Below are positions 1-52,194 of a stretch of DNA of 52,194 nucleotides, one piece after another (position 1 is the first letter of the stretch; every line of letters begins with the position of its first letter). The translations under genes and the position numbers were made by a program. The notes below the pieces were generated by a model. That model had not been told where the DNA came from. It did no database searches and worked only from the letters and a program-made list of their open reading frames with translations. The stretch covers positions 1 through 52,194 of the forward strand of contig CAINRS010000160.1 in NCBI GenBank assembly GCA_903852755.1, in the 5' to 3' direction. Source of the stretch: an uncultured Actinomycetes bacterium. GTDB lineage: Bacteria > Actinomycetota > Acidimicrobiia > Acidimicrobiales > Microtrichaceae.

Positions 1-294
1 CGCCGCCCCCCAGTCGGGGTTGCGGAAGTCGACCGTCAGCGCCCGGTCACCCGAGACCAGCATCGTGCTGCGGCGGGTGACCCACCGCTCGACCGGGGCC
101 TGCTCCCACCACGCCGGGACGAGCGTGTCCAGGATTCGTCCGTACACCACGCCGCCGTACATGTTCTTCGACCCCGGAGACGGACCCCGTTCCAGCAGGC
201 AGACCGACCGGCCGGCACGTGCCGCCTCGATGGCCGCTGCGGATCCCGCCGGGCCGGCACCCACGACCACCACGTCGAAATCGGGACCGCTCAC
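1..294 (-). CDS. ETF-quinone oxidoreductase, FixC type (N-terminal part, runs off the window)
   Basis: Only the first 98 codons are in the window. The protein opens with a Rossmann FAD-binding motif (VVVGAGPAGSAAAIEAA) followed by LLERGPSPGSKNMYGGVVYG, the signature of FixC/ETF-ubiquinone oxidoreductases. These enzymes pass electrons from electron transfer flavoprotein to the membrane quinone pool. The GTG start (294-292) overlaps the stop of the ETF alpha gene by four bases (GTGA), so the two are translationally coupled. FixC-type proteins are commonly found beside mycofactocin-associated ETF and OYE genes, as here. The C-terminal half and the expected small ferredoxin (FixX) partner would lie to the left of the window. 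Confidence 0.9.
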   Translation of the reverse strand, partial: MSGPDFDVVVVGAGPAGSAAAIEAARAGRSVCLLERGPSPGSKNMYGGVVYGRILDTLVPAWWEQAPVERWVTRRSTMLVSGDRALTVDFRNPDWGAA

Positions 295-1283
295 GACACC
301 GCCCCGGACCGCTCGGCGCCGTCGACGCACCCGAGCATGCGGGCCAGCTCCGCGACCGTCTCGTTCGCATCGGCCACGATCGCCACGTCCGCCATGGACA
401 TCATCGGGCAGTGGGGTTCGGTGTTGACGCTGATGATGTGGTCCGGATCACCCAGACCGGCGGTGTGCTGCACCGCCCCCGAGATCCCGAAGGCGAGGTA
501 GAGCGCCGGGTCGACCACGACCCCGGTCGTGCCGATCTGCCGGTCGTGGGAGAGCCAGCCCCGATCGGTCACCACACGGGTCGCCCCCATCGCCGCACCC
601 AGACGGGCGGCGACGGCGGCGAGCAGTTCGAAGCGCTCCGGCCCGTCCAGCCCGGCGCCACCGCCCACGAGTCGGGGGGCCTCGGCCAGGTCCATCGTCG
701 CCAGGTCGGGTCCGAGCACCTCGACCGTCACGGCGTCGTGGGCCTCGGTGGGCTCGGCGGTGACCGGCACCGGGACCGGGCCCGTGCCGTGCAGGTGCGC
801 CTCGGCGGTGACGGCGACCGGGTGCACCGTCCAGACCACCGGCCCGGCGACCGGGACGTCGACCATCACCGATCCACCCCAGGCCGACACCGTCAACCGA
901 CCGGGACCGTGCTCCACGACACCGCACACGAGCGGCCGGTCGAGCACCGCAGCCAGCCGCGGGGCCAGGTCGCGGCCGTCGGGTGAACCGGGCAGCACCA
1001 CCTGGTCGCACCCGCTGACGAGCTCGGCCAACGGACCCGCCCACCGTCCGGGGGCGAAGCCCGCCGCCTCCCAGCAGGACACCTCGACCGCGGCGCCGCC
1101 GAGCATCTCGGCGGCCACGGCCGTGCCACTGCCGACCAGGACCACCCGTCCACCTGCTGCGGCCACGGCGTCGAGCGTGCCGGCGGGCAGGGCACCCGAC
1201 CGCACGCACACGACGGCGACGGCATCGGTAGCGGCACCGGCACCGGTCGACCCGGGCACGGGTTCGGTCGCCGACACCACCAC
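291..1283 (-). CDS. Electron transfer flavoprotein alpha subunit, mycofactocin-associated type
   Basis: 330 aa. The C-terminal ~125 residues are a typical ETF-alpha FAD domain: LVGGGAGLD, then GATRVVTDRGWLSHDRQIG, GISGAVQHTAGL and a terminal stretch containing NTEPHCPMM and ADVAIVAD. The N-terminal ~200 residues are Ala/Gly/Val-rich and only loosely resemble the alpha/beta-subunit nucleotide-binding fold. The protein would accept electrons from a flavin dehydrogenase and pass them to the FixC-type protein encoded immediately downstream (GTGA overlap). The GTG start lies four bases after the stop of the upstream OYE gene, so OYE, ETF alpha and FixC form one operon. No ETF beta gene is seen upstream; it may lie beyond the left edge, or the divergent N-terminus may replace it. 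Confidence 0.9.
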   Translation of the reverse strand: MVVSATEPVPGSTGAGAATDAVAVVCVRSGALPAGTLDAVAAAGGRVVLVGSGTAVAAEMLGGAAVEVSCWEAAGFAPGRWAGPLAELVSGCDQVVLPGSPDGRDLAPRLAAVLDRPLVCGVVEHGPGRLTVSAWGGSVMVDVPVAGPVVWTVHPVAVTAEAHLHGTGPVPVPVTAEPTEAHDAVTVEVLGPDLATMDLAEAPRLVGGGAGLDGPERFELLAAVAARLGAAMGATRVVTDRGWLSHDRQIGTTGVVVDPALYLAFGISGAVQHTAGLGDPDHIISVNTEPHCPMMSMADVAIVADANETVAELARMLGCVDGAERSGAVS

Positions 1284-1287
1284 GACC

Positions 1288-3264
1288 TCAGCGGCCGGCC
1301 AGCACGCCGCTGGCCGCCGGGATGCCGGAGCCGACCCGTTCGCCGTCGATCACTGCGGCGTGCGCCCGCCGCGGTGCGAGTGCGTCACCGATCCGGTGCA
1401 CGTGGACCCCGGCGGCGCGGAGCTCGTGGTAGAGCCCGTCGGCCGGCGACGACGGCACGGCCAGGACCATCCAGTCCGGCGACCGGGTCTGCTCGGTGCC
1501 GGTCGGGTGGTGCTGGAAGGTGACCGTGTGCCCGTCGACACCCATCGGGACCAGCTCGGTCGTCTGGGTGATGCCCTTGGACCCCGCCCGGATCCACCAG
1601 TTCTCCAGGTCCAGCGTCACGCCCAGGTCCTGGCCGACGACCATGCCCGGCGAGACGACCTCCACCGAGCACCCCCGGTCGGCGAGGAGTTCGGCGACCG
1701 ACGTGGCGTGGTGGAATCCGAGCTCGTCGAGGACCAGGACCGACCGGGTGGGGTGCACCGCACCCTCGAGGACGTCGCGGACGTCGACGATCCACTCGGC
1801 CTCAGCCGGTGCCCACCACGGTCGCGACGGCGTCGAGCCGGTGGCGACCACGACGGTGTCGGCGTCCCGGCGACGAACCTCGTCGGCGGTCGCGTCGACC
1901 CCGTACTCGATCTGGACGCCCAGGCGACCGCACTCGTTGAGCTGGTTGCGGATCAGGTCGCCGAACTCGGCCCGGTTGGGCACCGTCGCCGCCAGCCGGA
2001 CCTGGCCGCCGGCCACGGGCGACCGCTCCACGACGGTGACGTGGTGACCGTTGCGGGCGGCGGCGATGGCCGCCTGGAGCCCGGCCGGCCCGGCACCCAC
2101 CACCAGCACCCGCCGGCCGATGCGAACGGGGCGGGCCCGGCCGACTCCGAGTGCCTCACGGCCGGTCGCCGGGTTCTCGATGCACCCCAACCACCGGTTG
2201 AGGCCCATCCGACCGACGCACTCCTGGTTGCACGACAGGCACAGCCTCGTGTCGTCGGTGAACCCTGAGCGCGCCTTGGCCACGAACTCCGGGTCGGCGA
2301 TCTGGCCCCGCACCACGCCCACGAGATCGCACTGCCCCTCGCTGAGCGCCCGCTCCGCCTGCAGGGGGTCCTTGAACCGTCCGACGCCGACGACCGGCAG
2401 GTCGACGGCCTCCCTGATCGCCGACGGGATGAACATGGAGTACCCGGGCGGGATGTGCATCGACGCCTCGATCATGAACAGCGAGGCCGTGGCGACGCCG
2501 ATCGAGGTGTTGATGTAGTCCACCTGTCCCGTTGCCTCGACCATCCGGGCGACGCGGACGGCCTCGTCGATGGTCGTCCCACCCTCGATGAGCTCGTCCC
2601 CGCACAACCGGACGCCGAGGGCGAGGTCGGGGCCGATGACCCTGCGGACCTCGGCGACGATCTCGAGCAGGATCCTCGCCCGGTGCTCGAGCGCACCGCC
2701 GTAGCCGTCGCTCCGGTGGTTCGTCGCCGGCGACAGGAACCCCCGGACGATCGAGCTGTGGGAGCACTGGAGCTCGACGCCGTCGAACCCGCCCTCGGCG
2801 CAGTGGGCGGCCACGAGCCCGTAGGACTCCACGATCTCAGCGATCTCGGCGGTGGTGACGGCCTTCGGGACCTCCCGGAACAGCGGGTCGGCGACGGGCG
2901 ATGGCGCCCAGACCGGGAGCCGGGAGTACATCGAACTCGCCTGGCCGCCGTTGTGGTTGATCTGGGCGAAGATCGGGACCCGGTGGCGGTGCACCGCCTC
3001 GGTGATCCGTCGGTAGCCGGGTACGACCTCGGGGTGGAACCCGTGGATGAGCTTCTCGTACGGCCAGTCCGTCGGGTGGGTCGAGTGCTCCTCGGTGATG
3101 ATCAGCCCGGCGCCACCGGCAGCACGGGCGGCGTAGTAGGCGGCGTGCTGCTCGGAAGGGAGTCCGTCACTGGCGTAGTTGGTCAGGTGCGCCGAGAAGA
3201 CGATCCGGTTCCGGACGGTCACCGGCCCGATCTGGAGCGGCGACCAGATCAACGCGTCGGACAT
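1288..3264 (-). CDS. FadH/OYE family oxidoreductase (2,4-dienoyl-CoA reductase-like), mycofactocin-system type
   Basis: 658 aa, normal for the FadH/trimethylamine-dehydrogenase type of old yellow enzyme. Residues 5-340 form the FMN TIM barrel (RNRIVFSAHLTNYASDG near the start). A 4Fe-4S cluster motif follows with Cys342, Cys345, Cys349 and Cys361 (LCLSCNQEC...GC). The NAD(P)/FAD half starts at VLVVGAGPAG (386-395). The family reduces or oxidises unsaturated carbonyl or CoA substrates; the physiological substrate is not evident. Two FadH/OYE proteins recur in genomes that encode mycofactocin. The ATG start is preceded by TAGCCT six bases upstream and by no Shine-Dalgarno sequence, so the transcript is probably leaderless. 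It heads the OYE-ETF-FixC operon. Confidence 0.92.
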   Translation of the reverse strand: MSDALIWSPLQIGPVTVRNRIVFSAHLTNYASDGLPSEQHAAYYAARAAGGAGLIITEEHSTHPTDWPYEKLIHGFHPEVVPGYRRITEAVHRHRVPIFAQINHNGGQASSMYSRLPVWAPSPVADPLFREVPKAVTTAEIAEIVESYGLVAAHCAEGGFDGVELQCSHSSIVRGFLSPATNHRSDGYGGALEHRARILLEIVAEVRRVIGPDLALGVRLCGDELIEGGTTIDEAVRVARMVEATGQVDYINTSIGVATASLFMIEASMHIPPGYSMFIPSAIREAVDLPVVGVGRFKDPLQAERALSEGQCDLVGVVRGQIADPEFVAKARSGFTDDTRLCLSCNQECVGRMGLNRWLGCIENPATGREALGVGRARPVRIGRRVLVVGAGPAGLQAAIAAARNGHHVTVVERSPVAGGQVRLAATVPNRAEFGDLIRNQLNECGRLGVQIEYGVDATADEVRRRDADTVVVATGSTPSRPWWAPAEAEWIVDVRDVLEGAVHPTRSVLVLDELGFHHATSVAELLADRGCSVEVVSPGMVVGQDLGVTLDLENWWIRAGSKGITQTTELVPMGVDGHTVTFQHHPTGTEQTRSPDWMVLAVPSSPADGLYHELRAAGVHVHRIGDALAPRRAHAAVIDGERVGSGIPAASGVLAGR

Positions 3265-3270
3265 GGGCGC

Positions 3271-3276
3271 AGGCTA
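3271..3276 (-). promoter_or_regulatory. -10 element (TAGCCT), leaderless promoter of the OYE gene at 1288-3264
   Basis: TAGCCT on the minus strand ends six bases before the ATG. The spacing places the transcription start at or next to the start codon, as in mycobacterial leaderless promoters (TANNNT). No ribosome binding site is present between it and the ATG. Confidence 0.5.
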
Positions 3277-3307
3277 CCCACCGAGGCCCGGCGCCAACGA
3301 TCCCGGT

Positions 3308-3412
3308 TGACCGTGGCAGTGACCGTGGCAGTGACCGTGGCAGTGACCGTGGCAGTGACCGTGGCAGTGACCGTGGCAGTGACCGTGGCAGTGACCGTGG
3401 CAGTGACCGTGG
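3308..3412. repeat. 12-bp tandem repeat, 8.75 copies
   Basis: Eight perfect copies of TGACCGTGGCAG (3308-3403) plus nine bases of a ninth. The array lies between the stop of the small membrane protein gene (3415) and the leaderless promoter of the OYE gene (-10 at 3271-3276), so it occupies the region from about -45 to -150 of that promoter. The unit length keeps any reading frame open, which produces long spurious ORFs across it on both strands. The copies are identical, indicating recent expansion or strong homogenisation. It may be a protein-binding array or a slippage-prone tract that tunes OYE expression. Confidence 0.95.
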
Positions 3413-3414
3413 AC

Positions 3415-3756
3415 TCAGTCGCGCCGACGACCACGCAGCACGGCCGTCGCCACACCGGCGACGGTCGACACGGCCGCGGCGGCGCCACCGGCGACGGCGG
3501 CGACCCGGCCCCAGAGGAACTGGCCCGGACCACCGTCGGGCAGGTCGATCACCCGGCGCTCGGCGTCGACGTACACGTCACCGACCGGTTCGAGCCCGAA
3601 GCCGACGAGTCGACCGTTTCGGACGTGGCCGAAGAGTCCACCGGGTAGTGCGACCGCGACGTCCTCGTGGGAGCGGAACGCGGAGTCCGCCGACTTGGCC
3701 AGGTCGATCGCCTGGGCGACGGTCCGCTCCAGCAGTTCCCTCGTCGTGTTCAACAT
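3415..3756 (-). CDS. Small membrane-associated protein of unknown function
   Basis: 113 aa from the ATG at 3756, chosen because GGAGG stands seven bases upstream; a longer GTG start at 3861 lacks such a site. The N-terminal ~45 residues are predicted helical (LLERTVAQAIDLAKSADSAF). The middle carries GLFGHVRNGRLVGFGLEPVGDVYVD. The C-terminal hydrophobic segment (VAAVAGGAAAAVSTVAGVATAVL) ends in a basic RGRRRD tail, consistent with a single C-terminal membrane anchor. It lies between the two OYE genes on the same strand. I do not recognise the family. A link to the redox module is suggested only by position. Confidence 0.65.
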   Translation of the reverse strand: MLNTTRELLERTVAQAIDLAKSADSAFRSHEDVAVALPGGLFGHVRNGRLVGFGLEPVGDVYVDAERRVIDLPDGGPGQFLWGRVAAVAGGAAAAVSTVAGVATAVLRGRRRD

Positions 3757-3916
3757 GGTCGCCTCCGAACTCCGCCCGGGGGCCGGTCGCCTCGCCACCT
3801 GCCCCCGCTCCGGATCACTCACCCTCGGGACCTCGTCCGGGGACGCCGTCCCAACGCCCACCGCCGATGCTCCGGTCGCCGAACCCTCGACGTCCCGTCA
3901 CACCGCCAACACCTCC

Positions 3917-3922
3917 ATCGTA
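3917..3922 (-). promoter_or_regulatory. Possible -10 element (TACGAT) for the small membrane protein gene
   Basis: TACGAT on the minus strand in the 206-bp gap between the OYE gene at 3963-6005 and the small ORF. It would give a 5' leader of about 155 nt. No clear -35 is visible. Confidence 0.3.
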
Positions 3923-3962
3923 CCCGGTCACCGGCGTCACGAACAGGGCCGGGAGGGTCCGC

Positions 3963-6005
3963 TCATCCGGACAGTCCGACGGCCGCCCTCCGACCCTCGA
4001 GGACTGCCTCGTGGACCGTCCGGGGGGCGACGGCATCGCCGATGGTGCGTGCCGCCGGAACCTCCCCGGTGGGGAGCCGGTGGCCGGCGTCGATGACGGC
4101 AACGACGTCGAGGTCGACGCGCCGGGCGCTGAACCGGTCCTCGAGCGTCGCCGACGACGGAGCGACGGCGCGCAGCAGGCTCCGCCGGTGCAGGACCACC
4201 CCGGCGCGGGCCAGGCGGGAGTTGGCATCCGCCAGGTCCCCCGCCCGGGCCAGTTCGTTGCCGACGATGAAGTCCTGCGTCGCCAGGTGGACCACCCGAC
4301 CCGAGTCGGCGAGGCGCTCGGCGACGCCGATGCCGATCGGCCCTCCGATGGGATCCCACACCAGCACGTCACCGTCGGGCAGGTCACCGCCGACCGGATC
4401 GGACTCGAGCACGAGCCGGGCCGGGACCAGCCCTGCACCGTCCAGCAGCTCGACGGACGCGACACCGTCGGTGCCACCCACCGCCCACACCACCTCCGAA
4501 CCTGCGGCGATGAAGTCGTCGAGCACCTCCGGATCGATGCCAGAGCCGGTGCGGACCTCGACACCGAGCCGTTCGAGCTCGGCCTCGTACCACTCGGCGA
4601 GCGCGCCGAATCGTCCGCGACCCGGCAGGGCCGCGACCGTCCGCAGGAGCCCGCCGACCCGATCGTCACGCTCGTGGAGCACGACCCGCCGACCCCGGAG
4701 CGCGGCGGACCGTGCAGCCTCGAGCCCGGCAGGTCCCCCACCGACGACCACGACCGGCGCCGCGGTTCCGGCTCCGGACCCGGACCTGGCACCGTCGCCG
4801 CCAACGGAGTCGAACTCGGCGAGGGCCGGCTCGTCGGTCTCGTGTCCGGTCGCCGGGTCCACGGTGCAGCTCACGATCGGGTTGCGGTTGTCGCGCACGG
4901 CGCACTGCTGGTTGCACAGCACGCACGGCCGGATGCGTTCGGGGAGACCGGCGGTGAGCTTCGCCACGAGCGCAGCGTCGGCGAGCTGGGCGCGCGTCAT
5001 CTCGACCGCATCGGCGGCACCGCTCTCGAGTGCCCACGCCGCCTGACCGACGTCGACGATCGACCCCTGGGCCACGATCGGCACCCTGCCGTCGGTCACC
5101 TCGGACACGGCGGCCCGGACCGACCGGGTCAGCTCGAGGTTGAACCCCGGCTCGGTGTGGCCGTCGGGGCGGGTCGCCCCTGCGGAGTAGATCGAGCCGC
5201 GCACGACGGTGAGGAGGTCGACACGTGACGGACCGGAGACGAGCGCTGCCGCGAGGTCCGGGGCCTGCTCCGGGGTGATGCCCGCCCACGGGGCGAGCTC
5301 GTCGCACGACAGGCGGAGGGCGAGCACGGCGTCGGGTCCGATCGCCGCACGGACCGCATCGAGCACCTCGACGAGGAACCTGCTCCGGTCCGCCCCCCAC
5401 TCGTCGTCGCGGGTGTTGGTGAGGCCCGAGAGGAACTGCCGGGCCAGCGAGTACTGACCTGCGTTGACCTCGACGCCGTCGCAGCCGGACCCGACGGCCA
5501 GCGCGGCTGCGTCGGCGAACCCGGCGACGACGGCGGCGATGTCGTCGGGCTCCACCACCTTCGGGACCTCACGCGTGTTGACCTCGGGCACCGGGGACGG
5601 TGCCCACAGCTCACGCTGGCTCCAGTGCGAGGTCCCCTGGCCGCCGCTGTGCCCGATGCCGGCGAGCAGCACCGCTCCCGCGGCCTGACAGACCCTGGCG
5701 ACGTCGGTCCACCCCGGACCGCACTCCTCTGCGAGCGGAGCCCGCTCGAGGGGCCAGTCGGACGGGTGCACCGACGCCTCCTCGGTGACGATCAGCCCGG
5801 TTCCGGCCTCGGCCCGGCGGCGGTAGTGCGCGACGTGCCGGTCGGAGATGCTGCGTCCCCGACCGAGGTTGGTCTCGTGCGGCCCCAGGACGATCCGGTT
5901 GCGGATGGTCCTCGGACCGACGACGAGCGGGTCGAGCAGGCCGGGCACCGGAACATGCTGCCTCGCCGGTCGTGGCGCACCCCAACCCGACCGGTCGAGA
6001 CCCAC
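3963..6005 (-). CDS. FadH/OYE family oxidoreductase, second mycofactocin-system type
   Basis: 680 aa. An FMN TIM barrel occupies about residues 25-355 (RNRIVLGPHETNLG; VVEPDDIAAVVAGFADAA). A 4Fe-4S motif follows with Cys361, Cys364, Cys368 and Cys380 (CVLCNQQC...SC). The dinucleotide-binding domain begins at VVVVGGGPAGLEAA (~414). It is clearly homologous to, but much diverged from, the OYE gene at 1288-3264, and the two probably act on different substrates. The annotated start is a GTG with no ribosome binding site. The recognisable family N-terminus begins near residue 20 (GTG codon at 5948), so the true start may be there. The EAL gene ends 33 bases upstream, suggesting co-transcription. 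Confidence 0.9.
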   Translation of the reverse strand: MGLDRSGWGAPRPARQHVPVPGLLDPLVVGPRTIRNRIVLGPHETNLGRGRSISDRHVAHYRRRAEAGTGLIVTEEASVHPSDWPLERAPLAEECGPGWTDVARVCQAAGAVLLAGIGHSGGQGTSHWSQRELWAPSPVPEVNTREVPKVVEPDDIAAVVAGFADAAALAVGSGCDGVEVNAGQYSLARQFLSGLTNTRDDEWGADRSRFLVEVLDAVRAAIGPDAVLALRLSCDELAPWAGITPEQAPDLAAALVSGPSRVDLLTVVRGSIYSAGATRPDGHTEPGFNLELTRSVRAAVSEVTDGRVPIVAQGSIVDVGQAAWALESGAADAVEMTRAQLADAALVAKLTAGLPERIRPCVLCNQQCAVRDNRNPIVSCTVDPATGHETDEPALAEFDSVGGDGARSGSGAGTAAPVVVVGGGPAGLEAARSAALRGRRVVLHERDDRVGGLLRTVAALPGRGRFGALAEWYEAELERLGVEVRTGSGIDPEVLDDFIAAGSEVVWAVGGTDGVASVELLDGAGLVPARLVLESDPVGGDLPDGDVLVWDPIGGPIGIGVAERLADSGRVVHLATQDFIVGNELARAGDLADANSRLARAGVVLHRRSLLRAVAPSSATLEDRFSARRVDLDVVAVIDAGHRLPTGEVPAARTIGDAVAPRTVHEAVLEGRRAAVGLSG

Positions 6006-6038
6006 GGGCGCGCCGTCGGTCCGCTCAGATGGTGACCG

Positions 6039-6830
6039 TCAGAACCCGAGTGGGAGCTGCAGCACCTGGTCACGCAGCAGCGGGCGGCTGTACAGGTACC
6101 CCTGTGCGAGGCCGACCCCGATGTCCTCGAGCACCCCGGCGTTGACCTCGGTCTCGACGCCCTCGGCGACCACGTCGAGGCCGAGGACCATGGCGAGTTG
6201 CACCGTGGCGGCGGCGACGCTGAACGGACCCAGTTCAGGGGTGAGGTCCGACACGAAGCTCCGGTCGATCTTGACCAGGTGGACCGGGAACGAACGCAGG
6301 TGGGTGAGCGAGGAGAACCCGGTCCCGAAGTCGTCGAGCGCGATCCGGAATCCCAGACGGTTCAGGTGGCTGAGCCGATCGGCGGCCAGCTCAGGGGACG
6401 ACACGAACGCCCCCTCGGTCAGCTCGATGACCACCGACTCCGGGCCCAGGCCGACCACGGCCATGGAACGGAGCAACGACTCAATCATGCCCTCGGCGAC
6501 CAGTTCCGACGCCGAGAAGTTCAGCGTGACGTACGCGTGGCTCCGGTCCGGACCGACGGCGTGCCACTCGCACAGGACCTCGAGCGCCCTCCCGAGGACC
6601 TGCCCCTGGATGGCCGGGAGCAGTCCGGACCGTTCTGCCTCGTCGACGAACACACCGGCCGGAACCACGTCGTCGGGACCCCGACGCCAACGCGCCAGAG
6701 CCTCGAATCCGGCGATGGTGCGGTCGTGGACGTGCACGATCGGCTGGAGCGCCGGCTCGAACTGCCGTCGGTCGATGGCCACCCGGAGGTCGGCGACCAG
6801 GTCACCGGAGATGTCGGCAGGCGGACTCAC
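6039..6830 (-). CDS. EAL-domain cyclic di-GMP phosphodiesterase
   Basis: 263 aa, a stand-alone EAL domain with no sensory or GGDEF part. The catalytic signature appears intact: E43-A-L in GFEALARW, NFSASEL, an ELTEG glutamate, ALDDFGTGFSSL (metal-binding Asp pair), KIDRSFV (Lys) and VVAEGVET. The predicted reaction is hydrolysis of c-di-GMP to pGpG in the cytoplasm. The start is GTG. It lies 93 bp downstream of a gene for an unknown protein and 33 bp upstream of the second OYE gene on the same strand, so it may belong to the kinase-led group upstream, the redox group downstream, or both. Confidence 0.93.
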   Translation of the reverse strand: MSPPADISGDLVADLRVAIDRRQFEPALQPIVHVHDRTIAGFEALARWRRGPDDVVPAGVFVDEAERSGLLPAIQGQVLGRALEVLCEWHAVGPDRSHAYVTLNFSASELVAEGMIESLLRSMAVVGLGPESVVIELTEGAFVSSPELAADRLSHLNRLGFRIALDDFGTGFSSLTHLRSFPVHLVKIDRSFVSDLTPELGPFSVAAATVQLAMVLGLDVVAEGVETEVNAGVLEDIGVGLAQGYLYSRPLLRDQVLQLPLGF

Positions 6831-6923
6831 GACGTCATCGTGTCAGGTCGACGGGAGGGGCACCATCCGTTCGACCCGACGAGGCTCGGGGCGTCCGTGC
6901 CAGCGACCGACAGGGTCGAGTGC

Positions 6924-7688
6924 TCAGACACCGTGGGACGCGACGAGACGCTCCAGCAGGCTGACCGCACAACTGCCACAGCGCTGCTCGAACCGGCTCG
7001 CCGGTCCCCGCTGGAGCACCGGGCCAGCAGGCAGCCGGCCGGGTGCCGGACCCGACGACGGAGCGAGCTCCGGGAGGATCTCCGAGACGCTCGAACGCCA
7101 GTCGGTCCCCTCGGGTAGCTCCCCACGACCCTGGACCGTCCCGACGTCGGCCACCGGCGCCACCTCGAGCTCACCAGGGAACCTGAGTCGCTCGACGACC
7201 CCCATGCAGATGGTGACGGTCTGCACCGAGGTGCACCCGGGGCAACCACCTACTCCCGCCTCCAGCATGGCAACCAGCTCCCGAGCCATGGACTCGAGGG
7301 GACCGGAGCTCTCGGTCCGTGGCGTCTGCTCCGGCGACAGGTCGTCGAGGTCGAGGACGTCGAGGGAGTGCGACGACACCGAGAGCGAGTGGAACGCCGA
7401 GGTGGCGCGCACCTTCGTCCGGCCCAGGTCGAGCGCATCGTTGGTCAGTTGACGGACCGCGTAGCGGGTGGCGGCCTCGTCGTCGACCATCCACACCGGC
7501 AACGACCGCCCTCGGGACCGCAGACGATCCACCGATGTCCGAACGGACAACCTCCACTCGGTGTGCAGGTCCTCGGCCAGGTCCGCCACGTCGTTGCGAG
7601 ACGCCACCGCCACGGTCACCTGGTAGGCAGCGTCCGAGGCGTGGTAGCCGTCGAACCAGTCGACGTAGCGGTCGTGGGACCAGATCAC
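6924..7688 (-). CDS. Hypothetical protein with C-terminal Cys pairs
   Basis: 254 aa. The GTG start is supported by GAGGGG six bases upstream. No signal peptide or membrane segment is seen. The first ~110 residues look alpha/beta (YQVTVAVASRNDVADLAEDL; DDEAATRYAVRQLTNDALDLG). Two cysteine clusters stand out, CPGC near residue 149 and CGSC near 239, which could bind a metal or form redox pairs. I do not recognise the family. It sits between the 345-aa unknown protein and the EAL gene, all minus strand with short gaps, so it is probably part of that operon. Confidence 0.7.
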   Translation of the reverse strand: MIWSHDRYVDWFDGYHASDAAYQVTVAVASRNDVADLAEDLHTEWRLSVRTSVDRLRSRGRSLPVWMVDDEAATRYAVRQLTNDALDLGRTKVRATSAFHSLSVSSHSLDVLDLDDLSPEQTPRTESSGPLESMARELVAMLEAGVGGCPGCTSVQTVTICMGVVERLRFPGELEVAPVADVGTVQGRGELPEGTDWRSSVSEILPELAPSSGPAPGRLPAGPVLQRGPASRFEQRCGSCAVSLLERLVASHGV

Positions 7689-7725
7689 GTCCGGCCCCTC
7701 GGTCCAGCGGTCCGCAGACGACCCG

Positions 7726-8763
7726 TCACGTCGTCCCGTCCTGGAGCAGCGCGGCGAGGTCGGCGACTTCTCCGGCGTACGGTTCGACGGACGGCAGGCC
7801 AGGTTCGGTCCGAGGGGTCCGACCGATGGAGCTCCAGGCCAGATTGGACTGGTCGAGCAACGGTCGGGCGAGCTCCCCCATACCCAGCCGGTCCGCCTGA
7901 GCTGCGCGGCGTGCCAACTCCGTCGCCTGCCGGGCGACGCGGAGGCGCGCCGACGGTGGGCGGCCGACGTCGGAGGTCATCCACAGGGACAGCGAACCCA
8001 CGGGGCGACCGCGCCCGACGACGACCCTGGAACTGGCGCCGAGCCGGGCGGCGTCACCGTCGGGCTGGAACGACGAGACGCCCACCACGATCCCGGTGGC
8101 GTCCTCCACGAGCACGGCCGAGATGCCGGTGACCGCTGCCACGTAGATGCCCGCTCGGAACCCGGTGCCGACCGACACCGCGCCGTCACCGGGGACGGCA
8201 CGGGTCCTGGTCCGCCGTACATCGAGCACACCCGAGCTCAGCCACGACGGATCGACCCAGACCGGTCCGTCCTCGGCGACACCACCGACGACGGGCGGCA
8301 AGCTCACGAAGGCCTCCTGAGCGTCCGAGAGCGCCCCACCGTCGGAGGGCCCGGTGGCCGACGGCTCAACGCGGAGACCCAGCTGCTGTCGGAGGGACGT
8401 CGCCTCCGCCGACCACGCGTCCGAGGAGGGGCCAGCGGCCTCACTTCGCTCGTACTCGGAGTGCAGCACAGCCAAACGTGAGACGACTGCGCCCACGTCG
8501 TCCGCCAGCTGGCTCGTTCGGTCCGGGATGGGGTGAGCGAGTCCGAGCACGCGGAGCGACTCCTCCACCTCGTCGTCCAGCAGGCCGCCCGGGTCGACGG
8601 CGTCCACCACGAGGCCGAGGAGTCGCTGGTCGAGCGCGTCGGCGTAGGCGACCACACCGTCGACCAACGAGACGGCTGCCACACCGGCTGGGCCGGGCTC
8701 CGCTCCGGTCACGAGCTCCCACCGCCAGAGCTCCGAGTCGAAGACCTGATCGAGCTCAGTCAC
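7726..8763 (-). CDS. Hypothetical protein of the kinase/surface-protein gene group
   Basis: 345 aa, GTG start, acidic, cytoplasmic by composition. The N-terminal part holds a VVAYADALDQRLLGLVVDAV stretch. The central part (~160-270) is beta-rich, with RAGIYVAAVTGISAVLVEDA and GIVVGVSSFQPDGDAARLG. The C-terminal ~70 residues are helical (RVARQATELARRAAQADRLG). No catalytic motif is evident and I cannot name a family. The gene starts 21 bp after the stop of the IPT/Thr-stalk surface protein gene and ends 37 bp before the next gene on the same strand. Confidence 0.7.
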   Translation of the reverse strand: MTELDQVFDSELWRWELVTGAEPGPAGVAAVSLVDGVVAYADALDQRLLGLVVDAVDPGGLLDDEVEESLRVLGLAHPIPDRTSQLADDVGAVVSRLAVLHSEYERSEAAGPSSDAWSAEATSLRQQLGLRVEPSATGPSDGGALSDAQEAFVSLPPVVGGVAEDGPVWVDPSWLSSGVLDVRRTRTRAVPGDGAVSVGTGFRAGIYVAAVTGISAVLVEDATGIVVGVSSFQPDGDAARLGASSRVVVGRGRPVGSLSLWMTSDVGRPPSARLRVARQATELARRAAQADRLGMGELARPLLDQSNLAWSSIGRTPRTEPGLPSVEPYAGEVADLAALLQDGTT

Positions 8764-8784
8764 GGCAGCTCAATCCCACGGACA

Positions 8785-10593
8785 TCACCACGGTCCGTCC
8801 CGCTCGTCGTCCGGTTCCCGCTGGTCCGGCCCGCTCGAGACCCAGGCGCGGGAAGTGAGCAGCACGACGCAGCACGCAAGTAGGACCAAGAGCGCGACAC
8901 CTGCCGGCGTCACCGCGGTCGAGGCCACCGTCGCCACCGCCCGGACGGTCGGCGACCCAGGGTCCTCCTGACCACCCGACGGTGCACCCGATGGCGGCGG
9001 CGGGTCGGCAGCGGGAGCTGCAGACTCTGCAACCCCGACGACGGGCGGGTCAGGTTCCGGCGGTGAGGCAGTTGGAACGGTCGCAGGCGTCCCGGCCGAA
9101 GGGCGACTGGGCCGAGCCGTCCCGGTCGACGTGGTCGAGGACCGACCCGGCCCGGGCACGGTCCTCACGCCAGCCACCTCCGGCGACTGCGGGATCGTCG
9201 TGGCCGACGGTGGCGGTCCGAGCGGCACCGTCGTGGTGGTCGGCACCGTCGTGGTGCTCGTGGTGGTCGGGGGAACCGTCGTCGTGGTCGTCGGGACCGT
9301 CGTCGTGGTCGGGGGAACCGTCGTCGTGGTGGTCGAGGTGGTCGGGGGAACCGTCGTCGTGGTCGTCGGGACCGTCGTCGTGGTCGGGGGAACCGTCGTC
9401 GTGGTCGTCGGGACCGTCGTCGTGGTCGTCGGCACCGTCGTCGTGGTCGTCGTGGTCGTCGTGGTCGGAATGCACAGTTCCGGGTCCGTCGCTCCAGGTC
9501 CCACAGTGGTGGTCCCACTCGGACACGTCGTCGGCCCGGTGGCGCCCTCGACGTCCACGTAGGTTCCGATCGGTGCGGGGAGACAGGCCGTCGCACCGGC
9601 GACCCCGCTGAACGTCCCCGGCGGACAGATAGACGGCGAGGTCGCCCCCTCGGTGTCCACGAACGACCCAGGTGGTGCCGGGTCGCACGGCTCGACACCC
9701 TCGCTCGAGAACGTCCCCGGCGCACAGGCTCCGGGGACCCCATCGAGGATCCACGCGAAGCTCTGGGCGCTCTGCGAGTCCTGCCCGAGATCGCCGTTCG
9801 CGACGACGATGCGGGCCGTCTCCGTCTCGTAGATCGGGGGTGAGACCACCACGACCTCCCGGTCGGAGAGCACGGTGAAGCTCGGCCTGCACGCCGTGCA
9901 GAAGCCACCGAACCCGACGTTCGTAACTCCCGTGAACCCGCAGCCGGTGAGGACCACCTCGGTGCCGCCATCTGCAGGACCGAACTGCGGGTCGAACCCG
10001 AACACCACGGGACCTGAGTCCGGCGGCAGGAAGGCACATCGATCGTCCGGCACGGGAGGAGGGGCGACCTCCGAGGTGTACTCGAACAGCCCGGGACTGA
10101 TCGAGACACTGCCGGACCATCCGAGCCGGAGTCGGACCTCCGAGACCTCGGGTGTCGGCGGCGAGACAGCGACGATCACGTTGTCGGAGACCACCGTGAA
10201 GTCGGCCGACCGGTCGCCGAAGGCGACCGACTCGACCTGGCGGAACGAGCAACCGAGCAGCAGCACGGACGTGCCCCCCGTGGTCGGGCCACTGGACGGC
10301 GAGAACCCCAACACCACTGGTCCGCTCGCCGCAGGCGGACCGATCTCCAGGTCCACCGTCCCGCCCACTGGAGCCGGAACCCCACACACGTCGGTCGGGA
10401 CCACACCGTCCCCGCCGGGTCCGGGAGCGTCCGGGAACACCGGCGGCGGCGAATCCGGTCCGACCGGCGGCGATTCGCTCAGGATCGGCGAGGAGCGCAA
10501 CCCTCCTCCGATCGAGGCGAAGGTCCATCCCAGGATCAGCAGGACGGCGAGTGCCGGACCGAGCCGTGGCCTGAGTCCCTGCCGTGTTCCCAC
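8785..10593 (-). CDS. Surface protein: signal peptide, two IPT/TIG domains, Cys-rich repeats, Thr/Pro stalk, C-terminal membrane anchor
   Basis: 602 aa from the GTG at 10593, chosen for the GGGGAG site six bases upstream; TTG and ATG codons at 10644 and 10611 are alternatives. Order: basic n-region plus hydrophobic signal or anchor (~8-28); two IPT/TIG-like Ig domains, each opening with GPVVLGFSPSSGPTTGGT or GPVVFGFDPQFGPADGGT; a GCC2/GCC3-like Cys-rich stretch (CAPGTFSSEGVEPCDPAPPG, repeated about three times); a long Thr/Pro/Val stalk; a Pro/Ser-rich linker; and a transmembrane helix (AGVALLVLLACCVVLLTS) before an acidic tail. No LPXTG-like motif is seen. It is probably a cell-surface adhesin or structural protein. 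It follows the kinase and a signal-peptide membrane protein in one direction. Confidence 0.85.
   Translation of the reverse strand: MGTRQGLRPRLGPALAVLLILGWTFASIGGGLRSSPILSESPPVGPDSPPPVFPDAPGPGGDGVVPTDVCGVPAPVGGTVDLEIGPPAASGPVVLGFSPSSGPTTGGTSVLLLGCSFRQVESVAFGDRSADFTVVSDNVIVAVSPPTPEVSEVRLRLGWSGSVSISPGLFEYTSEVAPPPVPDDRCAFLPPDSGPVVFGFDPQFGPADGGTEVVLTGCGFTGVTNVGFGGFCTACRPSFTVLSDREVVVVSPPIYETETARIVVANGDLGQDSQSAQSFAWILDGVPGACAPGTFSSEGVEPCDPAPPGSFVDTEGATSPSICPPGTFSGVAGATACLPAPIGTYVDVEGATGPTTCPSGTTTVGPGATDPELCIPTTTTTTTTTTVPTTTTTVPTTTTTVPPTTTTVPTTTTTVPPTTSTTTTTVPPTTTTVPTTTTTVPPTTTSTTTVPTTTTVPLGPPPSATTIPQSPEVAGVRTVPGPGRSSTTSTGTARPSRPSAGTPATVPTASPPEPDPPVVGVAESAAPAADPPPPSGAPSGGQEDPGSPTVRAVATVASTAVTPAGVALLVLLACCVVLLTSRAWVSSGPDQREPDDERDGPW
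9225..9470. repeat. Low-complexity tandem tract encoding the Thr/Pro/Val stalk
   Basis: Degenerate 6- to 24-bp repeats built from gtcgtggtc and ggaaccgtc units, encoding TTTTVP-type repeats on the minus strand. The opposite strand gives a spurious poly-Val ORF. The length is probably variable between strains. Confidence 0.9.
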
Positions 10594-10634
10594 CCGTCGC
10601 TCCCCAGGCATGCGCCGACAATCCGACCCCCTGC

Positions 10635-10640
10635 ACGGTA
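10635..10640 (-). promoter_or_regulatory. Possible -10 element (TACCGT) of the IPT surface protein gene
   Basis: TACCGT on the minus strand would give a transcript starting near 10628, about 35 nt before the chosen GTG. It would exclude the TTG at 10644 as the start. No convincing -35 is present. Confidence 0.35.
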
Positions 10641-10758
10641 CCAACCTGACGGCCAGGGGCGCTGCGGTGGGTAGGACCGCCCAGGAGGGCCCGTCCCGCT
10701 CCGGTCGGCGCGAAGGTGACGGGGTGGCGACCCGGGACCCCGTCGGACCGCCCGCTCG

Positions 10759-11625
10759 TCAGCCGCCGCGGTACGGGGGCGGCTGAGGCACCGATCCGGG
10801 CGGCGCTCCGCTTTCCGGTACGAACGCGACCGTCCCGCCGATGCTGTCGAACTCGTCCTCCATGCTCAGCGGGCCGGGCGAGATCCAGCCCACAAGCCCC
10901 CCGAGGACCACTGCGATCAGCACGAGCGGAATCGCCACTCCGAGCGTCGGCGCCAGGATCCCGAGCAACGACAGGGACATGACCAGCGCCGTGGCGGCAC
11001 CCAGTCCGATCAGACCGAAGCGGACTGCCCGGCGCCAGCGGCTCGGCGCCAACCGCCGTCTCGACACCGCTACCAGCGTCGCGATCAGACCAGCCACCGT
11101 GAGTCCGGCCACGACGAGCGTGAAGACCGAGAGCACCGAGACCGGGGAGCCCGCAACCCGGAGCACGAAGTCCTGCGAACCGAGCACCTCACGCTCGGTC
11201 GACAGCACCTCGAGCCGTCCGACCAGCAGCCCGGACGCCTGGTGCTCGGCGCTGACGAACACGTCCTGCCCGTCGACCACCAGGTCGACGGTCTGCCCCG
11301 GCCGGATCCTCGTGGGGTCGTAGGACACATCGAGACCGACCACCGACAGGCCGAGCACCCGGCCGGCGATCCTGACGCGACCAACCTCGACGACCTGGTC
11401 GGAGTCGTTGGTGGCACGGACCACGATGTCGGTCTGGCCGATCGGTTCGACCACCACCGGAGCACCACTGTCGGCCTCGGCGAGCGACTGACCGTTGATC
11501 GACGCGTCGACGCTGAGCGACCCGCCTTCGGCGAGCGCGACGGCCCACGGGCCGAGCGTCACTGCCAGCAGCGCGGCGGCGACCACCCCCGCCCTGACCC
11601 GGAGTGAGTTCCTGCCGGACGTCAC
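10759..11625 (-). CDS. Secreted/membrane protein with signal peptide and two C-terminal membrane helices
   Basis: 288 aa from the GTG at 11625, preceded by GAGGGGAG four bases upstream; a much longer open frame upstream lacks coding character. A cleavable signal peptide is likely (SLRVRAGVVAAALLAVTLGPWAVALA). An extracytoplasmic beta-rich domain follows (~30-165: IVVRATNDSDQVVEVGRVRI, then SYDPTRIRPGQTVDLVVDG), reminiscent of an Ig-like or NEW3-like fold. Then come a hydrophobic segment (SVFTLVVAGLTVAGLIATLVAV), a basic loop, further hydrophobic segments (FGLIGLGAATALVMSLSLLGI; VAIPLVLIAVVLGGLVGWI) and a Pro-rich cytoplasmic tail. It lies between the kinase and the IPT surface protein and may be a kinase partner. 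The family is not recognised. Confidence 0.8.
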   Translation of the reverse strand: MTSGRNSLRVRAGVVAAALLAVTLGPWAVALAEGGSLSVDASINGQSLAEADSGAPVVVEPIGQTDIVVRATNDSDQVVEVGRVRIAGRVLGLSVVGLDVSYDPTRIRPGQTVDLVVDGQDVFVSAEHQASGLLVGRLEVLSTEREVLGSQDFVLRVAGSPVSVLSVFTLVVAGLTVAGLIATLVAVSRRRLAPSRWRRAVRFGLIGLGAATALVMSLSLLGILAPTLGVAIPLVLIAVVLGGLVGWISPGPLSMEDEFDSIGGTVAFVPESGAPPGSVPQPPPYRGG

Positions 11626-11701
11626 CGTGCTCCCCTCACCGGGGATCTGAACCCCTCGCTGAACCCTCCACCGATCGTCGACACGCACCGCACGCCGACA
11701 C

Positions 11702-13387
11702 TCACCCAGGATCCTCGACCATGGCCACCACGCGGTAGTGGCGGCGTCGGCGTTGCAGCAGCCCGAAGCGCGCCGCCAGACACGACGTCCCAATCCCGAC
11801 CAGCGCCCCGACCAACCCGCCCAGGGCCAGTGAGAAGGCGCTGAGCACCCCGCCGCCGAGGGTCCAGAACCAGAGCGTCAGGCACGACCCGACGACAGCT
11901 GCGCTGAGGGTGAGCCCGACGGCGCTCCCGGTCAGTCGGACACCCCGGACGAGCGCCCGCAGGTTGGCGACGGCGACCGCGAGCGCACCGACGACGAACA
12001 CGAGCGGCAGCCAGCCGCCAATGGTCGCGTACCACGGCTTCGCAGACGCGGAACGCACGGTGAACGGCACGACCCGAAGTCCCGGGCCCGAGTCGACACC
12101 GTCCCGGAGGATCATCTCGGCGCTCAGGTCCGCCGAGTTCCAGATGCCCCGGAGCACGCGCTGGGACTCCTGTCGGTCCGGGACTGCGAGCGTGGCCTGC
12201 CAGGCCCCGTCGGGTCCGACGACCGGCGCCGGGTCGGTCAATTCACCCAACTGGATCGGGCCCGCGCTCGCTCGGACCGACACCGACACCGACTCCGGCA
12301 CCGGCTCGGACTCCCGCCCGGAGATGACCACTGGTCGGCTCAGGTCGACCACGATCGGTGTCACCGTGGCCAGGTCCTGACCGGCGACGAAGTACACCCC
12401 CTGTGTCACGGCGGCCGGTTCGGGCGCTGCGAGGGGGCCGCCCCCGAGCACGAGTGCGAGCGCAGCCGCAGCCAGGGCGACCCCACCGACCACGGCGAGC
12501 GTCCGGCGCCGGGACCCGTCGGGCTCAGCCCCAGCATCGGCCCGATCGGGCGGCGGCGTCGCAGGGGATGGGGCCGGAGGCGTGGCCTCGGCGCCAGCCG
12601 GAGCCACGGACGCCACCGGTGCCGCCGGAGCGACCGGTGGCGGCACATCGAACTCGGCCACCGTCGGCAACTGCTCGGCCGGCCAGGCCGGGACCAGTGC
12701 GAGGCCCTCCAGAAAACGGGCTGCGGAACGAGCCGACTGCGGACGGTCGGTCGGCTCGGGTTGCACCAGCGCCGCAGCGAGGGAGGTCAACTCCGGGTGC
12801 GGGGTCGAGCAGCGGTCGAGGACCATGCCCAGGATCACCCCCACCGAGTACAGGTCTGACCTCTGGTCGGCATCGGCGCCGTAGAGGACCTCCGGCGCCA
12901 TGAAGCCGGCGGTGCCGGCGGCGGTCGGCATCTGGGTGACCCGCGGCCGGTCGATCGCCACGGCCAGTCCGAAGTCGCTGATCCGCACGGTCGGACGGAC
13001 CGAGCCTGCCGGCAGGTCGAGCAGTGCGTTCGACGGTTTGATGTCGCGGTGGACGACGCCGCTGTCGTGGAGCTGGGCGAGGCCCAGGAGCAGCTGTCGG
13101 GCGACGTCGACGGCGACCCACGGGTCCACCTGCTCGTGGGAGCCGAGCCACTCCTGCAGGTCCCCGGCGTTGGAGTACTGCATCACGAGCAGCGACCGAC
13201 TCCGATCCTGGAGCCAGTCGAGGTTGCGGACCAGATTGGGGTGGTCGACGTCGAGTTGCTGCTCGTTCAGGAATCGCAGCCGGGCCTCACCGTCGGACGC
13301 CTCGAGCACCTTGACCGCCACGAGAGTGCCGCCCGGAGCGACCGCCAGCAGCACGGACCCGCTGGCTCCCCGCCCGAGTCTCGCCAC
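11702..13387 (-). CDS. Membrane Ser/Thr protein kinase (start disrupted)
   Basis: 561 aa from the first usable in-frame start. Hanks-type kinase: Gly loop GRGASG (5-10), VAVK with Lys26, HRDIKPSN (catalytic Asp115), DFG (138-140), APE (164-166). A Pro/Ala-rich juxtamembrane linker precedes a transmembrane helix (~300-318), an extracytoplasmic beta-rich region (~325-455), and three or four further hydrophobic segments. The GTG at 13387 would start the protein just before the Gly loop. The in-frame DNA upstream still encodes a kinase-like lead-in (PFDPLVGTPYRLVARLGRG) but has no start codon before a stop, so a frameshift is likely (see the region 13388-13524). It heads the group of surface and unknown proteins downstream. 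Confidence 0.88.
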   Translation of the reverse strand: MARLGRGASGSVLLAVAPGGTLVAVKVLEASDGEARLRFLNEQQLDVDHPNLVRNLDWLQDRSRSLLVMQYSNAGDLQEWLGSHEQVDPWVAVDVARQLLLGLAQLHDSGVVHRDIKPSNALLDLPAGSVRPTVRISDFGLAVAIDRPRVTQMPTAAGTAGFMAPEVLYGADADQRSDLYSVGVILGMVLDRCSTPHPELTSLAAALVQPEPTDRPQSARSAARFLEGLALVPAWPAEQLPTVAEFDVPPPVAPAAPVASVAPAGAEATPPAPSPATPPPDRADAGAEPDGSRRRTLAVVGGVALAAAALALVLGGGPLAAPEPAAVTQGVYFVAGQDLATVTPIVVDLSRPVVISGRESEPVPESVSVSVRASAGPIQLGELTDPAPVVGPDGAWQATLAVPDRQESQRVLRGIWNSADLSAEMILRDGVDSGPGLRVVPFTVRSASAKPWYATIGGWLPLVFVVGALAVAVANLRALVRGVRLTGSAVGLTLSAAVVGSCLTLWFWTLGGGVLSAFSLALGGLVGALVGIGTSCLAARFGLLQRRRRHYRVVAMVEDPG

Positions 13388-13524
13388 GAGCCGGTACGGC
13401 GTTCCGACCAGCGGGTCGAACGGCGGCGGACCTCCCGGTGGGGCTCCGGGCGACGTCAGGTCGGACAGGGTTCCAACCTGCTGCGTCGCGCCGAGATCGT
13501 CGGCCGAGGATCGGGTTCAGTCAC
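13388..13524 (-). other. Probable original N-terminus of the kinase gene, out of frame by one base
   Basis: A GTG at 13524-13522 has a good ribosome binding site (GGAGAGG at 13533-13527) and begins VTEPDPR. The downstream in-frame continuation of the kinase (SADDLGATQQVGTLSDLTSP..., leading into PFDPLVGTPYRLVARL) is in another frame. The 137-bp distance to the kinase GTG is two bases more than a multiple of three. Adding one base within about 13500-13515 would join the two into a normal kinase start. It is either a real frameshift mutation, a recoding site or a sequencing error. Confidence 0.55.
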
Positions 13525-13592
13525 GACCTCTCCAGTCACCATCGCGGGGCACCCGCAGCACCGCAGAGTGGAGCGTACCCGCCAGCGTCGGT

Positions 13593-13633
13593 CGAGCGAG
13601 CGACGTCGGTCACCGGAGTGCGGCGCTCGCTCG
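13593..13633 (-). terminator. Hairpin downstream of the mftABC operon
   Basis: A perfect 10-bp inverted repeat (CGAGCGAGCG at 13593-13602 and CGCTCGCTCG at 13624-13633) with a 21-nt loop, 48 bases after the mftC stop. There is no U-tract, as is usual in high-GC actinobacteria. It separates mftC from the kinase gene. Confidence 0.5.
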
Positions 13634-13680
13634 GTGGTCGGAGCACACGCCACGCAACGGCAACCAGGACGGGTGCGACC

Positions 13681-14850
13681 TCAGCGCCGACTGGTGGGGC
13701 GCAGCGTCACCGGCGAGGGCACGGGGACGCCCGGACGGGAGTGGTCGACGGTGGACCGCGGCAACTCGGCGTCGCCGATCGCTGCGAGGAGCGGCTCGGC
13801 GTTGCCGAGCACGCACTCGGGGTCGGGGTCGGTGAGGTCGAGTCCCACGAAGAACTTCGATGCCATGCAGCCGCCCTGACAGGCGTCGTAGCTCCCGCAA
13901 CTGACGCACGCACCGGCACTGTCGGGCTCCCGGAGCGACGCGAACAGGTCGGAGTCGCGCCAGACACCGGTGAACCCGCCCCGGTCGCGGACGTTGCCGG
14001 CGAGGAACTCGTCGTGGATGACGAACGGGCACGCGTAGACGTCACCGACCGGATCGATCAGGCACACCACCCGGCCGGCACCGCAGAGGTTGAGGCCGGG
14101 CAGCGGCTCACCGAGCGCCGAGAGGTGGAAGAACGAGTCACCGGTGAGGACGTCCGGTCGGTCGAGCAGCCAGTGGTAGAGCCGGCGCTGCTGCTCCTGC
14201 GTCGGGTGGAGGTCGTGCCAGGAGTCGGCCCCCCGACCCGACGGCCGCAGCCGGGTGACCCGCAGCTGGGCGCCGTACCCGGCCGCGATCTCGCGGAAGC
14301 CGTCGAGCTGGTCGACGTTGTGGCGGGTCACGACGAGGGAGATCTTGAACGGCCCGAACCCGGCGTCGCGGAGGTGGCCCATCGCCTGGTGCGCTGCGGC
14401 GAAGGACCCTGCGCCGCGGACTGCGTCGTTGACCGTGGCGTCGGCTCCGTCGATCGAGATCTGGACGTCCACGTAGTCCATCGCCGCGAGCCGCTCGGCG
14501 GCGGCCCGGTCGATGAAGGTGCCGTTCGTCGAGAACTTCACGCCGACCTGGTGGTCGGTGGCGTACTGCACGATCTCGAAGAAGTCCTGGCGCAGCATGG
14601 GCTCGCCGCCGCCGAGGTTGACGTAGAAGACCTGGAGCCGCTGGAGCTCGTCGACGACAGCGAAGCACTCCTCGGTGGTCAGCTCGGCAGGGTCACGTCG
14701 ACCCGAGCTCGACAGGCAGTGCACGCAGCTCAGGTTGCAGGCGTAGGTGAGCTCCCACGTGAGGCAGATCGGGGCGTCGAGGCCCAGCCGGAACTCCTCG
14801 ACGAGCGGACGCGTGGCCGCGGGCGGCTGGGCGACGATCTCAGGCGGCAC
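13681..14850 (-). CDS. mftC: Mycofactocin radical SAM maturase MftC
   Basis: 389 aa. Radical SAM Cx3Cx2C motif at Cys38, Cys42 and Cys45 (CNLSCVHC) binding the SAM-cleaving 4Fe-4S cluster. A C-terminal SPASM region carries Cys256, Cys263, Cys274, Cys315, Cys318, Cys324, Cys328 and Cys346 for auxiliary clusters. In the established pathway MftC oxidatively decarboxylates the C-terminal Tyr of MftA and then forms a Val-Tyr carbon-carbon bond. The glycyl-rich NLGGGEPMLRQDF stretch is typical of SPASM maturases. The start overlaps the end of mftB by 11 bases. The other maturation genes (mftD, mftE, mftF) are not adjacent: a hairpin and the kinase gene follow. Confidence 0.96.
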   Translation of the reverse strand: MPPEIVAQPPAATRPLVEEFRLGLDAPICLTWELTYACNLSCVHCLSSSGRRDPAELTTEECFAVVDELQRLQVFYVNLGGGEPMLRQDFFEIVQYATDHQVGVKFSTNGTFIDRAAAERLAAMDYVDVQISIDGADATVNDAVRGAGSFAAAHQAMGHLRDAGFGPFKISLVVTRHNVDQLDGFREIAAGYGAQLRVTRLRPSGRGADSWHDLHPTQEQQRRLYHWLLDRPDVLTGDSFFHLSALGEPLPGLNLCGAGRVVCLIDPVGDVYACPFVIHDEFLAGNVRDRGGFTGVWRDSDLFASLREPDSAGACVSCGSYDACQGGCMASKFFVGLDLTDPDPECVLGNAEPLLAAIGDAELPRSTVDHSRPGVPVPSPVTLRPTSRR

Positions 14851-15160
14851 GGAGGACCTCCGAGTCGGACAACGTGGTCAGGGCGGCGAGGAACGAGCCG
14901 TACCGGCCCGGGTCCACGCCCACGCCGTCGAGGGCCTCGCGCACCGTCAGCTCACCGTCGAGGGCCTCGACCACGGCGAGCAGGTCGACGTGCTTGATGA
15001 ACGACAGCCGCCGGTTGCCGAAGTGGTAGGCGAGGGCCCCGAACCGTTCGGGACGGAACGAGACGTCGGGGTGCACGACCAGTCGGTCGTCGAGGGCGAC
15101 GGGCACGGGGTGCTCGGTGTCGGTCCGGACGGACTGCGGTGCGGTCAGTAGACCCCGCAC
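14840..15160 (-). CDS. mftB: Mycofactocin precursor-binding chaperone MftB
   Basis: 106 aa, a RiPP recognition element of the PqqD-like winged-helix fold that delivers MftA to MftC. The family signature VVHPDVSFRPERFGALAYHFGNRRLSFIKH is plain, followed by helices rich in Leu/Val. The GTG start at 15160 overlaps the last 16 bases of mftA, so translation is coupled. A slightly later start is possible, since the first ~20 residues are not conserved in character. It lies between mftA and mftC as in known mycofactocin loci. Confidence 0.94.
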   Translation of the reverse strand: MRGLLTAPQSVRTDTEHPVPVALDDRLVVHPDVSFRPERFGALAYHFGNRRLSFIKHVDLLAVVEALDGELTVREALDGVGVDPGRYGSFLAALTTLSDSEVLRAA

Positions 15161-15309
15161 ATGCCGTCGATCGAGACCTCCTCGACGAGGAGTTCCTCGA
15201 CGAGCAGCTCGGCGTCGGCACCTGCCGGTTCGGACGCCGCCACCTGATCGGCCGGGTCGTCCGTCGCCGGGTGGCGGTCGATGTGGTCCGCTGTCTGCAC
15301 GTTCGCCAC
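15145..15309 (-). CDS. mftA: Mycofactocin precursor peptide MftA
   Basis: 54 aa, GTG start with GAGGAGG six bases upstream. The C-terminus reads VEEVSIDGMCGVY, the invariant core of mycofactocin precursors. The final Val-Tyr pair is cross-linked by MftC and later released to become the redox cofactor. The leader is acidic and contains a small internal duplication, ELLVEELLVEE, encoded by an imperfect 15-bp DNA repeat. It is the first gene of mftABC and is transcribed divergently from the alcohol dehydrogenase gene at 15494. Confidence 0.97.
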   Translation of the reverse strand: MANVQTADHIDRHPATDDPADQVAASEPAGADAELLVEELLVEEVSIDGMCGVY

Positions 15310-15370
15310 GGTGGGCCTCCTCGGTGAGGTTCCGGCGGCTCCGGGAGCCACCTCGTTGGTCGCGGACGGG

Positions 15371-15376
15371 ATCGTA
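15371..15376 (-). promoter_or_regulatory. Possible -10 element (TACGAT) of mftABC
   Basis: TACGAT on the minus strand within the 184-bp mftA/ADH divergent intergenic region. It predicts a start near 15364 and a ~55-nt leader containing the GAGGAGG site. The -35 region is not recognisable. No clear operator palindrome was seen in this gap. Confidence 0.4.
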
Positions 15377-15493
15377 CCCCCGACGGGCGGGTGGGCGACG
15401 GCGCTCCGGCTACCTCTGGACGTCCTCGTGGTGTAGAACCGGGTCGAGCCACGCCGCGGAGCGGGGCGACACGCGAGCACCCCGGGGGGACCG

Positions 15494-16618
15494 ATGCCGA
15501 CCACGACCAACGCCGCCGTGCTGTGGGGTCCGCAGCAGGACTGGAAGATCGAGCAGATCACCCTCGACGACCCGGGGCCCGGGGAGATCCGGGTCCGGAC
15601 CGCCGTGGCCGGCATGTGCCACAGCGACGAGCACGTCGTCCAGGGCGACATGATGGTCCCGCACTTCCCGTTCGTCGGCGGCCACGAGGGCGCCGGCGAG
15701 GTGGTCGCCGTGGGACCCGGTGTGACCTCGGTGCAGCCGGGCGACCACGTCGCCATGTCGTTCATCCCGTCCTGCGGTCGCTGCCGGTACTGTTCGACCG
15801 GCCGCCAGAACCTCTGCGACGAGGGCGCCAAGCTCTTCGACACCCACATGATGACCCGGGGGCTCGGCGAGCACTCGCACACGATCGGCGACACGGACGT
15901 TGCCCGCTTCGCCCAGCTCGGGACCTTCTCCGAGGAGCTCCTGCTGTCGGAGAACTCCGTGGTCCGGATCGAGCCGGACATCCCCTTCGACGTGGCCGCC
16001 CTGGTCTCGTGCGGGGTGGCCACCGGCTGGGGTTCGGCGGTGCACCGGGCCGACGTCCAGCCCGGTGACAACGTGGCCGTCATCGGTGTCGGCGGCGTCG
16101 GCATCAACGCCGTGCAGGGCGCCCGCATGGCGGGCGCCAAGCGCGTCATCGCGATCGACCCCGTCGAGTTCAAGCGCGAGAAGGCCATGGAGCTCGGCGC
16201 CACCCACACCTACTCCTCGATCGAGGAGGCGATGCTCGCCGTGCCGGACCTCACCTGGGGCGACATGTGCGACTCGGTGATCCTCGTGCCCGGCGTCGTC
16301 ACCGGCGACATGATCGAGCCGTCGCTCAACCTGGTCGGCAAGGGGGGGACGCTCGTCGTCACCGCCATCGGCAACATGTTCGAGTCGGACGTCACCATGA
16401 ACCTCTTCATGCTCTCGATGATGAACAAGGAGGTGAAGGGCACGGTGTTCGGCTCCGGCAACCCGCGGGCCGACATCCCCGCCCTGCTGGCGATGTACCG
16501 CGAGGGCGAGCTGAAGCTCGACGAGCTCATCACCAACCGCTACTCGCTCGCCCAGGTGAACCAGGGCTACCAGGACATGCGCGACGGCGTGAACATCCGT
16601 GGCGTGATCGAGTTCTGA
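15494..16618 (+). CDS. NDMA-dependent (mycofactocin-linked) zinc alcohol dehydrogenase
   Basis: 374 aa, ATG start after a GGGGGGA ribosome binding site. Class III-like medium-chain ADH: catalytic zinc ligands in GMCHSDEH and GGHEGAGE, a structural zinc motif CGRCRYCSTGRQNLC with four cysteines, and a Rossmann motif VIGVGGVGINAVQG. The insert LFDTHMMTRGLGEHSH and the C-terminal GNPRADIPALLAMYREGELKLDELI match the family that keeps NAD(H) tightly bound, needs an external acceptor in vitro (NDMA) and uses mycofactocin in vivo. Its position divergent from mftA supports that assignment. It probably oxidises primary alcohols to aldehydes in the cytoplasm. Confidence 0.93.
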   Translation: MPTTTNAAVLWGPQQDWKIEQITLDDPGPGEIRVRTAVAGMCHSDEHVVQGDMMVPHFPFVGGHEGAGEVVAVGPGVTSVQPGDHVAMSFIPSCGRCRYCSTGRQNLCDEGAKLFDTHMMTRGLGEHSHTIGDTDVARFAQLGTFSEELLLSENSVVRIEPDIPFDVAALVSCGVATGWGSAVHRADVQPGDNVAVIGVGGVGINAVQGARMAGAKRVIAIDPVEFKREKAMELGATHTYSSIEEAMLAVPDLTWGDMCDSVILVPGVVTGDMIEPSLNLVGKGGTLVVTAIGNMFESDVTMNLFMLSMMNKEVKGTVFGSGNPRADIPALLAMYREGELKLDELITNRYSLAQVNQGYQDMRDGVNIRGVIEF

Positions 16619-16650
16619 GTCCCGGACCACCGACACACGACCACGATCCG

Positions 16651-17565
16651 GTGGTTCCGAGCGGCGCCGAGCTGATCGAACGTCTCCGCCGACGCGTGGT
16701 GGGACGAGACGGCGAGCTCGAGGTCGTCGTCGCCGCCCTCGCCGCAGGTCGGCACCTCCTCGTCGAGGGCCCTCCCGGCACCGGGAAGTCCACCATCCTC
16801 CGAGCGGTCGCCGAGGAGACCGGCACCGGGTTCGAGTTCGTCGAGGGCAACGCCGAACTCACCCCGGCGCGACTGGTCGGCAGTTTCGATCCGGCCGCCG
16901 TGCTGTCCGAGGGGTACGTGCCCGAGGTGTTCACCGACGGACCGCTGCTCCGGGCGCTGCGGGCGGGGTCGCTGCTCTACATCGAGGAGATCAACCGGAT
17001 CCCCGAGGAGACCCTGAACGTGCTCATCACCGTGATGAGCGAGGGCGAGGTGCACGTCCCCCGTCTCGGCGCCGTACACGCTGCGACCGGATTCCGACTG
17101 GTGGCGGCCATGAACCCGTTCGACGCCGTCGGGACCGCCCGGATCGCCGGCGCCGTCTACGACCGCTGCTGCCGGCTCGCCGTCGACTACCAGGGCGCAC
17201 AGGACGAGGCCACGATCGTCGCCACGGCCGCGCCCGACGCGTGCGGGCGACTCGGACCGGACGGCCTCCGGCGCGTGGTCGAACTGGTCCGCTCGACCCG
17301 AGACCACCCCGACGTCCGGACCGGGTCGTCGGTCCGAGGTGCGGTCGACATGACGCTCGTCGCCGACGAGCTCGCCCCGCTGCGGGGGTGCGGCCCGGGC
17401 GACGACCGGGTCACGCTGGACGCGGCGCTGCTCGCCCTGTCCGGCCGGATCCGGGTCCGTGAGGGCTCGGGCCGACGGGCCGAGGACGTGATCCGCGAGC
17501 TGTGGGAGCGCCAGCGTCACGAGGTGTCCCCGGGTGAGGCCGACCCCGGCGGGGGAAAAGGCTGA
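16651..17565 (+). CDS. MoxR-type AAA+ ATPase
   Basis: 304 aa from the GTG at 16651; an open frame running back into the ADH gene is not coding. Walker A LLVEGPPGTGKS, Walker B SLLYIEEINR, a sensor-1 Asn in LVAAMNPFD, and the winged C-terminal region of MoxR proteins. MoxR ATPases act as chaperones that insert cofactors or metals or assemble partner complexes, usually with a VWA-domain protein; that partner is encoded 62 bases downstream. Position after the mycofactocin-linked ADH suggests it helps mature that enzyme or a related metalloenzyme, which is inference. No clear ribosome binding site is present at this GTG. Confidence 0.9.
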   Translation: MVPSGAELIERLRRRVVGRDGELEVVVAALAAGRHLLVEGPPGTGKSTILRAVAEETGTGFEFVEGNAELTPARLVGSFDPAAVLSEGYVPEVFTDGPLLRALRAGSLLYIEEINRIPEETLNVLITVMSEGEVHVPRLGAVHAATGFRLVAAMNPFDAVGTARIAGAVYDRCCRLAVDYQGAQDEATIVATAAPDACGRLGPDGLRRVVELVRSTRDHPDVRTGSSVRGAVDMTLVADELAPLRGCGPGDDRVTLDAALLALSGRIRVREGSGRRAEDVIRELWERQRHEVSPGEADPGGGKG

Positions 17566-17627
17566 CCCCGCCCCGGAGCGGGGTCTCGGACGAGGAGGTC
17601 CTCGAGGGCGACGCCGCCCGGGACGCC

Positions 17628-18518
17628 GTGACCGAGGCGGGTCGCCGCACGACGGCCCGGCGCCACCTCGAGCAGCACGACCACTTCGAGGAGATCTCGC
17701 CCGAGGTCGGCATCCTGGACGAGGCCGCCTTCGAGGACCTGCTCGACGAGCAACCCGACGAGGCGCTCGCACTGCTCGCCGACATGACCGGCGCCACCGA
17801 CGAACGACTGCGCCACCTGGCCCGACGGCTGGCCGGACGGGTGCTCGTCGACGTCGCCCGGACCGGCTCCGCGCCGCGACCGGGACTCGGGCGACTCGGC
17901 TCCTCGCCGATCGACCGGGCCCAGGGTGACGTCGACGTGGACCGGTCCCTCGAGGCGCTCACCACGTGGCGACGGGGAGGCCCGCCGGACCGCGACGGCC
18001 TGCACGTCGTCCACTGGCACCGACCCCAGACCGCGCTGTGCCTGCTCGTCGACCGGTCGGGTTCGATGGGCGGAGACCGCCTGGCCACCGCAGCGGTGGC
18101 CGCCGCGTCGGTGCTGTTCCGGACCCCGCTCGCCTGTTCGGTGGTGGCCTTCGCGGAGCAGTCGGTGGTGGTGGTGTCCCAGGACGAGGTGCGACCGCCC
18201 GACGACGTGGTCGTCGACCTGCTCCGGCTGCGCGGCTTCGGGGTGACCAACCTGGACCTGGCACTGCGCACCGCCCGTTCCCAGCTCGACCGGTCCGCTG
18301 CGGGCCGTCGGATCACGGTGCTCCTGTCGGACTGCCGCGCGACCACGGGACCCGACCCGACGCCAGCGGCCACCGAGCTCGACGAACTCGTGGTGATCGC
18401 CCCTGCGGGCGACAGTGTCGATGCCGAGCACCTCGCCGAACAGGTCGGCGCCCGCTGGACGACGGTGGACGGACCGACCTCGGTCCCCGAGGCCTTCGCC
18501 GAGCTGCTCGGGCGCTGA
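17628..18518 (+). CDS. VWA-domain protein, partner of the MoxR ATPase
   Basis: 296 aa. The N-terminal helical part carries the family stretch HDHFEEISPEVGILDEAAFEDLL. The C-terminal half is a von Willebrand A domain with an intact MIDAS motif DRSGSMGG (metal-binding Asp and two Ser) and a later Thr in GFGVTNLDLAL. The start is uncertain: the GTG at 17628 has no ribosome binding site and in-frame coding-like sequence (DEEVLEGDAARDA) continues upstream toward the MoxR stop without a standard start codon. It forms a chaperone pair with the preceding ATPase and is convergent with the acetoacetyl-CoA synthetase gene. Confidence 0.85.
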   Translation: MTEAGRRTTARRHLEQHDHFEEISPEVGILDEAAFEDLLDEQPDEALALLADMTGATDERLRHLARRLAGRVLVDVARTGSAPRPGLGRLGSSPIDRAQGDVDVDRSLEALTTWRRGGPPDRDGLHVVHWHRPQTALCLLVDRSGSMGGDRLATAAVAAASVLFRTPLACSVVAFAEQSVVVVSQDEVRPPDDVVVDLLRLRGFGVTNLDLALRTARSQLDRSAAGRRITVLLSDCRATTGPDPTPAATELDELVVIAPAGDSVDAEHLAEQVGARWTTVDGPTSVPEAFAELLGR

Positions 18519-18562
18519 GGCCCGCCACTCCCCCGGCTGGGCGGACCCGCCGGCGGACCGGC

Positions 18563-20608
<2,046 letters not shown>

Positions 20609-20614
20609 GCTCAG

Positions 20615-20620
20615 GCTCTA
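20615..20620 (-). promoter_or_regulatory. Possible -10 element (TAGAGC) of the acetoacetyl-CoA synthetase gene
   Basis: TANNNC variant, six bases upstream of the GTG on the minus strand, with the spacing of the other leaderless promoters in this window. Confidence 0.35.
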
Positions 20621-20651
20621 GCACACCTGCACCGACGCGCACTGCGGGATC

Positions 20652-20657
20652 TACGAT
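20652..20657 (+). promoter_or_regulatory. -10 element (TACGAT), leaderless promoter of the VOC gene
   Basis: TACGAT ends six bases before the GTG at 20664, placing the transcript start at the start codon. There is no Shine-Dalgarno sequence in between. Confidence 0.5.
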
Positions 20658-20663
20658 CGCGAG

Positions 20664-21131
20664 GTGCCGGTCCGACGACTCAACCACGCCGTCCTCTACG
20701 TGCGCGACGCCCACCGGTCGGCGGCGTTCTACGGCGAGGCACTGGGGATGGAGGTCCTCACCGACCTGGGCCGCGCGGTGTTCCTGTCGCTGCCGGCCAG
20801 CGACGCCCACCACGACCTGGGGCTCTTCGAGGTCGGCGGCGACGGGCCGGCGGCCGGATCGGTACCGGGCCTGTACCACCTGGCCTGGGAGGTCGAGCGG
20901 TTCGAGGACCTGGTGGAACGTCGGGCCCGGCTCCTCGAACTCGGCGCGCTCACCGGGGAGTCGGACCACGGAGCGGCGCTCAGCCTCTACGCCGTCGATC
21001 CCGACGGGATCGAGTTCGAGGTCTGCTGGCAGCTCCCCGAGGAGGCGTGGGCCGGTGTCGAGGACCAGGCGGTGACCCGTCGGCTCGACTGGGCTGCTGC
21101 CGCCGCCCGCTGGGCGGACCACACCGGCTGA
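20664..21131 (+). CDS. VOC (glyoxalase/extradiol dioxygenase-like) metalloprotein
   Basis: 155 aa, one vicinal oxygen chelate unit pair. Probable metal ligands are the His in RLNHAVLYV, the His in GLYHLAWEV and the Glu in GIEFEVCW, the positions of extradiol dioxygenases of the catechol 2,3-dioxygenase type. DPDGIEFEV is the usual terminal motif. The actual reaction cannot be read from the sequence; ring-cleaving dioxygenase, glyoxalase or isomerase are all possible. It is transcribed divergently from the acetoacetyl-CoA synthetase gene from a 55-bp shared region. Confidence 0.85.
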   Translation: MPVRRLNHAVLYVRDAHRSAAFYGEALGMEVLTDLGRAVFLSLPASDAHHDLGLFEVGGDGPAAGSVPGLYHLAWEVERFEDLVERRARLLELGALTGESDHGAALSLYAVDPDGIEFEVCWQLPEEAWAGVEDQAVTRRLDWAAAAARWADHTG

Positions 21132-21171
21132 CGTACCCGGCGGTCACGGCCGTTCGGCGACCGCGGGTCAG
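21128..21171. terminator. Imperfect hairpin between convergent genes
   Basis: The left arm from CTGAC near 21128 pairs, with small bulges, with GACCGCGGGTCAG ending at 21171. It lies between the stop of the VOC gene and the stop of the YibE/F gene and could end both transcripts. Confidence 0.4.
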
Positions 21172-21204
21172 CTCCACCGGTTCGGCATCCTCCGGACGGA
21201 CGGG

Positions 21205-22566
21205 TCAGCGGGCGAGGATGTCCGGGCCGGCGCCGCTCCGACGGGGCGCGACGAGTCGGGCAGCGAGCAGCGTCGTGAGCGGCACCGACGCCACCAGGCC
21301 GATCGACCCAACGAGCGTCCGAACGAGCTCGGTCGCGACGACCTCGGACGTGAGCACCCGGGACAGGGGGCGGTCGAACTCGACGAACAGCAACAGGAGC
21401 GGCAGCGACGCCCCGGCGTAGGCCAGGGCGAGGGTGTTGACCGTCGAGGCGATGTGGTCACGGCCGATGCGCGAACCGGCCCGGAACAGCTCGCTGAACC
21501 CCATGCCCGGATCGGCCCGCCGCAGTTCGGCCACCGCCGAGGCCTGCGTGACCGTCATGTCGTCCAGGGCCCCGAGCGCGCCCAGGATGATCCCGGCGAG
21601 CAGCAGCCCACCGAACTCGAGGTCACCCCCGAAGGCCCGGATGTACTGCGCCTCCTCGGACAGTCCGGACAGCACGGTGAGCTCGGTGAACACCCACGAC
21701 AGCACGCCGACCAGGACGAGCGACGCCAGCGTGCCGAGCAGGGCGACGGTCGTGAGCGGTGTGAACCCGTGCGCCAGGTACAGGGCCAGGTAGGCGACGA
21801 GCGATGCGGCCACGATGGCCACCGGCACCGGTGGCTCGCCAGCGACCAGCGCAGGCAGCACGAACACGACGATCACCCCGATGCTCGCCAGCAGTCCGGC
21901 CAGCGCCGCGAACCCGCGCAACCCGCCCTGGACCACGACGAGCACGGCGAAGGCGAGTGCCAGCAGGACCAGGGGCCAGCGCCGCTCCCGCTCGAACGCC
22001 TGGGCGTACTGGTACTCGGGGAGCGCGTCCTCGAGGTAGGGCACGACGAGCCGGTCGCCCGAGGACACCTCGGGGAACGGACCCCAGTCGAAGAGCTCGA
22101 CGGACCGCTCCTCGCCGGCATCCGGGCCCTGCTCGAGCCGGAACGTCACCGTGAGGCACACCCCGGGGTCGACCGTCGCGTCCGGTACCGAGGTGGCCAC
22201 GGCCCCACCGGGGCCATCGGCGCCGGGGGCGGCCGTGCCCGGACAGTCGAACGGTGCGACGGCGGTGACCGTGGCGTCGACGTAGGCGTCGGCCACGCCG
22301 AGCGAACCGGGGTCCACGTCGCGCCCTCCCGACGGCCACCACAGGGCCACGCCGAGCAGCGTCAGCACGAAGATCCCGACGGCGATCAGGTTGAGACGAC
22401 GGCGGAGCGTCTCGTCGAATCCGTCGGAGAGCCGGTGCAGGTCGTGGGAGTGCGAATGCGAGTGGTCGCCGTGGCCACTCGAGCCGGGATCCCGGGATGC
22501 TCCGGCCGGACCCGGATCAGACTGCGTCCGCCGCTCCGACCACCCCGTCTCGGCACCGTCCTCCAT
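21205..22566 (-). CDS. YibE/F-family multipass membrane protein with His-rich N-terminus
   Basis: About 453 aa from the ATG at 22566. A hydrophilic N-terminus contains a His-rich patch GHGDHSHSHSHDLH. A membrane helix (LNLIAVGIFVLTLLGVALWW), an extracytoplasmic beta-rich domain (~75-190) and about seven further helices follow. The conserved core LGALGALDDMTVTQASAV, with the paired Asp residues, marks the YibE/F family. The function of that family is unknown; transport is often supposed. The His patch suggests metal contact, which is inference. The start overlaps the end of the alpha/beta hydrolase gene by 50 bases and has no clear ribosome binding site; no later in-frame start is available. 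Confidence 0.88.
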   Translation of the reverse strand: MEDGAETGWSERRTQSDPGPAGASRDPGSSGHGDHSHSHSHDLHRLSDGFDETLRRRLNLIAVGIFVLTLLGVALWWPSGGRDVDPGSLGVADAYVDATVTAVAPFDCPGTAAPGADGPGGAVATSVPDATVDPGVCLTVTFRLEQGPDAGEERSVELFDWGPFPEVSSGDRLVVPYLEDALPEYQYAQAFERERRWPLVLLALAFAVLVVVQGGLRGFAALAGLLASIGVIVVFVLPALVAGEPPVPVAIVAASLVAYLALYLAHGFTPLTTVALLGTLASLVLVGVLSWVFTELTVLSGLSEEAQYIRAFGGDLEFGGLLLAGIILGALGALDDMTVTQASAVAELRRADPGMGFSELFRAGSRIGRDHIASTVNTLALAYAGASLPLLLLFVEFDRPLSRVLTSEVVATELVRTLVGSIGLVASVPLTTLLAARLVAPRRSGAGPDILAR

Positions 22567-23854
22567 CACCCGACATTGTGGGCCCCTCGGCACCGCCGGA
22601 CGGCGGATCCCGATCGAGCCCCGACTCGGCCCGGCGCCGGGCGACGATGCCCCGGTGCACCCAGGTGAGGAACCGCTCCACGTACTCCACGGTCTGCACG
22701 GTCCGCACACTCGGGAAGATCTCGAACGCGTGCTGGGCACCGTGCAGCTCCACGTAGACCACCGGGTTGGACGACGCCTGCGACAAGGCAGCGGCGAACC
22801 GGCGTGCGCCTCCCACGGGGACGAGCACGTCGGCGTCGCCGTGCAGGAGCATCATCGGCGGGGCGTCACCGTGGATCCGGTCGATCGGCGAGTACGACGC
22901 CCAGCCGTCGGGGTCCTGCTCGGGATGGCTCCCCATCACGACCTGCTCCATGAACCGCAGGAAGGTGTCGAGCTGGTCCCGGCCCCGGTCGAGCAGGTCG
23001 TAGACGCCGTAGAACGGCACGGCTGCCTGCACCGAGGTGTCGGCAGACTCGAATCCCGGCTGGAACTCGGGGTCGTTCTCGGTCAGGGCCATCAGCGCAC
23101 ACAGGTGCCCTCCGGCCGAGCCGCCGGTGACGACGATGCAGTCCGGATCGACGGCGAACTCCGCAGCGTGCTCGCGGACCCAGGCGAGTGCCGCCTTGCA
23201 GTCGACGAGGTGCGACGGGAACTTGGCGGTCGGGCTCAGCCGGTACTCGATGTTGAATCCGACCCACCCGAGCGACGCCAGGTGGTTGAGCAACGGGACG
23301 CCCTGTTCGTCCTTGGAGCCGACGACCCACGCTCCACCGTGGATCTGGATGATCGCCGGACGCAGCTCCTCCGGCGCCGGGGGGTCGAGCGGCTCGTACA
23401 CGTCCAGCCGGAGACGGTGACCGTCCACCTCCCGGTAGACGAGCCCACGAACCCTGCGTCGGCGCTGCCGGCCGTTCAACACCGGCAGGAGCGCACCCCG
23501 TCGGTCGCAACGGGGCCGTTCGTCCAGGAACGCAGCGGGCGTCACCGCGCTGAGCGCTCCCCGCAGCTGCTCTCCCGCCCGGGCGCTGTCGACGAGCTCT
23601 CGCACGAGGAGCCCCGCCGCCGCTCCGGTGAGCCCCACACCCACGGCGTCGGCGACCCCCAGCCGGCTCCGTCGACCGAACAGGTCGACCACGGTCCTGA
23701 TCCCCCACCACCCGAGCCACACCGGCGCCGCCTCGGTGGTCAACCACGAAGCGAAGAACGACGGGATCGTGAGGAGACGGTTGCGGTGGACCGGGTAGCG
23801 GGCGTTGAGCGCCAGCGTGATCCGCACCAGTCCCTGGCGCAGCGAGGGTGACAC
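22517..23854 (-). CDS. Alpha/beta hydrolase, HSL-type esterase/lipase
   Basis: 445 aa from the GTG at 23854; the same frame stays open far upstream but runs antisense to the acyltransferase gene and is not coding. The N-terminal ~130 residues contain hydrophobic stretches (VWLGWWGIRTVVDLF; GVGLTGAAAGLLVREL) that may bind membrane or lipid. The catalytic domain shows the oxyanion motif HGGAWVVGS (172-180), the nucleophile GGSAGG (Ser246), LLHGDADVLVP (acid) and HGAQHAFEIF (His). It probably hydrolyses acyl esters. It is divergent from the wax ester/DGAT acyltransferase at 23990, a natural pairing of storage-lipid making and breaking. TAGCCT lies eight bases upstream. Confidence 0.88.
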   Translation of the reverse strand: MSPSLRQGLVRITLALNARYPVHRNRLLTIPSFFASWLTTEAAPVWLGWWGIRTVVDLFGRRSRLGVADAVGVGLTGAAAGLLVRELVDSARAGEQLRGALSAVTPAAFLDERPRCDRRGALLPVLNGRQRRRRVRGLVYREVDGHRLRLDVYEPLDPPAPEELRPAIIQIHGGAWVVGSKDEQGVPLLNHLASLGWVGFNIEYRLSPTAKFPSHLVDCKAALAWVREHAAEFAVDPDCIVVTGGSAGGHLCALMALTENDPEFQPGFESADTSVQAAVPFYGVYDLLDRGRDQLDTFLRFMEQVVMGSHPEQDPDGWASYSPIDRIHGDAPPMMLLHGDADVLVPVGGARRFAAALSQASSNPVVYVELHGAQHAFEIFPSVRTVQTVEYVERFLTWVHRGIVARRRAESGLDRDPPSGGAEGPTMSGDGGRCRDGVVGAADAV

Positions 23855-23862
23855 GGAGGCCG

Positions 23863-23868
23863 AGGCTA
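23863..23868 (-). promoter_or_regulatory. -10 element (TAGCCT), near-leaderless promoter of the alpha/beta hydrolase gene
   Basis: TAGCCT on the minus strand, eight bases before the GTG, with no ribosome binding site of normal strength between them. Confidence 0.42.
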
Positions 23869-23989
23869 GTGGGGTCGCCCCGGCACCGGTACCCCGGTGT
23901 GGGGCAGACTGTGCGCACCCCGGCGGCCGCGCAGGCCCCTCGGACCCCACCGGGCACTCCGGCCCCGCTCGACCACACAGGAGCGATCG

Positions 23990-25468
23990 ATGGAACGACT
24001 CTCCGGCATGGACGCCACGTTCCTCTACCTCGAGACGCCGACCGGTCACATGCACGTGGCCATGGTGGGGATCTTCGACGCCGGGACCATGCCCGGGGGC
24101 TACTCGTTCCAGCGGATCAAGGACACCATCCGGGAGCGGCTCCCCCTCGTGCCTCCGTTCCGCCGACGGCTGGTGCGGGTGCCGTTCGACCTGCACCACC
24201 CCGTGTGGATCGAGGATCCGCACTTCAATCTCGACTACCACGTGCGGCGCATCGGCTGCCCGGCTCCGGGGGGTCGACGGGAGCTCGCCGAGGTGGCAGG
24301 GCAGATCGTGTCGATCCCACTCGACCGGAATCGACCGCTGTGGGAGATGTGGATCGTCGAGGGCCTCAAGCAGAACCGGATCGGCTTCGTCTGCAAGGTC
24401 CACCACGCCGCCATCGACGGTGCCTCGGGCGCCGAGATCATGACCGAACTGTTCGACCTGGCGCCCGAGGGACGGGAGCTGGACCTCGAACCGGTCGAGC
24501 CGGAGCACGTACCCAACGACATCGAGCTGGTGTCGTACGCAGCTGCGTCGAAGTTCCGCCTGGCGAGCGATGCGTTCGGCCTGCTCGGCCGCACCGCGCG
24601 ATCGGTCGCCCGGCTGGTCGGCAACATCCGCAACCCCGATGCGCAGCACGGCGCAGTGCCGCTCACCGCCCCGCGCACACCGTTCAACCAGTCGATCGGC
24701 CCGCACCGCACCGTGGCGTTCGCCCGGGTGCCGCTCGACACCGTGAAGCAGGTCAAGACGGCGCTCGACGTCAAGGTGAACGACGTCGTCCTGGCGATCT
24801 GCACCGGGACGCTGCGGCGCTACCTGGAGCGGCACGACGCACTCCCCGACATCCCACTCGTCTCGGTCGTGCCGGTGTCGGTGCGCACCGAGGACCAGGC
24901 CCACACCGGGGGCAACAAGGTCTCGGCCATGTTCACGGCACTCCCGGTCAACATCGCCGACGTGGGCGAGCGCGTCCGGGCCATCAGCGCCAGCACACAG
25001 GGCGCCAAGGAGGACCACAACGCCATCGGCGCCCACATGCTGACCGAGTGGGCCGAGTGGGCAGCGCCCCGGACCTTCGGCCTGGCGGCCCGGCTGTACT
25101 CCTCGATGGGACTCGCCAGCCAGCACCGGCCCATCCACAACCTGGTGATCTCGAACGTCCCCGGTCCGCCGTTCCCGCTCTACTTCGCCGGCGCCGAGAT
25201 GGTCGCCACCTACCCGATGGGCCCGATCATGGACGGGGCCGGACTCAACATCACGGTGCTCAGCTACCGGGACCACGTCGACATCGGATTCCTCGCCGAC
25301 GAGGAGCTCGTGGCCGACGTCTGGGACCTCGCGGCCGACGTCGGACCGGCCTTCGACGAGCTCGTCGAACTCGCCGGGGTCAGCGACCCGACACTGGTCA
25401 AGCAGCCGGCGCCGGTGACGCCGACCTCGGACCGGGCCCGCAACGAGGCCGGCCCCGCAGCGGACTGA
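23990..25468 (+). CDS. Wax ester synthase / diacylglycerol acyltransferase (WS/DGAT)
   Basis: 492 aa from the ATG at 23990, with AGGAG six bases upstream. The family catalytic motif HHxxxDG is intact (His138, His139, Asp143, Gly144 in VHHAAIDGASG). The N-terminus MERLSGMDATFLYLETPTGHMHV and the C-terminal NLVISNVPGPPFPLYFAGA and NITVLSYRDHVDIGF are standard. The enzyme transfers acyl groups from acyl-CoA to diacylglycerol or long-chain alcohols to make storage lipids at the inner membrane. A hairpin follows the stop and a leaderless acyl-CoA synthetase gene lies downstream. Confidence 0.95.
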   Translation: MERLSGMDATFLYLETPTGHMHVAMVGIFDAGTMPGGYSFQRIKDTIRERLPLVPPFRRRLVRVPFDLHHPVWIEDPHFNLDYHVRRIGCPAPGGRRELAEVAGQIVSIPLDRNRPLWEMWIVEGLKQNRIGFVCKVHHAAIDGASGAEIMTELFDLAPEGRELDLEPVEPEHVPNDIELVSYAAASKFRLASDAFGLLGRTARSVARLVGNIRNPDAQHGAVPLTAPRTPFNQSIGPHRTVAFARVPLDTVKQVKTALDVKVNDVVLAICTGTLRRYLERHDALPDIPLVSVVPVSVRTEDQAHTGGNKVSAMFTALPVNIADVGERVRAISASTQGAKEDHNAIGAHMLTEWAEWAAPRTFGLAARLYSSMGLASQHRPIHNLVISNVPGPPFPLYFAGAEMVATYPMGPIMDGAGLNITVLSYRDHVDIGFLADEELVADVWDLAADVGPAFDELVELAGVSDPTLVKQPAPVTPTSDRARNEAGPAAD

Positions 25469-25484
25469 GGCCCACCGGGCCCGG

Positions 25485-25504
25485 CCGGTCGGAGCACCGA
25501 CCGG
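25485..25504 (+). terminator. Hairpin after the WS/DGAT gene
   Basis: A perfect 8-bp stem (CCGGTCGG and CCGACCGG) with a 4-nt loop, 16 bases after the stop. There is no U-tract. Confidence 0.5.
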
Positions 25505-25535
25505 AGTTGCCCGGGCACGCACCGGTCACCTGCTC

Positions 25536-25541
25536 TAGGTT
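25536..25541 (+). promoter_or_regulatory. -10 element (TAGGTT), leaderless promoter of the acyl-CoA synthetase gene at 25548
   Basis: TAGGTT is six bases upstream of the GTG start and follows the hairpin at 25485-25504, so the synthetase gene has its own transcription unit. Confidence 0.5.
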
Positions 25542-25547
25542 TCCGGT

Positions 25548-27176
25548 GTGCCGTACAACATCGCTGATCTCTTCGAACACACCGTCGACGTGGTGCCGGA
25601 CCGGACCTGCGTGATCGACCGGGGCCGCCGGTTCACCTTCGCCGAGCTCGACGCCCGGGGCAACCGGTTCGGCCACTTCCTCCAGTCCGCCGGGATCGAG
25701 CCCGGGGACCACGTCGGCATCTACGCGGTGAACTCGGAGCAGTGGGTGACGGCCATGCTGGGGTGCCTCAAGGTGCGGGCGGTGCCGATCAACGTGAACT
25801 ACCGCTACGTCGAGGACGAGCTCGCCCACATCGTCGGCAACGCCGGGTTGGTCGGCTGCGTGTTCGACCAGTCGTTCGCGACCCGACTGTCGAACGTCGC
25901 CGGCGAGTCGCCCGACCTGCGGGTGTTCGTCCACATCGAGGACGACAGCGGCGAGGACGCAGTGGGCCTGCTCGGATCGGTGCCCTTCGACGAGGCGATC
26001 GCTGCAGGCGCACCCGACCGGGACTTCCCGCCGCGCTCCGGGGACGACCACTACGTCATCTACACCGGTGGGACGACCGGACTTCCCAAGGGTGTCGTCT
26101 GGCGCAGCGAGGACATCTACTTCGCGCTCGGACAGGGCATCGACGCGCTCACCGGCGAGCAGGTCGCCTCGGAGTTCACCAAGGCCGAGCAGGCTGCGGC
26201 GTCCGAGACCGGCCTGGTGTTCTGCGTCATCCCGCCGCTCATGCACGGCGCCGCACAGATCGCGACGATGAGCCAGTGGTTCATCGGCACCACCATCGTG
26301 CTGCTCCCCAAGTTCGACCCCGAGACCGTCTGGGACCTGGTCGACGAGCACGGCATCAACGCCATGCTCATCACCGGCGACGCCATCGGGCGTCCGCTGA
26401 TCGAGGCGCTGGAGGCGGAACCCGATCGGTGGGACGCGTCGAGCTTCATCGCGCTGTCGTCGAGCGCTGCGTTGTTCAGCCAGTCCGTCAAGGACCGGTT
26501 CCTCGAGCGATTCCCCAACCTGATCATCACCGACTCGATCGGATCGACCGAAGGTGGGTTCAACGGCATCACCTACGCCGCAAAGGGCCAGGCCATCGAG
26601 GGTGGCGGGCCGACCGTCGACCCCGGCCGCGACGTGGTGGTGCTCGACGACGACCTGCGCCCGATCGAACCCGGCGACGACCGCATCGGCCGCCTCGCCC
26701 GGGCCGGGAACATCCCGATCGGCTACCACAACGACCCGGTCAAGACCGCCGAGACCTTCGTCGAAGTGGACGGACGGCGGTACGCAGTGGCCGGCGACTT
26801 CGCCCGGTGGACCGACGACGGGCGACTCGTGATGCTCGGTCGGGGCACCGTCAGCATCAACTCGGGCGGCGAGAAGATCTTCCCCGAGGAGGTCGAACAG
26901 GCGCTCAAGTCCCACCCGGCAGTGTTCGACTGCATCGTCGTCGGAGTGCCGGACGAGCGCTGGGGACAGCGCGTCGCCGCCGTGGTCCACTTCCGCGAGG
27001 GACAGTCGGCGACCGTCGAGGAGCTCGCTGACCACGCACGTGCCCACGTCGCCGGCTACAAGGTCCCCCGGGAGCTGCACCGGGTCGACGCGATCCAGCG
27101 CTCTCCGTCGGGCAAGCCCGACTACCCGTGGGCCAAGCAGATCGCCGAGTCGGGCGACCACCTCGCCAGCTCCTGA
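25548..27176 (+). CDS. Acyl-CoA synthetase (FadD-like), paralogue 1
   Basis: 542 aa, GTG start. AMP-binding motif VIYTGGTTGLPKGVVW. The adenylation domain continues to DSIGSTEGG, then GDFARW (HGDF-like) and GRGTVSINSGGEKIFPEEVE at the hinge. The C-terminal lysine sits in SPSGKPDYPWAK. The SINSGGEK motif and the substitution of TGG for the common SG in the P-loop mark the actinobacterial FadD subgroup used for steroid or branched acyl substrates; the actual substrate is not known. It is closely similar to the convergent gene at 27235, which is the same length. Confidence 0.92.
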   Translation: MPYNIADLFEHTVDVVPDRTCVIDRGRRFTFAELDARGNRFGHFLQSAGIEPGDHVGIYAVNSEQWVTAMLGCLKVRAVPINVNYRYVEDELAHIVGNAGLVGCVFDQSFATRLSNVAGESPDLRVFVHIEDDSGEDAVGLLGSVPFDEAIAAGAPDRDFPPRSGDDHYVIYTGGTTGLPKGVVWRSEDIYFALGQGIDALTGEQVASEFTKAEQAAASETGLVFCVIPPLMHGAAQIATMSQWFIGTTIVLLPKFDPETVWDLVDEHGINAMLITGDAIGRPLIEALEAEPDRWDASSFIALSSSAALFSQSVKDRFLERFPNLIITDSIGSTEGGFNGITYAAKGQAIEGGGPTVDPGRDVVVLDDDLRPIEPGDDRIGRLARAGNIPIGYHNDPVKTAETFVEVDGRRYAVAGDFARWTDDGRLVMLGRGTVSINSGGEKIFPEEVEQALKSHPAVFDCIVVGVPDERWGQRVAAVVHFREGQSATVEELADHARAHVAGYKVPRELHRVDAIQRSPSGKPDYPWAKQIAESGDHLASS

Positions 27177-27200
27177 CGCGCACCATCGCCGGGGAACGGT

Positions 27201-27232
27201 CGACCACCCCCGACGTCGACCCGGGGTGGTCG
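27201..27232. terminator. Bidirectional hairpin between the two acyl-CoA synthetase genes
   Basis: A perfect 10-bp inverted repeat (CGACCACCCC and GGGGTGGTCG) around a 12-nt loop, placed exactly between the two convergent stops at 27176 and 27235. Confidence 0.6.
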
Positions 27233-27234
27233 GT

Positions 27235-28863
27235 TCAGTCGTCGCCCGACGCCACGTTCCGCGCCCAGCGGTAGTCCGCCTTGCCCGTCGGCGATCGTTC
27301 GATCAGCTCGACGGTGACCAGTTCACGCGGCAGCTTGTATCCGGCGAGGTGCTCCCGGGCGTGCTCGACGAGTTCGTCGAGCTCCACCCGGGCGCCGTCG
27401 ACCGGCTGCACCACGACGGTGACCTGTTCCCCCCAACGCTCGTGGGGTACGCCCACCACGACGCAGTCGTAGACCGCCGGGTGGGCCTTCAGCACCCCTT
27501 CGACCTCCTCGGGGAAGACCTTCTCGCCACCGGTGTTGATGCTGATCGACCCCCTGCCGAGCAGCACCACCGAGCCGTCCTCGGCCACCTGGGCCATGTC
27601 GCCGTTGAGGGCGTACCGACGGCCGTCGACCTCGACGAAGGTCTCGGCGGTCTTGACCGGGTCGTTGCGGTAGCCGATCGGCAGGTGGCCGGCGTGGGCC
27701 ACACGGCCGATGCGTTCGTCGCCCGGCTCGATCGGACGCAGGTCGTCGTCGAGCACCACCGTCCCCGACGCCACCTGGTCGAACCTCGCCGTTCCGGCGC
27801 TGCGCGCCCCGGGCTCGAGACGGCTGCTCCCCTGGATGCCCGTCTCCGACGACCCGAACCCGTCGGTGAAGACGACCCCGGGCAGGATCGACTGCAGCCG
27901 TTCCCTGACCGAACTCGACAGCGGGGCCCCGCCGTTCGAGAACGCGAACAGCGACGACGTGTCGTAGGGGCCGGTCCGGTCCCACTCGTCGCACAGCGGT
28001 CGGGCCATGGCGTCCCCCACCACCGTCGTGGTCGAGACACCCTCCTCCTCGATGGTGCGCCACACCGTGGCCGCATCGAACGGGCCCTGGTGGAGGATGA
28101 CCCGCGCCCCGGCGAACAACCACATGAAGGAGACCCACTGCGCCGCGGCGTGGACCATGGGCGCCAGCGCGTAGAAGGTGAAGTCGAAGTCGACCACCCG
28201 GTCGAGGAGCTCCGAGGGTGCAGCAACCGGACCCGACATACGCATCGGGTCACCACCGCCCAGGCAGCCGAAGAACGCATCACCCATGCGCCACTCGACA
28301 CCCTTGGGCAGACCTGTCGTCCCCCCGGTGTAGATGATGTAGCGGTCGTCGTCCCCGCGACCTGGGACGTCGGGCCGGGCGTCCGATGACCCGCTGACGA
28401 CCACGTCGAACTCGAGCACCTCGATCCGGTCCGTCGACACTCCCCCGGTGGCTGACGAGCCGTCGTCGACCACCAGCACGGTCCGGAGGTCGTCGAGTTG
28501 GTCCGCCACTGCGAGGACCCGCTCCACGAGACCCCGGTCGACCACGGCGGCCACCGCTGCGGAGTCGCGGTACAGGTGGGCGAGCTCATCTGCGGTGTAC
28601 CGGTAGTTGACGTTGACGGGGACCGCCCGGACCTTCCACGCAGCGAGCAGGGTCTCGACGTACTCCGTCGAGTTGGTCAGGTGGCACGCCACCACGTCGC
28701 CGGGTCCGACGCCGACGCCCGCCAGCGCGTTCGCCAGGCGGTTGGCGCGGGTGTCGAGCTCGGCGTAGGTGAGTCGTCGGTCGCCGACCACCAGTGCCGG
28801 GCGGTCCGAGGCCACCTCGACCACGGCCTCCCACACATCGGCGAAGTTGTAGGTGTTCAGCAC
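27235..28863 (-). CDS. Acyl-CoA synthetase (FadD-like), paralogue 2
   Basis: 542 aa from the GTG at 28863. P-loop YIIYTGGTTGLPKGVEW, DGFGSSETG, NGDMAQV, the GRGSISINTGGEKVFPEEVE hinge and the C-terminal lysine in SPTGKADYRWAR. Whole segments match paralogue 1 (for example NDPVKTAETFVEVDGRRYA), so the pair arose by duplication with inversion. Substrate pockets differ (ALAPMVHAAAQW versus CVIPPLMHGAAQ), pointing to different acyl substrates. TAACTT lies seven bases upstream of the start, with no ribosome binding site, so the transcript is probably leaderless. Confidence 0.92.
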   Translation of the reverse strand: MLNTYNFADVWEAVVEVASDRPALVVGDRRLTYAELDTRANRLANALAGVGVGPGDVVACHLTNSTEYVETLLAAWKVRAVPVNVNYRYTADELAHLYRDSAAVAAVVDRGLVERVLAVADQLDDLRTVLVVDDGSSATGGVSTDRIEVLEFDVVVSGSSDARPDVPGRGDDDRYIIYTGGTTGLPKGVEWRMGDAFFGCLGGGDPMRMSGPVAAPSELLDRVVDFDFTFYALAPMVHAAAQWVSFMWLFAGARVILHQGPFDAATVWRTIEEEGVSTTTVVGDAMARPLCDEWDRTGPYDTSSLFAFSNGGAPLSSSVRERLQSILPGVVFTDGFGSSETGIQGSSRLEPGARSAGTARFDQVASGTVVLDDDLRPIEPGDERIGRVAHAGHLPIGYRNDPVKTAETFVEVDGRRYALNGDMAQVAEDGSVVLLGRGSISINTGGEKVFPEEVEGVLKAHPAVYDCVVVGVPHERWGEQVTVVVQPVDGARVELDELVEHAREHLAGYKLPRELVTVELIERSPTGKADYRWARNVASGDD

Positions 28864-28870
28864 GGTCGGC

Positions 28871-28876
28871 AAGTTA
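28871..28876 (-). promoter_or_regulatory. -10 element (TAACTT), leaderless promoter of acyl-CoA synthetase paralogue 2
   Basis: TAACTT on the minus strand, seven bases before the GTG. Confidence 0.48.
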
Positions 28877-28932
28877 GCCCCGCACGGTCCGGTGGGAGGG
28901 GCGGCCCGGACGCGGAGAGCGTGGCCCGGACG

Positions 28933-28973
28933 CGGCCGGGTCCCGGGGTGCGGACACACCCGGGACCCGGCCG
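28933..28973. terminator. Perfect 15-bp hairpin in the 283-bp gap between the TetR and acyl-CoA synthetase genes
   Basis: Arms CGGCCGGGTCCCGGG (28933-28947) and its exact complement (28959-28973) with an 11-nt loop. It lies 174 bases after the TetR stop and 57 bases before the -10 of the synthetase gene, both on the minus strand. It most likely ends TetR transcripts. The rest of this gap (28974-29146) shows no ORF or motif that I recognise. Confidence 0.55.
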
Positions 28974-29146
28974 AGGAGATCGACGCCTGCGATGGGGCGA
29001 GCGGACGTCTCCTCCTCGATCGACGTTGTACCCCACCGAGGAAGGACACCTCCGGTCGTGGAGGCCGTCCGGACCGAGGAATCCCCCTCAGGAGGCCGCT
29101 ACGCCGCGCAGTCGTGCAGGACCGGCACCGTGGGTGCCCCCCGGCC

Positions 29147-30403
29147 TCAGTCCGCGCCCGGGACCAGCCGAAGGGCCAGGGCGGCGACCGAGTGCGGCGC
29201 CACGTTCGGTCGGGTGAGGCTGTACGAGATCACCGTGTCGACGACCAGCCGGCTCAGGTCGGCGCGATCCGGTTCCGGGACCGTGTTGTCGAGCGCTGCG
29301 AGCCCGGCCGCGATGGTCAGGTCGAGCGGGACGTCGTGGTGGACGTCCGGGCCGATGCTGTACACGGCCCGCTGCCGTTCCAGGCCGAGCGCACCCCACG
29401 CAGGGGGTTCGATCCTCGCCAGCCTCGCCACCTCGCACAGGTAGTCCACGAGGGCCAACCGGACGTCGACGTCGAGCCGCCGCTCGACCGCGGCGCGCAG
29501 GTCGGGCATGAAACGGTAGACCGACACCGCTGCCACCTCGGTCGGGCCGCGGAACCGCTCGGCGACCTCCGTGACGGACACGTCGGCCGCAGCGGCGACC
29601 TCGGTGAGGCTGACGTCGACGGCCGGTCCGGTGAACAGCGGTGCCGCTGCGGCCGCGACCCTCCGCCTCCACGTGACGAGGTCCGGATCAGCGCCGTCCT
29701 GCGGCTCGAGCACCCGCATGGAGGACTCGAGCTCCTCGATGCTCAGCCGGGTCGAGTCCGGGCGCATGACCGCGCTGAAGAAGGCCACCATTGCGTCGGG
29801 GAGCAGATCGGGACGGACCCCGTCCGGATCGAGGAGCCACTGCTGCAGGAGCCGCTCGGCCGTCGCCATCACGATCCGGGCCACCTCGCGACTCGTGAAG
29901 GGCTCGACGAATCGCCGTCGCTGGGTTCGGCACACCGCGTCGAGGAGGTCGGTGAACGGATCCAGGTACTCGTTCCACACCCCGTCCCGGAGCCGGGCTG
30001 CGATCCGCTCCCCGTCGCCGCTCGACCCGGTCGCCGCCAGCACCCGCATCAGGCGGCGCTCGAACGTCGACGACTCGGGTCGCGCCAGTTCGGCCCAGTT
30101 GGCCACAGCTGCGACGCGGACGAGCTCGGACGCGTCGATCGAGCCCGCCCCTGACGAGAGCACGTCGGTCAGGACGCGCAGCGGCTCGAGATCACGGGCG
30201 TCGACGAGCGACTCGACCATGGCCCAGGCCAGACCCTCCTTGCCACCGAAGTGGTACGTGATCGTCGACGCCGAGATCCCGAGTTCATCGGCGATGTCCC
30301 GGAGCGAGACGTCCCCGAGCAACTGCACGACGCCGCGCCGGTCGACGAGGCCCCACGCCGCCTCCACGATCGCCGCCTTCGCTTCACCCTGGACGGGAAC
30401 CAC
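29147..30403 (-). CDS. TetR-family regulator with two TetR-like halves
   Basis: 418 aa, about twice the usual TetR length. The GTG at 30403 was chosen because GGAGGG lies seven bases upstream; the longer open frame is not coding-like. The first half has a normal TetR HTH (VSLRDIADELGISASTITYHFGGKEGLAWAMVESL). A second TetR-like segment begins near residue 255 (RRVAAAAAPLF... VSLTEVAAAADVSVTEVAERFRGPTEVAAVSVYRFM) with its own helix-turn-helix pattern, followed by another ligand-domain-like region. It probably binds DNA as a pseudo-dimer or uses the second half as a sensor. The likely target is unknown; the acyl-CoA synthetase gene lies downstream. Confidence 0.85.
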   Translation of the reverse strand: MVPVQGEAKAAIVEAAWGLVDRRGVVQLLGDVSLRDIADELGISASTITYHFGGKEGLAWAMVESLVDARDLEPLRVLTDVLSSGAGSIDASELVRVAAVANWAELARPESSTFERRLMRVLAATGSSGDGERIAARLRDGVWNEYLDPFTDLLDAVCRTQRRRFVEPFTSREVARIVMATAERLLQQWLLDPDGVRPDLLPDAMVAFFSAVMRPDSTRLSIEELESSMRVLEPQDGADPDLVTWRRRVAAAAAPLFTGPAVDVSLTEVAAAADVSVTEVAERFRGPTEVAAVSVYRFMPDLRAAVERRLDVDVRLALVDYLCEVARLARIEPPAWGALGLERQRAVYSIGPDVHHDVPLDLTIAAGLAALDNTVPEPDRADLSRLVVDTVISYSLTRPNVAPHSVAALALRLVPGAD

Positions 30404-30507
30404 CGAACGACCCTCCCTCGTCCGAACCTGGACACCTGCCACATCGGGCCGACGCCACTGGGTCGACCGGTGCGGCCCCGGTCCGGCTCTCCTCCGGATC
30501 GGGATCG

Positions 30508-31350
30508 TCAGAATGGCACATCCAGCCGGGTCCCCGGTGCAGACGACCGGATCACCGACGTCCGCTGGACCACCCCCACGCCGTCCGGCGACGAGTCGGT
30601 GTTCGCGCAGCCACCGTCCTCGTGACGCTGGTAGCTCACCGTCACCGCAGTCGGAGCAGCCGGCCGGCCGTCCACGCCGACCACCGCGGGGTGCGACCAG
30701 CGCACCGCCACCGAGGGGTCGTCGCACCGGGCGAACACCTCGGACCAGACCGCGCACCCGGTGACCTCGGAGCCACCGGGCACCACCAGCCGCCGGACCT
30801 CGATCGGCGGACCGGACGGGGTGCGACGGTCGGCCGCCAGCGGGGTGACCGAACCCGACCAGGCCGGATCGTCACCGACCCGGCCGGACCGCTCGATCCG
30901 CAGCCGGTACGCGGTCCCGGGTGACCAGGCCAGGTCCCTGGTGTTGCGGTTGCCGGTGGCCGACGGCAGGGTCGAGTCGGTCCCGGCGAGTTCACGGCCA
31001 CCGTCGTCGTACCCGCCCCAGTTGACTGCCGTCGAGCCCGGGTGAGGGGCGAACCACTGCAGTCCCAGGTGCGCACCACCGCGGTGTCGACCGGATCGCT
31101 CGGCGAAGTCGGCCTGCAGCGCCCAGAAGTACAGGGCCTCGACTCCCGGGGGCTCGAGGACCTCGAGGGTGACCTCGGCACTGCGGAAGCGACCGGCGAT
31201 CTCCCACCGGAGGTGGAACGACGACGCGCCGTTGGCGGACGGGGGCGCTCCGGCGACCCGCTCACCCAGTCGGAGGAGTCGTTGGAACCAGCGCGGCACC
31301 GCACCAGCGTGGACCACGGCGGGTCGGGGGGTCGAACCGTGCCGACCCAC
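30508..31350 (-). CDS. Hypothetical beta-rich protein
   Basis: 280 aa from the GTG at 31350, chosen because TAGGCC lies seven bases upstream; other in-frame GTGs occur at 31317 and 31299. No signal peptide is seen. The sequence is beta-rich, with SFHLRWEIAGRFRSAEVTLEVL, then LYFWALQADFAE, LGLQWFAPHPGSTAVNWGGY and RNTRDLAWSPGTAYRLRIER, which resembles a jelly-roll or lectin-like fold. Two Cys occur in the C-terminal half (GCAVWSEVFARCDD). I cannot name the family. It is divergent from the amidohydrolase gene at 31376 and lies upstream of the TetR gene. Confidence 0.7.
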   Translation of the reverse strand: MGRHGSTPRPAVVHAGAVPRWFQRLLRLGERVAGAPPSANGASSFHLRWEIAGRFRSAEVTLEVLEPPGVEALYFWALQADFAERSGRHRGGAHLGLQWFAPHPGSTAVNWGGYDDGGRELAGTDSTLPSATGNRNTRDLAWSPGTAYRLRIERSGRVGDDPAWSGSVTPLAADRRTPSGPPIEVRRLVVPGGSEVTGCAVWSEVFARCDDPSVAVRWSHPAVVGVDGRPAAPTAVTVSYQRHEDGGCANTDSSPDGVGVVQRTSVIRSSAPGTRLDVPF

Positions 31351-31357
31351 GGGACCC

Positions 31358-31367
31358 GGCCTAGAGT
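31358..31367. promoter_or_regulatory. Overlapping divergent -10 elements (GGCCTAGAGT)
   Basis: TAGAGT on the plus strand (31362-31367) is eight bases before the GTG of the amidohydrolase gene. TAGGCC on the minus strand (31363-31358) is seven bases before the GTG of the hypothetical gene. The two hexamers share the CTA/TAG core, so polymerase can bind in only one direction at a time. Confidence 0.45.
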
Positions 31368-31375
31368 CCGGGACC

Positions 31376-32251
31376 GTGGAGATCCCCGGTGACATCCCGA
31401 TCATCGACACCATGATCGGCTTCCCCAGTACGGACCGACGAGAGGTCTACCGGTTCATGGCCGACGACCTGCGGGACGCCGAGTCGGGCACCTTCACGAT
31501 GCCCGCCCAGTACATGTTCACCGACGTCCCCGCCGAGATCGAGGCGGGGGTCGACCCGGTGGGCGTGACCCTCTACACCATGGACCGGTTCGGGGTGGAG
31601 CGAGGCCTGGTCAACGTGGGCAACGAGACCCGAGAGGACCCCCGCCGGGCCGTCCGAGAGCATCCCGACCGCTTCCTCGCCGCACTCGAGGTCGACCCCC
31701 GCCGGGGAGTCGACGAGATCCGGCGGATCCGGTCCTTCCACGAGGAGTTCGGCCTGGTCGCGCTGTCGACGTTCCCAGCTGGCTACCGGACGGCCATCAA
31801 CGAGGCGCCGTACTACCCGATCTACGCCACGGCCGTGGAGCTGGGCCTCCCGATCTTCATCACGGTCGGCGTCCCGGGTCCCCGACTGCCACTCGCCCCG
31901 CAGAAGGTCGAGTACCTCGACGAGATCTGCTGGTTCTTCCCGGAGCTGACGGTCGTCATGCGCCACGGCGCCGAGCCGTGGGAGGACCTGGCGGTCAAGC
32001 TCATGCTGAAGTGGCCCAACCTCCACTACTCCACCTCGGCCTTCGCCCCGAAGCACTACCCGAAGGCGATCATCGACTACGCCAACACCCGAGGGGCCGA
32101 CAAGATCATGTACGCCGGCTACTTCCCCGCCGGACTGACCTACGACCGGATCGCCGCCGAACTCCCGAACGTCCCCTTCCGGGACGAGGTCTGGCCGAAG
32201 TTCCTGCACCAGAACGCGGCACGGGTCCTCGGACTCGAGCCCCCCGGCTGA
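31376..32251 (+). CDS. Amidohydrolase-2 family protein lacking canonical metal ligands
   Basis: 291 aa, TIM-barrel amidohydrolase-2 type. The N-terminal strand normally carrying HxH reads IIDTMIGFPS, and the C-terminal motif that normally supplies the metal-binding Asp (FGSDYP) reads YAGYFPAG. The first His pair and the Asp are therefore missing, although RHGAEPWEDLAVKL keeps one His. It belongs to a divergent actinobacterial subgroup whose chemistry is not known. It may be a non-metal decarboxylase-like enzyme or non-catalytic. A leaderless start follows TAGAGT. It is convergent with the TetR at 32265, 13 bases apart. Confidence 0.82.
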   Translation: MEIPGDIPIIDTMIGFPSTDRREVYRFMADDLRDAESGTFTMPAQYMFTDVPAEIEAGVDPVGVTLYTMDRFGVERGLVNVGNETREDPRRAVREHPDRFLAALEVDPRRGVDEIRRIRSFHEEFGLVALSTFPAGYRTAINEAPYYPIYATAVELGLPIFITVGVPGPRLPLAPQKVEYLDEICWFFPELTVVMRHGAEPWEDLAVKLMLKWPNLHYSTSAFAPKHYPKAIIDYANTRGADKIMYAGYFPAGLTYDRIAAELPNVPFRDEVWPKFLHQNAARVLGLEPPG

Positions 32252-32264
32252 GTCGCCGGTCGGC

Positions 32265-32867
32265 TCAACGCCCGAGGAGCTCCCCGGCGGCGCGCGCCAG
32301 CTTGTCGACGAGGTGCTCCGACGCCTCGATCCCGGTGATCCAGCTCACGAGCGAGGCGAGCCAGACGTCGGTGAGCAGGTCGATCGAGACCGTCCGGTCC
32401 ACCTCCGGTCCGTCTCCGGCGCCCCCCTCGAGGGCGTCGGTGACGATCCGGCGCATCAGGTCGCGCACACCGGCCACCACCGGGGCGACCGACGGTCCCC
32501 CGGTCACGAGTGCCCGGATGAGCGTCTCGGTGACCGACGGCTCGCGGAGCAGCGCCCGGTTCGCCCGCCGGAGCACGTCGACGACCCGGTCCACGGGTGC
32601 CGTGCCCTCGGGCGGACGGACCGCCAGACGGTCGGCGAGCCCGGCCACCTGCTCGTACATGAGCGACACCAGCAGGAACTCCTTGGAGGGGAAGTACCGG
32701 TAGAGCGTGCCGATGGCCACCCCGGAGGCCCGGGCGACCTCACGCATCTGGACCCCGTCCCACCCTCCGGAGCGCGCCAGATCGACCGTGGCGTCGAGGA
32801 TCCGCCGCCTCCGTTCCGCCTGCGCCGGGGAGAGGCCCCGTTCACCGTCGGGGACCGTGGCGCTCAC
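32265..32867 (-). CDS. TetR-family regulator, KstR-like
   Basis: 200 aa. The GTG start overlaps the stop of the DNA methyltransferase gene by four bases (GTGA). The HTH is MREVARASGVAIGTLYRYFPSKEFLLVSLMYEQ, the form seen in KstR, the repressor of cholesterol degradation in mycobacteria and rhodococci. The C-terminal domain (LMRRIVTDALEGG; DVWLASLVSWITG) also resembles KstR. The ligand would be a CoA thioester if it functions like KstR. A KstR-like palindrome occurs at 44886-44901 in this window. Whether this protein is the KstR orthologue or a paralogue cannot be decided here. Confidence 0.86.
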   Translation of the reverse strand: MSATVPDGERGLSPAQAERRRRILDATVDLARSGGWDGVQMREVARASGVAIGTLYRYFPSKEFLLVSLMYEQVAGLADRLAVRPPEGTAPVDRVVDVLRRANRALLREPSVTETLIRALVTGGPSVAPVVAGVRDLMRRIVTDALEGGAGDGPEVDRTVSIDLLTDVWLASLVSWITGIEASEHLVDKLARAAGELLGR

Positions 32868-34387
32868 CGACGGCCGACCGCCGGTTCCCCGCCGCCGACC
32901 AGCAGGCCGACGAGTTCGGTGACCGGGTCGCCGTCGAGGTCCACCAGTCCGCTCACGGCTCCGGAACCCACCACCGAGGTCAGGACGGCTCCGGGACCGG
33001 TGCCGGTCCCGGGGAGTCCGGTGGCGACCATCACCACCCGGGCCGTGGGATCGAGCGCCCGGATCGCAGCCGCCGTCCCGACGGCGCGGAGCAGTCCGTC
33101 GGATCGGCGGAGGCCGGGACGGGTCGCCGAGTAGCCACCGCAGACCAGCACGTGCCACGGGCCCGACTCGCCCGGCCACGAGAGGTCCACCGTCAGGCCG
33201 CCACCGACGCCGACGTCGGACCGGACTTGACCGGGGTCACCACCACAGCGCTCCACGGCGGCCCGGACGACGAGCGCCGCGCACTCCCGGGCCGAGCACC
33301 CCCGGGCCCGGGCGTCGAGCAGGTCCACCGGGTCACCCTCTGCTGCGAGGTCCACCGGGGCGATCCCCGGTGCTCCGGCGAGTTGGGCCCTGACCACGTC
33401 GATACGTTCCCGGGCAGCCTCGACGTACCCGGCGTCGGTGTCGTAGCCGACGAAGTGCCGGCCGCTGCGCAGGGCCGCCACCGCAGTGGTGCCCGAGCCG
33501 GCGAACGGGTCGAGCACCAGGTCCCCGAGGTACGTGTAGAGCCCGATCAGCCGCTCCGGGAGCGCGACCGGGAACGGTGCCGGATGACCGACCCGGGTCG
33601 CCGACTCCGGGGGCAGCTCCCACACGTCCAGGGTCGCGTCCATGAACTCGTCCCGCTGGAGGGTCGAGGCCCACGGCAGCCCGGCTGACCGGCGGTCCGA
33701 CGCACTCACTGCCCGGTCGAACCGGTCCTTCGACGCGACGACGACCCGTTCGGTCGTGTCCCGCAGCACCGGGTTGCCCGGACGCTGGAACGATCCCCAG
33801 GCACAGGATCCGGCCGAGCCCCGCTGCTTGAGCCAGACGATCTCACCGCGGAGCAGGAGCCGCAGACGGTCCTGCAGGATCGAGGTGACGTCGGACGCCA
33901 GCGACCGGAACGGTCGACGACCGAGGTTGGCGACGTTGACTGCGATCCGGCCACCCGGTTCCAGCGTGCGGACGCACTCGGCGAACACGTCGGTGAGCAT
34001 CTCGAGGTACTCCACGTACGACGCCGGAACCGGGCCCGAGCCGAGCTCGGTCTCGTAGTCCTTGCCGGCGAAGTACGGCGGCGAGGTGACGACCAGCGCG
34101 ACGGAGTTCGAGGCCACCGCCGACATGTCCCGGGCGTCGCCGTGGACGAGTTCGTCGAGATCTCGACGGGTCCCGGCGTCGGCCGGCGCTGCCTCGAGGT
34201 CCACGACCGGCGCGGCGAACCGTTCGTAGAACCCCGACGAGTCGTGCGACTCCCTGCGTGACACGCCGAAACTCGACGTCGTCGTCCCACGACGAGCACT
34301 CGACGCCGTCGTCCCACGACGAGCACTCGACGCCGTCGTCCCGGCCCCGTCGGTGGACGCGTCGACTCCGTCGGAACGGCGAGACAC
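32864..34387 (-). CDS. Orphan beta-class DNA methyltransferase with an additional C-terminal domain
   Basis: 507 aa from the GTG at 34387, chosen because TAGGAT lies seven bases upstream (leaderless). Motif IV TSPPYF precedes motif I DPFAGSGTTAVAAL, the circular order of beta-class enzymes; SPPY favours N4-cytosine, though N6-adenine is possible. The N-terminus has two 9-residue repeats (TASSARRGT) from a 27-bp DNA repeat. A C-terminal ~150-residue domain contains LTVDLSWPGESGPWHVLVCGGYS, which resembles a PD-(D/E)XK nuclease core with its catalytic Glu and Lys replaced. No restriction endonuclease gene is adjacent. The KstR-like TetR gene is translationally coupled downstream. Confidence 0.88.
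   Translation of the reverse strand: MSRRSDGVDASTDGAGTTASSARRGTTASSARRGTTTSSFGVSRRESHDSSGFYERFAAPVVDLEAAPADAGTRRDLDELVHGDARDMSAVASNSVALVVTSPPYFAGKDYETELGSGPVPASYVEYLEMLTDVFAECVRTLEPGGRIAVNVANLGRRPFRSLASDVTSILQDRLRLLLRGEIVWLKQRGSAGSCAWGSFQRPGNPVLRDTTERVVVASKDRFDRAVSASDRRSAGLPWASTLQRDEFMDATLDVWELPPESATRVGHPAPFPVALPERLIGLYTYLGDLVLDPFAGSGTTAVAALRSGRHFVGYDTDAGYVEAARERIDVVRAQLAGAPGIAPVDLAAEGDPVDLLDARARGCSARECAALVVRAAVERCGGDPGQVRSDVGVGGGLTVDLSWPGESGPWHVLVCGGYSATRPGLRRSDGLLRAVGTAAAIRALDPTARVVMVATGLPGTGTGPGAVLTSVVGSGAVSGLVDLDGDPVTELVGLLVGGGEPAVGRR
34281..34341. repeat. 27-bp tandem repeat within the methyltransferase N-terminus
   Basis: Two perfect copies of a 27-bp unit beginning gtcgtcccacgacgagcact (34281-34307 and 34308-34334) plus seven bases of a third. 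In frame, so it adds nine residues per copy. Confidence 0.9.
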
Positions 34388-34394
34388 GTCCTCG

Positions 34395-34400
34395 ATCCTA
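34395..34400 (-). promoter_or_regulatory. -10 element (TAGGAT), leaderless promoter of the methyltransferase-TetR operon
   Basis: TAGGAT on the minus strand, seven bases before the GTG at 34387. Confidence 0.45.
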
Positions 34401-34480
34401 CGGGGCACCGTCGGGCACGCCGGTGATGCCACAGCGACCCGGCGCCACGATCCGACCGGCCGCCCGCGGCGGCGCAGAGC

Positions 34481-35395
34481 TCAGTACCGCAGTCCCGGCG
34501 CCCGTGTACGGAACACGTCGGTCGCCAACCGGGTGCCGAGCGTGGTCGCGTCCCAGCGCTTGCCACCGTTGCCGATCGACGGTCCGTCGGCCCAACCCTG
34601 CATGAGGATGATGTTCTCGCCGACCGCCCGGATGATCTGGCCGGTCACGTGGTCGGACTCGTCGGAGGCGAGCCACGCCACGAGCGGCGACGACACCGAG
34701 GGGTCCATCGGGTTCCACTCGTCGTCGGGGATCTCATCGGGCTCCACCACGGCCGGGGCGTTCGGCATGGTCGCCGTGATCCGGGTCGCCGCCGCCGGTC
34801 CGACCGCGTTGACGGTGACACCGGTCCGGGCGAGCTCCAGGCTCAGGGTCTGGGTGAGGCTCGCGATCGCCGCCTTCGCCGGGGCGTAGTTGGACTGACC
34901 GAAGTTCCCGGTCAGTCCCGCCCCCGACACGGTGTTGATGATCCGGCCGTTGACCGGCTGTCCGGTCTCCTTGGACACGGCGCGCCAGTGGACGGCGGCG
35001 TGCTTGCAGGGGAGCCAGGTCCCCCGCAGGTGGACTCGCACCACGGCGTCGAAGTCATCGACGGTCATGTTGAAGATCGTGCCGTCACGGACGATCCCGG
35101 CGTTGTTGACCAGGACGTCCAGGCGACCGAAGTCCGAGACGGCCTGGGCCACCATGGCGGCCGCCTGCTCGTCGTCGGACACGTCGGCGTAGTTCGCCCG
35201 GGCGGTTCCGCCCCGTTCCTCGATGAGGGCCACGGTGAGGTCGGCGTCACGCCCCGCACCCTCACCGGTCACCGATCCGCCGAGGTCGTTGACAACCACG
35301 TGCGCGCCCTGTCGGGCCAGCTCCAGCGCGTGGCCCCGACCGATGCCGTGGCCGGCTCCCGTGACGATCGCCACCTTGCCGTCGAGCAGTCCCAT
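34481..35395 (-). CDS. Short-chain dehydrogenase/reductase, 3-hydroxyacyl-CoA dehydrogenase-like
   Basis: 304 aa, ATG start with AGGAGG upstream. NAD(P)-binding TGAGHGIG near residue 13, NNAG, the catalytic Ser in NTVSGAG, and YAPAK (Tyr-x-x-x-Lys). The GHALELARQGAHVVVNDLGGS start with a glycine-rich insert is that of the MFE-2/17beta-HSD4-like (R)-3-hydroxyacyl-CoA dehydrogenases. Probable role: a dehydrogenation step in side-chain or fatty acid beta-oxidation. The gene is preceded by a -10 (TACGAT) overlapped by a 17-bp palindrome, so it is likely regulated by a TetR-type repressor. It follows the CoA ligase gene in the same direction. Confidence 0.9.
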   Translation of the reverse strand: MGLLDGKVAIVTGAGHGIGRGHALELARQGAHVVVNDLGGSVTGEGAGRDADLTVALIEERGGTARANYADVSDDEQAAAMVAQAVSDFGRLDVLVNNAGIVRDGTIFNMTVDDFDAVVRVHLRGTWLPCKHAAVHWRAVSKETGQPVNGRIINTVSGAGLTGNFGQSNYAPAKAAIASLTQTLSLELARTGVTVNAVGPAAATRITATMPNAPAVVEPDEIPDDEWNPMDPSVSSPLVAWLASDESDHVTGQIIRAVGENIILMQGWADGPSIGNGGKRWDATTLGTRLATDVFRTRAPGLRY

Positions 35396-35448
35396 GGTCC
35401 GTCCTCCTGCCGCCCGCCCGACCGGGCCGCAGGGAGCGGCCCCCGGAA

Positions 35449-35465
35449 TCTGACGGGACGTCAGA
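35449..35465. promoter_or_regulatory. Operator-like palindrome TCTGACGGGACGTCAGA
   Basis: A perfect inverted repeat with 7-bp arms and a 3-bp centre, abutting the -10 element of the SDR gene on its downstream side. The size and position fit a TetR-type operator that blocks initiation. The cognate regulator is not identified. Confidence 0.6.
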
Positions 35466-35470
35466 TCGTA
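35465..35470 (-). promoter_or_regulatory. -10 element (TACGAT) of the SDR gene
   Basis: TACGAT on the minus strand, one base overlapping the palindrome. A weak -35 (TTGCGC) lies 19 bases upstream. The predicted leader is about 60 nt and holds the AGGAGG site. Confidence 0.42.
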
Positions 35471-35515
35471 CGCGGCGGGGCCCGGCGTCGCGCAACCGCC
35501 GACCGGGGTCGCAGG

Positions 35516-37048
35516 TCAGTCGGCGAACTGGTCGCGCAGGACGTGCTTGAGCACCTTGCCGGCGGGGTTCCGGGGCAGGATGTCGACCACCTCGAGCTGC
35601 TCCGGCAGCTTCTGGTTCATCAGGCCCTGCTCCCGGAGGAACGCCACGACGTCCGACAGGCCGACGGGCGCCGAGCCCTCTGCGAGCTGCACGACGGCGC
35701 ACACCCGTTCCCCGCTCGCGGGGTCCGGCAGTCCGATCACCGCCACGTCGGCCACGTCCGGGTGCTGGTAGAGCAGGTCCTCGACCTCCTTGGCCGAGAC
35801 GTTCTCACCCTTGCGGATGATGACGTCCTTGAGCCGCCCGGTGATCACCACGTTGCCGCGCTCGTCGATCCGACCCAGGTCCCCGGTGCGGAAGAAGCCC
35901 TCCTCATCGAAGGCGGCGGCATCGAGCGAGGAGTCCAGGTACCCCCGCATCACCTGCGGTGCCTTCGCCCGGATCTCACCCTCCTCGCCCGGCTCGGCGA
36001 CGCGGCCGTCGAGCGTGACGAGCTTCAACTCGACACCGGGCATCGGCTTGCCCTCGCTCACGGCGAGTTCGTCGTCGGTGTCGGTGGTGGCCGCCATCGT
36101 GAGGATCGGCGCCTCGGTCAGGCCGTAGCCCGACAGGACGGGGGCGCCGAACACCTCACGCAACTCGGCCACGAGTGCCGGCGGCTTCGGTGCGCCGCCA
36201 CCCGGGAACCCCCGGACGTCGGGGAAGATCGGCTCGGACTGCGAGCGCTGGTAGTTGAGGTACGCCTGGTGGAACACCGTGCCGCTGCCGGCCAGCGTGA
36301 CGCCCTCGCGCGACAGCACGGCCGGCGTGTCCTCCGGGTGGAAGCCCTCGGTGAGGATGTTGGTGCAGCCCGACTGGAGGCCGGCGAAGAGCCACGTCAC
36401 CCCGCCGATGTGGGTGAAGGGGAAGACCAGCGCGTTGCGGTCCCCTGCGGTGACGGCGAGTCGCTCGGCCATCCCGTACGCGACAGCGGCGATCGACGCG
36501 TCGGTGTGCTGGGCCCCCTTCGGATCCGCGGTGGTGCCCGAGGTGTAGAAGAGCCAGCGAACCGGCTGTGACTCGGCATCGGGTGCGGTGGCAAGCGGTG
36601 GGAGCGATCCGGGATCACCCTCGGGGAGGGTGCGGTCGGCGACGAGCACCGCGCTGCCCGGCACGTCGGCGACGACCGACCGTGCCATCGACTCGTAGTC
36701 GAACCCCCGCCACACCGACGGCACGATGAACAACGACGACTCCGCCTGCCCCACGATGAAGCCGACCTCACGCTCGCGGTAGATCGGCAGGAGCGGATTC
36801 TGCACGGCGTCGAGCCGGCTGAGCGCCGCCACGAGCACGAGCGACTCGAGCCAGGTCGGGAGCTGCCACGACACCACCGTGCCCGACCCCACCCCGAGCT
36901 CGGCCAACCCGGCCGCCGCGCGCTCGGACCGGTCACGGAACTCGGCGAAGGTCAGCGTCGACCCGTGCTCGTCGACGGCGAGCTGCCCGTCCGGGCTGCG
37001 CTCGACCCGCTCGTCGATCAACTCCCACAGCGTCCTGCCCTGCAGCAT
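35516..37048 (-). CDS. Acyl-CoA ligase (cyclohexanecarboxylate-CoA ligase/FadD type)
   Basis: 510 aa from the ATG at 37048, with GGGGAG six bases upstream. AMP-binding motif LFYTSGTTADPKGAQH, SGYGLTEAP, RTGDLGRID, GRLKDVIIRKGENVSAKEVE hinge, and the C-terminal lysine in RNPAGKVLKHVL. The RKGENVSAKEVEDLLYQHP form is common in ligases for cyclic or steroid-derived acids, such as the cyclohexanecarboxylate-CoA ligase and FadD3-like groups. The substrate is inferred only. It is upstream of the SDR gene on the same strand, 120 bp apart with a regulated promoter between. Confidence 0.9.
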   Translation of the reverse strand: MLQGRTLWELIDERVERSPDGQLAVDEHGSTLTFAEFRDRSERAAAGLAELGVGSGTVVSWQLPTWLESLVLVAALSRLDAVQNPLLPIYREREVGFIVGQAESSLFIVPSVWRGFDYESMARSVVADVPGSAVLVADRTLPEGDPGSLPPLATAPDAESQPVRWLFYTSGTTADPKGAQHTDASIAAVAYGMAERLAVTAGDRNALVFPFTHIGGVTWLFAGLQSGCTNILTEGFHPEDTPAVLSREGVTLAGSGTVFHQAYLNYQRSQSEPIFPDVRGFPGGGAPKPPALVAELREVFGAPVLSGYGLTEAPILTMAATTDTDDELAVSEGKPMPGVELKLVTLDGRVAEPGEEGEIRAKAPQVMRGYLDSSLDAAAFDEEGFFRTGDLGRIDERGNVVITGRLKDVIIRKGENVSAKEVEDLLYQHPDVADVAVIGLPDPASGERVCAVVQLAEGSAPVGLSDVVAFLREQGLMNQKLPEQLEVVDILPRNPAGKVLKHVLRDQFAD

Positions 37049-37089
37049 GTCCAGCTCCCCGCGTTCGTGGTCACATCGGTGCGCCGAGG

Positions 37090-37095
37090 ACTCTA
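37090..37095 (-). promoter_or_regulatory. Possible -10 element (TAGAGT) of the CoA ligase gene
   Basis: TAGAGT on the minus strand, 41 bases before the ATG, giving a short leader with a Shine-Dalgarno site. Confidence 0.4.
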
Positions 37096-37141
37096 GGTCC
37101 GCTGGGCCACACATCGCCGGTCCGGATCGAGCGGTCGAGCC

Positions 37142-37786
37142 TCACCCCGGCGCGATGGCCGGGATGGGGGTCCCGACGGCGACGACCACGACGGGACGGT
37201 TGCCGGCAGGGGATCCGAGGGGCACCGTCACCTCCCGCGGTGGGTCCTGTGGCTCACACGCCACTCCGGCACGGGGCACCAGACCGGCCACGACCACGGT
37301 CACCGCCGTCGGATCCTCGGTCACCGAGATCCGGCCGAGCGCCTCCTCGGCACTCCGCAGGCACCCGACGGAGACCTCCAGCGCCGCTCCGTCCGTCGAG
37401 GGGACCACCGATGCCGGGAGCACCGCCGTGTCCGCGTTCTCGGCCGAGAGCCCATCGGGGACCACGAACCCGAAGGTGGTGACGGCCCCGTCGACCACCA
37501 CCTCGTCCACCCCGGGCGGGGCCGGCGCTCCCCCCGGCACGGTCACCGGCACCGCTGCGCCCGGCGCCTCCTCCGGGGTGGTGCCGGCGGTGGTCTGCGG
37601 GACGTCGAGACGCTGCCGGTTGGACGACTGGCTGCTGTAGCCGAGCAGGACGCCCACCAGTCCCACGCCGGCGAGCACCAGGAACCCGACGAGGAACGGC
37701 CAGATGCTGTAGGTCCGCGGTCCGGACGGTGTGTCCGCCGACCGGCCACGTCGACCGCTCCGTCGGATGCCGACCCGGCGTGCCAC
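37142..37786 (-). CDS. Single-pass membrane protein with extracytoplasmic domain, unknown function
   Basis: 214 aa from the GTG at 37786, seven bases after the cyclase stop, with AGGCGG upstream. A basic N-terminus (ARRVGIRRSGRRGR) is followed by a transmembrane helix (YSIWPFLVGFLVLAGVGLVGVLLGY), so the remaining ~155 residues lie outside. That part has a Pro/Ala-rich linker and a beta-rich domain with two Cys (GCLRSAEEALGR; GVACEPQDPP). The family is not recognised. It is the last gene of the ADH-cyclase group. Confidence 0.75.
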   Translation of the reverse strand: MARRVGIRRSGRRGRSADTPSGPRTYSIWPFLVGFLVLAGVGLVGVLLGYSSQSSNRQRLDVPQTTAGTTPEEAPGAAVPVTVPGGAPAPPGVDEVVVDGAVTTFGFVVPDGLSAENADTAVLPASVVPSTDGAALEVSVGCLRSAEEALGRISVTEDPTAVTVVVAGLVPRAGVACEPQDPPREVTVPLGSPAGNRPVVVVAVGTPIPAIAPG

Positions 37787-37793
37787 CGACCGC

Positions 37794-38750
37794 CTACAAC
37801 ACCGCGATCGGCGCGACCGGTGTGCTGGACGCGCCGACGATCGGCTCCGGTGCCGCCACCACCAGGACGTCGCCCCGGCCCGACTCGGCGCAACGCTCGG
37901 CGAGCAGCTCGAAGTCCCAGTTCTGACCCTGGAGCATGCCCATGTCCCGGACCTGCAGCAGGTGGACGGCCAGGCAGTCGGACCAGTCGGGCAACGACGG
38001 AGGGAAGGCCTCGTACGCGTAGGAGTCGGTGAAGGCGCCTGCGACATCGTGGCGGTGCATCCACTCGACCGAGTGGACCGACAGCCCGGGGAGCGAGTGC
38101 TCGCTGCCGACGGCGTAGCGGATCCGGTCTCCCCGGTGGTAGTGACGCATCATGCCGGTCCGGACCAGCGCCACGTCACCGGGCAGCACCTCCACCCCGG
38201 CCAGGTCCGCCGCGGCGTCGAGGTCGTCCGCGGTGATCGGGTAGCCGGGACTGATCTGATCGAGGCTCTCGACGCCGTGCACCCGGGGCACGTCCAGCAG
38301 GACTCCCCGGGACACGATCTGCGGCAGTCGTTCCGCACCGAGCACGGTCGCTCCGTACTGCGCCGTGATCGCCGAGGTCGGGAATCCGTTGTAGAGCAGG
38401 CCGTCGTACGCGACGTGGCAGAGCGCGTCGACGTGGGTGCCGGCGCACGTCGACATGAACACCGCGTCGTCCGTTCCCTCCCAGATGCCCGGGGCGAACT
38501 GATCCCGTTCGTTGAGCGACGTGACGGTGAGGATCGGGTTGTAGCGCCGGGCCGGCTGCCCCACCTGGATGCCATCAGCTCGGAGGTCGACCGCCAGCGA
38601 GAGGTGCTCACCGGTGCGGACCGAGTCCATCCCGCGTCGGGCCGCAGCGGCGTCGAGCAGGTTCCCGCACCCGAGCTGGTCGTCGTCGCCCCAGCGACCC
38701 CAGTTGGAGACACGTTCGCCGAGCTCGAGGAGGTACTCGGGGAGCGGCAC
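37794..38750 (-). CDS. Cyclase-family metal-dependent hydrolase
   Basis: 318 aa. Cyclase/kynurenine formamidase fold with the metal motif AGTHVDALCHV (His106, Asp108, His112). The first His of the usual HxGTHxD motif is Cys102 here, so the metal site is altered. Members of the family hydrolyse cyclic amides, lactones or related rings. The specific substrate is unknown, and carbocyclic or lactone ring opening would suit the neighbours. The GTG start is seven bases from the stop of the Zn-ADH gene, and the membrane protein gene starts seven bases after this stop, so the three form an operon. Confidence 0.88.
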   Translation of the reverse strand: MPLPEYLLELGERVSNWGRWGDDDQLGCGNLLDAAAARRGMDSVRTGEHLSLAVDLRADGIQVGQPARRYNPILTVTSLNERDQFAPGIWEGTDDAVFMSTCAGTHVDALCHVAYDGLLYNGFPTSAITAQYGATVLGAERLPQIVSRGVLLDVPRVHGVESLDQISPGYPITADDLDAAADLAGVEVLPGDVALVRTGMMRHYHRGDRIRYAVGSEHSLPGLSVHSVEWMHRHDVAGAFTDSYAYEAFPPSLPDWSDCLAVHLLQVRDMGMLQGQNWDFELLAERCAESGRGDVLVVAAPEPIVGASSTPVAPIAVL

Positions 38751-38756
38751 CGGACC

Positions 38757-39830
38757 TCAGTCCCCGAGCACGACGACGCCGCGCGCCAGCCGCCCCTCGT
38801 GCAGCTCGGACAGCGCGTCGTCGAACCCCTCGATCGGGTACGTCGCCGTCACCAGCTCGTCGAGCTGCAGCCGCCCGGCACGGTACAGCTCGACCACGAG
38901 CGGGACGTCGTGCGCCGGTCGGGCCGATCCGTACCGGCACCCCATGAGCGACTTGTCGTTGTACATCGTGTTCACGACGAAGCTGGCCTCGGTCCCCATC
39001 CGGGGCACCCCGAGCATGACCACCGATCCCCCGAAGTCGAGCAGGTCGGTCGACAGCCTGATGAGCGCCGTGGACCCGACGCACTCGAAGACCCAGTCGA
39101 CCCCGTGGGGCCGGACCTCCCGGACCGCCTCGACGAGATCGTCCTCCGGCCCCGGACAGACGAAGTGGGTCGCGCCGAACTGCCTGGCGACGGACTCCTT
39201 CGCCGGGTTGGTGTCGACGGCGATGATCGGGAGCGAGTCGCTCAGCGCCAGACCCTGGATCACGTTGAGCCCGATGCCTCCCACGCCGATCACGACGGCG
39301 GACTCCCCGTGGGTGACCCGGGCGCGGTTGAACACCGCTCCCACGCCGGTCAGCACACCGCAGCCGATCAGGCAGGCGCTCGTGAGCGGCACGTCGTCGG
39401 GGATCGGGATCGCCGAGGTCGCCGGGACCACGGTCGACTCGACGAACACCGAGGTGTTGGCGAACTGGAAGGCCTTCTCCCCGCCCACGGTGAACGGCCG
39501 GGAGAGCTTGCCCAGGCTCGTCCGGCAGAACGTCGGCTTGCCGCGGGCACATGCGGCGCAGGTGCCGCAGTTGCCGAGCGTCGTGAGGACCACGTGGTCC
39601 CCGACCTTCGTGGAGGTCACGTCGTCGGCGACCGCCTCGACCACCCCGGCCCCTTCGTGACCGAGCACGACCGGGGTCGGGAACATGATCGTCCCGTCGA
39701 GGACCGACACGTCCGAGTGGCAGAGTCCGGCTGCGGCGAGCCGGACCCTGACCTCGCCGGGTCGCAGGTCACGTACCTCGACGTCGTCGCGGAGCGCTGC
39801 CGTCTCGCCGTCCCACACGATTCCCTTCAC
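38757..39830 (-). CDS. Zinc-dependent alcohol dehydrogenase
   Basis: 357 aa, GTG start with GGAGG six bases upstream. Catalytic zinc ligands in GLCHSDVS and LGHEGAG, structural zinc motif CGTCAACARGKPTFC, Rossmann motif VIGVGGIGLNVIQG. The ending GSARPAHDVPLVVELYRAGRLQLDELV resembles the mycofactocin-partner ADH at 15494 but the protein is shorter. Whether it too keeps its NAD bound and needs mycofactocin cannot be told from the sequence alone. It is first in the ADH-cyclase-membrane protein operon. Confidence 0.9.
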   Translation of the reverse strand: MKGIVWDGETAALRDDVEVRDLRPGEVRVRLAAAGLCHSDVSVLDGTIMFPTPVVLGHEGAGVVEAVADDVTSTKVGDHVVLTTLGNCGTCAACARGKPTFCRTSLGKLSRPFTVGGEKAFQFANTSVFVESTVVPATSAIPIPDDVPLTSACLIGCGVLTGVGAVFNRARVTHGESAVVIGVGGIGLNVIQGLALSDSLPIIAVDTNPAKESVARQFGATHFVCPGPEDDLVEAVREVRPHGVDWVFECVGSTALIRLSTDLLDFGGSVVMLGVPRMGTEASFVVNTMYNDKSLMGCRYGSARPAHDVPLVVELYRAGRLQLDELVTATYPIEGFDDALSELHEGRLARGVVVLGD

Positions 39831-39940
39831 CGGTCACCTCCAGCACCGTTCCCGCCGACCGCGACGGACGGATGGTCCCGCCGGGCACATCGCCACAGCC
39901 TGCGGAGCGTAGCCGGGGTCCGTCCCGGCAGAGCGGTGGA

Positions 39941-41608
39941 TCAGGAGCAGGCCGGCCCGCTCGAGATCGACCGCTTGGTGCCACCCGAGTTGCCGTTCCC
40001 ATCGGTCGCCGAGGCCGAGAGGGTCACGACCGTCGCCGGCTGCGGGAACACCAGTGACACGGAGATCGACGAGCCGCCGGAGGACTTGCCGCCCGAGAGC
40101 CCGCCACCGCTCCAGGAGAGCGTGATGCCGGAGACCCCGGAGGGGTCCGAGGCCGACGCCGTGAACGCGCCGGTCCCACCCCAGGGGACGCACGACGGTC
40201 CCGAGATGCTGACCGACGGCCCCGTGACGTCCGGGGGCTGCGTCGTGGTCGTCGTCGACGGAGGCGGAGACGGAGGGGATGGCGGAGGGGCCGGCGGGGG
40301 GACCGGTGCAGGAACGGGCGCCGGCGGGGGCAGGGGCACCGCCTGGGGGATGGTGGTCGGCCGCGGACGATCGGCCGCGACCGACGTGGTGGTCTCGCCC
40401 GGAGGGATCCCGGACGCGGCTCCGGAACCCGGGCCGGGCACCGGAGCCGGAGTCAGGCCCGGCAGGAGCGGCACCGTGGTGTCCGGGGTCGTCGTGGTGG
40501 TGCTCGACGTCGTCGTGGTCGACTCCGGCACCGGGGACGAGAACACCTCCTCGACCTCGCCCGGGTCGAGGAGCAGCGCCCCACCGCCGAGCACCAGCAG
40601 GGCGACGACGGCGGCACCGACGGCCAGCGGCCAGCGTCGGCGACCGGCACCTGCCGGGGGGAAGCCGTCGGAGCGCCAACGACCACCACGGGGCGCACCG
40701 AGCCGGGCGGGCGCCTCGGCGAGGAATCGCTCCCGCGCCGAGATCGGTGCGGCGAGGACGGTGGACTGCGCCGAGAGCGCCAGGGCCGAACCCGACAGGA
40801 CCGCCTTGGCCAGGCGCGAGCGCATCGAACCGCAGCGTTCGCACTGCTTGATGTGCCGGGCGAAGCGCTTCCTCCACAGGACGTTGAACTCACCGTCCCA
40901 GGAGTCGGCCACCTCGTCGAGGCCGTCGCACGAGGCGCGACCCGACCTGGCGATGAGCAGGGCCGAGGTGGCGGCCTCGAGCCGTTCCTTCATGCGGTGC
41001 ACCAGCTGGTACCCGTGGTCCCGCTTGACCCCGAGCGCGTCGGCGAGCTCCTGGCCGTCGAGACCCTGGGCCAGGTGCAACTCGAGCACCATCCGGTCCC
41101 GGTCGTCGAGCCCGGCGGCGGCGTCCTGGAGCAGCGCGGCGAGATCGGCGGGACTCGCCCCCGGTTCGAGCCCGATCCCGTCGGACTGGTCTGCGTGACC
41201 CGACCCGAACGGATCGACCACCGGGAAGTCGTCCAGCGCAGCGAGGTCCCCGGGGTCGGCCCCGCTGTCGGCGAACACGTCGGACACCGCCGCCGGGTCG
41301 AGTCCGACGGCGCCGACGGCACCGAGCGAGACCTCCCGCCGGCGGAGCCGGGTGCGCCGGTACACCTCGTGGCGGGCGATGGCGTAGAGCCACGACTTGA
41401 GCTTGGCCGGCTCACGGAGCTGTCCGAGCCGCTCCGCCGCAGTGAGGAACACCTCGGCGGTCACGTCCGCAGCGGCGTCGTCGTCACGGAGCATGTGGGC
41501 GCACATGGTGTGGATCCGGTCCGCGTACCGGTCGTAGAGGACCGCGAGTGCACCGCTGTCCCCCTCGAGGATCCGCTCGACGAGCGCTGCGTCGGTGAGC
41601 GTGTCCAT
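39941..41608 (-). CDS. Membrane-tethered ECF sigma factor fused to a zinc anti-sigma-like motif and an external Ig-like domain
   Basis: 555 aa from the ATG at 41608 (AGGA nearby); the longer open frame is not coding-like. Sigma region 2 spans ~5-90 (RIHTMCAHMLRDDDAAADVTAEVFL) and region 4 ~160-215 (LDDRDRMVLELHLAQGLDGQELADALGV). Then Cys227 and His252-x3-Cys256-x2-Cys259 (HIKQCERC) match the zinc anti-sigma motif. One transmembrane helix (327-347) leads to a Thr/Pro-rich stalk (~365-470) and a C-terminal Ig-like domain (~475-555) with Cys, SGVSGITLSWSGGG and FPQPATVVTLSASATDG. The protein is therefore a sigma factor, its probable inhibitor and an external sensor in one chain. A small membrane protein gene precedes it. 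Confidence 0.88.
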   Translation of the reverse strand: MDTLTDAALVERILEGDSGALAVLYDRYADRIHTMCAHMLRDDDAAADVTAEVFLTAAERLGQLREPAKLKSWLYAIARHEVYRRTRLRRREVSLGAVGAVGLDPAAVSDVFADSGADPGDLAALDDFPVVDPFGSGHADQSDGIGLEPGASPADLAALLQDAAAGLDDRDRMVLELHLAQGLDGQELADALGVKRDHGYQLVHRMKERLEAATSALLIARSGRASCDGLDEVADSWDGEFNVLWRKRFARHIKQCERCGSMRSRLAKAVLSGSALALSAQSTVLAAPISARERFLAEAPARLGAPRGGRWRSDGFPPAGAGRRRWPLAVGAAVVALLVLGGGALLLDPGEVEEVFSSPVPESTTTTSSTTTTTPDTTVPLLPGLTPAPVPGPGSGAASGIPPGETTTSVAADRPRPTTIPQAVPLPPPAPVPAPVPPPAPPPSPPSPPPSTTTTTQPPDVTGPSVSISGPSCVPWGGTGAFTASASDPSGVSGITLSWSGGGLSGGKSSGGSSISVSLVFPQPATVVTLSASATDGNGNSGGTKRSISSGPACS

Positions 41609-41682
41609 GCGTCCTGCACCCTTCGCCCGGTGGGGCACCATCTTGCACCACGACCGCCGGGTCCGGGCCCGCATCGGGTCCA

Positions 41683-41967
41683 TCACGACGCGACCGTCCG
41701 GAGTCGGCGGCCGGCGGCACCGACCGCCCCGAGCACCCCGGCCGCGGCCAGCAGCGCCAGACCGGCGATCAGGACGGGGGCGCCACCCTGCCGGAGCGGC
41801 CAGGTGAGCAGGCTGCCGCCATCGGCCCCCACCGGTCCGTGACCGGGCACCACCGGCCAGAGGGCGGCCAGGACCAGCAGGACCACCCCGACGGCGGCAC
41901 GGCAGGCCGGTCGACCTGCGGATCGATCGGGAGTCCGTCGGGACCGGGTGTGGTTCGGGTGGCGCAC
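41683..41967 (-). CDS. Small membrane protein with two hydrophobic segments
   Basis: 94 aa, GTG start with GGAGG seven bases upstream. A basic N-terminus is followed by a helix (AVGVVLLVLAALWPVVPG), a short outer loop and a second helix (VLIAGLALLAAAGVLGAVGA) before a basic tail. No family is recognised. It ends 75 bases before the sigma fusion gene on the same strand and may be co-transcribed with it. Confidence 0.65.
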   Translation of the reverse strand: MRHPNHTRSRRTPDRSAGRPACRAAVGVVLLVLAALWPVVPGHGPVGADGGSLLTWPLRQGGAPVLIAGLALLAAAGVLGAVGAAGRRLRTVAS

Positions 41968-42082
41968 GTGCGGACCTCCTGCTCGGTGGCGGGCTCGTTC
42001 GAGCCCTCACCTGCAGGAGCACACGGCTCCGGGAATCTGACACTTCTCGCCAGCCCGGATCCCCGGGCCGGGCGCCGACGGG

Positions 42083-43543
42083 TCAGCTCGACCAGACCAG
42101 CCCCTGGAGCTCCGAGTAGGCGAGCAGTCCGTAGCTGCCGCCGTCCCGGCCAACTCCGGACTGCTTGAACCCGCCGAACGGGGCCTCGTGGTTGCGCTGG
42201 AGGGTGTTGATCCCCACCACGCCGGAACGGAGTCTGGTTCCGACCTGCCACGCCCGCGCGGTGTCCCCGCTCCAGACGTAGGAGTAGAGCCCGTAGTCGG
42301 AGTCGTTGGCGATGGCGACCGCCTCGTCCTCGTCGTCGAACGGCACGACCACCACGACGGGCCCGAAGATCTCCTCGCGGACGGGAGTCATCTCGTTCGT
42401 GCAACCCACCAACAGGGTCGGCTCGACGTAGAACCCGACGTCGAGGGCCTCGGGACGCCCCCCGCCGACGACGGCCTGGGCACCCTCGTCGAGTCCCGCC
42501 CGGATGTACCCCTCGATCCGTTCACGGTGGACCCCGGTGATCACGGGCCCCACGACGGTGTCCTGCTCGGTCGGAGCACCGACCTTCATGAAGCCTGCGG
42601 CCGCCTCGAGTCCGGCGACGAGTTGGTCGTGGACCGACCGCTGCACGATCACGCGGGTGGGCGCGGTGCAGATCTGACCGGAGTGGAAGCCCCAGACCGA
42701 GGCGATGCCTCCGATCGCCGCCTTCAGGTCGGCGTCGTCGAAGACGATGCAGGCCCCCTTGCCACCGAGTTCGAGGAGGAGACGCTTCATCTGGCCACCT
42801 GCGACCTCACCGATGCGGCGACCGACCGCCGTCGAGCCGGTGAAGGAGATCATGTCGGTGGCCGGGTGGGCGACGATCGCCTCGGACGCCGGGATGCCGG
42901 TCCCTCCCACCACGTTGACCACTCCCGGCGGGAAGCCGGCCTCGACCATGAGCTCCACCATGCGGAACACGGCGAGCGGGTCCTGCGGGGCCGGCTTGAC
43001 CACGACGGTGTTGCCCATGGCGAGCGCCGGACCGATCTTCCCGGCCATGTTCACCATGGGGAAGTTGTAGGAGGTGATGCAGCTGACCACGCCGACGGGA
43101 ACCCGGTTGGCCGCAGCGTTGATCACCCCACCGGGTGCGAGCACCGTCGAGGGCATGACCGCCGGTGGGAGCGGGTCGAGGGTCGGCTCCAGCGCCCCGG
43201 TCGCGTAGCGCCGCAACCTCGCCGCGGCCTGCGGCACCTGGATGGTCTTCGTCGTGCGCATCGTCGCGCCGGTCTCGGCGACCACGAGCGGAACGAGCTC
43301 GTCCGCGTGCGCGTCGATCAGGTCGGCTGCGGCGGTGAGCAGTTCGGCCCGGCGTTCCGGTGTGGTCCGGGACCACGCCGGGAACGCCTCGGCCGCCGCC
43401 TCGACGGCTGAGGCCGCCTGGGCGACGGAGGCCTCGGGAGCCTCGCCCACGACCTGTTCGGTCGCAGGGTTGATGATGGCGTAGCGGTCGTCGGGCTCGA
43501 CGGCCTCGCCGCCGATGACCAGTGGGTACGGGCGTGAGGTCAT
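42083..43543 (-). CDS. NAD(P)-dependent aldehyde dehydrogenase
   Basis: 486 aa, full-length ALDH superfamily. Cofactor-binding FTGSTAVGRRIGEVAGG, the catalytic Glu in LLLELGGKGA, the catalytic Cys in HSGQICTAPTRV, and EEIFGPVVVVV near the C-terminus. It converts an aldehyde to a carboxylate and could act after an alcohol dehydrogenase of this window, though the substrate is unknown. The ATG has TACCGT six bases upstream and no ribosome binding site, so it is probably leaderless and separately transcribed from the amidohydrolase gene, from which two hairpins divide it. Confidence 0.93.
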   Translation of the reverse strand: MTSRPYPLVIGGEAVEPDDRYAIINPATEQVVGEAPEASVAQAASAVEAAAEAFPAWSRTTPERRAELLTAAADLIDAHADELVPLVVAETGATMRTTKTIQVPQAAARLRRYATGALEPTLDPLPPAVMPSTVLAPGGVINAAANRVPVGVVSCITSYNFPMVNMAGKIGPALAMGNTVVVKPAPQDPLAVFRMVELMVEAGFPPGVVNVVGGTGIPASEAIVAHPATDMISFTGSTAVGRRIGEVAGGQMKRLLLELGGKGACIVFDDADLKAAIGGIASVWGFHSGQICTAPTRVIVQRSVHDQLVAGLEAAAGFMKVGAPTEQDTVVGPVITGVHRERIEGYIRAGLDEGAQAVVGGGRPEALDVGFYVEPTLLVGCTNEMTPVREEIFGPVVVVVPFDDEDEAVAIANDSDYGLYSYVWSGDTARAWQVGTRLRSGVVGINTLQRNHEAPFGGFKQSGVGRDGGSYGLLAYSELQGLVWSS

Positions 43544-43549
43544 GGATCG

Positions 43550-43555
43550 ACGGTA
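43550..43555 (-). promoter_or_regulatory. -10 element (TACCGT), leaderless promoter of the aldehyde dehydrogenase gene
   Basis: TACCGT on the minus strand, six bases before the ATG. Confidence 0.48.
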
Positions 43556-43560
43556 ACGCC

Positions 43561-43605
43561 CGGGCCGAGGGCCCGTCAGATCACGGCGACCGTCGGCCCG
43601 TGATC
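43561..43605 (-). terminator. Two consecutive hairpins after the amidohydrolase gene
   Basis: First (in transcription order) GATCACGG/CCGTGATC at 43579-43605, a perfect 8-bp stem 26 bases after the stop. Then CGGGCC/GGCCCG at 43561-43575, a 6-bp stem with a 3-nt loop. They separate the amidohydrolase transcript from the aldehyde dehydrogenase promoter. Confidence 0.5.
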
Positions 43606-43630
43606 ATCCCGTTGATCTCGGCGAGGTCCG

Positions 43631-44863
43631 TCACGGCTCGAGATCGAGGCCGAGCAACTCGATGGCGTTGCCCCGGACCAGCTTGCGCTGGATGTCCGAC
43701 GGCAGGTCGCCCATCAGCTTGATGGCCACCTCCTTGGAGTGCGGCCACGTCGAGTCCGAGTGCGGGTAGTCCGTCTCGAAGCACACGTTGTCCACGCCCA
43801 CGGCCTCGATGTTGTCCAGACCGTAGACGTCGTCGAAGAAGCACCCGAAGATCTGGCGGTAGTAGTAGGTGCTCGGTGGCTCAGGCACCAGGTCGCCGAT
43901 GCCGCCCCAGCCACGATTCTCCTCCCACACCTTGTCGGCCCGCTCGATGATGTAGGGGATCCAGCCGATCTGGCCCTCGGAGTACGCCAACTTGAGTTCG
44001 GGGAACCGGACGAGCACACCGGAGAACAGGAAGTCGGTCATGGACGCCATGGCGTTGTTGAACGTCAGGGTGGAGCCGACCGCAGCGGGGGCGTCCGGTG
44101 AGGTCGACGGCATCTTGGAGCTCGATCCGATGTGCATGTTGACGACGGTCCCCGTCTCGGCGCACGCGGCGAACAGCGGATCCCAGTAGCGGTCGGCATC
44201 GTGGACGGACGGGAGACCGAGGTAGGCGGGGATCTCCGAGAAGGTGATCGCCCGGCCACCGCGGGCTGCATTCCGGCGCACCTCGGCAGCAGCCAGTTCG
44301 GGGTCCCAGAGCTGCACGATCGCCAACGGGATCAACCTGCCGTCGGAACCTGCGCACCACTCCTCGAACTGCCAGTCGTTGTAGGCGCGGACGCAGGCAT
44401 CGGCGAGCTCCTTGTCGCTGGCCTCGAGGAACCGTTGCCCGCAGAACCGCACGAAGCTCGACGGGAACGACATCGACGCCTCGGTCCAGTTGGCGTCCAT
44501 GTCCTCGAGCCGGGCCGCCGGGTCCCAACAGCCCCGACGCATCTCCTCGTAGGTGATCGGAACGACCTGGACCTGGTCACGCTCGAATCCAACGGCAGCC
44601 TCGAGTCGCGTCAGCGGGAACCGGCCATCCTCGAACGACCACCAGTCGCCCACCTCACCCGACTCGTCCGGTTCGAAACTGAACACTCCCCCGACGAAGC
44701 TCATGACCCCACGCTGGCGGATCGACCGGGGCCCGGCCTCCTTGAACCGCTCGGGGAGACGGTCCTGCCACACACCCGGGGGTTCGATGACGTGGTCGTC
44801 GACCGAGACGATCTTCGGGAGGTCGGCCTGCTCGACCGTCGTTGCACCGCTGCTGGAATCCAT
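43631..44863 (-). CDS. Amidohydrolase-2 family metal-dependent hydrolase
   Basis: 410 aa. Motif SVDDHVIEPPGVW at the N-terminus, MHIGSSSKMPSTSPDAP in the middle and CFETDYPHSDSTWPHS near the end supply candidate metal ligands (Asp/His, His, Asp), so unlike the shorter relative at 31376 this one looks catalytically complete. This actinobacterial group resembles decarboxylase/hydrolase enzymes of the ACMSD superfamily; the substrate is unknown. The ATG has TAGCCT six bases upstream (leaderless), and a KstR-like palindrome covers the expected -35 position, so the gene is probably repressed by a KstR-type regulator. Confidence 0.9.
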   Translation of the reverse strand: MDSSSGATTVEQADLPKIVSVDDHVIEPPGVWQDRLPERFKEAGPRSIRQRGVMSFVGGVFSFEPDESGEVGDWWSFEDGRFPLTRLEAAVGFERDQVQVVPITYEEMRRGCWDPAARLEDMDANWTEASMSFPSSFVRFCGQRFLEASDKELADACVRAYNDWQFEEWCAGSDGRLIPLAIVQLWDPELAAAEVRRNAARGGRAITFSEIPAYLGLPSVHDADRYWDPLFAACAETGTVVNMHIGSSSKMPSTSPDAPAAVGSTLTFNNAMASMTDFLFSGVLVRFPELKLAYSEGQIGWIPYIIERADKVWEENRGWGGIGDLVPEPPSTYYYRQIFGCFFDDVYGLDNIEAVGVDNVCFETDYPHSDSTWPHSKEVAIKLMGDLPSDIQRKLVRGNAIELLGLDLEP

Positions 44864-44869
44864 GAGCTC

Positions 44870-44875
44870 AGGCTA
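44870..44875 (-). promoter_or_regulatory. -10 element (TAGCCT), leaderless promoter of the amidohydrolase gene
   Basis: TAGCCT on the minus strand, six bases before the ATG at 44863. Confidence 0.5.
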
Positions 44876-44885
44876 CAACCGCGCG

Positions 44886-44901
44886 CGAGAACGTGTTCTC
44901 G
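44886..44901. promoter_or_regulatory. KstR-like operator palindrome CGAGAACGTGTTCTCG
   Basis: A perfect 16-bp palindrome (7-bp arms, 2-bp centre). The core AGAACGTGTTCT agrees with the KstR motif of mycobacteria (AACnnGTT core with flanking symmetry). It covers the -35 position of the leaderless promoter at 44870-44875. A KstR-like TetR is encoded at 32265-32867. Confidence 0.65.
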
Positions 44902-44925
44902 TCGAGCCGGCACACGGCCGGTCCG

Positions 44926-45723
44926 TCACTCCTCTGCAGGGCCTCGGAACAGGTCCAGCAGAGGTCCGAGGACGGGGTCCATCTGGGCCGAGGACAGCGT
45001 GCTCCCTCCGTCGAGAACCAGGTTCTGGCCCGTCAGGTAGCCGGAATCGCGGCCCAGGAGGAACGCCACGACCCCGGCCACGTCCTCGGGCGCACCGAGT
45101 CGGCCCATGGGGGTGCGGGCCTCGATCCCGCTCCGGGTGGCGTCCTGAGCGGCGAGCACCTCGTTGAGCGGGGTCCGGACGAACCCGGGGGACACGCAGT
45201 TGACCCTGACGTCGGGCGCCCACTCGAGGGCCGCCGAGCGGGTCAGGGCGATCACCGCAGCCTTGGCAGCGGCGTACGGACCCTCTCCGAGAGTCGGTCG
45301 GACACCCGAGACGCTCGCCACGGTCACGACCGACGACGGCTCACCGCGCCGGGCGGCCGCCGCCCGCAGGTGGGGCGCCGCTCCCCGCAGGTAGTGGAAG
45401 GTCCCGGTCACGTTGATCCGCCAGATCAGGTCGAACTCGGCGTCGGTGTAGTCCTCGAGCGGCTTGAGGTTGCCCACTCCGGCGCAGGCGACCAGTCCGG
45501 TCAGGTCACCGACCGTGTCGACGGCCGCGGCGATCGACGACTCGGCCTGCGACCGGTCACCGACGTCGGCGACCACCGCCACGCCACCGACGGCATCGGC
45601 CACGGACCGAGCCGCATCCTCGTTCCGGTCGACCACGACGATCCGGAACCCGTCGCTCGCGAGGCGCGCACAGGTCGCCGCACCGATCCCGGAGCCCCCG
45701 CCCGTCACCAGCACCCCGCTCAC
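44926..45723 (-). CDS. Short-chain dehydrogenase/reductase
   Basis: 265 aa from the GTG at 45723, which overlaps the stop of the EthD-like gene by four bases (GTGA). TGGGSGIG cofactor motif at the very N-terminus, CAGVG in place of NNAG, the catalytic Ser in ASVSG, and YAAAK. The ending YLTGQNLVLDGG is standard for classical SDRs. The substrate cannot be inferred. It is translationally coupled to the EthD-domain gene, so the two probably act in the same pathway. Confidence 0.9.
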   Translation of the reverse strand: MSGVLVTGGGSGIGAATCARLASDGFRIVVVDRNEDAARSVADAVGGVAVVADVGDRSQAESSIAAAVDTVGDLTGLVACAGVGNLKPLEDYTDAEFDLIWRINVTGTFHYLRGAAPHLRAAAARRGEPSSVVTVASVSGVRPTLGEGPYAAAKAAVIALTRSAALEWAPDVRVNCVSPGFVRTPLNEVLAAQDATRSGIEARTPMGRLGAPEDVAGVVAFLLGRDSGYLTGQNLVLDGGSTLSSAQMDPVLGPLLDLFRGPAEE

Positions 45724-46106
45724 CCCGCCGCTCCGGTGTCGCCGGTGCCGGTCTCCCCTGGGCCGCCGATGACGACGTTGGGTTCGTCGGTCACGATGAA
45801 CTCGATCCGATCGGTGTCGAGGAACCGCCGCTCGTCGGGGGCGACGAACTCGGCGTACGCGGGTTCGGCGATGAACGCAGCGAAGGCGTCGATCGACTCG
45901 TACCACTGCACCGCCACGCCGTCGATGTCGTCGTTGCCCGACAGTGCGTCGGGCCGGTGGCGGACGTGCTGCTCGTAGCGGACGATGTGCCGGGCCAGTT
46001 CGGGGATCCCGGCGATGAGCGGACCGTGGACCTCACGCCAGTGGCGGACGAACTCCTCGTGGCTCAGCTCGGGATTGCGCCGGAGCAACGCGTACATGAC
46101 GACCAC
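45720..46106 (-). CDS. EthD-domain (dimeric alpha/beta barrel) protein
   Basis: 128 aa from the GTG at 46106 with GGAGG just upstream. EthD-type ferredoxin-like fold: MYALLRRNPELSHEEFVRHWREVHGPLI at the start and the later VQWYESIDAFAAFIAEPAYAEFVAPDERRFLD. Such proteins assist in degradation pathways, sometimes as small isomerases or dehydratases. The exact role is not known. The stop overlaps the start of the SDR gene. The gene is divergent from the cyclic nucleotide-binding protein gene. Confidence 0.85.
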   Translation of the reverse strand: MVVMYALLRRNPELSHEEFVRHWREVHGPLIAGIPELARHIVRYEQHVRHRPDALSGNDDIDGVAVQWYESIDAFAAFIAEPAYAEFVAPDERRFLDTDRIEFIVTDEPNVVIGGPGETGTGDTGAAG

Positions 46107-46161
46107 GGACCCTCCTCGGATCGACGACGGGTCCGGGCGACCCCGCCGCACGAGGCGAGGT

Positions 46162-46167
46162 TAGGCT
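46162..46167 (+). promoter_or_regulatory. -10 element (TAGGCT), leaderless promoter of the cNMP-binding gene
   Basis: TAGGCT ends six bases before the GTG at 46174. Confidence 0.48.
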
Positions 46168-46173
46168 CCCTGC

Positions 46174-46626
46174 GTGAGCTCCACCCGGGACACGCACGAA
46201 CGATTCCTCAGCCTGCCGATGTTCGCCGGCTGCTCAGCGGCCGAGCTCGCCGAGATCGACCGGCTCGCCGACGAGGTCGCCATCGCGTCGGGTCGCACGG
46301 TCATGCGCCAGGGGGACCTGGGACAGGAGTTCGCGCTCGTGGTCTCCGGCACGCTCGACGTAATCAAGGACGGCACCGTCGTGGCGACGCTCGGAGCCGG
46401 GGACTACTTCGGCGAGCTCGCGCTGCTCGAGGCGATCCCGCGGACCGCCAGCGTGGTCGCGACCAGCGACGTGGTGCTCGAGGTCATCGACCGCCGGGGC
46501 TTCAACACCCTGCTCGACGATCTCCCCTCGCTGAGCCGGTCGATGCTCAAGGGAATGGCCCACCGACTCGTCGAACTCGAGCAGGCGTGCCGCGAGCTCC
46601 AGGATCGGCTCGACGGACCCACCTGA
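46174..46626 (+). CDS. Stand-alone cyclic nucleotide-binding domain protein
   Basis: 150 aa, GTG start, leaderless promoter. One cNMP-binding beta-barrel: FLSLPMFAGCSAAELAEI, GRTVMRQGDLGQEFALVVSG and the phosphate-binding cassette GDYFGELALLEAIPRTASV, with the Glu and Arg that contact the cyclic nucleotide. There is no helix-turn-helix, kinase or channel domain; the C-terminal helix (LVELEQACRELQDRL) could form a coiled coil. It is likely a small sensor that acts on a partner protein. It is convergent with the LLM oxidoreductase gene (13 bases between stops). Confidence 0.88.
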   Translation: MSSTRDTHERFLSLPMFAGCSAAELAEIDRLADEVAIASGRTVMRQGDLGQEFALVVSGTLDVIKDGTVVATLGAGDYFGELALLEAIPRTASVVATSDVVLEVIDRRGFNTLLDDLPSLSRSMLKGMAHRLVELEQACRELQDRLDGPT

Positions 46627-46639
46627 CCGAAGCGGCCCG

Positions 46640-47584
46640 TCAGCTGACGACCGACGGCCAGACATCGTCGCCGAACCGCTCGAGCTGGTCGGCGTACTCG
46701 GCGGCCGAGTCGGCCAGGAAGCGCAGCTGCAACTGGTTGGCGCCCACCTCGCAGTAGCGACGCAGGCCGGCAGCGACCTCGTCGGCGGAGCCGGTGAGCA
46801 CCCAGTCCGGATCCCCGTCCCGGGCCGGTCCGAGCCGGATCGGTGCTCCGTTGATGCCCAGGTCGAACTCCTCCGGCCGGTCCGCTGCGGCCCGCTCGGC
46901 ACGGATGAACTCCACAGCGGCCCGCATCCCCATCTCCGGGGGACCCTGTGGCAGCCACCCGTCACCGAGTCGCGCCGCCCGACGCATCGCCGGACGTGAG
47001 GACCCACCCACCCAGATCGGCGGCCCACCCGGACGGGTCGGCCGCGGACGCACCCCGACCCCCACCTCCGCCCCTGGACCGCCCACGGTGGGGAACTCCT
47101 CGGTGAAGGCCGCCCGGATGACCGCCAGGGCGTGGTCGGTCGACGCACCACGTCCCGCGTGGTCGACCCCGAGGAGGTCGAACTCGGAACGCAGGTGGCC
47201 GGCGCCGACGCCGAGGATCGCCCGTCCGGTGCTCAGATGGTCCAGGGTCGTGAACGACTTCGCGGTGACCAGCGGGTGACGGTACGGGAGCACGTAGACG
47301 TGGCTCAGCAGGTGGACCCGGTCGGTCTGGGCCGCGAGCCACGACAGGGTCGCGACGGTGTCGTACCAGGTCGCCGACATCGACTCGTCGGCCGGACGGG
47401 GGATGGCCACGTGGTCGCAGACGGCCACGTAGAACGCACCGGCCCGGTCGGCGGCGCAGGCGATCGCCGCCAGGTCGGCAGCGCCCGCTCCTTCCTCCCA
47501 CGCCTGCACGTAGATCGTCGACTGCGACTGGATGGGGAGCTGCAGCCCCCAGACGACCCGGCCGGGAGGGATGGCAGCTGCCAT
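46640..47584 (-). CDS. LLM-class (F420-dependent-like) oxidoreductase
   Basis: 314 aa. Luciferase-like TIM barrel with VWGLQLPIQSQS at the N-terminus, VYVLPYRHPLVTAKSFTTLDHLSTGRAILGVGAG in the middle and IWVGGSSRPAMRRAARLGDGWLP, the usual features of actinobacterial F420-dependent members. F420 use is inferred from family similarity and not from a decisive residue. The ATG overlaps the stop of the GGDEF-like gene (TGATG), which makes it the last gene of a four-gene coupled operon headed by the ketosynthase-like/OB-fold protein. Confidence 0.88.
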   Translation of the reverse strand: MAAAIPPGRVVWGLQLPIQSQSTIYVQAWEEGAGAADLAAIACAADRAGAFYVAVCDHVAIPRPADESMSATWYDTVATLSWLAAQTDRVHLLSHVYVLPYRHPLVTAKSFTTLDHLSTGRAILGVGAGHLRSEFDLLGVDHAGRGASTDHALAVIRAAFTEEFPTVGGPGAEVGVGVRPRPTRPGGPPIWVGGSSRPAMRRAARLGDGWLPQGPPEMGMRAAVEFIRAERAAADRPEEFDLGINGAPIRLGPARDGDPDWVLTGSADEVAAGLRRYCEVGANQLQLRFLADSAAEYADQLERFGDDVWPSVVS

Positions 47585-48096
47585 CAGCGGCCGCCGCGAG
47601 CATCCGCCCGGGCCGCGTCGATCGCGATCGACGGGTCCTCGAGGTCGGGGGAGAAGCTCGCCACACCGACGTGGAGGACGAGCGAGAACGTTCCGGAACC
47701 GGTGGTGAACGGCAGCGCGGCCACGCCCCGGACCCGTTCGGCGAGTGCCGGGCCGGCGAGGTCTCCCCCGGTCGGGACGATGAGCAGGAACTCACCGGTC
47801 TGCACCTGGCGCAACAGGTCGGTGGACCGGATCAGCGGCGCGAGTCGGACGGAGAGTTCATCTGCCACGCCCGCCGTCCAGCCCGGTCGAACCTGCTCGC
47901 CGGTCGGGCCGGTCCCATCGTCATCGAGGGAAGGCTCCGGCTCGGCGACGTTCGGGGTGACGAACTGCCGGTTGGACGGGTCGGCGAGAACGAGCGAGAG
48001 CACGGTGGCCTCCGACCCCGCAGCGGCGAGACGACGGAGGAACGATGTCGCCTCCTCGACGACCTCGGTCTCCGGACGGGGATCCGTGCCGCTCAT
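47584..48096 (-). CDS. Degenerate GGDEF-like domain protein
   Basis: 170 aa. The C-terminal ~110 residues follow the GGDEF pattern: ADELSVRLAPLIRSTDLLRQVQTGEFLLIVPTGG, then LVLHVGVASFSPDLEDPSIAIDAARADARG. The signature loop reads TGEFL in place of GGDEF, and the RxxD inhibitory site is not evident, so diguanylate cyclase activity is unlikely. It may bind a nucleotide or serve as a structural element. The ATG overlaps the thiolase stop by four bases (ATGA) and its own stop overlaps the next start, so it is made in step with metabolic enzymes. An uncharacterised role in that operon is implied. Confidence 0.7.
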   Translation of the reverse strand: MSGTDPRPETEVVEEATSFLRRLAAAGSEATVLSLVLADPSNRQFVTPNVAEPEPSLDDDGTGPTGEQVRPGWTAGVADELSVRLAPLIRSTDLLRQVQTGEFLLIVPTGGDLAGPALAERVRGVAALPFTTGSGTFSLVLHVGVASFSPDLEDPSIAIDAARADARGGR

Positions 48097-49286
48097 CCGC
48101 GCTCCGATCCCCAGATCCCGACGAAGCTGACCATCTCACCCGGGTAGCCACCGAGGTTGTGTGTCAGCGCCAGCCCGCGGTCGGCAGTGTCGATCCGTCG
48201 GTCCTCCGGTGCCGCTCCGCGCAGCTGGAGCCAGCACTCGAACAGCATCCGCAGCCCTGAGGCGCCGACGGGGTGGCCGAAGGACTTCAGCCCCCCATCC
48301 GTGTTCACCGGCAGGTCGCCGTGGAGGTCGAACACACCGGCCTCACAGTCCTGCCAGGCGGTCCCGCGCTCTGAGAAACCGAGGTCCTCCATCAGGACGA
48401 GCTCCGTCGGCGTGAAGCAGTCGTGAACCTCGGCCATGGCGAGCTCACGACGCGGGTCGGTGATCCCCGCCTGGGCGTACGCGTCGCGGGCGGCGAGCTC
48501 ACACTCCGGGAAGTGCGTGTAGTCGTAGTCGGGGTCGAGCAGACCCGAACCGTTGCCGGCGACGAACGAGAGGGCCTTCACGTAGAGCGGCGAGTCGGTG
48601 TACCGGTGCGCATCCTCGGCGCGGACCACGACGACCGCTGCGGCGCCGTCGGCCACCCCGGCGCAGTCGAACACCGAGAGCATGCCGGCGACCTCGGGCA
48701 TGGCGCAGATCGCGTCGACGTCCATCTCCCGGCGGAACTGCGCCCTCGGGTTCCGGGCTCCGTTCGCGTGGTTCTTGGAGGCGATCCGCGCCAGCGTCCG
48801 GCGCAGTTCGGCGGGATCCACGCCGTACTTCGCGGCGTACGCCGGTGCGACGAGCGAGAACATCGCCGCCGCAGTGAGCGTGCGCTGCGTCCCGTCGGTC
48901 GGGATCGGGAACGCGTTGAGCCCCTGGTACCCGGAGTCCTTGACCTTCTCGACCCCCACGGCGGCGGCGACGTCGTAGGCACCGGACGCCACGGCGTAAC
49001 AGGCCTGTCGGAGCGCCTCGGAACCCGTCGCGCAGTAGTTCTCGACCCGGGTGACCGGGACACCCTCGAGCTTGAGGGGCGCTGCGAGGGTGATCCCGGA
49101 CATGCCCGACTGGGCGGTGCCGAGCCACCAGGCGTCGACGTCGCCCGGCTGCAGTCCGATTGGCCCGAGCGCCTCGAGCGTCGCATCGATCGCCAGGTCG
49201 TCCACCCCTCGGTCCCAGTGCTCCCGGAACGCCGTGCATCCCATCGACACGATGGCGACCCGGTCTGCGATCCCGTGACTGCCCAT
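48093..49286 (-). CDS. Thiolase-family protein (lipid-transfer/SCP-x thiolase type)
   Basis: 397 aa from the ATG at 49286. The N-terminal catalytic Cys lies in NYCATGSEALRQACYAV (Cys85). The C-terminal part has EVHDCFTPTELVLMEDLG, GGLKSFGHPVGASGLRM and THNLGGYPGEM, the form of SCP-x/Ltp-type thiolases and side-chain retro-aldolases of steroid degradation. Those enzymes pair with a DUF35/OB-fold partner, and the gene immediately upstream encodes an OB-fold domain fused to a ketosynthase-like domain. The start overlaps the upstream stop (TGATG) and its stop overlaps the next start (ATGA). Confidence 0.9.
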   Translation of the reverse strand: MGSHGIADRVAIVSMGCTAFREHWDRGVDDLAIDATLEALGPIGLQPGDVDAWWLGTAQSGMSGITLAAPLKLEGVPVTRVENYCATGSEALRQACYAVASGAYDVAAAVGVEKVKDSGYQGLNAFPIPTDGTQRTLTAAAMFSLVAPAYAAKYGVDPAELRRTLARIASKNHANGARNPRAQFRREMDVDAICAMPEVAGMLSVFDCAGVADGAAAVVVVRAEDAHRYTDSPLYVKALSFVAGNGSGLLDPDYDYTHFPECELAARDAYAQAGITDPRRELAMAEVHDCFTPTELVLMEDLGFSERGTAWQDCEAGVFDLHGDLPVNTDGGLKSFGHPVGASGLRMLFECWLQLRGAAPEDRRIDTADRGLALTHNLGGYPGEMVSFVGIWGSERG

Positions 49287-50713
49287 CAGTTCGCCTCCCC
49301 GGCGACGCCCGGGCCGGGAAGCGGCCGGGCCTTCCAGAAGTAGTTCGCGATCCCGTCGGCGGTCCCGATCCGACGGAACGTCATCTCGACCTGCATGCCG
49401 ATGCGCACGTCGGTGGCGGACACGTCGGTGAGCTCGAGCGGCAGTCGTCCACCGCCCTCGAAGTCGCAGACGGCGAAGACCACCGGTGGCGACGGCGAGT
49501 AGGCGAGCGAGTCGACCGTGAACGTCGCCACCGTCGCCCGACGGTCGGCCATGGGCAGCACCTCCATGTCGTCGGCCGTACCACCCCGGTAGGAGACGCG
49601 GGCGGGCGGCAGGTGGACCGCACCGCTCGAGCGGTCCCGGCTCCCGACGAATCCGTACTTCCACTCGGCGCGGCGGTCCGCCGCCGACGCCGACATGCGG
49701 GCCGGCTCGGGCCGGTTGGGCGGTTGCACGGGCAGGACGCCGCGCCACGCCAGGTACCGGGCGTACGGGAGCGCTGCGCCGGATGCGACCTGCTCGGCGA
49801 CGGTCGGCCCGTCAACAGCGACGTCGGTGCGGCGGAGGATCGTCACGTCCGCACCGTCGGCGAGCGAGATGACCGCGACCAGATCACCCGGACCGGATCG
49901 CTCGAGCAGGTCGGCCAACAACAGGCCGGGGTGCGCGGCCCCGGTGAACCCGACGCTGCGATCGAGCCGGTCGGTGAGCTCGACCCCGGCGGATCCGAGT
50001 CGCTTGGCGAGCGTCGCCCCGGAGCGAGGGTTCGGTGCACTCACAGCGACCCTGGTCAGGTCACCGTCCGTCAGTCCGCACGACGCGAGCGCCCGGTCCC
50101 ACGCGTCAGCCGCCAGAGCGTCGTACCGCTGCTGGCCGAAGCGGTCCTCCCACGCGTGCATCCGCAACTCACCGGGGGCGCGCCACCGGTCGAGGAACTC
50201 CCGCGTCGCCGAGGCACCGCCGACGTACTCGGCCACCAGCGGCGCGACCGTGTCGTCGCCGACGACGACCGCCGAGCCTGCGTCCCCGCCACCGGACTCA
50301 TCACCCGAACCGGCCAGTCCGGTGCGGACGTCGCCGGCGATCACCACCACCAGGTCGTCGGTGGAGCGCAGCGCAGCGCGCAGGGCTCCTGCCGCACCAC
50401 GCAGACCGGGGCCGGCATCCACCGTGGCCGCCGACCCCGGGAGTCGGAGTGCGGCGTGGAGCAGGGGCGATGCCGACTTCTCCGCGTACACCGGTGCGGT
50501 GGTGGCGAAGGAGAGCGAATCGACCCGGTCGGTCCCGGGGATCCCGTTGAGTGCGCTCCTCGCGGCTGCGACACCGAGTGTGACGGGGTCCTCGTCGTAC
50601 GACGCCACCGTCCGAGCGCCCGAACCGGATCCCGAGCCGAGCACTGCGGCGATCTCCGCGCGGTCCAGCCGCCAGTGCGGCAGGTACCCGGTGGCCGAGA
50701 TGATCCCCCTCAT
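49286..50713 (-). CDS. HMG-CoA synthase/ketosynthase-like protein fused to a DUF35-type OB-fold domain
   Basis: 475 aa from the ATG at 50713. The N-terminal ~330 residues follow the HMG-CoA synthase/KAS III fold (IISATGYLPHWRLDRAEIA; VDSLSFATTAPVYAEKSAS; GLTDGDLTRVAVSAPNPRSG). The segment where the catalytic Cys is expected reads VDAGPGLRGAAGALRAAL, with no Cys. The C-terminal ~100 residues form a DUF35-like OB fold (GAVHLPPARVSYRGG... FAVCDFEGGGRLPLELTDV... GMQVEMTF), without the usual zinc-ribbon CxxC. It probably acts as an inactive scaffold or partner for the thiolase. It is the first gene of the operon and divergent from a TetR gene. Confidence 0.85.
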   Translation of the reverse strand: MRGIISATGYLPHWRLDRAEIAAVLGSGSGSGARTVASYDEDPVTLGVAAARSALNGIPGTDRVDSLSFATTAPVYAEKSASPLLHAALRLPGSAATVDAGPGLRGAAGALRAALRSTDDLVVVIAGDVRTGLAGSGDESGGGDAGSAVVVGDDTVAPLVAEYVGGASATREFLDRWRAPGELRMHAWEDRFGQQRYDALAADAWDRALASCGLTDGDLTRVAVSAPNPRSGATLAKRLGSAGVELTDRLDRSVGFTGAAHPGLLLADLLERSGPGDLVAVISLADGADVTILRRTDVAVDGPTVAEQVASGAALPYARYLAWRGVLPVQPPNRPEPARMSASAADRRAEWKYGFVGSRDRSSGAVHLPPARVSYRGGTADDMEVLPMADRRATVATFTVDSLAYSPSPPVVFAVCDFEGGGRLPLELTDVSATDVRIGMQVEMTFRRIGTADGIANYFWKARPLPGPGVAGEAN

Positions 50714-50781
50714 GTTGCCCGTCCTCACTCTCCGTGCCTGCCCCGACCGGCACGGTTCCGCGACCGTTGTCGGGCCGGAGC

Positions 50782-50791
50782 AGTCTAGGGT
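50782..50791. promoter_or_regulatory. Overlapping divergent -10 elements (AGTCTAGGGT)
   Basis: TAGACT on the minus strand (50787-50782) serves the ketosynthase-like/thiolase operon. TAGGGT on the plus strand (50786-50791) serves the TetR gene. Predicted leaders are about 60 nt on each side. The elements share the CTA core, so a repressor here would control both directions. Confidence 0.45.
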
Positions 50792-50855
50792 CCGGTGGTC
50801 GTTCGCCCCGCAACGGACCTCCGATCGGGGTGACAGCCGACGATGGGAGCACTCC

Positions 50856-51641
50856 GTGGCCGATGTCGCAGCGATGAACCGGCGTGAACGTCGGCGGAGG
50901 GAGGTGCTCGCAGCCGCCAGCGAGGCCGTCCGGGAACGGGGACTCGACGGACTGACCATGCAGGCGATCGCCGACCGTCTCGACTGCGCGGTGGGCACCA
51001 TCTACACGTACTTCCCGTCCAAGTCCGCACTGCTCGCCGGCATGATGAGCGATGCGGTCCAACTCCTGCTCGACACCTACCGATCTGCGAGCTCCAGGTG
51101 GGACCAACAGCTCCCGGGAACAGCTCCGGACGTCGCTGCGATCGCGCGGATCCTCGCCTTCACCGACCTGTTCGTCTCGGCGCAGCGGATCCACCCCGAC
51201 GAGTTCCAGTTCCTCCAGATGCTCATCACCACGCCGGAGTCGCTGATCGACCCCAACGACGTCGCCTCGGTCCTGCCGTCATCGTTGGCGTTCCTCGCCG
51301 GCGTCCACGACCTCATCGACGGCGCGGTCGACGCGGGCGCCCTGGAACCGCCGACCGGCGAGGACGACGGGCTCAGGCGGACCCTGCGTTGGACCGGCGC
51401 GATCCACGGCTCCCTGCTGATCGCCAACGTGGCCCACGTCTCAGGGCTGCCACACGCAGACGCCTACGACTCGACGGTGCTCGCCCGGCAGGTCACCGTC
51501 GACCTGCTCCGCGCCTGGGGAGCCACTGCGGCCACGGTGCAGGCCGCCTCGACAGCGGCACTCCTCCTGTCAACAGCACCGGAGCAGGTCCCGGTGCCGA
51601 CCGGGGTCCGGGTCGACGCGCGGCCCACTGATCGACCCTGA
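50856..51641 (+). CDS. TetR-family regulator
   Basis: 261 aa from the GTG at 50856 with GGGAG six bases upstream. HTH LTMQAIADRLDCAVGTIYTYFPSKSALLAGMM. A long helical C-terminal ligand domain follows (IARILAFTDLFVSAQRIHPDEFQFLQML; SLAFLAGVHDLIDGAVDAGAL), ending in a Pro/Ala-rich tail. Divergent placement beside the ketosynthase-like/thiolase/LLM operon makes it the likely local regulator. The ligand would then be an acyl-CoA or related intermediate, which is inference. Confidence 0.9.
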   Translation: MADVAAMNRRERRRREVLAAASEAVRERGLDGLTMQAIADRLDCAVGTIYTYFPSKSALLAGMMSDAVQLLLDTYRSASSRWDQQLPGTAPDVAAIARILAFTDLFVSAQRIHPDEFQFLQMLITTPESLIDPNDVASVLPSSLAFLAGVHDLIDGAVDAGALEPPTGEDDGLRRTLRWTGAIHGSLLIANVAHVSGLPHADAYDSTVLARQVTVDLLRAWGATAATVQAASTAALLLSTAPEQVPVPTGVRVDARPTDRP

Positions 51642-51650
51642 TCCAACCCC

Positions 51651-52194
51651 TCAGTCGCTTCGGGACCGACGACCCAGGGCCGAGCCGGCCAGCACCATGC
51701 CGATCAGCATCAGTGCGCTGGCCACGATGACGAGGACCTCGCTCCGGGCCCCGGAGAACGCCAGCGATCCGGCTGAACCGTAGGACGGGACCACCCGCCG
51801 CTCGGGCTGGGGCGAGCGGACCTGATTGATCCCCTGCACCTCGGTCTCCGGTCCGGTCGTGACGAGCTGAGGACCCGGCACGGTTGTCGCGCCCAGCACC
51901 TCGCTCGGCACCGTCGTCGAGGTCGTCACCGGGACGGTGGTGGTGGTCGTCGGAACGGTCGTCGTTCCGAACACCTCGGACGGAATCGTCGTGGTCGTCG
52001 TCTCAGGGACCGTGGTCGTGGTCGTCTCCGGAACCGTCGTGGTCGTCTCCGGAACCGTCGTCGTGGTCGTCGTCTCCGGAACCGTCGTCGTGGTCGTCTC
52101 CGGGACCGTCGTCGTGGTCGTCTCCGGAACCGTGGTCGTGGTCGTCTCCGGAACCGTCGTGGTCGTCGTCTCCGGAACCGTCGTCGTGGTCGTC
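51651..52194 (-). CDS. Thr-rich cell-surface protein (C-terminal part, runs off the window)
   Basis: Only the C-terminal ~181 codons are present; the N-terminus lies beyond the right edge. A long TTTTVPETTTT-type stalk is followed by a linker (GINQVRSPQPERRVV) and SLAFSGARS, a likely sortase sorting signal of the LAxTG class with Ser in place of Thr. A transmembrane helix (VLVIVASALMLIGMVLAGSAL) and a basic RRSRSD tail complete a normal cell-wall anchor. It resembles the stalk of the protein at 8785 but uses a different anchor. The function is unknown. Confidence 0.8.
   Translation of the reverse strand, partial: TTTTTVPETTTTTVPETTTTTVPETTTTTVPETTTTTVPETTTTTTVPETTTTVPETTTTTVPETTTTTIPSEVFGTTTVPTTTTTVPVTTSTTVPSEVLGATTVPGPQLVTTGPETEVQGINQVRSPQPERRVVPSYGSAGSLAFSGARSEVLVIVASALMLIGMVLAGSALGRRSRSD
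51940..52194. repeat. Low-complexity tandem tract encoding the Thr/Pro stalk
   Basis: Degenerate repeats of about 18-24 bp based on gtcgtctccggaaccgtc, continuing past the right edge. They encode VPETTTT units on the minus strand. Confidence 0.88.

Follow-up and report, generated by a model that had tools for sequence, protein, structure and literature searches.

We found that six consecutive genes, all on the minus strand within positions 6039-13524 of the window (the whole 52,194-nucleotide stretch of DNA analysed here), form a 7.5-kb insert between mftC and the mycofactocin oxidoreductase gene OYE_1 (Table 1). At roughly even confidence, we read the locus as a hybrid signalling cassette in the mycofactocin operon, in which a surface kinase would act on a sigma-like protein and its partner. 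The group as a whole matches no single known pathway, nor is it just a random set of genes. An earlier note on this DNA had correctly placed the six genes on one strand; it overlooked the mycofactocin cluster that hosts them and did not see what we predict to be the main output, transcription by the sigma-like factor.

Table 1 Features of the insert and of the flanking mycofactocin genes in the window.
Feature	Position	Strand	Remarks
OYE_1, mycofactocin oxidoreductase	3963..6005	-	host operon, downstream of insert
Stand-alone EAL phosphodiesterase	6039..6830	-	signature residues present (by eye)
254-aa protein, predicted divergent ECF-like sigma	6924..7688	-	sigma-2 at about residues 1-100; C-terminal part with two CxxC pairs
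345-aa soluble partner of sigma-like protein	7726..8763	-	structure model of low confidence
TIG surface protein	8785..10611	-	two IPT/TIG, Cys-rich repeats, stalk of Thr-rich repeats, TM at the C-terminal end; start 10611 picked within an ORF listed from 10644
Ig-like/3-TM membrane protein	10759..11625	-	begins with its signal peptide when start 11625 is picked, as here; the listed ORF opens at 11793
Ser/Thr kinase	11702..13516	-	apparently chimeric; frame open from 13516; catalytic domain followed by one TM, an Ig-like outer domain and three further TMs
mftC	13681-14850	-	host operon, upstream of insert
mftB	14840-15160	-	host operon, upstream of insert; mftB and mftC together 13681..15160

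The insert occupies a variable junction

The genes mftC and OYE_1 are directly adjacent in 7 of the 15 relatives examined, and the mycofactocin genes OYE_2 and mft_etfA also lie downstream of the insert. In four relatives the junction holds other genes, all named by eye: a nitroreductase-like gene (G003), an O-methyltransferase-like gene (G009), an ion-channel-like gene (G017), and DHPS-like and O-methyltransferase-like genes (G015). The insert is not distinguishable by base composition (0.712, against 0.713 for positions 15494-52194), and a promoter and terminator scan of the locus was uninformative. We found the complete six-gene set only in the window genome.

Each half of the group recurs as a unit elsewhere

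Elsewhere the components were found as two modules. Module A pairs an Ig-like/3-TM protein with a kinase bearing a tail of the same type, and a large surface gene is frequently nearby; a kinase was present at 9 of the 10 module-A loci and an FHA-cyclase at 5 of the 10. We know of no published name for this set (surface gene, Ig/3-TM protein and kinase, with or without FHA-cyclase). The window resembles it in the Ig/3-TM protein, the kinase tail and a nearby surface gene, but the module-A surface gene is not homologous to the TIG protein (BLAST), and the window has no FHA-cyclase, a sigma-like output and a catalytic domain of another clade. At one module-A locus (L080 in G296) a canonical ECF sigma adjoins the Ig/3-TM and kinase pair. 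In G021 the kinase lies beside an FHA-ABC transporter, much as PknF lies beside Rv1747 in M. tuberculosis; the window group differs in having no FHA gene.

Module B consists of the 254-aa protein and its 345-aa neighbour, and five of the ten sigma-like loci also include a kinase, namely the window and 4 of the 9 others by a motif scan covering stretches of 3.8 to 14.9 kb plus the window. Two of these five (G003 and SXMI) are near-copies. At the other five no kinase was detected in the stretches scanned, which is weak evidence of absence because some of them end at contig ends; in the scan of the module-A loci, a stricter pattern missed one true, Pfam-confirmed kinase (L077). Sigma-like carriers (G003, the SXMI contig, G017, G079, G383, G427, G608 and G616) and Ig/3-TM carriers (G021, G087, G088, G162, G196, G296, G312 and G352) overlap only in the window genome, with not every genome in both draws. 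Left out of the counts were G015, G321 and G399 as weak matches (by eye, nothing relevant in their regions), G401, G430, G124 and G291, and five of the six matches of one search (E 2.3e-6 to 3.9e-4).

The earlier note had named independent scattering of homologues as grounds for refutation, and we saw this in part: the two halves were found separately, and we dropped the idea of one conserved six-gene pathway. A surface-sensing kinase system, as the earlier note proposed, is nonetheless supported: the kinase recurs with the Ig/3-TM protein, and the 254-aa protein, 345-aa protein and kinase recur together.

The kinase looks like a chimera of the two modules

The membrane Ser/Thr kinase with an outer domain was confirmed. 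Its kinase domain is recognised by Pfam (2.2e-39), hydropathy gives one TM segment, the outer domain and then three TM segments, and the Hanks-type signatures VAVK, HRDIKPSN and DFG, corresponding to the catalytic Lys, HRD and DFG motifs, are in frame. A start at 13524 did not hold, since that frame hits a stop at 13458. Reading in the kinase frame is possible from 13516 onwards, with no in-frame ATG, GTG or TTG between 13516 and 13387. The first in-frame GTG, at 13387, already lies just ahead of the Gly-rich loop, for which either a frame error of the draft assembly or an unusual start codon may account.

The window catalytic domain clusters with family-level module-B kinases (96/92), while eight module-A kinases form a separate group without it (100/99); the kinases next to the sigma-like gene of G427 fall outside the cluster of the window kinase. 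The tail matches module A (2e-13) and shares homology with the free-standing Ig/3-TM protein (prob 97, score 78.7, against a shuffle maximum of 21.7 and 25.3 for the reversed control). The kinase therefore looks like a module-B-type catalytic domain fused to a module-A tail, and on these comparisons it is the strongest link between the two halves of the group.

This link bears on an explanation that we regard as unlikely, in which two cassettes unrelated to each other came by chance to lie together, and with an EAL gene, at a variable insertion spot, and share no pathway. The other genes at the mftC-OYE_1 junction in relatives, the separation of the halves elsewhere, and the restriction of the full set to one genome, with no relatives of the TIG and EAL proteins found at the 19 other loci, all fit such an origin. 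Chance adjacency, however, leaves unexplained a kinase that unites both halves, and adjacent genes within the group are separated by no more than 21-147 bp (using the start codons picked here).

The 254-aa protein is predicted to be a divergent ECF-like sigma

The earlier note listed two unknown proteins; one, the 345-aa protein, indeed has no Pfam family, but the other, of 254 aa, resembles sigma-2 in its profile and modelled fold. In a profile-profile comparison with five ECF sigmas of its own genome (from 17 own-genome sigma-2 matches), the sigma-like family scored 46.1 (prob 87.9), whereas 200 column shuffles never exceeded 17.96 and the reversed control gave 13.05. The window sequence alone reached only prob 2.9 against ECF sigmas and had no Pfam Sigma70_r2 match at E up to 1; one of the four family members scanned touched this domain, at E 0.063. 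An own-genome relative matches Sigma70_r2 at 3.2e-5 in one scan and at 6.3e-5, narrowly missing the cut-off, in another; its alignment with the family spans 203 columns (prob 66.7). A Spb1_C assignment of the 254-aa protein was dropped, its match lying below the Pfam cut-off.

Structure models, each made from three rows (window, L043 and L044), placed the first hundred residues of the 254-aa protein at block pLDDT 65-94. In VIA the top 11 of 24 rows were all sigma-factor structures, ahead of other folds, with chains in polymerase complexes counted as sigma on the strength of their titles. The best row had Z 8.6 over 81 residues at rmsd 2.8, and by the tool's own warning such Z values may reflect an arrangement common in helical proteins. 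Foldseek alone returned nothing significant for the model (best E 5.7), and a profile search of the PDB gave two matches (E 0.27 and 1.9). Together, profile and model lead us to predict a divergent ECF-like sigma with a sigma-2 domain.

The C-terminal part, with its two conserved CxxC pairs, has no known match, and for sigma-4 there is no Pfam match, an alignment that spans sigma-2 only, and a low-confidence model. Such a protein could be a polymerase-binding sigma-2 only, serving as a co-sigma or inhibitor for which the 345-aa protein would be the co-factor. Split and partial sigma systems are known, SigO/RsoA of B. subtilis among them. We nevertheless consider this quite unlikely, given the Sigma70_r2 match and long alignment of the own-genome relative, and an extreme sigma-4 beyond recognition may hide in the poorly modelled C-terminal part.

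The kinase-linked sigma factors of ECF43 offer a close precedent for placing the gene of a sigma-2-bearing protein next to that of a Ser/Thr kinase. The pairing is proven for EcfP/PknT and EcfK/PknS, and a Thr-containing motif replaces the acidic sigma-2.2 motif so that phosphate supplies the missing charge (PMC8999054, PMC13147305). The window protein, in contrast, retains the acidic motif A-E-D-L-x-x-E where ECF43 has the Thr-containing one, and for this reason we do not file it as ECF43; with most acidic sigma-2.2 residues present, the ECF43 phosphate switch is not the obvious one here. Further differences from ECF43 are the absence of any recognised sigma-4, the conservation of the CxxC pairs, the adjoining partner gene and the Ig/3-TM tail of the kinase. 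A Thr51-Ser/Thr52 doublet occurs in 5/5 kinase-linked sigma-like proteins and in 0/5 others, and may be merely clade-specific because the kinase-linked rows tend to one clade (74/81).

A partner gene accompanies the sigma-like gene

The partner gene neighbours the sigma-like gene and often overlaps it. Homology of this neighbour to the 345-aa protein is clear in G003, G017, SXMI and G427 (prob 92.7), moderate in G608 and G079, and marginal at G616 and the own-genome paralogue locus; none was detected at the two G383 loci. A search for related loci gave 264 pattern matches with no relative of the 345-aa protein among them, and its structure model (mean pLDDT 44.9) is too low in confidence to give a fold.

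As in canonical ECF sigma/anti-sigma pairs, this is a two-gene unit, and TM segments are present in some of the neighbours. The 345-aa family might accordingly be an anti-sigma whose hold on the sigma-like protein is released by the kinase or, elsewhere in the family, by a TM segment, a reading that we hold tentatively, as somewhat less than probable, and that is compatible with the hybrid cassette. TM segments occur in the neighbour at G383a, G608 and G616, where the stretch examined yielded no kinase, and the partner is soluble at the four kinase-linked loci tested (and soluble-looking by eye at G427). Yet these loci are few and partly related, the partners at G079 and the own-genome paralogue are soluble with no kinase seen, no homology of the G383 neighbours to the 345-aa family was detected, and, unlike canonical anti-sigmas, the 345-aa protein matches no known anti-sigma domain in Pfam; a kinase is, moreover, present here.

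Surface proteins and the EAL enzyme

The surface proteins described earlier were both identified. The TIG protein carries IPT/TIG (8.2e-12), ephrin-receptor-like Cys-rich repeats (2e-10) and Thr-rich repeats. The signal-peptide membrane protein is the Ig-like/3-TM protein, which in its 344-aa ORF has no Pfam family above cut-off; an LEA_2 match fell below it and was dropped. The stand-alone EAL protein is likewise clear in Pfam (2.9e-54, 184.4 bits against a cut-off of 31.3). Its proposed c-di-GMP output is unsupported as a conserved part of the system and was dropped as such, because 0 of 19 other loci match the window EAL protein (BLAST, E up to 1e-3). An EAL match at the G017 mycofactocin locus was set aside; it sits in a 984-aa multi-domain protein.

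Proposed mechanism and significance

In the hybrid cassette, the TIG/Cys-rich/Thr-stalk and Ig/3-TM proteins would form or gate an outer sensor with the Ig/3-TM tail of the kinase. A signal at this sensor would turn the kinase on, which may then phosphorylate the sigma-like protein, its 345-aa partner or both and alter their binding. The sigma-like protein would then engage RNA polymerase and switch on a small regulon; the EAL enzyme may concurrently lower c-di-GMP as a secondary effect of the shared transcript. It is a long shot that the locus represents a new class of two-part, kinase-gated initiation factor, with sigma-2 supplied by the 254-aa protein, the sigma-4 role by its Cys-paired C-terminal part or the 345-aa partner, and surface-sensor control by the hybrid kinase.

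The hybrid cassette would enlarge the small set of kinase-linked sigma systems by a divergent sigma-like group that has no family and carries a partner gene of its own. It would also show evolution in the act, the catalytic half of the kinase coming from a sigma-linked lineage and the sensor half from a surface-protein lineage. Domain swapping in Ser/Thr kinases as a route that rewires surface sensing to transcription in uncultured actinobacteria would thereby become directly testable.

The gene group is an insert among mycofactocin genes

Six consecutive genes on one strand had been proposed at 6039-13524 in the earlier note. The minus-strand genes were found on contig C160, part of a draft genome of 3.16 Mb, with intergenic gaps of 76, 147, 21, 37 and 93 bp for the chosen starts (a later start was chosen for two ORFs because a signal peptide then comes first). 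The kinase start at 13524 did not stand, as the frame of that GTG runs into a stop at 13458; the kinase frame itself contains no ATG, GTG or TTG between 13516 and 13387.

Upstream of the group, on the same strand, lie mftB and mftC, and downstream lie the mycofactocin genes OYE_1, OYE_2 and mft_etfA. Among 41 genomes searched, 24 had mftC over the cut-off. One of these is the window's own; of the remaining 23, we compared the mftC region in 15. An OYE_1 match lay at most about 150 bp from mftC in seven (G002, G004, G005, G008, G010, G013 and G014), the spacing was ~0.8 kb in G003 and G009, ~1.1 kb in G017 and ~2.7 kb in G015, and the stretch compared held no OYE_1 match in G006, G007, G020 and G021. 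Since the two genes are close in seven relatives and spaced in four, the gene group is inserted at a site that other genes also enter. Junction contents vary among relatives (L108, L112, L115, L119); by eye they include nitroreductase-like, O-methyltransferase-like, ion-channel-like and DHPS-like genes.

Features of the window and of two related stretches
Stretch	Position	Strand	Feature
Window	6039-13516	minus	six-gene group
Window	15145 (ORF end)	minus	C-terminus IDGMCGVY, just upstream of mftB; resembles the tail of mycofactocin precursor MftA
Window	3415-3861		short gene, its end beside the repeat
Window	3308-3412		perfect 12-bp tandem repeat, 8.8 copies, between short gene and OYE_2
Window	3264		OYE_2 start
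Window	39941-42043		700-aa ORF, ECF sigma domain and long C-terminal part
L017 (G021)	3915-16105		surface protein, Ig/3-TM protein, kinase, FHA-ABC transporter and FHA-cyclase
L062 (own genome, contig C58)	4627-7129		second gene with sigma-2 alone recognised; overlapping 564-aa neighbour

The 254-aa protein resembles sigma factors

Relatives of the 254-aa protein occur in G003 (same genus, 41% identity), SXMI01000175.1 (SXMI), G017, G383 (two), G427, G608, G616 and G079. In three draws, matches with E up to 0.001, weak ones counted, came from 6 of 397, 8 of 395 and 6 of 376 genomes. Profile-profile comparison of ten family rows with five own-genome ECF sigmas gave probability 87.9 and score 46.1 over 65 columns; shuffling the columns 200 times never gave more than 17.96, and reversal gave 13.05. 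Taken separately, the family's closer and more distant members reached probabilities of 46.6 and 43.5, and the window sequence alone was weak (2.9). An AlphaFold2 model from three rows (mean pLDDT 66.6) has four helices and is confident over most of the first hundred residues. Foldseek returned no significant match for it; when its 44 top chains were re-aligned, the first eleven all came from sigma-factor structures (Z 8.6 to 4.7), and the next fold reached at best 4.3. From the profile comparison and the re-alignment, we therefore read the N-terminal part as a putative sigma-2; the remainder had no match. Eight of the 10 rows retain the first CxxC pair intact, and eight the second.

The own-genome relative on contig C58 has its own overlapping neighbour gene. 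The relative itself matched Sigma70_r2 over the cut-off in one scan (3.2e-5) and at 6.3e-5 in a second (23.1 bits, cut-off 24); no kinase was found in the 14 kb scanned.

In 11 of 11 loci the sigma-like gene has a same-strand neighbour at a distance of -56 to +146 bp, which on its own says little. Homology of this neighbour to the 345-aa protein was clear in G003, G017, SXMI and G427 (probability 92.7 for the last). Homology was moderate in G608 (28) and G079 (36) and marginal in G616 (4) and the own paralogue (3), all four beating 40 of 40 shuffles; it went undetected for both G383 neighbours, where 5 and 15 of 40 shuffles scored as high. TM segments are present in the neighbours of G383a, G608 and G616 and absent from the 345-aa-type neighbours of G000 (the window's genome), G003, SXMI and G017. 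By coordinates, the partner precedes the sigma-like gene in the window and follows it at the other loci. The 345-aa structure model was of poor quality.

The kinase apparently joins two halves

A search of 347 genomes with the 344-aa protein, which has an Ig-like outer part and three TMs, gave relatives in 11, of which two were weak. We surveyed this surface half at ten loci in nine genomes, counting the window. Nine loci, all but the second one from G087, have a kinase whose tail is of the matching Ig/3-TM kind, and five carry a full FHA-cyclase gene (Pfam FHA and Guanylate_cyc were confirmed in both scanned). By eye, seven have a large surface-type gene nearby; among three scanned from other genomes, two gave Ig, cadherin-like or SpaA matches and one gave none, and BLAST found no relatives of the window TIG protein among the surface genes of other loci. 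The L017 type is a recurrent FHA/cyclase/kinase/surface-protein locus that may merit separate study. The kinase tail is homologous to the separate Ig/3-TM protein (probability 97, score 78.7; at most 21.7 over 100 shuffles, 25.3 reversed), which suggests that the kinase and this protein are paired sensors.

A tree of 16 catalytic domains places the window kinase with its sigma-linked counterparts from G003, SXMI and G017 (96/92; G017 on a long branch). The eight surface-half kinases form a separate clade (100/99), and the three kinases that neighbour the sigma-like gene of G427 fall outside the window kinase's group. The tail of the window kinase matched a profile of three surface-half kinases, itself left out, at 2e-13. 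The tail and Ig profiles matched none of ten sigma-linked loci (E up to 0.1), and the nine surface-half loci outside the window yielded no sigma-like gene. Judged by sequence, the window kinase is apparently a hybrid, with a sigma-linked catalytic domain and a surface-half tail. FHA-cyclase matches near the G427 sigma-like gene, and a canonical ECF sigma beside the surface half in G296, both suggest that halves of this kind can come together repeatedly.

A possible kinase-sigma pathway

Beside the gene content, domains, recurrence, sigma-2 resemblance and hybrid kinase observed here, published kinase-sigma systems offer a mechanism by analogy, in which the kinase would phosphorylate the sigma-like protein or its 345-aa partner. 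PMC8999054 and PMC13147305 describe phosphorylation of EcfP and EcfK by neighbouring kinases in sigma-2.2, and of EcfK also in the linker. An exact switch of this type is unlikely, because the window protein retains most acidic sigma-2.2 residues. Shortly past the acidic motif, a Thr-Ser/Thr doublet occurs in 5 of 5 kinase-linked rows versus 0 of 5 others and is a candidate site only. Of the genome's 16 EAL matches, the EAL protein of the group is the one with the shortest open frame. It shows, by eye, the EAL signature residues and has no relative at the 19 other loci; where it fits in the pathway is a guess. That no described system has this composition agrees with the literature searched, most subscription papers lying outside its reach. 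We rate the locus as a sigma-like system linked to a kinase, in which the sigma is divergent and has a partner gene and the sensor kinase is domain-swapped.
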